Part shown: positions 1 through 34,263 of the stretch, piece after piece
Numbering within the stretch: the first letter of the stretch is position 1
Layout of the letters: every line of letters begins with the position of its first letter
Origin: Chitinophagales bacterium
GTDB lineage: Bacteria; Bacteroidota; Bacteroidia; Chitinophagales; CAIOSU01
Length of the DNA: 34,263 nt
Assembly (NCBI GenBank): GCA_026003335.1
Contig: BPHB01000005.1
Coordinates: 1-34,263, forward strand
Direction of reading: 5' to 3'
Notes under the pieces: model-generated
The model's input: the letters and a program-made list of their open reading frames with translations, nothing else
Told to the model about the DNA's origin: nothing
Databases searched by the model: none
Program-made: the position numbers and the translations under genes

Positions 1-317
1 TCGTTCAGTCGCTTCTTAGCTATATTGTATTGAGCTATCAAGCTGTCGTATGAATTGTTTGCCGACTTTGTCGCTTTATTGAAATTCTGAATATCTCGAT
101 ACAAAGCGCGCTGCTCGCTACTTAATTCTTTTTGTTTCTGTTTGAGCTCGACACTTCGCTTAGCGAACTCATCAGCGCTAATCGCCCCCGCCTTGAACGC
201 GTCACGCAGCTCTTTCTGTTCAGCTTTCACAGACAAGAGCGCTTTCTCTAAGTCAACTAACTTAGACTCCGCGTCTTTCGCATCAAATTCTATCTCAAAG
301 ATTACCTTTTCAGCCAT
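1..317 (-). CDS. Tape-measure protein, N-terminal part (open at window start)
   Basis: This is the first ~105 codons of the tape-measure gene, running off the left end of the window; the complete gene is at 31465-34260. The ATG is at 317-315 and overlaps the stop codon of the upstream gene (312-310) by 8 bases, so translation of the two is probably coupled. It is not a separate gene: it is the same locus seen twice because of the terminal overlap. It differs from the right-hand copy by one residue (Asn in place of Lys, from base 57). Confidence 0.9.
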   Translation of the reverse strand, partial: MAEKVIFEIEFDAKDAESKLVDLEKALLSVKAEQKELRDAFKAGAISADEFAKRSVELKQKQKELSSEQRALYRDIQNFNKATKSANNSYDSLIAQYNIAKKRLN

Positions 318-320
318 AAC
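1..320. repeat. Left copy of 320-bp terminal direct repeat
   Basis: Bases 1-320 recur at 33944-34263 with a single difference that I can find (G at 57, T at 34000). The repeat lies inside coding sequence (5' end of the tape-measure gene) and has no hallmark of a packaging site. It is therefore best read as the overlap of a circular or circularly permuted molecule that was not trimmed. Joining the ends gives a 33,943-bp circle in which the tape-measure start and the stop of the preceding gene overlap naturally. The one mismatch changes Lys to Asn in the tape measure and suggests two sequence variants in the sample. Confidence 0.93.
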
Positions 321-2232
321 GCTTAAATGTTATTTCACACAATAAATCTTCACGCAAGCCATCCACACGCTCAACGATATAAGTGCCGCCAAGCTGCGGT
401 ATCTCATACTTTCGAAAGTTCGCAAGTGTGTCTTGTATAAATTCCCTTGTCACACGACACAAACATTTGACCCGTTGCCGGGAAGTGTAGAGCGCCGCTA
501 TTTGAGACGATGCCGGCGAAACCTCTGCGACTTGATAGAAATAGCCGGAAGCGATAAAAGTTGTATTGCTATTCGCAGTCGTATGGTCTACATTAAACGC
601 CTCTATTTTTTTATTTAATAACAGCCTTAAATCGAACTCGTCGCTGTCATTACTGAAATCGTAGGCGTCGTACTGATTCCCTAAAATCTCTGCTTCACCG
701 TACTTTAGTGCAACCGAGCGCTGCCCGCTCGGGCTGCGGGATATACTTAGCTCTTGTGTAAGCCCTTGCCGCCCGGGGGTGTGTCGTATTTTTTTGCTTA
801 GCGCCTTGAATTTTATCTCTTTCACTTTCCCTGTACTACCTTCTACACTCGCTATCTCTTCGCCGCTTTTGTCCACCACCTTGATAGTGTCGCCTTCGTC
901 GTATTCAACGGACAGTACATCCAAGATTTCGGGTAACTGCGTGGAAGTGGTGGGCGTTACGCTTATTACTTTGTAAGTCTTCGTTGATATATCGTAGCGT
1001 AATACATAGCCTAAATACAGAAAAACCTCCTTTACGAAATCGCGGGTGTTAACGTGCGGCAACAGCACCTCGGCATTGATTTCAGACCAGGGGCGCGTGC
1101 CAAACGTCTCGGTATAGGCCTCGTTTAAATGTTTAGGCGTAAAATGAGCCTTCACCCGAATCGGCGCCGTCCCCGTTACCGTCGCACCCGATTGGTTGTA
1201 ACGAAACCCGAATTTCGTGAAGCCGGTAAATGTGAACTGCTGCGTAGGGTTCTCGTAATAAAAAGGCGAGACGAATAACATGTAAGGGGACACACCCTCC
1301 GGTGCGTTTATCTTTTTAGCGTCGATTGTCAAAACAGTAACGTTCGAAGGACGAATGGTCAGGGCATCAAGCTCTTGGTCCGTAGTCCCGGCTCGTGTGT
1401 AGCCCGGGAAACCCGAAATAGTGTAATACAGCCCGCGCCGTAAAGGTATGTAATTCGCACTACTATTCGCTATGTAGTCAGCGCCGTCGCCAGCATCGAA
1501 CTGAGCCGTTGACCAGCTGAAGCTGGCCGGGCTGGTGTTGTTTAGCGTCGCTTCAATCGTGAAACTGTTGTGATTCATTATGTCATTATACACCTTACAA
1601 ATATGTTTGTAATGCGTGTTTATTATTAAGTTATCCACCGCGCTCGGGAACGTCGTGCCGGGCAGCAGCGACTCGAGTACTTTTTTAAGAGCTAAGTAAG
1701 GCTTGTACTTCATTCCGTTCTCGCTCCCGTAATAGCCCGTCTCGTTCAAAGAATAGTCCTGAGCGAGAGCTTCATACATCAAAGCTTTACTACAATAAAC
1801 GAACCCCGTCGATGGGTCATTAGCCGCCCCGTTATTAGCTACAGTTTTCACAAACACGTGGTCATGGCTGATAGGGAAATTAAGCCACGACCACGCACCG
1901 GCGACGACATGCAGCCCCTCGTCCGGTATGCTGAAAAACTCAATAAGCAAATCGCAGCTATACTCTCGCTTCTTAAAATCGTAGCTTTTAAGCGTCAGCT
2001 TAGCGTTAAGCTCATACCCTAAAAATATCGCAGTTACGTCATACGTGCCTTGGTTTGACAACAGCGGGTCGGTGATGCCGAACGCGCTGCGAAACTCGGC
2101 GGTATCAAGTACGCGAAGCGACGTAGTGTAAGGAGCAACGCTCGACAAGTCGTTCACATTGAACACCACAAAATTGAACTCGGGACGGCTCGTTATAGTC
2201 AGCTGTGTGCCTCCTTTAAATATCTCAATCAT
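310..2232 (-). CDS. Large tail protein (640 aa), probable distal tail/baseplate component
   Basis: The predicted 640-residue protein is beta-rich, with no signal peptide and no membrane segment. Its N-terminal ~110 residues resemble, by eye, the start of a tail-protein family common in Bacteroidota phages (an opening barrel-like stretch with YTTSLRV and later GYELNAKLTLKSYDFKKREY). Position supports a tail role: it is the last gene before the tape measure in transcription order, and its stop overlaps the tape-measure ATG by 8 bases. It overlaps the upstream gene by 4 bases (ATGA-type). I cannot identify a catalytic motif. It could be a Dit/Tal-like hub protein or another baseplate part; the tail assignment is firmer than the exact role. 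Confidence 0.55.
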   Translation of the reverse strand: MIEIFKGGTQLTITSRPEFNFVVFNVNDLSSVAPYTTSLRVLDTAEFRSAFGITDPLLSNQGTYDVTAIFLGYELNAKLTLKSYDFKKREYSCDLLIEFFSIPDEGLHVVAGAWSWLNFPISHDHVFVKTVANNGAANDPSTGFVYCSKALMYEALAQDYSLNETGYYGSENGMKYKPYLALKKVLESLLPGTTFPSAVDNLIINTHYKHICKVYNDIMNHNSFTIEATLNNTSPASFSWSTAQFDAGDGADYIANSSANYIPLRRGLYYTISGFPGYTRAGTTDQELDALTIRPSNVTVLTIDAKKINAPEGVSPYMLFVSPFYYENPTQQFTFTGFTKFGFRYNQSGATVTGTAPIRVKAHFTPKHLNEAYTETFGTRPWSEINAEVLLPHVNTRDFVKEVFLYLGYVLRYDISTKTYKVISVTPTTSTQLPEILDVLSVEYDEGDTIKVVDKSGEEIASVEGSTGKVKEIKFKALSKKIRHTPGRQGLTQELSISRSPSGQRSVALKYGEAEILGNQYDAYDFSNDSDEFDLRLLLNKKIEAFNVDHTTANSNTTFIASGYFYQVAEVSPASSQIAALYTSRQRVKCLCRVTREFIQDTLANFRKYEIPQLGGTYIVERVDGLREDLLCEITFKRYG

Positions 2233-2921
2233 ATCAATATAGCTTTGTCAGGGTAATCAAGGTTAAAATAAGCTTTTAAAGCCAAAGTAGCTTTATTTAT
2301 AGAGCGATTTAATCGGACGCTCCCCGCGTCCACAAGCGCGTAGTAGCTCGTGGATACAGCGGACAAAGCCGACGACGCCGCGGGGTAAAACACAGCGAGC
2401 GGGTCACTAACGACCGAGTCGTGGAGCTCCTGCATCTGCCCGACCTTCGCGCTCTCAACCGTAAGCCCTACCTCGTAGGTGTTGTCCCCTAAATACGCCG
2501 CCGGCAGGCTTATATCCAAGAGCTCGGCGCCCCGCGGCGCGGCGCTAACGTAATCAACCTTGAACCCCTCATACCCGCCGCGGTTCGCTACTACTAAAAT
2601 ATCACACTCAGTGCCGTCTACGATGGTGAAGCGCTGGCTCGCTATTTTGTTGAACCTTAGGAAAGTAGAAGAAGAAGCCCCCCCCACGTTTAATTCAAAA
2701 TCATAAATAGATACAGTGATAATCTCCCCGGGCTGATACACCCGGTAACGGTTCAACTCATAACTATACCCCCCCCTGCCGTCGATAGCTACGTACTTGT
2801 AGGAGTGAGGCGGGGGAAGCACGCGGCTAATAGCACTCGCTATCTTAGCCGCCCGCCAGCATGCCGAAGACGCGGGGAGCCCGTTTTTTATGTATATGAT
2901 ATCCTGTAAATTTATCATCAC
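2229..2921 (-). CDS. Uncharacterised structural-block protein (230 aa)
   Basis: I do not recognise this 230-residue protein. It is predicted soluble, of mixed alpha/beta character, rich in Ala, Ser, Tyr and Val, with no signal peptide, transmembrane helix or cysteine motif. It overlaps both neighbours by 4 bases (2229-2232 and 2918-2921), so it belongs to the same tightly coupled tail operon. Position between tail-completion genes and the large tail protein suggests a minor tail or baseplate component. That is inference from context only. Confidence 0.5.
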   Translation of the reverse strand: MMINLQDIIYIKNGLPASSACWRAAKIASAISRVLPPPHSYKYVAIDGRGGYSYELNRYRVYQPGEIITVSIYDFELNVGGASSSTFLRFNKIASQRFTIVDGTECDILVVANRGGYEGFKVDYVSAAPRGAELLDISLPAAYLGDNTYEVGLTVESAKVGQMQELHDSVVSDPLAVFYPAASSALSAVSTSYYALVDAGSVRLNRSINKATLALKAYFNLDYPDKAILI

Positions 2922-3766
2922 TGTTTTAAATATAAAATAGGCGTTAAATTCCTGTAGTAGTCATCGTAGTCTTGTGTAAACTGTACTTGTGTTATATTAA
3001 ACCCCTGAGTTATATAGTCAAAATAATTCACGCCGTCATAGAATTTTAAACGCCCCGCGTAATTGAACGCTTCGATACGGGCGTCCGTTGTTGAATTGTA
3101 GTCGTTATAAAATGAATAAAGAAGGAAGAAACCGTCACCGCCCGGGTCTAATGTATAAATCCCCCCCGCGAGTGATGATATTTCAAACCTGCCGTCTGGT
3201 AAAACTTCGACGTAATTCTCCAGCCCCCCCGGGACGTACACCGTCGCCGTGAAATTAAATTTTATGAGGCGCTGCCCTACTAAGTAGTATTTAGGGGGTA
3301 GGAAGGGGACTATAAAGAAGGCGCGACCTGGGTTGTTTAAATTTACAGTAGCCGTTTGCCCGTACAGGTACCCGCCTACCCCGGAACTCATCCCCACCAG
3401 CTTGCAGTAAAATTCAGGGTAGCCTGAGGCGCGCGGGAGTATTTTTAACGGAGCGGGGACGATACGCTCCCCGTCGACTACCGGAAGTGTGTTTATCGTT
3501 ATGTTGTCGACACCGAAAAAAGGGGTGTTTTTCTTCACGGAGTAATAAAAGTATTTATCATCATTAGTCCAAAACTGAGTAGGTTCATTAAAAAATGAGC
3601 GGAGGGGGAGGTAACGCCCCGTGAATAGCGTTGAGTTATAAGTTAAAGCCGTATCCTCGACGGTACGATAAAATATCGTTTTACTAACCGTTGCCCCGAA
3701 ATCGATGATGTCCTCGCGACTCACAAATAACGCTGATGTGACACTACTATAATTAATCACAGCCAT
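2918..3766 (-). CDS. Uncharacterised aromatic-rich tail-block protein (282 aa)
   Basis: This 282-residue protein is unusually rich in Tyr, Phe and Asn (for example YYSVKKNTPFFGVDN and FLLYSFYNDYNSTT), with short alternating strands that suggest an all-beta fold. There is no signal peptide or clear motif. The gene overlaps the next by 4 bases and the preceding membrane-protein gene by 10 bases. Aromatic-rich beta proteins in this position are often tail or receptor-interacting parts, but nothing in the sequence proves adhesion. Function unknown; tail association is inferred from the operon. Confidence 0.5.
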   Translation of the reverse strand: MAVINYSSVTSALFVSREDIIDFGATVSKTIFYRTVEDTALTYNSTLFTGRYLPLRSFFNEPTQFWTNDDKYFYYSVKKNTPFFGVDNITINTLPVVDGERIVPAPLKILPRASGYPEFYCKLVGMSSGVGGYLYGQTATVNLNNPGRAFFIVPFLPPKYYLVGQRLIKFNFTATVYVPGGLENYVEVLPDGRFEISSLAGGIYTLDPGGDGFFLLYSFYNDYNSTTDARIEAFNYAGRLKFYDGVNYFDYITQGFNITQVQFTQDYDDYYRNLTPILYLKQ

Positions 3767-3939
3767 GGCTCTTTCTTTTTGTATTTTACCACTTCCCGCC
3801 AGATGTGCGAGCTATACAAAAGTAATAAAACGGCGGCAATACCGTCGCTTTTCTCGATATAAGCGTAGCACGCAACCCCAACCACTATCAAGCAGTAGAG
3901 CAGCAGCGAAACGAAATAAACAATCTTGTATCCTCTCAT
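3757..3939 (-). CDS. Small membrane protein (60 aa)
   Basis: The 60-residue product has two hydrophobic stretches, at about residues 6-26 (IVYFVSLLLYCLIVVGVACY) and 33-44 (GIAAVLLLLYSS), followed by a basic tail (REVVKYKKKEPW). It overlaps both flanking genes (10 bases downstream, 4 bases upstream). Its membrane topology contrasts with its structural neighbours. It could be an additional holin-like or accessory membrane factor, but the main lysis cassette lies elsewhere (25407-26759). No family recognised. Confidence 0.45.
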   Translation of the reverse strand: MRGYKIVYFVSLLLYCLIVVGVACYAYIEKSDGIAAVLLLLYSSHIWREVVKYKKKEPWL

Positions 3940-4364
3940 TTAGTTACTCTTTTAATTCTTTCTACTATGATAGCCCGCGCCAACCCCGGGGCTTGTTTCT
4001 TCACTTCGTCGGTTAGTCTCTGAATTAAGTCCGTGGTTATATCTGCTTTTGGCTCCCATCCCTGCACGTGTATCTTACGCGCGATAGGGTACGCCGCAGC
4101 GTCGGGAATGCCCCGTAGTTTTACCCATTCCTTAATCCGTTCCAGCACCACGCCTCCTTCGCTGCGGCGGCTCGGCTCCCTACCAAATTCGAGGTAGTCA
4201 AGCCACTCCTGCGTTATGAGTTTAATAGACCGCTCGTCGCTCTCTACCCGCGTACTGTTTAGCAGCGTGCCGGACGCCACCCACCCCTGCGCTACTATTC
4301 TGCCACGGAGCTCCTCAGCAGCCGCTTCCACCTCGCTCTTCAATTGTTCAAACACTTTCAACAT
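3936..4364 (-). CDS. Tail-completion protein, HK97 gp10-like
   Basis: The 142-residue protein shows the pattern of the HK97 gp10/tail-completion family: an N-terminal helix with many Glu and Ala, a GTLLNSTRVE strand, then the YLEFGREPSRR segment followed by VLERIKEWVKLRGI and AYPIARKIHVQGW. In relatives this protein sits at the head-tail interface and helps to finish or join the tail. The next gene upstream (4358-4762) has the size expected of a tail-terminator partner, with a 7-base overlap. I see no odd features. The family assignment is by remembered motif pattern, not by a search. Confidence 0.6.
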   Translation of the reverse strand: MLKVFEQLKSEVEAAAEELRGRIVAQGWVASGTLLNSTRVESDERSIKLITQEWLDYLEFGREPSRRSEGGVVLERIKEWVKLRGIPDAAAYPIARKIHVQGWEPKADITTDLIQRLTDEVKKQAPGLARAIIVERIKRVTK

Positions 4365-4762
4365 ACATCAGCCGTTACTTCTTCCTCACTTAACACGTCT
4401 GTTTGAACTACGATAAAAACGCTGTCGAGTTGCTTCTTGTCTATGTTCACCACAACCGAACGCGAAACGATTTGCCCAGCGCGGTACAGCCCGTTCACTG
4501 TCTGCGACATCAGCCGTAGCCCTGTGTTCATCTTAGCGAAAATATCGGCCTCGGTGTCGTCGAGCGCTTGCTTCACGTAGTACCGTATCCGGTATGTAGT
4601 CTTGCAAATCGAAGTCAAGCCAACCAGCTGAATTTGAGAGCTTACTACCTCAACTGTAAAAAACTCGCTTTCACCCTGATGCTCCGCCGCGACGTTCGCT
4701 TCATTTGCGGTAGCGAAGTAGGCAGCCTTGCCGCTTAAAACGTTGATTGTGTCTGTTATCAT
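4358..4762 (-). CDS. Putative tail-terminator / head-tail joining protein (134 aa)
   Basis: This is the first gene of the long minus-strand structural transcript. It has 134 residues, is soluble and of alternating beta/alpha character, with a central strand-rich part (KTTYRIRYYVKQ and VVVNIDKKQLDSVFIVVQTD). Size, fold impression and adjacency to a gp10-like tail-completion gene fit a tail-terminator (gpU-like) or minor head-tail joining protein. No diagnostic residues are visible. Upstream lies the gene-free control region; I could not find a consensus minus-strand TAnnTTTG box there, so its promoter is either degenerate or depends on a phage factor. Confidence 0.4.
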   Translation of the reverse strand: MITDTINVLSGKAAYFATANEANVAAEHQGESEFFTVEVVSSQIQLVGLTSICKTTYRIRYYVKQALDDTEADIFAKMNTGLRLMSQTVNGLYRAGQIVSRSVVVNIDKKQLDSVFIVVQTDVLSEEEVTADVC

Positions 4763-4908
4763 TTCATTACCGTTTTCGCTATCTAAGCTACTAAAAAAGT
4801 TCGAGACCTCAAAATTTTAATTTTCCCACTTCTGACCTTACTCGAAAACATGTGCAAAAAGTGGGTGTCCCCTGAATTTTTTCGCTGGCGTTCAGGGGAC
4901 GCCCAGAC

Positions 4909-5272
4909 GGGCAGAAAACGCAGTTTGCCCCCTAACGTGTCCCCAAAGTGTCCCGTGAAAATGCCCTTTTTTTCGCTCGGGGGGCTTGTATTTTTCAAAG
5001 CGTTATTTTTTTAAATGTCGCTTCTTTGGGCAGAAACAGGAGACAAGCATCGGGGCTAATTGTACATTTCCAAGGCAACAAAATTTTATTGTCCCCCGAA
5101 AAATAAGGGGTCTAAACTTTTCTTCTTATTTTAAGATTGGTTGCATATGCAACTACCGTTATTTTAAATACAGTAGGGGGCACCTTACATTCTACAAGGT
5201 GTATGAGCTACTTAAGTGAGGAATTTAGGGGGCGTTCAGGGGACAATTTTCGTCGGCATGCGTTTTCTGCCC
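4909..5272. repeat. 14-bp inverted repeat pair around the left half of the control region
   Basis: GGGCAGAAAACGCA at 4909-4922 is the exact reverse complement of TGCGTTTTCTGCCC at 5259-5272. Each arm lies near a TTCAGGGGAC copy (4891-4900 and 5235-5244), so a composite unit of 10-mer plus 14-mer is repeated in rearranged orientation. A partial version, GGGCAGAAAC, occurs at 5028-5037. Confidence 0.65.
5140..5153. promoter_or_regulatory. 14-bp perfect palindrome
   Basis: GTTGCATATGCAAC reads the same on both strands. It lies in the A+T-rich middle of the control region and is a possible dimeric-protein binding site. Nothing links it to a particular regulator. Confidence 0.45.
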
Positions 5273-5436
5273 TTCCAAGGCGTTTTTTTATTACATGACG
5301 GGCAAGATAGTGCAAATTTCAGGGGACAGTTCAGGGGACACTGGGGGGCGTTCAGGGGACAGAAGGGGTAGAAGGGGGTAAAAAGTGTACTTTTTGAAGG
5401 TAAAAACTTACATTTTAAGCGAGTACCCTAAAAAGT

Positions 5437-5459
5437 TAATATTTTGGTTCAAAATATTA
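5437..5459. promoter_or_regulatory. 10-bp-arm dyad, possible operator
   Basis: TAATATTTTG (5437-5446) and its exact reverse complement CAAAATATTA (5450-5459) are separated by GTT. A smaller dyad lies just before it (AAAAAGT at 5380-5386, ACTTTTT at 5389-5395). The arms are too A+T-rich and lack the T-run expected of a terminator, so a protein-binding site or an origin unwinding element is more likely. Confidence 0.5.
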
Positions 5460-5483
5460 GCATTCCAGTTTTCGCCTTACTAA

Positions 5484-5519
5484 GCCAAATTTTATTTGGC
5501 GCAAAAATTGGGTTTTGCG
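5484..5519. promoter_or_regulatory. Two adjoining dyads
   Basis: GCCAAAT-TTT-ATTTGGC (5484-5500) has 7-bp perfect arms. It is directly followed by CGCAAAA (5500-5506) and TTTTGCG (5513-5519), another perfect 7-bp pair with a 6-base spacer. They share base 5500. Stacked dyads upstream of a promoter suggest neighbouring binding sites for a dimeric regulator. Confidence 0.45.
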
Positions 5520-5593
5520 TAAGAGTTTCAAAGAAAGTTAAAGAATATTATTTGACACACCTTTGTTTTTAGGGCTCCAAAGGCAGTTTTTCA

Positions 5594-5611
5594 AAATCTT
5601 ACGTAAGATTT
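5594..5611. promoter_or_regulatory. 18-bp perfect palindrome upstream of promoter
   Basis: AAATCTTACGTAAGATTT is a perfect 18-bp palindrome ending about 43 bases before the upstream promoter element (5654-5657). A partial half-site, GCGTAAGAGTTT, lies at about 5517-5528. This is the longest uninterrupted palindrome I found in the window and a good operator candidate for the 5710 promoter. Confidence 0.55.
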
Positions 5612-5653
5612 GAGGGGCTAAAATTGTGTAATGTTTTGTGGCAAAAAGGTAGA

Positions 5654-5685
5654 TTTGTGTGAACGCAAAAAAATTGCTAACTTTG
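5654..5685 (+). promoter_or_regulatory. Bacteroidota-type promoter for the plus-strand block
   Basis: TTTG at 5654-5657 is followed after 20 bases by TAACTTTG at 5678-5685, matching the TTTG / TAnnTTTG consensus of Bacteroidota primary sigma promoters. Transcription would start near 5690, leaving a leader of roughly 20 bases before the ATG at 5710. This rules out the longer in-frame GTG start at 5659, which lies inside the promoter. Confidence 0.75.
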
Positions 5686-5709
5686 TGTGTTAACCAAAAT
5701 TGGAATACT

Positions 5710-5949
5710 ATGAGTAAGCGAAAGAAGTATGCCCCCGTGGCGGAATGGGTGGAACTATACCCGGACGCGCGCGAGATGTTCGTAGCGCTTTGCAGCGCGC
5801 GGCACCACCTTCAATACAAGAAGAAGTACCCCCCGTACGCGTTCACGCGTATGAAGAAAAAGATGATACGCGAGGGATATTTAAAAGACCGTTTTTATCC
5901 GACTGAAAAAGGGGTAAAATTGTTTACGAAGCTATGCAGGCAAACATAA
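5710..5949 (+). CDS. Small basic protein, winged-helix-like (79 aa)
   Basis: The 79-residue product is strongly basic. Its C-terminal half (MIREGYLKDRFYPTEKGVKL) matches the wing pattern of winged-helix DNA-binding proteins, where a short strand is followed by T-E-K-G and a helix. It is the first gene after the control region, so it is a natural candidate for the regulator that binds one of the dyads there; that link is inference. The ATG at 5710 is chosen because the promoter's TAACTTTG box occupies 5678-5685. The gene overlaps the methyltransferase start by 16 bases. Confidence 0.6.
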   Translation: MSKRKKYAPVAEWVELYPDAREMFVALCSARHHLQYKKKYPPYAFTRMKKKMIREGYLKDRFYPTEKGVKLFTKLCRQT

Positions 5950-6908
5950 TCTACGCGCGCTCTTGGCTTGATAACGGCTTACCTGACAAGTGTGCCGATT
6001 TAATAATAGCAGACCCGCCTTACTATAAGGTGAAGGGAGAATTTGATTTCTCGTGGCGGTCGATGGAGGAGTATTTGGAGGTTGTAGAACGGTGGGCGGT
6101 TGAATGCGCCCGGGTGTTGAAAGATAACGGCACCTTGTTATGGTGGGGACACCCGTTAAAAATAGCTTATTCGCAGGTGATACTTGACAAATATTTCAAC
6201 CTGTTGAACTCGCTTGTTTGGGAGAAGGTGGACTGCCAGACGCGTCGCAATCCTGCGAGCCAGCAGCGCCGGTTTGTGCCGGTTACGGAGCGGCTATTGT
6301 TATATGATAAAGGAGACGACAAATCGGGCTGGGAGCGTATATATGACGACCCCGCGCTGTTCTATGAGATTAAAAAGTATTTCGATGACTGGCACGACGC
6401 TTCGGGGTTGAGCTTGAAAGAAGTTATACAAAAGGTAGGGAGTACGGCTTCTCATTATCTTGGATTTACAAAGCGTAAAAAGACCCAGTTCCAGTTCCCT
6501 ACCCGCGAAAAATGGGAGAAGATGGGAGCGTTGCACCCTCATAGCGTGTCATATGAGGAGCTGCGGGCAAGGTATGAGGAGCTGCGGGCAAGGTATGAGG
6601 AGCTGCGGCGGTATTTCAACCTTAGCGAGCTGTATAAGACGGATGTACTGCGTTTTTCGCAGGAATCTTTTAAAGCCCCCGAGTTCAGCCACCCCACGAA
6701 AAAGCCCGAGACGCTTACTCGCTACTTGATAGAGACGACGTGTCGCCCGGGCGGCTTGGTTGTCGTGCCTTTCGCCGGTAGCGGCACGGAATGCGCGATG
6801 GCGCTTGCGACTGGGCGGCGGTTCATTGGCTTTGAGATAGATGAGAAGTATGCTGAACTTGCTCGTAAGCGAGTGGGTAGGTATGCTGCGCAGAAGCGGT
6901 TTATTTAA
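5934..6908 (+). CDS. DNA (adenine-N6 or cytosine-N4) methyltransferase
   Basis: This 324-residue protein is an amino-methyltransferase of the beta-type order. The catalytic DPPY lies at residues 27-30 and the AdoMet-binding motif FAGSGT at residues 280-285, followed by GRRFIGFEID. In between are the HPTKKP segment typical of the family and a variable target-recognition region. It probably modifies phage DNA to evade host restriction or to regulate transcription; no partner endonuclease gene is adjacent. At residues 207-225 the helix YEELRAR is repeated almost three times, encoded by perfect 21-bp repeats. The start overlaps the preceding gene by 16 bases. N6-adenine versus N4-cytosine specificity cannot be told from the motif alone. 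Confidence 0.9.
   Translation: MQANIIYARSWLDNGLPDKCADLIIADPPYYKVKGEFDFSWRSMEEYLEVVERWAVECARVLKDNGTLLWWGHPLKIAYSQVILDKYFNLLNSLVWEKVDCQTRRNPASQQRRFVPVTERLLLYDKGDDKSGWERIYDDPALFYEIKKYFDDWHDASGLSLKEVIQKVGSTASHYLGFTKRKKTQFQFPTREKWEKMGALHPHSVSYEELRARYEELRARYEELRRYFNLSELYKTDVLRFSQESFKAPEFSHPTKKPETLTRYLIETTCRPGGLVVVPFAGSGTECAMALATGRRFIGFEIDEKYAELARKRVGRYAAQKRFI
6552..6608 (+). repeat. 21-bp in-frame tandem repeat in the methyltransferase
   Basis: Two perfect 21-bp units (6552-6572 and 6573-6593) are followed by the first 15 bases of a third (6594-6608). Each unit encodes YEELRAR, a charged heptad that would extend an alpha-helix or coiled coil by two turns. Perfect repeats of multiples of 3 can change copy number by slippage without breaking the frame. 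Confidence 0.9.
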
Positions 6909-6919
6909 ATTTAACGGAT

Positions 6920-7288
6920 ATGAAAACAATCAAAAGAATCGTTCGATACTGGCACAAAAAGGTTGCCGGATTTTACCCCCGGATTGATGAACCGCGCGCC
7001 GGCGTTTTTATCACGGGCTACATCTCAGTCAGGATAAAGGGGGCTACTCTTGACTTGGAAGGCGATACCCCTAATCCGTATGTAAGAGCTCTGGACAAAC
7101 TGGCAGAAGAAGCAAAGCCGGTGCTCGAGTCTGAGTACGAAGACTACATCAGTGAATTACTTGACTACATAAAGAAGCAAGACATCCGGGTGGATTATGT
7201 CTACGCGGTAGAATACGCGACCTACGGTATTTATGTAATCACCGCATCCGGTCTCGAGTTTTTTGCCGTTGGCAAGCGGTTTATTTAG
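6920..7288 (+). CDS. Uncharacterised protein (122 aa)
   Basis: This 122-residue acidic, soluble protein has no recognised motif, signal peptide or membrane segment. The middle is helical and charged (KLAEEAKPVLESEYEDY), flanked by beta-like stretches. It lies 11 bases after the methyltransferase and is probably co-transcribed with it. The next gene has its own promoter. Function unknown; position in the early accessory block would fit a host-takeover or anti-defence factor, but nothing in the sequence shows this. Confidence 0.55.
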   Translation: MKTIKRIVRYWHKKVAGFYPRIDEPRAGVFITGYISVRIKGATLDLEGDTPNPYVRALDKLAEEAKPVLESEYEDYISELLDYIKKQDIRVDYVYAVEYATYGIYVITASGLEFFAVGKRFI

Positions 7289-7314
7289 AACAATTATAAA
7301 TTACAAAAAAAAGT

Positions 7315-7331
7315 GTGCAAAAATTTTGCAC
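7315..7331. promoter_or_regulatory. 17-nt dyad operator, copy 1
   Basis: GTGCAAAAATTTTGCAC has perfect 8-bp arms around one central A. It covers the TTTG upstream promoter element (7325-7328), so a bound protein would block RNA polymerase. The same 17 bases, within a 25-nt identical block, recur at 24882-24898 in the same position relative to another promoter. Confidence 0.75.
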
Positions 7332-7355
7332 TTTAAAAGAAAGTTTGTACCTTTG
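7325..7355 (+). promoter_or_regulatory. Bacteroidota-type promoter for 7428 gene
   Basis: TTTG (7325-7328), a 19-base spacer and TACCTTTG (7348-7355) match the Bacteroidota consensus. Transcription would begin near 7362, giving a leader of about 65 bases before the ATG at 7428. The leader contains an out-of-frame ATG at 7394 with a 23-codon frame, probably incidental. Confidence 0.8.
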
Positions 7356-7427
7356 TAGTATAAGGAAAAGGGAAAAAGCCGATTCGCCCTAAAATGGAGG
7401 TAGGCAAAACTAAAAACAATAAGAACC

Positions 7428-7721
7428 ATGAAAGTTTTAAGATTGAAAAACTACCGGACAATTAACTCGGGGAAAATTTGGGAGGCTTATTTCAAAGCCG
7501 CAAAAAATGACAAACTAAAAGAAGTTTACGTTTACAAAAAAAGGCCGTTCGCGATGCATTGGAGCGACGGGTACGAGGAATCCCACATGTGTTTTGAATG
7601 GGGCGGGAAACTATACGCGGTGGTCTCTTACGACCACTACAATGGGCATATAAGCGGATTTACTGACGAGTCGGCTATCATCTCGATGAGAGTAGCCGAA
7701 GTAGTGGAGGAAGAAATTTAA
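7428..7721 (+). CDS. Uncharacterised protein (97 aa), own promoter
   Basis: This 97-residue soluble protein starts basic and ends acidic. The centre is aromatic-rich (HWSDGYEESHMCFEWGGKLY) and continues to YDHYNGHISGF. No family recognised. It is a single-gene unit, with a consensus promoter and dyad operator in front and a strong intrinsic terminator 12 bases after the stop codon. Such isolation suggests that it is expressed at a distinct level or time from its neighbours. The only other gene with the same operator is at 24956. Confidence 0.6.
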   Translation: MKVLRLKNYRTINSGKIWEAYFKAAKNDKLKEVYVYKKRPFAMHWSDGYEESHMCFEWGGKLYAVVSYDHYNGHISGFTDESAIISMRVAEVVEEEI

Positions 7722-7733
7722 GCAACGCAAAGT

Positions 7734-7756
7734 GCCCCCCTGCGGGGGGCTTTTTT
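7734..7756 (+). terminator. Rho-independent terminator after 7428 gene
   Basis: G plus six C (7734-7740) pairs with six G plus C (7744-7750) around a TGC loop, followed by six T (7751-7756). The stem is a perfect 7 bp, all G-C. It begins 12 bases after the stop codon at 7719-7721. Confidence 0.93.
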
Positions 7757-7782
7757 AAAAAAAACAACAAAATCATAAAACC

Positions 7783-8571
7783 ATGAAAAGAATAGAAATC
7801 ACCATCAGCTTCGCATACTTCAATCGCCCCGAGATGTACAAAGGGGCGGCGCTATTCGTAGAAGATACGCCCAAGATTTTCGTGCCATTTAACCGTCACG
7901 AATTAAAAAATATAATAGCTACCTTATATGAGGTAGCGGAAGAGCGCGGTATAAAAGTAGAGAAGGATAGGGAGGGGCATGTAGCGTATCTGTCAGGCAG
8001 CTCCTTAAACATACAAGAAGTCGCCGCCCTATTTGAAGAGGTGAAGCGTCGGTACACCCCTAAGCCCCGCTACTATGTAGCTGCAGTTGATAAAAAAGGT
8101 AGTTACTACCTCTCTATTGTAGAGAGCGGGCAAAGGCTTATAAAGCGCGGCGCTGATGGTCCCAGTCTTTCCCAGGAACAGTTTTTTTCGCTACCCCTTG
8201 GCAAAAAGTTCCGGGTAAGCCGCAATGCGGTTGGGTACCTTCTCCCCGGCACCTATTTTAGTTATGAAGAAGCGCTAAAAGCGCAAGCGCAAATTTATAA
8301 TGAGATACAGGACCGTCATATCGAAGTAGGCTACCAGGTAGTCGCTATTGAAAAGAACGGCTACACTTTTTTGAATATAATGAAGCGGATAGCTGGAACG
8401 CTCGTGAAAACAAGCCGCAGGTCAGAGCGTATTCCCTATGAGCTATTTAAAAGCCTCCCCCTCGGCGCGGCATACAGCCTGGAAAATCTATCGACAGGCT
8501 ACCCATTGCCGGGGGTATATTCTACGATTGAAGAAGCAGAAGAATCGTTCAACAAAATCATAAAATCATGA
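7783..8571 (+). CDS. Uncharacterised protein with two internal repeats (262 aa)
   Basis: The 262-residue protein has an N-terminal ~90-residue domain of alternating strands and helices, then two related domains at about residues 97-172 and 184-258. Each runs Y-x-V-x-A, K-x-G, a short strand, L-F-x-S-L-P-L-G, then G-Y-x-L-P-G-x-Y and a helix with E-E-A. The repeats are diverged, so the duplication is old. No family recognised. It follows the terminator at 7756 by only 26 bases, and I see no consensus promoter in that gap, so expression may rely on readthrough. The stop overlaps the next start (ATGA at 8568-8571). Confidence 0.6.
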   Translation: MKRIEITISFAYFNRPEMYKGAALFVEDTPKIFVPFNRHELKNIIATLYEVAEERGIKVEKDREGHVAYLSGSSLNIQEVAALFEEVKRRYTPKPRYYVAAVDKKGSYYLSIVESGQRLIKRGADGPSLSQEQFFSLPLGKKFRVSRNAVGYLLPGTYFSYEEALKAQAQIYNEIQDRHIEVGYQVVAIEKNGYTFLNIMKRIAGTLVKTSRRSERIPYELFKSLPLGAAYSLENLSTGYPLPGVYSTIEEAEESFNKIIKS

Positions 8572-8885
8572 AGAATAGAATCAAAGTAGAAGTTAATCTC
8601 ACAGTAACCTACAAAGCTGCGCTTGCAGCCGTGGAGGGGGTTGCAGGAGTCAAAAAAATAGATCAAGAAATAAAAGCCGTGTACGACTTCGAGGTGGAAA
8701 AATGGGAAAGTATCGGAAGATTGAGGTTGTATGAACAAGAGACAGGGTTGTACAGATTCTGCATATATGGAATAATATACGACCCGGAATTACTAAGGGC
8801 GGTAATTACCGAGGATGGGACTGTCACTTTCGAAATAGCCCCGCAGGTCACACTTGAAGATTTGCTTTATGATGTTGGGTATTAA
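8568..8885 (+). CDS. Uncharacterised protein (105 aa)
   Basis: This 105-residue protein is predicted soluble and made mostly of short strands and helices, with no motif I recognise. The start (ATG 8568) overlaps the preceding stop by 4 bases, indicating translational coupling with the two-repeat protein. The next gene begins 13 bases after its stop. Function unknown. Confidence 0.5.
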   Translation: MKNRIKVEVNLTVTYKAALAAVEGVAGVKKIDQEIKAVYDFEVEKWESIGRLRLYEQETGLYRFCIYGIIYDPELLRAVITEDGTVTFEIAPQVTLEDLLYDVGY

Positions 8886-8897
8886 AAACACACAATT

Positions 8898-9215
8898 ATG
8901 TCAAGAGTAAGATGTTTATTAGAGCGTCTCGGCTACATCGAGCGCTCTTGGGAAAGGTTTGATGAGGATGTATCAGAACTTTGGGAGGAATACACGAAAA
9001 CAAAAGGGGGGCGCCGCTTTTTCTGGGAATGGGACTGGGATTATACCAGCGCCCCCGAGCCTCCCGAGCTTATGACCCGCGAGCAGTTCAAAACATATCT
9101 CTTCGCTATATTGAAAGCTGAGGAGGTGGAGACACTAAGGCACCTCCTCAGATTAGGGTTGGATTATAGAACAGTTAAAGTATTAAAAAAAATACACAAA
9201 AAAGGGTTACTATGA
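8898..9215 (+). CDS. Uncharacterised acidic protein (105 aa)
   Basis: This 105-residue protein is rich in Glu, Arg and Trp in its first half (FFWEWDWDYT) and helical in its second (FKTYLFAILKAEEVETL). The last part (LLRLGLDYRTVKVLKKIHKK) could be a helix-turn-helix-like or simple helical segment; I do not consider it diagnostic. The stop overlaps the next ATG (9212-9215). Confidence 0.5.
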   Translation: MSRVRCLLERLGYIERSWERFDEDVSELWEEYTKTKGGRRFFWEWDWDYTSAPEPPELMTREQFKTYLFAILKAEEVETLRHLLRLGLDYRTVKVLKKIHKKGLL

Positions 9216-9571
9216 AAATAACTAAAAAAGTAGGTGCGTATAGTGTCGAGATAGACACGACTACTAAAGAAGTAAAAGCGACCTGCAAGGAGCCGTTTTC
9301 CTGTCAAGGCGGCGAGGTGTTCATTGACCGTGTGAAGGCACTGACTTTCAACATTCACGGCAAGGGGTGGCTGATTTCGGAGGCGCCTGGCGGGCGCCGG
9401 TACCTCGAAAAAGGAGGAGAAGTTAATATGATCCTTTATTTATTAAACACCAAAACCAGTAAAATGATTTACATACTGTTATGCATACGAGTTAATCAAA
9501 AAGCTAAACGTAAAATAAACACATTATGGCTATTCCAAAAAACAAATCGAGAATGCCAAATTGCGGGCTAA
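9212..9571 (+). CDS. Uncharacterised protein (119 aa); C-terminal third doubtful
   Basis: The first ~73 residues read like a compact beta domain (YSVEIDTTTKEVKATC, then VFIDRVKALTFNIHGKGW). From about residue 74 (base 9430) the composition becomes A+T-rich and low in charge pattern (MILYLLNTKTSKMIYILLC), unlike the rest. Its last 46 bases also overlap a zinc-ribbon reading frame starting at 9526. A ribosome-binding-like AAGGAGGAG at about 9411-9419 precedes an in-frame ATG at 9429. I think either the true protein is shorter after a recent frameshift, or the tail is a fortuitous extension. Function unknown. Confidence 0.45.
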   Translation: MKITKKVGAYSVEIDTTTKEVKATCKEPFSCQGGEVFIDRVKALTFNIHGKGWLISEAPGGRRYLEKGGEVNMILYLLNTKTSKMIYILLCIRVNQKAKRKINTLWLFQKTNRECQIAG

Positions 9572-9721
9572 CCTATGAGTATTATTGTTCTATTATTGAC
9601 TGCCCTGATTGCGGCGGCGGCGGGTGGATTGACGATAGATGTGGGCGCGTGGATATGCTGTAATTATTGTAAGGGGGTCGGGCACGTTGAAATTGAGGAA
9701 TACCGGTGCTGCATTTGGTGA
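9526..9721 (+). pseudogene. Small DnaJ-type zinc-ribbon gene, split by a +1 frameshift
   Basis: A frame from ATG 9526 to TAA 9661-9663 encodes 45 residues containing CPDCGGGGWI, a CxxCxGxG motif. In the +1 frame, from about 9656 to TGA 9719-9721, the DNA encodes CCNYCKGVGHVEIEEYRC, a second CxxCxGxG motif. DnaJ-type zinc fingers carry such motifs in pairs, so the two halves probably belong to one protein broken by one base between 9653 and 9660 (or recoded there). An alternative is a separate 48-residue ORF in the second frame from ATG 9575, with a hydrophobic N-terminus. The start overlaps the preceding ORF by 46 bases. Zinc binding is inferred from the cysteines. Confidence 0.5.
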
Positions 9722-9752
9722 TGATGGATGATGCACTGATGATGACTAAGGC

Positions 9753-9836
9753 TTGCCGGCTACGTTCGGTGATAAGCGTATAGAACAGATGAGCATTAAA
9801 GAATTAAAACAACTAAAATCTAAAATATCATGTTAG
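9753..9836 (+). other. Very short ORF before the annealing-protein gene (27 aa)
   Basis: From TTG 9753 to TAG 9834-9836 there are 27 codons ending KRIEQMSIKELKQLKSKISC, overlapping the annealing-protein ATG (9830) by 7 bases. The Lys/Glu-rich helix looks coding. An ATG at 9790 would give a 15-residue version. It may be a leader peptide coupling translation to the downstream gene, or the C-terminal relic of a broken gene. Between 9722 and 9829 nothing else is visible apart from repeated GATGATG runs. Confidence 0.25.
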
Positions 9837-10303
9837 AATTAATAAAAAAACTAAACGAATCGCCCAAGCCGGAGTGGGTAAAAGAGCACCCGTTCATTAA
9901 GGGCGTCAAATATCTACCTATCGACAAAGTAGAACTCCTGCTGAATTCGCTTTTTACGCGGGTAGATATTGAAATTAAAGAAGCCAAGGTGGAACTGAAT
10001 AGCTGCGTGGTGGTGGTTAGGCTCACCGTTTATACCGGTTCCGAAGTATTTCGTATAGTGGAGGGCGTCGGTGCGGCGCCTGTCAAGACCGCGCATGGGA
10101 GTGGAGCTTTGGACCTTGATAAAATGAACAGCTCTGCGCTTATGACAGGCTTCCCCGCTGCCGAGTCGTTCGCTATCAAAGACGCTGCCGAAAAACTTGG
10201 GCGCATCTTTGGGTGCGATTTGAACAGGAAAGACGCCATCCCGCTGCGGGATGGTTACTGGGATAAAGTCAAAGAAAATTATTGGGACAAGTATAAAAAA
10301 TAA
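9830..10303 (+). CDS. Rad52-like single-strand annealing protein
   Basis: The 157-residue protein fits the short phage Rad52/22 (Sak-like) annealing proteins. A helical N-terminus is followed by a beta sheet (residues 43-77), the glycine-rich turn GVGAAPVKTAHGSG (79-92) and the hallmark helix AAESFAIKDAAEKLGRIFG (110-128), followed by DLNRKD. These proteins coat resected single-stranded ends and anneal them. The partner exonuclease is the next gene, 5 bases downstream, forming a classic two-component recombination cassette. The 3' 260 bp of this gene is the start of the 5.5-kb duplication; a diverged, N-terminally truncated version is at 15565-15810. The ATG 9830 start is bounded by an in-frame stop at 9821. 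Confidence 0.75.
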   Translation: MLELIKKLNESPKPEWVKEHPFIKGVKYLPIDKVELLLNSLFTRVDIEIKEAKVELNSCVVVVRLTVYTGSEVFRIVEGVGAAPVKTAHGSGALDLDKMNSSALMTGFPAAESFAIKDAAEKLGRIFGCDLNRKDAIPLRDGYWDKVKENYWDKYKK

Positions 10304-10308
10304 GAATC

Positions 10309-10902
10309 ATGGACAGAAAACCTATTTTCAGCCCGAGCGGCGTGCATAAGTTGCTCGGTAAAGGGAAAAAAGAGTATTTTTCGCAAGAGGGCATCAGCTA
10401 CATATATGAAGTAGTGTACCGCCGCCTTGGGGGTGAGATACCTGACATCAACACTTTTTCGGTAAATTGGGGTAAGGAGCAGGAGCAGGAAGCCAAGAAA
10501 GTGCTGCGGGGGCTGGGCTACGAATTTGTCGATGGCGAGTTTAAAGCGTCTGTGGAATTCCCTGATTGGTTTGGAGGCACCTGCGATGGCTTGGGCGAGG
10601 ATTTTATACTCGAAATAAAATGCCCGTCCACTTACTTAGTTCACATGAAAAGCGTTCTGGACGGCGAAATAAACAAGGCTTATATTGCCCAGATGCAGGC
10701 ATACATGTGGCTATACGACAAGCCCCGTGCACTGTTTGTAAGCTTCGACCCGCGCTTGCCGCACGCTGCCGGCTTGCATGTGATTGAAGTACCCCGCGAA
10801 GAGGATAGTATTGAATTCATGAAGGAGCAGCTTGGGCATGCTATTGAGTACGCTGAAGAGTTACTCACCCGTTTAGAGAACGTTAAACTGCCAACTCTAT
10901 GA
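10309..10902 (+). CDS. YqaJ / lambda-type 5'-3' exonuclease
   Basis: The 197-residue protein belongs to the YqaJ/lambda-exonuclease branch of PD-(D/E)xK nucleases. Visible signature: FSPSGVHKLLGKGK near the N-terminus, the helix NWGKEQEQEA (53-62), GGTCDGL with the catalytic Asp at 93, LEIKCP with Glu 102 and Lys 104, and the YIAQMQAYMW helix (125-134) that ends the active site. It resects duplex ends to supply single strands for the adjacent Rad52-like protein. The stop overlaps the next ATG (10899-10902). The second copy (15817-16410) differs at one base, Phe88 here and Val88 there, close to the active site. Confidence 0.88.
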   Translation: MDRKPIFSPSGVHKLLGKGKKEYFSQEGISYIYEVVYRRLGGEIPDINTFSVNWGKEQEQEAKKVLRGLGYEFVDGEFKASVEFPDWFGGTCDGLGEDFILEIKCPSTYLVHMKSVLDGEINKAYIAQMQAYMWLYDKPRALFVSFDPRLPHAAGLHVIEVPREEDSIEFMKEQLGHAIEYAEELLTRLENVKLPTL

Positions 10903-11339
10903 AGATAGACCCCAGTACTTTGAAGGTAGGGCACGAAGGTGTTGCCCTGCCCGAGGGGGTACGGGAATTATTCCTTGTTCCCCGTAATATATCAGTAGAA
11001 GTTGAATTCCCTGTCGAGGATGACGGGGTCGTGTTAGAATACGACTTCCCTTTTTATGTACCTCAACACGCCGATTTTTCAACGCTCTTGAGTATCGCAT
11101 CGGGGTTCTGGCACAGAATTCAATACATCCACGACCGGCTTGGGGTAACTGTTCACGTATGTGTGTACTGCGAAGACGCCCTTGTGATCGCCCTGTTCGT
11201 GATGGCGGCTTTTTATGAAGGCTTTTTCATGTACACAGTAAAAATCGGGAAGGGGTCGAAAACGTGTTTGCGATACATCCCCGTAGGCGAGTACCGTTTC
11301 GTGGGCGATGCTTCGTATCTATTAACTAAACTAAAATAA
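10899..11339 (+). CDS. Uncharacterised protein in recombination operon (146 aa), copy 1
   Basis: This 146-residue protein is beta-rich in its first half (VEVEFPVEDDGVVLEYDFPF) and contains a hydrophobic helix around residues 88-108 (EDALVIALFVMAAFYEGFFM) that is probably buried rather than membrane-spanning. No family recognised. It is translationally coupled to the exonuclease (4-base overlap). Conservation between the two nuclease/helicase neighbours suggests a role in replication or recombination, but this is context only. Confidence 0.55.
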   Translation: MKIDPSTLKVGHEGVALPEGVRELFLVPRNISVEVEFPVEDDGVVLEYDFPFYVPQHADFSTLLSIASGFWHRIQYIHDRLGVTVHVCVYCEDALVIALFVMAAFYEGFFMYTVKIGKGSKTCLRYIPVGEYRFVGDASYLLTKLK

Positions 11340-11346
11340 AAGAGAC

Positions 11347-11616
11347 ATGGAAGAAATTGCTAAATTAATAATAGAGACAGCTAAAGAAAGCGACAATTGC
11401 GCTATAGCTGTTGTTTACAACGGGCTAACCGTTTCGGGGCTTGATTACCTCGAGAATTATGAGGTCATAGCGCTTAATGACCTTGCCGAACTTGAAGATA
11501 CATATAATGTCGTAGCGCTCTTTTGGCGTGATTATATTTTACGTCGTGATTTTGACACGATACTGCAAAAAGTTATTGACAGTTTAGAAGTTTTTTGGAG
11601 CTATTACGGTCAATAA
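11347..11616 (+). CDS. Small acidic protein (89 aa), copy 1
   Basis: The 89-residue product is acidic and predicted alpha/beta, with no Cys pair or nucleotide-binding motif. It starts 7 bases after the 146-aa gene, with AAAGAGAC just before the ATG, and ends one base before the helicase ATG. No family recognised. Small acidic proteins in phage replication operons can be loaders or inhibitors, but nothing visible supports a specific role. Confidence 0.5.
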   Translation: MEEIAKLIIETAKESDNCAIAVVYNGLTVSGLDYLENYEVIALNDLAELEDTYNVVALFWRDYILRRDFDTILQKVIDSLEVFWSYYGQ

Positions 11617-11617
11617 A

Positions 11618-12994
11618 ATGAAGTTAAGAGACTATCAGGCTGAGACGATAGCCCGCCTTCGGGAGTTGTTCAGGGGGCACCGTCGCGTGCTCCTCTGTCT
11701 CCCTACCGGCGGTGGTAAAACTGTGATATTTAGCCACATCGCCAAGCTTGCGCGTAGCGAGTGCGTTGTTCTGGTGCATCGTCGTGAGCTACAAGAGCAG
11801 GCCGCACGGGCGCTTGCGCGTGTGGGAGCACAAGGCGTTACGGTAGAGATGATTATGACTTATCGCAATAAAGTGAAGCGCGGCGAGCCTACACCCGGTT
11901 TTGTTATCATCGACGAGGCGCACCGTGGCGAGTTCATCAAACTACTCGAAATAATACCCGAAAACACATTTGTGCTCGGGGTTACGGCAACGCCCATTTT
12001 GACCGGCAAGCGCTCGTTAAGCGAGTTCTATTCAGGCTATTACGAGCCGCTGACGACCGGTGATTTGGTAGAAAAAGGGTACCTCTGTCGCTGCGCACAC
12101 TACGGAGTCCCGGAGGTGAAAGAGGTGAAACTATACGTACGGCAGGGCGAATACACCCCCGAAAGTCAGGAGGAGTATTTTCGAGGTGCCGGCGGCGTTG
12201 AGAATGTGCTGAATATGTATCATCAGTACGCTGCTGGGCGCCAGGCGGTTGTGTTTTGCCCGAGCCTGAAATTAGCCCGCGAAATTGCCGGGGCGTTTGG
12301 CGATACTGCTGAAATAGTAGACGGCGGTATGGATACAAGGCAACGCGAGGCTATTATAGAAGGCTTCAAACGCGGCGATATACGCATATTGACGAACGTT
12401 GACATCGTAACAACCGGGTTCGATTACCCCGCGCTCGATACAATCATATTAGCACGCAAGACGAAAAGCCGCGCGCTTTATTTTCAGATGCTGGGACGCG
12501 GGGCGCGTAAACACCCTGGTAAGGACTATTTTACGGTACTTGACCTTGGTAACAATTTTCAGGAGCATGGGTTGTATGACGACCCAACAAACCGGTGGGA
12601 ACCGTATTTTTACGGTAATCACTTAAAAAAGTCTGCCGGGGATGAGCAGGGCGTACCCCCCGCAAAATCTTGCATTGAGTGCCTTGCGCTGCTACACCCC
12701 CGAGCTCAGTTTTGTCATGTTTGCGGCGCCGAGCAGCCGAAGCCGAAAAAAGAAGCGGTAAGAGTTGAAAAAATGGTAGAAATTAGTAAATTGATATCTA
12801 AAAGATGGGAAGAGCTTGCGATTGATGAGCTCGACGCCTATGCTTCTGCCAAAGGCTACAAACACCACTGGGTGATACATCAACTATTACGGCGCGGCAG
12901 ACATGCCCTTGAAGAATATGCCGCCTTGAAAGGCTACAAACATGGCTGGGTAGCATTCACACTATCAAAAATAGCTAAAAACAAACTCGTATGA
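11618..12994 (+). CDS. SF2 DEAD/DEAH-box helicase, copy 1
   Basis: The 458-residue protein is a superfamily 2 helicase. Motif I is PTGGGKT (29-35), motif II DEAH (99-102), motif III TATP (123-126), and motif VI is in QMLGRGARKHPGKD near residues 290-304. After the second RecA-like domain there are two CxxC pairs (residues 352-370, CIECLALLHPRAQFCHVCG) that should bind zinc. The C-terminus then carries two copies of a KGYKHxWV element (about 404-425 and 431-449). It probably unwinds DNA during replication or recombination; it resembles short phage helicases related to the type III restriction/UvsW group. It overlaps the primase start by 4 bases. An identical copy is at 17126-18502. Confidence 0.9.
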   Translation: MKLRDYQAETIARLRELFRGHRRVLLCLPTGGGKTVIFSHIAKLARSECVVLVHRRELQEQAARALARVGAQGVTVEMIMTYRNKVKRGEPTPGFVIIDEAHRGEFIKLLEIIPENTFVLGVTATPILTGKRSLSEFYSGYYEPLTTGDLVEKGYLCRCAHYGVPEVKEVKLYVRQGEYTPESQEEYFRGAGGVENVLNMYHQYAAGRQAVVFCPSLKLAREIAGAFGDTAEIVDGGMDTRQREAIIEGFKRGDIRILTNVDIVTTGFDYPALDTIILARKTKSRALYFQMLGRGARKHPGKDYFTVLDLGNNFQEHGLYDDPTNRWEPYFYGNHLKKSAGDEQGVPPAKSCIECLALLHPRAQFCHVCGAEQPKPKKEAVRVEKMVEISKLISKRWEELAIDELDAYASAKGYKHHWVIHQLLRRGRHALEEYAALKGYKHGWVAFTLSKIAKNKLV

Positions 12995-15033
12995 GTAAAA
13001 TATCAGTTTATAAGAACGTTCGTGACAACAGCGGTTTTGCCGTTTGGGATATAGCCGACTTCCTCTTTCTTGTAAGACACGAGTTAAGCCCCGAAGTTGC
13101 TCAATACCGACGCGGCGAACGGGACAAGAAAGATATCCCTGCTGTGACAGTGAGCGGTGTTTTTGAACCGACGCGCCGGAAAGAGAATTTAAAGCACCAC
13201 AGCGGCTTTATAGCCGTTGACATAGACAACAATACAGAGGTAGCCGAAACCCTGCGGGCTGACAAGTACACTTATGCGCTATTTAAGAGCGTGAGCGGCA
13301 AGGGGCTTTGTGTGATTGTACGCCTACCGGCAGGGATTGAGACAGCCGAGGAGCATGAAGCCTACGCCCGCGCCCTTTTCGAATATTACTATAAGCTGTA
13401 TAGCATCGAGGTCGACGAGAGCTGCAAGGACGTGACCCGCCTGCGTATCCTGAGCCACGACCGAGACTTATATTTGAATGAAAAAGCGCAGGTATTTGAA
13501 GCTAAGAAAGAGATAGAATGCCCGCGGGTTGTGAATAACGACCCGCTACCGCTTGGCGACAGTGATATTGAGCGAATAGAGCGCCTTGTGCGTTTGATAG
13601 AAGAGAAAGAGATTGATATTTGCGACAGTTACGATGACTGGATGCGCCTCTCTTTCGCATTCCAGCGCGTGCCTAACGGACGTGACTTTTTCGAACGGAT
13701 TTCATATATTAGAGGTAAAGTAAAGCCCGATACGCAGGCGGCAGACCCTCGCAAGGTGGAGTTACAGTTCGAAAGAGCTGCGAGGTACGCACCAAAAAGC
13801 GACATAGGCACATTTTTCTATCTTTGCAAGCGCAGGGGGCTTTATGTAGGGAGAGGTAAAAAAAACAATAAAAATGAGAAAATGAATGCGGAAGAGCTGG
13901 GGTATGACCTGAGTAATGCCGGCGACTTTGTGGAGTACACGGTGCGGTTGAACTCAGAGCGGTTTTATTTCGATACTCTACGTCAAACGCTTTTTATAGA
14001 CAACAAGGAGGCGGACGAGGTGGCGATAAATTCAGTATGGAACGAGATACGGCGCTTGTATCCGAAAAAGAAACTTGACAAGAGTATAGTAACAAACATA
14101 CTTTACTCGAATGTTGTCAGGCAGGTTGACCCGCTCGCCGAGCTCCTGGACGAGCTGCCGGAGCCGGGCGATTACGGGATGATAAAACAACTCGCGGCGT
14201 CGCTAAAAACGAAATACGACATACCTGTAGAGTTGTATCTTCGCAAATTCCTTGTCGGCATCATCGGGGGCATGAAAGCACGGCGGGACAGTCCTGGCAC
14301 CCCCTGCGCGCAGTTTACGCCGGTGCTGGTCGGGGGCCCCGGATTGGGCAAAACGTATTTTTGTCAAAACCTATTGCCCGACTCTTTCAAGGAATTTGTA
14401 GCCGAGATAGCGTTGACCGGCAAACCCACAGACGATTATCCCGTGATGTTCAATAATTTGCTGGTGGTCATCGACGAGTGGGACAGCGTAAAGCGTGTAC
14501 CCGCCCCCTACTTCCGAAATTTGATTACAATGAAAGACAAGACCGTGCGCTTGTCCTATCGTCGTGACCCCCTGACCTACATACGCCGGGCGAGCATCAT
14601 AGGGACAAGTAACCACATCGACCTCATCCCCGACCCGCAAAACAACCGCCGTATTGTACCTATCGAGGTGGTGGACATCGACCATGATTTGTACAATTCT
14701 GTTGACAAAACGCTGTTGCTTGCGGAAGCGATGTATTGGTATAATCAAGGTGAAGTGGCTCAAATAAGTTCAGACGATTTAGCAGTATTTAACACAGCCG
14801 ACAGCCCGTACGCATCTCTGAACGACGTTGAAATAATAGTCAAGGAGCATGTAATGCCCTCCGCCGAATTCATATATACTGCTACCGAGATAGCGGCGCT
14901 AATCAAGGAAAAGTACAATTTACAAGTAAGCCCGCGCAAGGTTTCGTCTGTATTGAAGACATACGGCTATGAATACACAGAAGCACGTATAAACACAGTG
15001 AAAAAGAAAGGATTCAGGGTAGAGTTACTATGA
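12991..15033 (+). CDS. VirE_N-type primase fused to P-loop helicase, copy 1
   Basis: The 680-residue protein combines an N-terminal BT4734/VirE_N-like domain (residues ~1-170: NLKHHSGFIAVDID, SVSGKGLCVIVR and VTRLRILSHDRDLYLN) with a C-terminal VirE-type ATPase. The Walker A motif GGPGLGKT lies at about residues 447-454, Walker B VVIDEWD near 492-498, and a sensor-like GTSNHID then NNRRIVPIEV further on. This architecture is the standard replicative primase-helicase of Bacteroidota phages and mobile elements. It would prime and unwind phage DNA for the host polymerase, since no phage polymerase is present. It overlaps both neighbours by 4 bases. An identical copy is at 18499-20541. Confidence 0.88.
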   Translation: MSKISVYKNVRDNSGFAVWDIADFLFLVRHELSPEVAQYRRGERDKKDIPAVTVSGVFEPTRRKENLKHHSGFIAVDIDNNTEVAETLRADKYTYALFKSVSGKGLCVIVRLPAGIETAEEHEAYARALFEYYYKLYSIEVDESCKDVTRLRILSHDRDLYLNEKAQVFEAKKEIECPRVVNNDPLPLGDSDIERIERLVRLIEEKEIDICDSYDDWMRLSFAFQRVPNGRDFFERISYIRGKVKPDTQAADPRKVELQFERAARYAPKSDIGTFFYLCKRRGLYVGRGKKNNKNEKMNAEELGYDLSNAGDFVEYTVRLNSERFYFDTLRQTLFIDNKEADEVAINSVWNEIRRLYPKKKLDKSIVTNILYSNVVRQVDPLAELLDELPEPGDYGMIKQLAASLKTKYDIPVELYLRKFLVGIIGGMKARRDSPGTPCAQFTPVLVGGPGLGKTYFCQNLLPDSFKEFVAEIALTGKPTDDYPVMFNNLLVVIDEWDSVKRVPAPYFRNLITMKDKTVRLSYRRDPLTYIRRASIIGTSNHIDLIPDPQNNRRIVPIEVVDIDHDLYNSVDKTLLLAEAMYWYNQGEVAQISSDDLAVFNTADSPYASLNDVEIIVKEHVMPSAEFIYTATEIAALIKEKYNLQVSPRKVSSVLKTYGYEYTEARINTVKKKGFRVELL

Positions 15034-15440
15034 AAGTAGATATAAAAGACTTCATTAGAGACTTACACAAAAACGGGGCGTCGCTCATAGAGATGAAGCA
15101 GGCGCTCATACAGGCGGGGTACGTTAAAAGCGACAAGGAAGCGAAAGCGCTGATTCGAGGTGTCCTCGATTTCGAAGACACCGCCATAGCACAAGGGCGT
15201 CCGCTCGATGATTTTTTGAACTGGGCGATAAGCGACATCATTGTGAATGAGATACGAGCGCTAAAGAGCAAGCAGGGCAAACTTACCGATCCAGAGTTCA
15301 AGCGCTTTGTAGAGCTTTGTAAATTAATAGGCTACGACGTTTACAGTAAGAAACGTATAGAGGCCGACTTTGAAGCCAACAAAGACACCACTACGCGCCC
15401 TGTACTGAAAATCGGAGATATAGAAATAGACCTGGGATGA
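15030..15440 (+). CDS. Putative small terminase subunit, copy 1
   Basis: The 136-residue protein opens with a helical region that could hold a helix-turn-helix (FIRDLHKNGASLIEMKQALI, then QAGYVKSDKEAKALI), followed by helices and a short beta tail. Its place directly before the large terminase with an ATGA overlap (15437-15440), its size and its likely DNA-binding N-terminus fit a small terminase, which recognises the packaging site. I do not recognise a specific TerS family, so the call rests mainly on position. In copy 1 the following terminase is truncated; the functional pair would be copy 2 (20538 and 20945). Confidence 0.5.
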   Translation: MKVDIKDFIRDLHKNGASLIEMKQALIQAGYVKSDKEAKALIRGVLDFEDTAIAQGRPLDDFLNWAISDIIVNEIRALKSKQGKLTDPEFKRFVELCKLIGYDVYSKKRIEADFEANKDTTTRPVLKIGDIEIDLG

Positions 15441-15565
15441 TAATCAAACCTTTCGCTACGCAAGAAAAATTTATAAAGGCGGCATTGTCTGGCAAGTATT
15501 CGGTGATATATTTCGGCGGCGCTATACGAGGCGGCAAAACCTTCGCCGGGTTGTATTTCGTATAG
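15437..15565 (+). pseudogene. Large terminase, 5' fragment truncated at duplication joint
   Basis: The first 39 codons are identical to the intact large terminase (20945-22291) and include the Walker A loop GGAIRGGKT. After base 15553 the sequence jumps to the annealing-protein gene, adding Tyr-Phe-Val and then TAG (15563-15565). The product would be a 42-residue peptide without ATPase or nuclease activity. This is the left side of the duplication joint. Its stop overlaps the GTG of the truncated annealing-protein frame (TAGTG). Confidence 0.92.
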
Positions 15566-15810
15566 TGGAGGGCGTCGGTGCGGCGCCTGTCAAGACCGCG
15601 CAGGGGAGTGGAGCTTTGGACCTTGATAAAATGAACAGCTCTGCGCTTATGACAGGCTTCCCCGCTGCCGAGTCGTTCGCTATCAAGGACGCCGCCGAAA
15701 AGTTGGGGCGGATTTTTGGCAGCGATTTGAACAGGAAAGACGTGCTCTCTTTGGGAGCCGGATACTGGGACAAAGTTAAAGAAAATTACTGGGACAAATA
15801 TAAAAAATAA
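15565..15810 (+). pseudogene. Rad52-like annealing protein, N-terminally truncated diverged allele
   Basis: A GTG-initiated frame of 81 codons corresponds to residues 77-157 of the protein at 9830-10303. It lacks the first 76 residues, so most of the beta sheet is missing and annealing activity is unlikely. The hallmark ESFAIKDAAEKLGRIFG is kept. Relative to copy 1 it has seven substitutions: His89Gln, Cys129Ser, Ala136Val, Ile137Leu, Pro138Ser, Arg140Gly and Asp141Ala. Many silent changes accompany them, so this is a true homologous allele and not sequencing noise. Confidence 0.88.
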
Positions 15811-15816
15811 AGAATC

Positions 15817-16410
15817 ATGGACAGAAAACCTATTTTCAGCCCGAGCGGCGTGCATAAGTTGCTCGGTAAAGGGAAAAAAGAGTATTTTTCGCAAGAGGGC
15901 ATCAGCTACATATATGAAGTAGTGTACCGCCGCCTTGGGGGTGAGATACCTGACATCAACACTTTTTCGGTAAATTGGGGTAAGGAGCAGGAGCAGGAAG
16001 CCAAGAAAGTGCTGCGGGGGCTGGGCTACGAATTTGTCGATGGCGAGTTTAAAGCGTCTGTGGAATTCCCTGATTGGGTTGGAGGCACCTGCGATGGCTT
16101 GGGCGAGGATTTTATACTCGAAATAAAATGCCCGTCCACTTACTTAGTTCACATGAAAAGCGTTCTGGACGGCGAAATAAACAAGGCTTATATTGCCCAG
16201 ATGCAGGCATACATGTGGCTATACGACAAGCCCCGTGCACTGTTTGTAAGCTTCGACCCGCGCTTGCCGCACGCTGCCGGCTTGCATGTGATTGAAGTAC
16301 CCCGCGAAGAGGATAGTATTGAATTCATGAAGGAGCAGCTTGGGCATGCTATTGAGTACGCTGAAGAGTTACTCACCCGTTTAGAGAACGTTAAACTGCC
16401 AACTCTATGA
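15817..16410 (+). CDS. YqaJ / lambda-type exonuclease, copy 2
   Basis: Same protein as 10309-10902 (197 residues, Asp93, Glu102 and Lys104 active-site set) except Val88 in place of Phe88, caused by G at 16078. The gene follows the truncated annealing-protein allele by 6 bases instead of 5. If both copies exist in one genome, this one could be expressed from readthrough of the copy 1 operon. Confidence 0.85.
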   Translation: MDRKPIFSPSGVHKLLGKGKKEYFSQEGISYIYEVVYRRLGGEIPDINTFSVNWGKEQEQEAKKVLRGLGYEFVDGEFKASVEFPDWVGGTCDGLGEDFILEIKCPSTYLVHMKSVLDGEINKAYIAQMQAYMWLYDKPRALFVSFDPRLPHAAGLHVIEVPREEDSIEFMKEQLGHAIEYAEELLTRLENVKLPTL

Positions 16411-16847
16411 AGATAGACCCCAGTACTTTGAAGGTAGGGCACGAAGGTGTTGCCCTGCCCGAGGGGGTACGGGAATTATTCCTTGTTCCCCGTAATATAT
16501 CAGTAGAAGTTGAATTCCCTGTCGAGGATGACGGGGTCGTGTTAGAATACGACTTCCCTTTTTATGTACCTCAACACGCCGATTTTTCAACGCTCTTGAG
16601 TATCGCATCGGGGTTCTGGCACAGAATTCAATACATCCACGACCGGCTTGGGGTAACTGTTCACGTATGTGTGTACTGCGAAGACGCCCTTGTGATCGCC
16701 CTGTTCGTGATGGCGGCTTTTTATGAAGGCTTTTTCATGTACACAGTAAAAATCGGGAAGGGGTCGAAAACGTGTTTGCGATACATCCCCGTAGGCGAGT
16801 ACCGTTTCGTGGGCGATGCTTCGTATCTATTAACTAAACTAAAATAA
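16407..16847 (+). CDS. Uncharacterised protein (146 aa), copy 2
   Basis: Residue-for-residue identical to the protein at 10899-11339. It overlaps the exonuclease copy 2 stop by 4 bases. Function unknown; see copy 1 for description. Confidence 0.55.
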   Translation: MKIDPSTLKVGHEGVALPEGVRELFLVPRNISVEVEFPVEDDGVVLEYDFPFYVPQHADFSTLLSIASGFWHRIQYIHDRLGVTVHVCVYCEDALVIALFVMAAFYEGFFMYTVKIGKGSKTCLRYIPVGEYRFVGDASYLLTKLK

Positions 16848-16854
16848 AAGAGAC

Positions 16855-17124
16855 ATGGAAGAAATTGCTAAATTAATAATAGAGACAGCTAAAGAAAGCG
16901 ACAATTGCGCTATAGCTGTTGTTTACAACGGGCTAACCGTTTCGGGGCTTGATTACCTCGAGAATTATGAGGTCATAGCGCTTAATGACCTTGCCGAACT
17001 TGAAGATACATATAATGTCGTAGCGCTCTTTTGGCGTGATTATATTTTACGTCGTGATTTTGACACGATACTGCAAAAAGTTATTGACAGTTTAGAAGTT
17101 TTTTGGAGCTATTACGGTCAATAA
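16855..17124 (+). CDS. Small acidic protein (89 aa), copy 2
   Basis: Identical to the product of 11347-11616, with the same spacing to its neighbours. Function unknown. Confidence 0.5.
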   Translation: MEEIAKLIIETAKESDNCAIAVVYNGLTVSGLDYLENYEVIALNDLAELEDTYNVVALFWRDYILRRDFDTILQKVIDSLEVFWSYYGQ

Positions 17125-17125
17125 A

Positions 17126-18502
17126 ATGAAGTTAAGAGACTATCAGGCTGAGACGATAGCCCGCCTTCGGGAGTTGTTCAGGGGGCACCGTCGCGTGCTC
17201 CTCTGTCTCCCTACCGGCGGTGGTAAAACTGTGATATTTAGCCACATCGCCAAGCTTGCGCGTAGCGAGTGCGTTGTTCTGGTGCATCGTCGTGAGCTAC
17301 AAGAGCAGGCCGCACGGGCGCTTGCGCGTGTGGGAGCACAAGGCGTTACGGTAGAGATGATTATGACTTATCGCAATAAAGTGAAGCGCGGCGAGCCTAC
17401 ACCCGGTTTTGTTATCATCGACGAGGCGCACCGTGGCGAGTTCATCAAACTACTCGAAATAATACCCGAAAACACATTTGTGCTCGGGGTTACGGCAACG
17501 CCCATTTTGACCGGCAAGCGCTCGTTAAGCGAGTTCTATTCAGGCTATTACGAGCCGCTGACGACCGGTGATTTGGTAGAAAAAGGGTACCTCTGTCGCT
17601 GCGCACACTACGGAGTCCCGGAGGTGAAAGAGGTGAAACTATACGTACGGCAGGGCGAATACACCCCCGAAAGTCAGGAGGAGTATTTTCGAGGTGCCGG
17701 CGGCGTTGAGAATGTGCTGAATATGTATCATCAGTACGCTGCTGGGCGCCAGGCGGTTGTGTTTTGCCCGAGCCTGAAATTAGCCCGCGAAATTGCCGGG
17801 GCGTTTGGCGATACTGCTGAAATAGTAGACGGCGGTATGGATACAAGGCAACGCGAGGCTATTATAGAAGGCTTCAAACGCGGCGATATACGCATATTGA
17901 CGAACGTTGACATCGTAACAACCGGGTTCGATTACCCCGCGCTCGATACAATCATATTAGCACGCAAGACGAAAAGCCGCGCGCTTTATTTTCAGATGCT
18001 GGGACGCGGGGCGCGTAAACACCCTGGTAAGGACTATTTTACGGTACTTGACCTTGGTAACAATTTTCAGGAGCATGGGTTGTATGACGACCCAACAAAC
18101 CGGTGGGAACCGTATTTTTACGGTAATCACTTAAAAAAGTCTGCCGGGGATGAGCAGGGCGTACCCCCCGCAAAATCTTGCATTGAGTGCCTTGCGCTGC
18201 TACACCCCCGAGCTCAGTTTTGTCATGTTTGCGGCGCCGAGCAGCCGAAGCCGAAAAAAGAAGCGGTAAGAGTTGAAAAAATGGTAGAAATTAGTAAATT
18301 GATATCTAAAAGATGGGAAGAGCTTGCGATTGATGAGCTCGACGCCTATGCTTCTGCCAAAGGCTACAAACACCACTGGGTGATACATCAACTATTACGG
18401 CGCGGCAGACATGCCCTTGAAGAATATGCCGCCTTGAAAGGCTACAAACATGGCTGGGTAGCATTCACACTATCAAAAATAGCTAAAAACAAACTCGTAT
18501 GA
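17126..18502 (+). CDS. SF2 DEAD/DEAH-box helicase, copy 2
   Basis: Identical in all 458 residues to the helicase at 11618-12994, including PTGGGKT, DEAH, the CxxC pairs and the two C-terminal KGYKHxWV elements. Identity over a gene this long means that the duplication is very recent or is an assembly product. Confidence 0.9.
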   Translation: MKLRDYQAETIARLRELFRGHRRVLLCLPTGGGKTVIFSHIAKLARSECVVLVHRRELQEQAARALARVGAQGVTVEMIMTYRNKVKRGEPTPGFVIIDEAHRGEFIKLLEIIPENTFVLGVTATPILTGKRSLSEFYSGYYEPLTTGDLVEKGYLCRCAHYGVPEVKEVKLYVRQGEYTPESQEEYFRGAGGVENVLNMYHQYAAGRQAVVFCPSLKLAREIAGAFGDTAEIVDGGMDTRQREAIIEGFKRGDIRILTNVDIVTTGFDYPALDTIILARKTKSRALYFQMLGRGARKHPGKDYFTVLDLGNNFQEHGLYDDPTNRWEPYFYGNHLKKSAGDEQGVPPAKSCIECLALLHPRAQFCHVCGAEQPKPKKEAVRVEKMVEISKLISKRWEELAIDELDAYASAKGYKHHWVIHQLLRRGRHALEEYAALKGYKHGWVAFTLSKIAKNKLV

Positions 18503-20541
18503 GTAAAATATCAGTTTATAAGAACGTTCGTGACAACAGCGGTTTTGCCGTTTGGGATATAGCCGACTTCCTCTTTCTTGTAAGACACGAGTTAAGCCCC
18601 GAAGTTGCTCAATACCGACGCGGCGAACGGGACAAGAAAGATATCCCTGCTGTGACAGTGAGCGGTGTTTTTGAACCGACGCGCCGGAAAGAGAATTTAA
18701 AGCACCACAGCGGCTTTATAGCCGTTGACATAGACAACAATACAGAGGTAGCCGAAACCCTGCGGGCTGACAAGTACACTTATGCGCTATTTAAGAGCGT
18801 GAGCGGCAAGGGGCTTTGTGTGATTGTACGCCTACCGGCAGGGATTGAGACAGCCGAGGAGCATGAAGCCTACGCCCGCGCCCTTTTCGAATATTACTAT
18901 AAGCTGTATAGCATCGAGGTCGACGAGAGCTGCAAGGACGTGACCCGCCTGCGTATCCTGAGCCACGACCGAGACTTATATTTGAATGAAAAAGCGCAGG
19001 TATTTGAAGCTAAGAAAGAGATAGAATGCCCGCGGGTTGTGAATAACGACCCGCTACCGCTTGGCGACAGTGATATTGAGCGAATAGAGCGCCTTGTGCG
19101 TTTGATAGAAGAGAAAGAGATTGATATTTGCGACAGTTACGATGACTGGATGCGCCTCTCTTTCGCATTCCAGCGCGTGCCTAACGGACGTGACTTTTTC
19201 GAACGGATTTCATATATTAGAGGTAAAGTAAAGCCCGATACGCAGGCGGCAGACCCTCGCAAGGTGGAGTTACAGTTCGAAAGAGCTGCGAGGTACGCAC
19301 CAAAAAGCGACATAGGCACATTTTTCTATCTTTGCAAGCGCAGGGGGCTTTATGTAGGGAGAGGTAAAAAAAACAATAAAAATGAGAAAATGAATGCGGA
19401 AGAGCTGGGGTATGACCTGAGTAATGCCGGCGACTTTGTGGAGTACACGGTGCGGTTGAACTCAGAGCGGTTTTATTTCGATACTCTACGTCAAACGCTT
19501 TTTATAGACAACAAGGAGGCGGACGAGGTGGCGATAAATTCAGTATGGAACGAGATACGGCGCTTGTATCCGAAAAAGAAACTTGACAAGAGTATAGTAA
19601 CAAACATACTTTACTCGAATGTTGTCAGGCAGGTTGACCCGCTCGCCGAGCTCCTGGACGAGCTGCCGGAGCCGGGCGATTACGGGATGATAAAACAACT
19701 CGCGGCGTCGCTAAAAACGAAATACGACATACCTGTAGAGTTGTATCTTCGCAAATTCCTTGTCGGCATCATCGGGGGCATGAAAGCACGGCGGGACAGT
19801 CCTGGCACCCCCTGCGCGCAGTTTACGCCGGTGCTGGTCGGGGGCCCCGGATTGGGCAAAACGTATTTTTGTCAAAACCTATTGCCCGACTCTTTCAAGG
19901 AATTTGTAGCCGAGATAGCGTTGACCGGCAAACCCACAGACGATTATCCCGTGATGTTCAATAATTTGCTGGTGGTCATCGACGAGTGGGACAGCGTAAA
20001 GCGTGTACCCGCCCCCTACTTCCGAAATTTGATTACAATGAAAGACAAGACCGTGCGCTTGTCCTATCGTCGTGACCCCCTGACCTACATACGCCGGGCG
20101 AGCATCATAGGGACAAGTAACCACATCGACCTCATCCCCGACCCGCAAAACAACCGCCGTATTGTACCTATCGAGGTGGTGGACATCGACCATGATTTGT
20201 ACAATTCTGTTGACAAAACGCTGTTGCTTGCGGAAGCGATGTATTGGTATAATCAAGGTGAAGTGGCTCAAATAAGTTCAGACGATTTAGCAGTATTTAA
20301 CACAGCCGACAGCCCGTACGCATCTCTGAACGACGTTGAAATAATAGTCAAGGAGCATGTAATGCCCTCCGCCGAATTCATATATACTGCTACCGAGATA
20401 GCGGCGCTAATCAAGGAAAAGTACAATTTACAAGTAAGCCCGCGCAAGGTTTCGTCTGTATTGAAGACATACGGCTATGAATACACAGAAGCACGTATAA
20501 ACACAGTGAAAAAGAAAGGATTCAGGGTAGAGTTACTATGA
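18499..20541 (+). CDS. VirE_N-type primase-helicase, copy 2
   Basis: Identical in all 680 residues to the protein at 12991-15033. Overlaps of 4 bases with helicase copy 2 and with the putative small terminase copy 2 are preserved. Confidence 0.88.
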   Translation: MSKISVYKNVRDNSGFAVWDIADFLFLVRHELSPEVAQYRRGERDKKDIPAVTVSGVFEPTRRKENLKHHSGFIAVDIDNNTEVAETLRADKYTYALFKSVSGKGLCVIVRLPAGIETAEEHEAYARALFEYYYKLYSIEVDESCKDVTRLRILSHDRDLYLNEKAQVFEAKKEIECPRVVNNDPLPLGDSDIERIERLVRLIEEKEIDICDSYDDWMRLSFAFQRVPNGRDFFERISYIRGKVKPDTQAADPRKVELQFERAARYAPKSDIGTFFYLCKRRGLYVGRGKKNNKNEKMNAEELGYDLSNAGDFVEYTVRLNSERFYFDTLRQTLFIDNKEADEVAINSVWNEIRRLYPKKKLDKSIVTNILYSNVVRQVDPLAELLDELPEPGDYGMIKQLAASLKTKYDIPVELYLRKFLVGIIGGMKARRDSPGTPCAQFTPVLVGGPGLGKTYFCQNLLPDSFKEFVAEIALTGKPTDDYPVMFNNLLVVIDEWDSVKRVPAPYFRNLITMKDKTVRLSYRRDPLTYIRRASIIGTSNHIDLIPDPQNNRRIVPIEVVDIDHDLYNSVDKTLLLAEAMYWYNQGEVAQISSDDLAVFNTADSPYASLNDVEIIVKEHVMPSAEFIYTATEIAALIKEKYNLQVSPRKVSSVLKTYGYEYTEARINTVKKKGFRVELL

Positions 20542-20948
20542 AAGTAGATATAAAAGACTTCATTAGAGACTTACACAAAAACGGGGCGTCGCTCATAGAG
20601 ATGAAGCAGGCGCTCATACAGGCGGGGTACGTTAAAAGCGACAAGGAAGCGAAAGCGCTGATTCGAGGTGTCCTCGATTTCGAAGACACCGCCATAGCAC
20701 AAGGGCGTCCGCTCGATGATTTTTTGAACTGGGCGATAAGCGACATCATTGTGAATGAGATACGAGCGCTAAAGAGCAAGCAGGGCAAACTTACCGATCC
20801 AGAGTTCAAGCGCTTTGTAGAGCTTTGTAAATTAATAGGCTACGACGTTTACAGTAAGAAACGTATAGAGGCCGACTTTGAAGCCAACAAAGACACCACT
20901 ACGCGCCCTGTACTGAAAATCGGAGATATAGAAATAGACCTGGGATGA
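20538..20948 (+). CDS. Putative small terminase subunit, copy 2
   Basis: Identical to the 136-residue product of 15030-15440. Here the gene leads by an ATGA overlap (20945-20948) into the full-length large terminase, so this is the functional small/large terminase pair if the small-subunit assignment is right. That assignment rests on position, size and a possible N-terminal helix-turn-helix. Confidence 0.5.
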   Translation: MKVDIKDFIRDLHKNGASLIEMKQALIQAGYVKSDKEAKALIRGVLDFEDTAIAQGRPLDDFLNWAISDIIVNEIRALKSKQGKLTDPEFKRFVELCKLIGYDVYSKKRIEADFEANKDTTTRPVLKIGDIEIDLG

Positions 20949-22291
20949 TAATCAAACCTTTCGCTACGCAAGAAAAATTTATAAAGGCGGCATTGTCTGG
21001 CAAGTATTCGGTGATATATTTCGGCGGCGCTATACGAGGCGGCAAAACCTTCGCCGGGTTGCTGGCTATTCTTGCCCTTGCCCGGGTGTACCCTAAGAGC
21101 CGCTGGCTCGTAGTACGTAAGGACTACCAGCGCCTGCGTTTAACGACCATCCCCTCGTTCTACAAAATACTACCCGACGCTGCCGTTTCCGGTAACGTGT
21201 GTAAGCTGTCGAACGGGAGCGAAATCATATTTTTCGCTGAGAACTACGACAGAGACAAGGACTTGAACCGCTTTCGGGGGTTGGAAATCAACGGGGCTTT
21301 GTTGGAGGAGGCGAATGAATTACAGGAGCTTACGTTTATCAAGGTGCAAGAGCGTGTAGGGACACATATCATTGACCCCATGCCCAAACCGTTGATACTT
21401 TTAACTTCAAACCCCGACGACAACTGGGTGAAACTGAAATTTTACGATAGATGGAAGAGGAAAGAGTTGCCTGCGGGGTGGGGGTATATCCCTTCCAGGT
21501 TGTCAGATAACCCGCACATCCCCAAAGAAGTGGTTGATAATTACAAGCATCTGCCGGCAGAGGCGTATAAACGATTCGTTGAGGGCGATTGGGAAGTGAA
21601 AATACAGGTCCCCGACCCGTTTTATCACGCTTTTGACCAGCATCGCCACCTCGTGTCCTGCGAATACAACCCCGATTTGCCGTTGCATTTATCGGTGGAT
21701 GAGAACGTAGAGCCGTACATGGCGGCGACGGTGTATCAAATCGTTGCCCCCGCCACGGTTCACATGATAGACTTCATCCCGGCAAAAAACGTAGAGCACC
21801 TGTGCCGGGAATTTACTGCGCGGTATTACTTTCATGAAGGCGCCGTGTTCCTATACGGAGACGCTACAAGCCAACGCCGCAGCGCGCGCATTTCGGGCAA
21901 CTTGTTTACTTTAATAGAGAACTATCTCGAACGCTTCAAAGTGATTAACAAAGTACTGACAAGCAACCCGCCGCACCACGCCCGGTGGCTGTTTGTCAAT
22001 GAATGTTTAGAAAAAGATACGCCCGTACGCCTGCGATTCGACAAATCACTGATGGACGTGGAGATTGAAATGCTGACCGTTCGCTACGCCCCGGATGGCT
22101 CTAAAATGAAGGAAAAGATAAGGCAGGACGGTAAGACGTTTGAAAAAAACGGGCACATCAGCGATACGCTCGATTACTTCTTAGTTTCAGCATTCAATGA
22201 CGCCTTCCGTGCGATGACGGCTGGCAAAAACAAAATAGAAGCAACGCTTGAAAGACTTTCAAAACCAAAAACCAAAAATCCACTGTTATGA
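20945..22291 (+). CDS. terL: Large terminase subunit (packaging ATPase-nuclease)
   Basis: The 448-residue protein has the full terminase layout. Walker A is GGAIRGGKT (27-35), Walker B ALLEEANE (118-125) with the catalytic Glu pair, and the coupling motif LLTSNP is at 152-157. The C-terminal RNase H-like nuclease domain shows LSVDEN (Asp252), YGDAT (Asp306) and a late DTLDYF. It cuts concatemers and drives DNA into the prohead through the portal (27385-28404), which lies far away on the other strand. It overlaps the next gene by 4 bases. The first 117 bp lie in the duplication; the truncated copy is at 15437-15565. Confidence 0.93.
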   Translation: MIIKPFATQEKFIKAALSGKYSVIYFGGAIRGGKTFAGLLAILALARVYPKSRWLVVRKDYQRLRLTTIPSFYKILPDAAVSGNVCKLSNGSEIIFFAENYDRDKDLNRFRGLEINGALLEEANELQELTFIKVQERVGTHIIDPMPKPLILLTSNPDDNWVKLKFYDRWKRKELPAGWGYIPSRLSDNPHIPKEVVDNYKHLPAEAYKRFVEGDWEVKIQVPDPFYHAFDQHRHLVSCEYNPDLPLHLSVDENVEPYMAATVYQIVAPATVHMIDFIPAKNVEHLCREFTARYYFHEGAVFLYGDATSQRRSARISGNLFTLIENYLERFKVINKVLTSNPPHHARWLFVNECLEKDTPVRLRFDKSLMDVEIEMLTVRYAPDGSKMKEKIRQDGKTFEKNGHISDTLDYFLVSAFNDAFRAMTAGKNKIEATLERLSKPKTKNPLL

Positions 22292-22692
22292 ACAGAGAAC
22301 TCTTATTATTCAGAAACGCGACCGTGCTCACTCAATTGCTGATTGAGACACTCGACGAGATGACCGAGAACCGCTTTTATCGTAGAGAGTTAAAGGCGGC
22401 TGGGAATCGGTTCTTAAAAGAGCTCGAGCATCACAATTTGAAGTTTTTCAGCGCTGCCGAGCTCACAAAAGATAACGACGCACAGATGCTCTTCCACGAG
22501 GTTGTGAGCGCTTGGGAGGACACGCTAAGTAAGTTTTTGAAAGCTGACTTAGTGACTCAAAGCGCTATTATCTTAGCGCTTGAAAACCGCGACGCTGCTT
22601 ATAAGTTCTTAGAAGACAACAACTTCTACGACGCTAAGCCTGAGCTTGTCGCAGAAATTAAGCGAGTATATGAGGAAGGAAGACAGACTTAA
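22288..22692 (+). CDS. Uncharacterised helical protein (134 aa)
   Basis: This 134-residue protein is almost entirely helical and highly charged (TVLTQLLIETLDEMTENRFY at the start, YKFLEDNNFYDAKPELVAEI at the end). No family recognised. It is coupled to the large terminase (ATGA overlap) and overlaps the VRR-NUC gene by 23 bases. A packaging or replication accessory role is possible from position alone. Confidence 0.55.
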   Translation: MNRELLLFRNATVLTQLLIETLDEMTENRFYRRELKAAGNRFLKELEHHNLKFFSAAELTKDNDAQMLFHEVVSAWEDTLSKFLKADLVTQSAIILALENRDAAYKFLEDNNFYDAKPELVAEIKRVYEEGRQT

Positions 22693-23038
22693 TTACGAAG
22701 TCGTAAAATATTTTAGAGAACGGGCGCTCGGTTTCATATTTCACATCCCGAACGAGGGTGTGCGCTCCGCCCGGCAGGCGGCTTCTTTGATAGCCCAAGG
22801 GCTCACGGCGGGTGTCCCTGACTTTTTCGTAGCGCTTAAAAACGGGCGTTCATTCTTTGTAGAACTGAAAACAGAGAAAGGGCGCTTGTCAAAGCGGCAA
22901 AAAGTAGTAGTAAAACAACTAAACGAGTGCAATCAAAGAGTATACTTATGCAGAACGATACAAGAGTTTCAAGCAGGTATTAGAGAGCGAGCGGGCTGGT
23001 GCCAGCGTGCGAGCGGTTACTTATTTCAGAATAATTGA
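22670..23038 (+). CDS. VRR-NUC domain nuclease
   Basis: From ATG 22670 the product has 122 residues and matches the compact phage VRR-NUC nucleases: an N-terminal helix, HIPNEGVRS, then GVPDFFVALKNGRSFFVELK with the catalytic Asp and the E-x-K pair, and LSKRQKVVVKQL. These stand-alone VRR-NUC proteins are PD-(D/E)xK enzymes believed to cut branched DNA such as Holliday junctions, useful for resolving concatemers before packaging. An in-frame TTG at 22646 would add 8 residues; I prefer the ATG because the alignment-like core begins right after it. The gene overlaps both neighbours. Confidence 0.85.
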   Translation: MRKEDRLNYEVVKYFRERALGFIFHIPNEGVRSARQAASLIAQGLTAGVPDFFVALKNGRSFFVELKTEKGRLSKRQKVVVKQLNECNQRVYLCRTIQEFQAGIRERAGWCQRASGYLFQNN

Positions 23039-23459
23039 GGGCGAGTTGGAAGTAGTCCCCACGGCGGGGGCGTCTTTCCTGCTCACACCTCCGCCCGTTT
23101 TTGAACTCGAGGAGGATTATATCAACCGTTTAAGCTTTCGGAGCGTTGTTCAGGCTATTGCCATCGCCCGCGGCTGCGGGGGTAAGTACAGTGTTGCATT
23201 CCCTTACTTATATTATGTCCTAAAACACGACGCCGAGCTGGACAAAGTAGAAGCTGAGCAGCTCTACGCCGATGCCCCCTATTTCCCGCATGGCGCCTTC
23301 GTGGTGTCGGCTATGCAGCAGCTCGATGAGGTCTTGCGCGTCTTTTATGAAGACCTCGAACGATTCAGCGTAAGCGACAGCGCTATCGCCCGTAGTGTGT
23401 TGAAGGAGTTTGACTTTGTTAGCGCTCGTCTACACGCTCGCGGGCGGCGACGCGACTAA
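23007..23459 (+). CDS. Uncharacterised protein (150 aa), GTG start
   Basis: The frame from GTG 23007 encodes 150 residues. No ATG is available upstream in this frame; the frame is open back to a stop at 22920, and the upstream residues (FKQVLESERAGASVRAV) look protein-like, so an unusual or earlier start is possible. The body is alpha-helical and acidic (YVLKHDAELDKVEAEQLYAD, LDEVLRVFYEDLERFSVSD), with a basic end. No family recognised. The overlap with a small out-of-frame gene at 23416 recalls tail-assembly-chaperone pairs, but it is not next to the tape measure. Confidence 0.5.
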   Translation: MRAVTYFRIIEGELEVVPTAGASFLLTPPPVFELEEDYINRLSFRSVVQAIAIARGCGGKYSVAFPYLYYVLKHDAELDKVEAEQLYADAPYFPHGAFVVSAMQQLDEVLRVFYEDLERFSVSDSAIARSVLKEFDFVSARLHARGRRRD

Positions 23460-23572
23460 GTTCGACAAAGCGCTTTCATTGTCTACCGAAACGGCGCTAA
23501 CATATATCCGCTTTCCAGGTACGGCAGGGCTATGTGAGTCATAAGGAGTTAGAGCGTATCAAACGCAAATAG
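23416..23572 (+). pseudogene. Small gene needing a +1 frameshift (about 51 aa if joined)
   Basis: A frame starting at TTG 23416 (AAGGAG at 23403-23408 in front) encodes LLALVYTLAGGDATKFDKAL and continues to TALTYIRF before running into TAA at 23542-23544. The +1 frame continues sensibly from 23513-23516 as QVRQGYVSHKELERIKRK to TAG 23570-23572, a typical lysine-rich C-terminus. The switch point is CGC TTT CCA G; slipping from TTT to TTC would give R-F-Q. Either one extra base disrupts the gene or the site is recoded. The gene overlaps 23007-23459 by 44 bases. Function unknown; tail-assembly-chaperone-like is only a guess. Confidence 0.4.
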
Positions 23573-23606
23573 TTTAGTGATATGTAAAATTTAAATACTA
23601 AGGAAA

Positions 23607-24446
23607 ATGGTAGTATTATCCTTATTTGACGGAATGAGTACAGGTCAGCAAGCGCTAAGAAATTTAGGATTTAGAGTTAGCAAGTACTATGCTTCTGAAA
23701 TAAAGAAGCACGCAATTGAGCTAACTAAGCACCACTTTCCAAATACAGTGCATTTAGGAGATGTAAAAAATTGGCGTTCTTGGAGCATTGATTGGAGCAA
23801 AGTAGATTTGGTATTGAGTGGCTCACCTTGTCAAGACCTATCCTCAATAGGCAAACGGAAAGGTTTACATGCTGAACGTTCAAGCTTGTTTTTTACGTTT
23901 GTTGATATTCTGACTCACATACGTAAATACAATAGGAGTGTTTTGTTTTTGCAGGAAAACGTGGCAAGCGCTAAAAAGGAAGATATAGAAATAATGACTG
24001 AAACACTTAGCACGAAGCCTGTTTTAATAGACAGTAAATTTTTCACAGCACAGCGCCGGCGCCGGCTCTGGTGGACAAATATAAAAGTAAAAACAGACTC
24101 CATCCGTGATGCCGGCATAATGTTTAAGGACATAATAGGGGGGGGGATGGTTGACAAAGATAAGGCTATGACGCTTACGGCTTCATACGCAAAAAGTACA
24201 GCTTATCGGGATAAAATTAAGCTACACAAATACTTTGTAAAAAAGCTCAATAACAGCTACGGCGGGGCGTTCAACTATGTTATCGATGAGGACGGTTTAT
24301 ATAGAGCGTTGACGCAAACGGAGATGGAGCGCCTGCAAGGGTTTGAAGATGGATATACAAGTATCCTAAACCGCACGCACGCAGGCAATCTCCTTGGTGA
24401 TGCGTGGACGCTTCTGGTGATAGAATACATATTCTCGTTTATTTAG
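23607..24446 (+). CDS. C5-cytosine DNA methyltransferase
   Basis: The 279-residue protein has the ordered C5-methyltransferase motifs: motif I LSLFDGMSTGQQAL (4-17), motif II-like ASEIKKHA (29-36), motif IV SGSPCQDLS with the nucleophile Cys75 (71-79), motif VI ENV (117-119), motif VIII QRRRRLWW (149-156), and the C-terminal TEMERLQGFEDGYTS and GNLLGDAW. The target-recognition region is short, as in DNMT3-like phage enzymes. No restriction gene is next to it, so it is probably an orphan that protects phage DNA. The gene is visibly richer in A+T than the terminase region before it, which suggests recent acquisition. I saw no consensus promoter in the 34-bp gap before it. Confidence 0.92.
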   Translation: MVVLSLFDGMSTGQQALRNLGFRVSKYYASEIKKHAIELTKHHFPNTVHLGDVKNWRSWSIDWSKVDLVLSGSPCQDLSSIGKRKGLHAERSSLFFTFVDILTHIRKYNRSVLFLQENVASAKKEDIEIMTETLSTKPVLIDSKFFTAQRRRRLWWTNIKVKTDSIRDAGIMFKDIIGGGMVDKDKAMTLTASYAKSTAYRDKIKLHKYFVKKLNNSYGGAFNYVIDEDGLYRALTQTEMERLQGFEDGYTSILNRTHAGNLLGDAWTLLVIEYIFSFI

Positions 24447-24470
24447 AATGCTATCTATTCATTAAATAAA

Positions 24471-24821
24471 ATGTATAAGACTATGGCAGTAGCTAATTTT
24501 TCAATCATCGGAAACGAGGTGCTTTTCAATATGTTTGGATGCTTAATAGAGAAGCACGGCTGTGTGATAGAGTATTCAGATTCAGGTGAAATAAAATTTG
24601 AGTTGTATAACTGCAATCTTGATACTGACTTTTGTAATTTAACATGCAGATTTACATGCACTTGCAAGTGCATCGTTCTGGATGGAACCGGGCATGAATT
24701 GTTTATGTTTGACCTGGCGGAGTCTGTGGCACGCAAAAGTTTTGGACAACGAGCGTCCGGACTGCGCATAACAGTTCCGGAGTTTAAGGAGCTATATCTT
24801 AAATACCGGAAGGATATTTAA
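24471..24821 (+). CDS. Uncharacterised cysteine-rich protein (116 aa)
   Basis: The 116-residue product carries many cysteines, notably in residues 40-70 (YNCNLDTDFCNLTCRFTCTC). Their spacing does not match a zinc finger I know. The N-terminal half looks alpha/beta (VANFSIIGNEVLFNMFGCLI) and the end is helical and basic. An ATG at 24483 would shorten it by four residues. It follows the C5 methyltransferase by 24 bases, shares its A+T-richer composition and is followed by a terminator, so the two may form one acquired unit. Function unknown. Confidence 0.55.
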   Translation: MYKTMAVANFSIIGNEVLFNMFGCLIEKHGCVIEYSDSGEIKFELYNCNLDTDFCNLTCRFTCTCKCIVLDGTGHELFMFDLAESVARKSFGQRASGLRITVPEFKELYLKYRKDI

Positions 24822-24825
24822 ACCC

Positions 24826-24850
24826 AAGGCAGGCACGTCCTGCCTTTCTT
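24826..24850 (+). terminator. Hairpin terminator after 24471 gene
   Basis: AAGGCAGG (24826-24833) pairs perfectly with CCTGCCTT (24839-24846) around CACGT, followed by a short T-rich tail (TCTTATTTA). The stem begins 4 bases after the stop codon. The weak T-run makes it a moderate terminator; it separates the methyltransferase unit from the next promoter. Confidence 0.75.
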
Positions 24851-24881
24851 ATTTAGACCCATTCTAAATTTGTAAAAAACT

Positions 24882-24898
24882 GTGCAAAAATTTTGCAC
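24882..24898. promoter_or_regulatory. 17-nt dyad operator, copy 2
   Basis: Identical to the dyad at 7315-7331 (GTGCAAAAATTTTGCAC), with 25 identical bases in total (24881-24905 against 7314-7338). It again covers the TTTG promoter element, here at 24892-24895. The downstream promoter parts are similar but not identical, so the dyad is under stronger conservation than the rest. Confidence 0.75.
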
Positions 24899-24922
24899 TT
24901 TAAAATCTATTTGTTATATTTG
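24892..24922 (+). promoter_or_regulatory. Bacteroidota-type promoter for 24956 gene
   Basis: TTTG (24892-24895), a 19-base spacer and TATATTTG (24915-24922) match the consensus. Transcription would start near 24929, about 27 bases before the ATG at 24956. The motif TTTGTAGTxTAAGG after the box is shared with the promoter at 7325. Confidence 0.8.
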
Positions 24923-24955
24923 TAGTGTAAGGTAAAACAAAAAACAAAGACAACT

Positions 24956-25405
24956 ATGAAGACTCTAAAAGAATACAACCCGAAAGAGACTTACAGATAT
25001 GTAGTGAGATATTCGCTCGACCCAGCAAAAGACCTCGAGCGCAACTGGAGCACATTTGCTGGGGCTGAGTGCGAGTTCGGACCTTTCTCATACCCGGCAG
25101 AGACAGAAGACGAGGCGCGTGAAGAGTACGCTGCCTATATAGGCATATCACCAGAAGAAGTAACAAAAGAGTTCCGTTGGCATAACGGGCTAAACAGCTA
25201 CGCCCAAGTACACTATGAAGGACTTGGAGCATGGGAGCTAAATGCCAACACGCTCGAAGAAGCGGTTGCTGAGGCAAAGGGAATGAATGAAAGCGATATG
25301 TGGTGCACTACTGGTGCAGGCACTGGGCATTTCTTCGCATCGGAAGTGGTCGCTTACATCAAAGTACCCAACAAGGAGAATTTATATATTTTCATATTGG
25401 ATTAG
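24956..25405 (+). CDS. Uncharacterised protein (149 aa) under shared operator
   Basis: The 149-residue acidic protein has an alpha/beta pattern: KETYRYVVRYSLDPAKDL, FSYPAETEDEAREEYAAYIG, a central WHNGLNSYAQVHYEGLGAW, an acidic helix LEEAVAEAKG, and a hydrophobic end. It lacks a signal peptide. No family recognised. It has its own promoter with the dyad found otherwise only before 7428, and it is the last plus-strand gene. It ends one base before the convergent spanin gene, with no hairpin in between, so the two converging transcripts must overlap. An early, tightly repressed accessory role is inferred from regulation, not from the protein. Confidence 0.55.
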   Translation: MKTLKEYNPKETYRYVVRYSLDPAKDLERNWSTFAGAECEFGPFSYPAETEDEAREEYAAYIGISPEEVTKEFRWHNGLNSYAQVHYEGLGAWELNANTLEEAVAEAKGMNESDMWCTTGAGTGHFFASEVVAYIKVPNKENLYIFILD

Positions 25406-25406
25406 G

Positions 25407-25781
25407 TTAGAGCAAACGCACCACCACCACCAGCACGATAAGTGCCAAGATGAGCCAGAGGGCGAGTGTTTTGCTTGCATCTGGCTCTTTTTTTTCTGTT
25501 TCTACTATCTTTGTGACCCTGACCGTGTCCCTTACCACTATCGTGTCGCATTCAGCTTTTACGCGTATTGTGTCCTTTACGCGCACGAGTCGCACAGACG
25601 CGCGCCCTTGGCGCACAATTGTGTCGATGCGCTGAACCGTGTCTCGCAGCACGATGGACACGGTATCGCGCTCAATCACCCGCTCGCGCACCATTACCGT
25701 GTCCACACGGCTTTCAACTATCTGTCTTTTCGCTGCACAGCTACTTAGAACCAGTAGCAGCGTTATCGTTATTTTTTTCAT
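25407..25781 (-). CDS. Candidate unimolecular spanin (lipoprotein with C-terminal TM)
   Basis: The 124-residue protein has a lipoprotein signal (KKITITLLLVLSSC, lipobox LSSC with Cys15), a periplasmic region rich in repeated D-T-V/I units separated by basic residues, and a C-terminal transmembrane helix (about 103-124, ending LALIVLVVVVRLL). An outer-membrane lipid anchor plus an inner-membrane C-terminal helix in one chain is the defining layout of unimolecular spanins such as T1 gp11, which fuse the membranes at the end of lysis. It is last in the lysis cassette and overlaps the holin-like gene by 41 bases. The family call is by topology, not sequence identity. Confidence 0.7.
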   Translation of the reverse strand: MKKITITLLLVLSSCAAKRQIVESRVDTVMVRERVIERDTVSIVLRDTVQRIDTIVRQGRASVRLVRVKDTIRVKAECDTIVVRDTVRVTKIVETEKKEPDASKTLALWLILALIVLVVVVRLL

Positions 25782-25944
25782 GACCGTAAAGTAGGAAAGG
25801 GATAATGATTAACAGCACCGGGCTTATTTCTGTCCAGGTCGCTTTGTCGAAATATACAAGCAGCACAGCCGCGGCCGCAAGCAGCACGGCGAACAGCGTG
25901 CTCTTCCAGTGGCATTTTACGTTACTTAGTTTGAAATTTTTCAT
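25741..25944 (-). CDS. Holin-like small membrane protein (67 aa)
   Basis: The 67-residue product has two hydrophobic helices, about residues 14-31 (STLFAVLLAAAAVLLVYF) and 38-53 (EISPVLLIIIPFLLYG), and a polar end. Size, two membrane spans and position between the amidase and the spanin candidate fit a class II holin, which would open the inner membrane to release the amidase. It overlaps both neighbours (41 and 23 bases). The small TM protein at 25922-26119 is the alternative holin, or a partner. Confidence 0.6.
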   Translation of the reverse strand: MKNFKLSNVKCHWKSTLFAVLLAAAAVLLVYFDKATWTEISPVLLIIIPFLLYGHEKNNDNAATGSK

Positions 25945-26119
25945 TTGTAAGCGCGTCGATTTTAGTTTCGAGTACTGTAATACGAATAGTTAGTTTGTTC
26001 ACATCAACAGTGAGTGATTTAAAGTCTTTGTGTATTGAACTTAATAAATAGCCGATAATCCCTAATAAGAGCATGAGCACGGGGACTAGTACCATCTGAA
26101 AAAACTCAAGCATATTCAT
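25922..26119 (-). CDS. Small protein with one TM helix and coiled coil (65 aa)
   Basis: From ATG 26119 the protein has an N-terminal transmembrane helix (FFQMVLVPVLMLLLGIIGYL) followed by a heptad-like helix (VDVNKLTIRITVLETKIDAL). I prefer this start to the longer in-frame one at 26227, because the extra 36 residues would lie entirely within the amidase gene. It overlaps the amidase by 14 bases. Single-TM coiled-coil proteins in lysis cassettes can be holins, antiholins or i-spanin-like; here the topology (N-terminal TM, periplasmic or cytoplasmic coil) does not decide. Confidence 0.55.
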   Translation of the reverse strand: MNMLEFFQMVLVPVLMLLLGIIGYLLSSIHKDFKSLTVDVNKLTIRITVLETKIDALTNEKFQTK

Positions 26120-26759
26120 CGTAATATTTTGTAATAGCGTCGCAAAGAGCATCAGTAAATTTACTTTTGTAGTGTTCAGACATAAGCAACTCAGCGTCTT
26201 CCATATTTGTAAAGAATAAGTTCTCAATGAGCACAGCAGGCATGAGGGCCCGCTTCAATACAAAGAAATCAGTTTCTTTGTCGGGGTCGCCGTCTGTGTA
26301 GTCAACGCGCGCGGGGATGTCGGGGAACGCTTTCTTGTATTCTTCAATGATAAGCGTAGCCAGTTTGTCAGCGTCAGTATTGCCTCGGCTCGTATAGACT
26401 TCAAAGCCGCGCGCAGGGGTGCCGGGACCTCGCATCGTGGTGCCGTGTGCGTTTGAATGAAGGGACAAGAACGTGATACGCTCTTCGTGCTTTCTTAGCC
26501 TGTAGTAGGCATTAGCGATTTCAACTCTTGAGGGGAGCGGCGTATCGTATATTTCTGAATACACTTTCTTGACAAAGAAGCCGAGCGCTTCGAGCTTCTC
26601 TTTGAGAGCGTTAGCATATTCACGATTGATAACACCCTCATACACTACAAGCCCATCATCGTAAAAGTAGCGCTTCCCTATTTTGAGCGAGGTCGTGTAT
26701 TGCCCGGTTGCGGGGTCTATGCCGCCATGCCCGGCGTCTAATAGTATTGTTTTTTTCAT
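26106..26759 (-). CDS. N-acetylmuramoyl-L-alanine amidase (endolysin)
   Basis: The 217-residue protein is an Amidase_3 zinc enzyme. The motifs are LLDAGHGG with ligand His11, a Glu in YEGVINREYA (Glu41 by alignment pattern), SLHSNAHG with His101, and the catalytic Glu179 in AVLIENLFFTN. It cleaves the bond between muramic acid and the stem peptide. It lacks a signal peptide and a cell-wall-binding domain, as expected for a holin-released endolysin of a Gram-negative host. The gene overlaps the connector by 4 bases and the TM-coil gene by 14. A short extra segment around residues 20-38 (TTSLKIGKRYFYDDG) separates the first two motifs. Confidence 0.92.
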   Translation of the reverse strand: MKKTILLDAGHGGIDPATGQYTTSLKIGKRYFYDDGLVVYEGVINREYANALKEKLEALGFFVKKVYSEIYDTPLPSRVEIANAYYRLRKHEERITFLSLHSNAHGTTMRGPGTPARGFEVYTSRGNTDADKLATLIIEEYKKAFPDIPARVDYTDGDPDKETDFFVLKRALMPAVLIENLFFTNMEDAELLMSEHYKSKFTDALCDAITKYYDEYA

Positions 26760-27388
26760 AGGAGGTAGTTCTTTTTGATAATTTTAGACGGGTAAACGGG
26801 TTTGATGTTTACATTTACGTTGATTCTATCACCCTTGTCAGTCAGGCGCTTGGCGTAGTAGTCGGCTTCATCGAGGAAATACCGCCTTAACGCCCGCAGC
26901 TCTTCGGCGGTAGCAGGCATGCTTTGTTCAGTCACTTTGCGCACAAAGCCCGTGCTGCTGCTTTGCATTGACCCCATCAGCGTATAGTCCGCCAGTGCCC
27001 TGAACGCCACGAAGTTGATAATCGCCTCCGCATCGTTGCCCGGCAGGACGGCGTATAGATACACGTCGCCCGTTAGCGGGGTGTCCACCTCCACCGTGGT
27101 GCCGCTCACACTCACAACGTTGCGAAACGCGGCGTCCGTACCGGACAACACCAACGCATCGCCAACAGCTACGGGCGTGTTTAGCTGAATATGAGTAGCG
27201 TCCACCACCACAGCTTGCTCGATAGATACGCCGTTGAGGGCGTCGCCCAGCACCAGCGAGCTTTTATCGTAGAACGTGCCCAGCTCCCGCTCTGCTTTGT
27301 CAACATAGTTAGCGAGCATTTCAGGGGTTACATGTTTCGATAAATTACCCCTCGCTTGTATAAAGTCAAATTTTACCGCTGTTTTCAT
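26756..27388 (-). CDS. Putative head-tail connector with inserted beta domain (210 aa)
   Basis: The 210-residue protein starts with a helical part (LSKHVTPEMLANYVDKAERE) and ends with helices (EELRALRRYFLDEADYYAKR), resembling small head-completion proteins. Residues ~54-116 look like an inserted beta domain (TPVAVGDALVLSGTDAAFRN, then VVSVSGTTVEVDTPL). The segment VAVGDALVLSG is reminiscent of LRVGDIITFYP in the capsid insert. It lies directly after the portal in transcription order and overlaps it and the amidase by 4 bases each, which is the usual place for a connector. Family assignment is tentative. Confidence 0.5.
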   Translation of the reverse strand: MKTAVKFDFIQARGNLSKHVTPEMLANYVDKAERELGTFYDKSSLVLGDALNGVSIEQAVVVDATHIQLNTPVAVGDALVLSGTDAAFRNVVSVSGTTVEVDTPLTGDVYLYAVLPGNDAEAIINFVAFRALADYTLMGSMQSSSTGFVRKVTEQSMPATAEELRALRRYFLDEADYYAKRLTDKGDRINVNVNIKPVYPSKIIKKNYLL

Positions 27389-28404
27389 TCTACACTAATT
27401 GATTTTATTTTAACACTACTGCTCTGACCAGCAAAGAGGACGTGCTCGCTTAGTACGTCCGCCAGCGCCCGTTCTATAATATCCCTATACCTGCGCACGA
27501 TAAAGTGTTCAGTATAGTAGATAGCGTCGCGCATTTCTTGCACGCTGCCCAGCTTGCCCGCCGTGGGTATGCCGTACAAAATTTCAGGTATCCCGAAGCG
27601 TCTGAAAATATTAGCTTTTGCTGTTTCGAGCACTCTGTCGTACTCTTGCGCTATGTTCTTTTTGTCAAGCTGAACAATCTCAGGTTTAAAATCGGGGTTC
27701 GTGTACTCTATTCGCATGATTTTAGCGGCATCGCTGCCCGCAAATGCGCTATAGGGGTCGTCGTATCGCTGCAAAAACTCGTCCTCTTCCTTCGAAGCGC
27801 TGTTTTTGTACTCGAAAATAATCGTGTCGGGGGCAAAGCCAAACTTGGCATCCCGCAAGGTCGATTTTTTTGCGCTTAGTTCTACAAAAGCGTCGAGCAG
27901 CACCTGCGTAGCAAGCGGTACGGGATAAATAAGGGCGGGGTCGAAGATACCCCGCACCATTATCCTGTTTTCATGGCTATACTTGACTCCATCAACCACA
28001 CCCACATCATATAGGGGGTGGCGTTCAATCGTATTGCGCTGCTCATCTACAATCTTAGCACACCCGACGACCTCGCCTTCATCGTTAGCAAAGAAGCGAA
28101 TGAAGCGAGGCGACACGGGGTTGAAGTCGGTCACATGCCCTTCGGCGTCTTCAATCAGTTCAATCGCTAACATGTTGTATTTAGCGAGCGACAGCGCAAG
28201 CTCGTCGAGCTTTTCGTTGAAAGCGCCAAAAGGGGCATCGAGCCCCCCCCCACGGATGAACATGGTCAACTTGTCCACCGCCGCGCTAAGTGTCTGACTG
28301 ACAGCGATAGCGTCGTCCACCAAAGCGGGGAGTTCCTTCGTTGGAAGGAGTACCCCAAGCTCGGCAGGCGCGCTGTATTCTATGTATTTTCGCTGTCGTA
28401 ACAT
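27385..28404 (-). CDS. Portal protein
   Basis: The 339-residue protein has the HK97/phi29-type portal pattern: a helical N-terminal part (VSQTLSAAVDKLTMFIRGGG), the KYNMLAIELIEDAEGHVTDF clip/wing beta segment, the SPRFIRFFANDEGEVVGC strands, GIFDPALIYPVPLATQVLLD, the EYDRVLETAKANIFRRFGIP helix and a long C-terminal helix. The portal is the twelve-fold ring through which the large terminase pumps DNA. At 339 residues it is on the short side for the family. It is followed by the connector (4-base overlap) and preceded by a 58-aa gene. Confidence 0.75.
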   Translation of the reverse strand: MLRQRKYIEYSAPAELGVLLPTKELPALVDDAIAVSQTLSAAVDKLTMFIRGGGLDAPFGAFNEKLDELALSLAKYNMLAIELIEDAEGHVTDFNPVSPRFIRFFANDEGEVVGCAKIVDEQRNTIERHPLYDVGVVDGVKYSHENRIMVRGIFDPALIYPVPLATQVLLDAFVELSAKKSTLRDAKFGFAPDTIIFEYKNSASKEEDEFLQRYDDPYSAFAGSDAAKIMRIEYTNPDFKPEIVQLDKKNIAQEYDRVLETAKANIFRRFGIPEILYGIPTAGKLGSVQEMRDAIYYTEHFIVRRYRDIIERALADVLSEHVLFAGQSSSVKIKSISVE

Positions 28405-28405
28405 C

Positions 28406-28582
28406 TTACTCTTCTATTTTTTCGATTTTGTAGCCGTTCGTGCGCAAGAAATCCGCTATTTTATCGTCGATATCCTCGGGTCTGTAAACCCACGCACCTA
28501 CTCGGGCGGTCTCCCGCCCGACGATGCGGTAGCGTACTTTTTTTTCTTCTTTCTTCTCTTCTTGTTTCTTTTTAATGCTCAT
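28406..28582 (-). CDS. Small basic protein (58 aa) before portal
   Basis: The frame runs from ATG (28582-28580) to TAA (28408-28406) and encodes 58 residues: a Lys/Glu-rich start (IKKKQEEKKEEKKVRYRIVG) followed by WVYRPEDIDDKIADFLRTNG and KIEKIEE. It fills the gap between 28600 and the portal start, with one base between its stop and the portal ATG. The tight spacing and clear alpha/beta pattern support a real gene. Function unknown; small proteins here may be head accessory factors. Confidence 0.6.
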   Translation of the reverse strand: MSIKKKQEEKKEEKKVRYRIVGRETARVGAWVYRPEDIDDKIADFLRTNGYKIEKIEE

Positions 28583-28599
28583 CTCTTTAAATGTTTTGG

Positions 28600-29196
28600 T
28601 TAAGCTATCAATAGAGCCTCAAAAGCTGTTTTTGAAGCTGCATAGTCGTAAACCTCACTCGGCGAAGTGCCGGTATAAACCCCGAAGACAGGCATCAGGT
28701 TCGGTGCCTGTTCCATGTCCAAAATCAAGGTGAACAGCCCCCCCTTGTCGGTGTCGCTTGTGTCGGCAGAGCCTTCCCGGATTTGCAAGCCGGTTGACCA
28801 CCCCGCTACACGGAACTGGCCGTTGCTCTCGAATACGCCCACCACCTTGGCAGTAAGCAGCTTTTTGATGTTCGAGAGTGCTTTTGCGTCAATCTCCCAC
28901 GCCACAAATTCGATTTCGTGTGACAAATTCGCCCGGTAAGTGCCGCGGCTAATATTTTCCCGCGCAATAATAGACCCGTTGAGCCCCTCAACCAAATAGC
29001 CCTGTTTGCCGCTTTTGAGAGGCAATGCGGTGATTATGTCTATTGAGACGCTCTCGCCGTTAAGCGTTGTCTTGTAGGTCACCCCGCTCATGTCGATGTC
29101 ATCCACATTGATGAGGATGAGCTTGTCTTTGATTTTGCCAGAGGGGGCTTTGCATGATACGCCAAAGCCGCCCGATATTGTTGTTATACATCCCAT
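28600..29196 (-). CDS. Putative tail-tube-like structural protein (198 aa)
   Basis: The 198-residue protein is beta-rich and soluble, with an N-terminal Cys/Gly turn (GFGVSCKAPSGKIKDKLILI) followed by NVDDIDMSGVTYK, then alternating strands around a central helix (DAKALSNIKKLL). It recalls tail-tube-like proteins of Bacteroidota phages that begin with a similar K-L-I-L-I-N-x-D-D-I segment, but I cannot confirm it. It lies between the capsid and portal genes; no other tube protein is obvious in the window, which makes the assignment attractive. Confidence 0.4.
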   Translation of the reverse strand: MGCITTISGGFGVSCKAPSGKIKDKLILINVDDIDMSGVTYKTTLNGESVSIDIITALPLKSGKQGYLVEGLNGSIIARENISRGTYRANLSHEIEFVAWEIDAKALSNIKKLLTAKVVGVFESNGQFRVAGWSTGLQIREGSADTSDTDKGGLFTLILDMEQAPNLMPVFGVYTGTSPSEVYDYAASKTAFEALLIA

Positions 29197-29204
29197 AGCT
29201 TTAC

Positions 29205-30374
29205 TTATTTAATGATTCTGATAGCGTCGTCGATGTAAACACCTACGCCAGTTTTGAACGAAGCGCGGACGCGGTACTCGTAATCGAGTGTTACGTCCTT
29301 CATGTTCTTAAATAATAGTTGATTGAAGTCTTCTTCGTTGCCGCTAACAACGTGGAAGTTCCTCGGCGACCCGGAAATAATCATGTTAGGAGGCATGGCG
29401 TCCAAGCCGTAAATGGGCTTGCCGAGGTACTCCATCGCTTTCTCGCCGCTGGGGTCGAAACCGCCTGCCACGCTGTTGTTGGCTTGCGCTACTTTGTATA
29501 GTTCCAGCAAGCGCGTGCTCATGTAGAAGCCGAAACCCGAAGTGCTGCGAAACTTATTAGGCACAGCGCTAATCAAGCGCGCTAAGTTAGCAGTGATGTT
29601 CAGCTCGTTCACGTAATGAGCCGTACCTGCGACGCCCGTGCCGCTTTCGCTCGCTATACCGCTCACATTAGAGTAGGCGGTTGCGGTGATGGTGGTCGAT
29701 GCGATGTCGGTAACTACGAAGTCGAGGCCTTTAAGCGGCGACGCGTTCGAGGGGTAGAAAGTGATAATATCACCTACTCGCAGGTTAGCGTTTGCGGACG
29801 CTACTGTAAGGGTAAGGACAGAACCGATTTGCGTGTAGTTATAAGCCGTGAACGCCTGCACCCCATTCACAGGTGCGTATTCGGACACGGCGCCAACGAC
29901 TTGGTCAAGAAGCGAGTTGTAAGCGTCGGTGAAGGTGAACGTAGTAGGCTCTACTCCCTTACCCTGCACCATCAGCAGGTCGTTTTTTTCGGCGCAGTAC
30001 TGCAAATACAACTCTATTAGCGCGTTTTCGACTTCGGCGGTTACGTCCGAATCATCCACGGTGCGATGTTGTGGGGCTTGCAACACCGAAGAGGCAAGGT
30101 ACTGCCATACCCGCGTGCCGTCGAGGGTCATCTGCAGGTCGTAGGTCGCAAGATTGACAAGAATACTGTCATAAGGGGCGTCAGCGGTACCGCTAAATGA
30201 GCTCGTGCGGTCATTGAACTTACCCCCCACATTCAGGACAGGGATTTCGGCTTGTTTCCCAAAATGTCCGAAATGCACACTGAACCCGTTGCCTGCCGTC
30301 ACTTGTTGCTGAGCAAAAACGGCATAGACAAAATCGGGAATCGCTACTGCTTTATTTAAACTGTTATTAATCAT
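29205..30374 (-). CDS. Major capsid protein (HK97-type) with inserted beta domain
   Basis: The 389-residue protein has HK97-fold character. An N-terminal arm with extended Gln/Gly segment leads to the spine helix (EVENALIELYLQYCAEKNDL, about 114-133) and, later, INELNITANLARLIS-like helix with PNKFRSTSGFGFYMSTRLLELY (272-292), then GLDAMPPNMIISG and a C-terminal DDAIRIIK. Position directly after the ClpP-like protease/scaffold gene supports it. Residues ~172-255 appear to be an extra beta domain (LRVGDIITFYPSNASPLKGL and TDIASTTITATAY) that interrupts the core. No delta domain is present, so scaffolding must come from the protease gene's tail. The gap to the protease is three bases. Confidence 0.72.
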   Translation of the reverse strand: MINNSLNKAVAIPDFVYAVFAQQQVTAGNGFSVHFGHFGKQAEIPVLNVGGKFNDRTSSFSGTADAPYDSILVNLATYDLQMTLDGTRVWQYLASSVLQAPQHRTVDDSDVTAEVENALIELYLQYCAEKNDLLMVQGKGVEPTTFTFTDAYNSLLDQVVGAVSEYAPVNGVQAFTAYNYTQIGSVLTLTVASANANLRVGDIITFYPSNASPLKGLDFVVTDIASTTITATAYSNVSGIASESGTGVAGTAHYVNELNITANLARLISAVPNKFRSTSGFGFYMSTRLLELYKVAQANNSVAGGFDPSGEKAMEYLGKPIYGLDAMPPNMIISGSPRNFHVVSGNEEDFNQLLFKNMKDVTLDYEYRVRASFKTGVGVYIDDAIRIIK

Positions 30375-30377
30375 CTC

Positions 30378-31415
30378 TTACGCTTGTTTTTTTGCGGTGA
30401 ACAACTTTTTTAACAAAGCCGCTTTTGCGCGCTTCTCATCGCTCAGAAAATTGAGCGCCTGGGGTGTGCCATCTTTTTTTGCGGGGGCTTGTGCCTTAGG
30501 CGTCTTACCGCCCTTCGCATTCAAGATAGCCTCCATTTTCGCTTTCAAGTCGGCAAGCTCGGCTTTCAATGCAGCTACTTCATCGTTGTTAGCCGCGGCT
30601 TCGCCTTCTTCGGCAACGGCTTCACGCACCTCCGAAATTACGCCGTCAGCCACCATAATAACTACACTATCGGCAAGTTCGTACTCACCATCGGGCACCA
30701 GCTCGGCTGTACCCACGTAGAAAACCGCGCTACCTACCCAGTCTGCCGGGTTTTCGCTGTCGCTGTCAATCAGCAAAGCTGTCCCGTCGGCGGTCGCGCG
30801 CTCGACAGCTAATAGCGCCCAGCGCTCTTTGTTTTCGATTTTAATTTTTTTGAATCCCATCTGTTTGACACTTTTTTGGCTTTTATTTTTATATTTAGCT
30901 ACAAGCCGAACCAGGTGTTCGTTATTGAGTTTCGCTTCCTCCTGCACAATAATTTGAGTTACAAGACCGATGTTGGCGGCCTCCCGCGCTGTGACAATCG
31001 TATCCCGCTTCATCAACGCACGAATTTCTTGCTCTGAAATGGAAAGAGTGCGCGCGTAAATCGACACTAAATCGCCCTGCACCTCCTCAACAAAGTCAGC
31101 GTACTCCCTGAGTTTTTCAGCGTCGCCGCTCGCCCATTCAATATAAGGGTTGTGCAGGAGGAATTTAGCGTACTCATAAGCTTTCCGGACGGGAGCCGCT
31201 ACATACAAAATAGTAGCCGCAGAATAACACGCCCCATGGACAATAGCCTCTTTTATCCTGCCCCCCAAAGCCGATACAATAGCAAAAGCCTCAATAGGGT
31301 CGCCGCCATGGCTGTTGATATGCAGTCTTGTATCCTCGTCGCTGCCGGCTTGTGTCAACACACTACCCAGCGTCACCTCGGTGCCTATCTCTCCAAAGAT
31401 ATAGATATCTTTCAT
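30378..31415 (-). CDS. ClpP-like head maturation protease with C-terminal scaffold
   Basis: The 345-residue protein has an N-terminal ClpP/S49-like domain. The oxyanion region is INSHGGDPIEAFAI (33-46), the nucleophile Ser65 is in GACYSAATIL and the catalytic His88 is in FLLHNPYIEW. After residue ~170 the sequence changes to a low-complexity region, then a coiled coil (EVAALKAELADLKAKMEAIL) and a basic tail ending LKKLFTAKKQA. This is the fused protease-scaffold layout of HK97-like heads: the tail directs capsid assembly, then the protease processes it. It is first in the head module and is preceded by a candidate promoter (31440-31471). Confidence 0.85.
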   Translation of the reverse strand: MKDIYIFGEIGTEVTLGSVLTQAGSDEDTRLHINSHGGDPIEAFAIVSALGGRIKEAIVHGACYSAATILYVAAPVRKAYEYAKFLLHNPYIEWASGDAEKLREYADFVEEVQGDLVSIYARTLSISEQEIRALMKRDTIVTAREAANIGLVTQIIVQEEAKLNNEHLVRLVAKYKNKSQKSVKQMGFKKIKIENKERWALLAVERATADGTALLIDSDSENPADWVGSAVFYVGTAELVPDGEYELADSVVIMVADGVISEVREAVAEEGEAAANNDEVAALKAELADLKAKMEAILNAKGGKTPKAQAPAKKDGTPQALNFLSDEKRAKAALLKKLFTAKKQA

Positions 31416-31439
31416 CTAATATACTATTTTAAAACAGTC

Positions 31440-31471
31440 TAAATATAAATAACTTATTTGTATTTTACAAA
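31440..31471 (-). promoter_or_regulatory. Candidate minus-strand promoter for the head module
   Basis: Read on minus, TTTG (31471-31468), a 20-base spacer and TATATTTA (31447-31440) match the Bacteroidota consensus with one mismatch (final A instead of G). Transcription would start near 31433, about 18 bases before the protease ATG (31415). It lies in the only noticeable gap (49 bp) of the long structural block. Confidence 0.45.
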
Positions 31472-34260
31472 CGGTTTTTGTTTTCTACGCTTACAACGTC
31501 GTTAATGTTACGCCGAATATCCTCAACGCGGACCACAGGCGACGGCATACGCTCGAACAGATTAGCAAGGTCAGCCAGCCCGGCAGGGGTCTCGCCTACG
31601 AAGCCGCCCGTGGCGTACCCCCGTAGCCTCATGCTCTCTGCCATCATGGCCAGTAGTGCCCCCTCGCTTGTCTGCAGTACGCGTTTGGGAATCACGTACT
31701 CGCCCTCGTGCACGATACCTGCAACCCTGAACCCCGTCTCGTCCCTATAATCGTAGCCGCGCCCCGTGAAGCCCCCCTCTGCAAACTTCTTACTTTTTAT
31801 CGCCGCTATCAAAGAGCCGAAAGTTGCAAGCGTACGGGCGATAGCTTGAATCCGATAAATCTCGCCGGCGCCGGGGACCGCGGCGTTTAGCTTCGAAGCC
31901 GCTACGTTCTCATTCGTGAGCGCTTGTTGCAATCCCAGCAGTGCCTCGAACAGCGCAAAGGCTTTTTGTACAATAGCGGCCTCTTCCTGCGCTCCCAGCA
32001 GCTCGCCTATAGCTTGACTTGTGAGCTGTGAAAAAGCTTGATACGCCGCAAGCTGTGTTTGAAAATACAAGTCCTCAGCTTGCTTGCGTTTTTCAATTTC
32101 AGCGAGTTCGAGCGCCGTCAGCTCCGTCTCGTACTTCAATGCCAGCTCCTGCCGCCGCAGCCTAAATTCCTCCTCTGTTATCAAGTCCTGCTCGTATTTC
32201 TCTCGCAGCAACTCCTCTTCTATCGCCCTCTTTTCGAGTAGCAAATCAACCTCCGCAGCAAACGTGTCCTCCCCGAGCTGTTTCTGTCGGGCGATAAAAG
32301 CCTCTTGTAAAGCGATTTTAGCCTCTTCGAAAGAACGGCGCTGCTGTAATTCAAGTTCTTGGCGGCGGGCAAGTTCATTGAGTACCTCATCTGTTCGCTT
32401 CTTTTCGTATTCTTGTGTGATTTTCAAAATCTCTATTTCAGTCTCTACCTGCAAACGAATGCGCTCCTCGGCTGTCTTGGCGTCCGTAAGCGCTAATTTT
32501 AACTGTTCTTGCAACAACTCGATTTGTTTGCGCAGCCGCTCGGCGTCGGCATCCAACTCCGATGGCGGTCGTATTCCTTCGAGCTTTTCAACAGTATCCC
32601 GGTAAGCCTCCACACCCGTGTCCAAGGCCTTCAATTCAGTAGAAAGCGCGGCGATGCGTGAAGTAAAAGCCGCCTTAGCCGCTTCATCTCGGCGCCGCTG
32701 CTCCTCCTCTTGTATTGATGTCATACCCTCCTCGAATTCCTGTATTAAGCGCAACTCTTCGTTCTGAAATTCGAGCAAAATGCGCCGATATTGTACCGTA
32801 TCCTCTTCAATACCCTGCAAAGCAGCCGCGCGGCGTATTCGTAACGCCTGCAGGCGCTTTTCAAAGATGGCGGTAACGGCTTCAATCGATTTATTTGTAA
32901 GTTCTAAGTTTTCGGCTTCGGCTTCGAGCAGCGCGGCCTGGTTGTCAAGCTCCTCCTGTAGCAATTCACGCTCCCGCTGTTTCAATTCAAAAGCGCGCTG
33001 ATTGATACTCAATTCCGTCTCCAGCAGCTCAATACGTTTCTCAGCTAAGCTTTGTCTTATCTCGTCTTCATTAGCAAGTCCTTCGGCTTTGCGCAGCTGC
33101 TCTTCGAGATTTCGCACCTGGCTCGCAAGCAAAAGCAGTTTTTTTGTCTCAGCTTCGTTTTGTAGTTCCGCTGCCTTTCGCAAAGCCACCACCCGCTGTT
33201 CGTACGAGCGCCCCGCGTCGTCTGTTATCCTGTTAAGCTTCTCTATTGTAGAATTGAGCGCCGCCACTTCTGTGTCAACGAGCGCTATCTGCTTCTCGAG
33301 CTGTTCGAACTGTGTCTGTAGCCCTTTGATATCTACTTTCTCAATGCCGGCAAGGCTGCCAATGAAGTCGGCCACTACGCCAATGCCCTCGGCAAAAAGC
33401 TTGATAAGCTCGGCAAGCGCTTCGAGGATAGGACGTAGCGCCTGAATAACCGTATCCAGCACCGCCCCCAGCGCGTCCATAACCGCAGTGATAGCTTCCG
33501 TGCCGGCTTTCGTTTGTTTCAACGCTTGATAGATGCCGATAAGCACCGCGGCGATGATAAAAATAGGGTTGGTAAGCAGCACCTTGCCTAAATTCAAAAA
33601 CGATTTAGTAAGCTGCCCCATGCCCTCCTTCGAAAGCAAGAAAGCAAAGCCGTTGAGGCGCTCGAACACGTCGCTCACGTCGCCAAGAGCCTGCCCGGCA
33701 ACGTCGTCCACCTCTTCAAACTCCTCCTTTAAATCTTTATGTTTGTCTATGAGCAGCCCCGCTTCTTCGAACACCTCCCGCATGGCGTCGGCGTAATTCC
33801 CTACGTTCGTGCGCCCGTCCTTCACGCTTTGATCGAACTCGATGATAGCGGCACGTAGCTCCTCCACAACTTTTTTTTGATTTTCGAACTCCTCAGTGAG
33901 CTCTATACTCCCGTCCTCGTTTTTCTTGAACGCGTCTTCGAGCTCGTTCAGTCGCTTCTTAGCTATATTGTATTGAGCTATCAAGCTGTCGTATGAATTT
34001 TTTGCCGACTTTGTCGCTTTATTGAAATTCTGAATATCTCGATACAAAGCGCGCTGCTCGCTACTTAATTCTTTTTGTTTCTGTTTGAGCTCGACACTTC
34101 GCTTAGCGAACTCATCAGCGCTAATCGCCCCCGCCTTGAACGCGTCACGCAGCTCTTTCTGTTCAGCTTTCACAGACAAGAGCGCTTTCTCTAAGTCAAC
34201 TAACTTAGACTCCGCGTCTTTCGCATCAAATTCTATCTCAAAGATTACCTTTTCAGCCAT
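31465..34260 (-). CDS. Tape-measure protein
   Basis: This is the longest gene: 931 residues, dominated by Glu/Lys/Leu/Gln coiled coil (residues ~10-150 and ~300-730). A hydrophobic stretch at about 226-242 (LLTNPIFIIAAVLIGIYQAL) could insert into the host membrane. The C-terminal FAEGGFTGRGYDYRDETG and IVHEGEYVIPKRVL (about 820-860) are typical of tape-measure proteins. Length sets tail length; the size suggests a siphovirus tail. At the circular junction its ATG overlaps the stop of the 640-aa tail protein by 8 bases. It is placed before the head genes in transcription order, which is unusual. Confidence 0.85.
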   Translation of the reverse strand: MAEKVIFEIEFDAKDAESKLVDLEKALLSVKAEQKELRDAFKAGAISADEFAKRSVELKQKQKELSSEQRALYRDIQNFNKATKSAKNSYDSLIAQYNIAKKRLNELEDAFKKNEDGSIELTEEFENQKKVVEELRAAIIEFDQSVKDGRTNVGNYADAMREVFEEAGLLIDKHKDLKEEFEEVDDVAGQALGDVSDVFERLNGFAFLLSKEGMGQLTKSFLNLGKVLLTNPIFIIAAVLIGIYQALKQTKAGTEAITAVMDALGAVLDTVIQALRPILEALAELIKLFAEGIGVVADFIGSLAGIEKVDIKGLQTQFEQLEKQIALVDTEVAALNSTIEKLNRITDDAGRSYEQRVVALRKAAELQNEAETKKLLLLASQVRNLEEQLRKAEGLANEDEIRQSLAEKRIELLETELSINQRAFELKQRERELLQEELDNQAALLEAEAENLELTNKSIEAVTAIFEKRLQALRIRRAAALQGIEEDTVQYRRILLEFQNEELRLIQEFEEGMTSIQEEEQRRRDEAAKAAFTSRIAALSTELKALDTGVEAYRDTVEKLEGIRPPSELDADAERLRKQIELLQEQLKLALTDAKTAEERIRLQVETEIEILKITQEYEKKRTDEVLNELARRQELELQQRRSFEEAKIALQEAFIARQKQLGEDTFAAEVDLLLEKRAIEEELLREKYEQDLITEEEFRLRRQELALKYETELTALELAEIEKRKQAEDLYFQTQLAAYQAFSQLTSQAIGELLGAQEEAAIVQKAFALFEALLGLQQALTNENVAASKLNAAVPGAGEIYRIQAIARTLATFGSLIAAIKSKKFAEGGFTGRGYDYRDETGFRVAGIVHEGEYVIPKRVLQTSEGALLAMMAESMRLRGYATGGFVGETPAGLADLANLFERMPSPVVRVEDIRRNINDVVSVENKNRL

Positions 34261-34263
34261 AAC
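33944..34263. repeat. Right copy of 320-bp terminal direct repeat
   Basis: Same sequence as bases 1-320 with T at 34000 in place of G at 57. See the left copy for interpretation. It lies within the first ~105 codons of the tape-measure gene and the three bases before its ATG. Confidence 0.93.

What the first reader, a model, noticed from the sequence alone, without database searches (positions are those of the whole stretch)
10047..21061. 5.5-kb tandem duplication of the replication/packaging module whose two copies differ only at one end
Seen: 10047-15553 and 15554-21061 are adjacent copies. The first ~260 bp of copy 2 is a clearly diverged allele of the Rad52-like gene (more than 20 substitutions, one indel, 7 amino-acid changes), yet the following ~5.25 kb differs at a single base (10570/16078). 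A simple duplication would diverge evenly. The pattern needs two parental sequences. It could be an illegitimate joint between the terminase gene of one phage genome and the annealing-protein gene of a relative, or an assembler walking a shared 5.25-kb path twice in a mixed population. Collapsing the copies restores one intact gene set (~28.4 kb). If real, the phage would carry two helicases and two primases and would be at the mercy of its own annealing system.
Basis: partly seen in the sequence, partly recalled or inferred. Interest (0 to 1): 0.8.

Follow-up and report, generated by a model that had tools for sequence, protein, structure and literature searches.

The report
Phage contig with recent module duplication
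A 34-kb phage contig carries a DNA-replication gene block twice in tandem; the two copies are almost identical and meet at a gene-breaking joint that probably links two near-identical strains of one phage, either by ordinary unequal recombination or as a sequencing/assembly chimera.

Summary
The tandem copies are in the sequence: 10046-15553 and 15553-21061. One description needs correcting. The divergence is not the outer 260 bp of copy 2: the first 133 bp differ at one base, then comes a 112-bp block with 24 substitutions, an indel at the rad52 stop codon, and 5.25 kb with one more mismatch. The block is near saturation at synonymous sites (pS 0.74, pN 0.07): an old functional allele, brought in as a short recombination patch. 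It shows a second strain; it does not mark the joint. The joint shares 1 bp and breaks terL after 39 codons and rad52 at codon 73. Distant relatives show the module's genes once in the stretches seen. No near relative was found. The window is a whole, circularly closing contig of a 24-contig bin that keeps strain variants of another phage apart (C6/C8). Best reading: a very recent, unequal, homology-poor joint between two strain variants of one ~28.4-kb phage. In-cell recombination and read/assembly chimera are nearly equally likely; neither is a new kind of system. Reads decide.

The parts
9830..10303 (+). intact Rad52-like annealing-protein gene, allele A (157 aa)
   Evidence: PHROG 15333, unknown function, E 1.5e-09; Pfam Rad52_Rad22 found in 10 of 14 aligned family members at E<=0.1 (best 6.9e-05) but not in this member itself
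10046..15553 (+). copy 1 of the duplicated module, ending inside terL
   Evidence: self-BLAST; alignment
15553..21061 (+). copy 2 of the duplicated module, beginning inside rad52
   Evidence: self-BLAST; alignment
15553..15554 (.). joint: terL after codon 39 to rad52 codon 73; 1 bp (G) shared to the left, none to the right
   Evidence: translation
10180..10303 (+). patch, allele A: 24 substitutions against copy 2 within 10180-10291, indel at the stop codon
15687..15810 (+). patch, allele B, in the 5'-truncated second rad52
10309..10902 (+). exonuclease (YqaJ type), copy 1; residue 88 is F (10570 T)
   Evidence: PF09588, PHROG 149; position check
15817..16410 (+). exonuclease, copy 2; residue 88 is V (16078 G)
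   Evidence: translation; identical to copy 1 apart from that site
11618..12994 (+). helicase, copy 1 (copy 2 at 17126-18502)
   Evidence: PHROG 16, ResIII/Helicase_C
12991..15033 (+). primase-helicase, BT4734-like N-domain plus VapE-like domain, copy 1 (copy 2 at 18499-20541)
   Evidence: PF08800, PF05272
15030..15440 (+). 136-aa gene directly before terL, copy 1 (copy 2 at 20538-20948); no family match; small terminase by position only
   Evidence: position compared with FPSV-S27
15437..15553 (+). 3'-truncated terminase large subunit fragment
   Evidence: identical to 20945-21061; stop three codons after the joint
20945..22291 (+). intact terminase large subunit
   Evidence: PHROG 2, PF04466
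1..320 (.). end overlap with 33944-34263, one mismatch (57/34000): circular map

Best explanation
The contig records one unequal, homology-poor joint between two near-identical strain variants (A and B) of a single ~28.4-kb circularly mapping tailed phage. In this region B differs from A mainly by a ~112-bp recombination patch at the 3' end of the rad52-like gene. I lean, only slightly, to the joint having formed in the cell: during replication or concatemer recombination an A genome broken inside terL was joined to a B genome inside rad52. That gave, in a single event, a 5.5-kb tandem duplication with one intact gene set plus a broken terL and a broken rad52 at the seam. Shown: the copies, the patch, the joint and its broken genes. 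Inferred: two parents, one event, in-cell origin. The duplication should be short-lived, because 4,983 identical bp in direct orientation are a substrate for its loss (established knowledge, not tested).
For: Direct tandem copies with 1 mismatch in 5251 bp downstream of the patch. Joint with 1 shared bp inside two genes. Same phage, same orientation, local, as recombination would give and random read chimerism rarely would (inference). The contig closes on itself around the duplication and its large genes are open. Patch with pS 0.74 and pN 0.07, i.e. a functional allele from another lineage, with near identity on both sides. Distant relatives show single genes in the annotated stretches: Rad52-like then exonuclease in the TM7 phage; VirE, VRR-NUC, packaging protein, TerL in FPSV-S27. 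Direct repeats of 500 bp or more in 0 of 52 relative loci (stretches, not whole genomes). Tandem phage duplications are documented: T4 tifA (PMC9391042, passages) and EfV12-phi1 (PMC6365445, passages).
Against: No read, coverage or second assembly supports the joint. The copies are so alike that the event must be very recent or the same DNA was used twice. The genome would be 19% longer than the collapsed one. The bin demonstrably holds strain variants, which also feeds the artefact reading. The three isolated mismatches are all G/T, and the copy-1 residue is absent from the relatives at both protein positions checked, so base errors are plausible in this contig. Neither allele nor the joint was found in IMG/VR by exact 21-23-mers, which is weak evidence as no close relative of the phage is held there.
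Confidence: 0.43

Rival explanations
1. Sequencing or assembly chimera: two strain variants of a 28.4-kb phage lived in the sample, and a chimeric read (or misjoin) linked A inside terL to B inside rad52; the assembler then passed the shared 5.25 kb twice.
For: Strain-variant contigs in the same bin: C6/C8 (phage), C11/C13, C14/C18, C16/C21. [quoted passage not shown] CheckV removed 6,543 of 751,567 terminal-repeat contigs for a duplicated region of 20% or more of the contig and ascribes these to assemblers concatenating genomes (PMC8116208, passages); one copy here is 16% of the contig. Isolated G/T mismatches look like base errors.
Against: The joint must exist in at least one read; random chimeras rarely join two pieces of one phage in the same orientation (inference). 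The contig closes on itself. Strains A and B would have to be identical or nearly so over 5.25 kb, although the longest aligned segments of the variant pairs in the bin differ by 0.4-2.3%.
Confidence: 0.33
2. Terminal redundancy read as a tandem: virions hold 33.9 kb of a 28.4-kb genome, so each molecule starts at rad52 (10047) and ends 5.5 kb past one full turn in terL (15553). Cut at the joint, the contig is such a molecule with a 5.5-kb direct terminal repeat that is heterozygous at rad52; the joint is two virion ends ligated in the library or in the cell.
For: The circle cut at 15553 is exactly a terminally redundant linear molecule. A joint without homology is what end ligation gives. Several distant relatives by TerL or primase are 34-36 kb (FPSV-S1, lotta8, phi46:1, P12024). 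Concatenated virus ends are a known read chimera (PMC8862349, passages).
Against: Listed relatives also include 24.0 kb (FPSV-S27), 37-39 kb, 42-43 kb and 112 kb genomes, so size is a weak argument. TerL identity to the 34-35-kb phages is 31-32% over about half the query. 19% redundancy is large; both ends would lie inside genes, the left one about 5.4 kb before terL in a collapsed map. Packaging type was not determined.
Confidence: 0.1
3. Two circles merged by the assembler: a 28.4-kb phage with allele A and a separate 5.5-kb minicircle (15554-21061 closed at the same joint) with allele B, carrying exonuclease, helicase and primase-helicase as a defective or satellite replicon.
For: The sequence alone cannot tell one 33.9-kb circle from these two circles sharing 5.25 kb. 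Allele B occurs only next to the joint in this bin.
Against: No other contig of the bin matches the module. No origin or maintenance gene of its own was identified (none was specifically searched for beyond family scans).
Confidence: 0.06

Closest known systems
Segmental tandem amplification in phage T4 (dmd-tifA, PMC9391042; abstract and passages seen)
   Same: Tandem direct repeats of a few genes made by recombination in a phage, with a genome-size penalty set by the capsid
   Different: There coverage and PCR prove it, microhomology marks the joints and selection is known; here no reads, two alleles, 1-bp joint, no known selection
EfV12-phi1 tail-fibre tandem duplications (PMC6365445; abstract and passages seen)
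   Same: Tandem duplication in a phage genome, resolved there with long reads
   Different: 1.8 kb, in frame, within one gene, several copy numbers; here 5.5 kb, out of frame, many genes
Multi-strain or chimeric viral contigs of metagenome assemblies (viralFlye, PMC8862349; CheckV, PMC8116208; passages seen)
   Same: Strain mixture, concatenated ends, duplicated regions within contigs
   Different: Here the duplicated part is a sub-genomic module with a patch difference, not a whole-genome concatemer
Rad52-like / YqaJ-type exonuclease gene pair of phages (PHROG 15333, PF04098, PF09588)
   Same: Adjacent genes in the same order as in TM7 phage DolZOral124_53_65 (Rad52-like relative, then exonuclease)
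   Different: Second rad52 copy is 5'-truncated and carries the B patch

Membership tests
Recombination-borne tandem duplication of a phage segment | two adjacent direct copies of one segment | tested here: met
Recombination-borne tandem duplication of a phage segment | single-copy arrangement in relatives | tested here: met
   distant relatives only, stretches only
Recombination-borne tandem duplication of a phage segment | joint present in independent molecules | not testable with these tools
   no reads or coverage available
Recombination-borne tandem duplication of a phage segment | microhomology at the joint (as in the T4 amplifications) | tested here: not met
   1 shared base to the left, 0 to the right; homology-free phage duplications are also known (recalled)
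Strain-mixture chimera of a metagenome assembly | strain variants coexist in the assembly | tested here: met
   C6 has TerL, portal and major head hits, C8 a major head hit. Shown for other contigs, not for the C5 phage itself
Strain-mixture chimera of a metagenome assembly | half depth per copy or a depth drop at the joint | not testable with these tools
   no reads
Long direct terminal repeat / headful terminal redundancy | read-end pile-up at the repeat ends | not testable with these tools
   no reads
Rad52-like annealing protein | match to PF04098 Rad52_Rad22 | tested here: inconclusive
   10 of 14 alignment members match at E<=0.1, best 6.9e-05; the window protein itself does not; in the PDB only one chance hit at E 0.87

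The most novel reading that the evidence does not exclude
The joint closes a separate 5.5-kb minicircle (15554-21061) carrying the phage's exonuclease, helicase and primase-helicase and its own rad52 allele: a defective or satellite replicon that lives on the phage's replication module and was merged with the 28.4-kb phage during assembly.
Probability: 0.06. Interest if true: 0.6.

Novelty: new member of a known kind. Interest (0 to 1): 0.3.

Why it matters
If the joint is real it is a snapshot of a phage caught shortly after an unequal exchange between two strains, with a duplicated replication module that its own annealing system should remove: a natural counterpart of the T4 amplifications seen in the laboratory. 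If it is a chimera, it is a useful warning: a phage of about 28.4 kb would stand recorded as 33.9 kb, with false extra helicase, primase and exonuclease genes.

Tried and rejected
Considered and rejected: divergence as decay of the truncated second rad52. The patch is strongly purified (Sd 17, Nd 7; pS 0.74, pN 0.07) and its 5' neighbour in the same truncated gene is almost unchanged. Diversity-generating retroelement: no reverse transcriptase hit among the 25 distinct proteins scanned (not every ORF), and 17 of the 24 block changes are synonymous. A donor for the patch within the bin: a DNA search with 9500-10400 finds only the two copies in C5. A chromosomal prophage copy: outside C5, searches show only matches under 40 bp and one 70-bp match in C7 (the promoter-like repeat). 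Which allele is native by codon usage: log-likelihood -38.9 (A) and -42.1 (B), GC3 0.54 and 0.59, too close to decide. Absence of 16S in the bin (0 of 1; control rang in 9 of 14) as evidence on the assembly: dropped, because part of that neighbourhood is withheld, while 23S and 5S are present in C1.

Led nowhere: megablast of 9000-22000 against phages and plasmids (no match); module DNA in 60 genomes, 0 of the 59 besides the own; TerL in 395 genomes of the phylum, 6 besides the own, at 34% identity or less; primase in IMG/VR (none of 1 candidate stretch) and TerL in genome contigs (none of 39); exact 21-23-mers of both alleles and the joint in IMG/VR, 0 each, without a positive control; capsid-gene candidate 29205-30374 in phages, no match; Rfam and tRNA scans, none. 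Paper searches: (0 papers); seen as listings with abstract starts, except the four papers whose passages were read.

Full report
OBSERVATION. Self-BLAST of the window gives two strong off-diagonal matches: 15553-21061 against 10046-15553 (99.51%, 26 mismatches, 1 gap), and 33944-34263 against 1-320 with one mismatch; two short repeats are also listed. The window is contig C5, whole, of a 3.9-Mb, 24-contig assembly; the end overlap makes it a circular map of 33,943 bp, or 28,435 bp with one copy. Position by position, the copies differ at one base in 10047-10179, at 24 bases in 10180-10291, by an indel at the rad52 stop codon, and at one base (10570/16078) in 10303-15553. So the diverged block is internal: 133 bp of near identity lie between it and the joint.

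THE PATCH. The 24 block changes fall within a span of 41 codons: 17 synonymous and 7 nonsynonymous by path counting, pS 0.74 and pN 0.07. Six amino-acid changes lie in the block; the seventh (H/Q) is the isolated mismatch at 10096. Synonymous sites are near saturation while the protein is conserved, so A and B are long-separated functional alleles, and the block is a short recombination patch that ends at the gene boundary. Codon usage does not say which is native. In the alignment with 16 relatives neither allele stands out.

THE ISOLATED MISMATCHES. Three remain: 57 G/34000 T, 10096 T/15603 G, 10570 T/16078 G. All are G/T. At 10096 copy 1 encodes H; the 16 relatives have K (14), Q (1), A (1), some of them near-identical to each other. 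At 10570 copy 1 encodes F; of 23 aligned relatives I 19, V 2, T 1, gap 1. At 34000 the tape-measure codon is K against N. These may be base errors, in which case the two 5.25-kb parts are identical; this is inference.

THE JOINT. terL is cut after 39 codons, just past its Walker A motif (motif recalled), and meets a stop three codons on; rad52 resumes at codon 73 in another frame. One base is shared at the breakpoint. Copy 2 has an intact exonuclease, two small genes, helicase, primase-helicase and the 136-aa gene before terL, and leads into the only intact terL; copy 1 follows the only intact rad52 and repeats the same genes.

RELATIVES. Nothing close was found: megablast of 9000-22000 none; TerL in IMG/VR 13 loci, best 41%; Rad52-like 16 loci at 40-50% and one genome-contig locus at 47%; exonuclease 22 loci at 36% or less. 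The tools warn that records of the window's own or very near genomes may be left out. In TM7 phage DolZOral124_53_65 the Rad52-like relative is followed directly by an exonuclease. In Flavobacterium phage FPSV-S27 the order is VirE, virulence-associated protein E, VRR-NUC, DNA packaging protein, PBSX-type TerL, later Dcm, similar to the collapsed window, where VRR-NUC (22646-23038) comes after TerL and before the C5 methylase. Direct repeats of 500 bp or more were found in 0 of 52 relative loci, which are stretches and not whole genomes. The single-copy order is thus the likely ancestral one.

SURROUNDINGS. Of the other contigs I examined C4 and C6-C24 whole and the first 20 kb of C1-C3. Several are variant pairs: C6/C8 at 97.7% over 14.1 kb with an inverted 6.8-kb part, C11/C13 at 98.0% over 9.7 kb, C14/C18 at 99.6% over 9.4 kb, C16/C21 at about 99% over 4.7 kb; further shared segments of these pairs are less alike, down to 80%. 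C6 encodes TerL, portal and major head protein and C8 a major head protein: two variants of one phage; C7 is a third phage (portal, head, tape measure). The assembly therefore keeps strain variants apart, and a mixture of A and B strains of the C5 phage is plausible, though not shown. That it is a metagenome assembly from long reads is my inference from these pairs, from the inexact end overlap and from all contigs being 7.9 kb or longer; no record says so. The same facts cut both ways: these variants differ by 0.4-2.3% in their longest segments, while the module copies differ at 1 of 5251 bases downstream of the patch.

MECHANISM. Two things must be explained: the illegitimate joint and the two alleles. 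One unequal joint between an A and a B genome explains both. It can happen in a cell, where phages are known to gain tandem segments by recombination (T4, PMC9391042, passages; EfV12-phi1, PMC6365445, passages), or in the library or assembler, where concatenated virus ends and chimeric viral contigs are known (PMC8862349, passages) and where large duplicated regions in viral contigs are treated as artefacts (6,543 of 751,567 contigs, PMC8116208, passages). A shared path alone does not create the joint, so the artefact reading needs a chimeric read as well. Two special forms stay open: virion ends of a terminally redundant genome, since the contig cut at the joint is a linear molecule with a 5.5-kb, heterozygous terminal repeat; and a 5.5-kb minicircle. 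I put in-cell exchange at 0.43, chimera at 0.33, joined virion ends at 0.10 and minicircle at 0.06: close to a coin toss between biology and artefact.

CONSEQUENCE. In each case but the minicircle the extra 5.5 kb is recent and unlikely to be an established feature. Loss by recombination between the 4,983-bp identical runs is expected from established knowledge of direct repeats, more so in a phage with an annealing protein and exonuclease; this was not tested. The finding is a known kind of event, or a known kind of artefact, in an otherwise little-known phage.

Noticed in passing
window 7281-7369 and 24849-24937: A ~90-bp intergenic repeat (81%) holds the same 17-bp near-palindrome GTGCAAAAATTTTGCAC at 7315-7331 and 24882-24898 (0 of 100 shuffles reach that count) just upstream of TAnnTTTG, the Bacteroidota -7 element (recalled); the looser two-box pattern alone is only weakly enriched (4 matches, 3 of 100 shuffles reach it). 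Probably two promoters with one operator.
   Followed up: partly
G000 contig C7 22599-22668: Another phage-like contig of the same bin has a weaker match (79%) to the same promoter-like repeat.
   Followed up: no
G000 contigs C6 and C8: Two variants of one phage differ by an inversion of about 6.8 kb that includes TerL; C8 has inverted ~100-bp repeats at 1-99 and 20434-20533. Could be an invertible segment or an assembly effect.
   Followed up: no
window 5934-6908 and 23607-24446: Two DNA methyltransferase genes (N6/N4 type and C5 type) in one small phage genome.
   Followed up: no
window 9830-10303; L067, L110: The Rad52-like protein's best match among phage records is a TM7 phage (46.7%), ahead of Cellulophaga phages (31.3%), and its only genome-contig match is a Saccharibacteria MAG contig (47%).
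   Followed up: no
window 7428-7721, 22288-23038, 31465-34260: A few window proteins have weak to moderate matches in other contigs of the bin (7428 ORF 54% over 48 aa in C8; VRR-NUC 32% in C6 and C8; 22288 ORF 31% in C4; tape measure 24% in C7), so its phages share a few genes.
   Followed up: no
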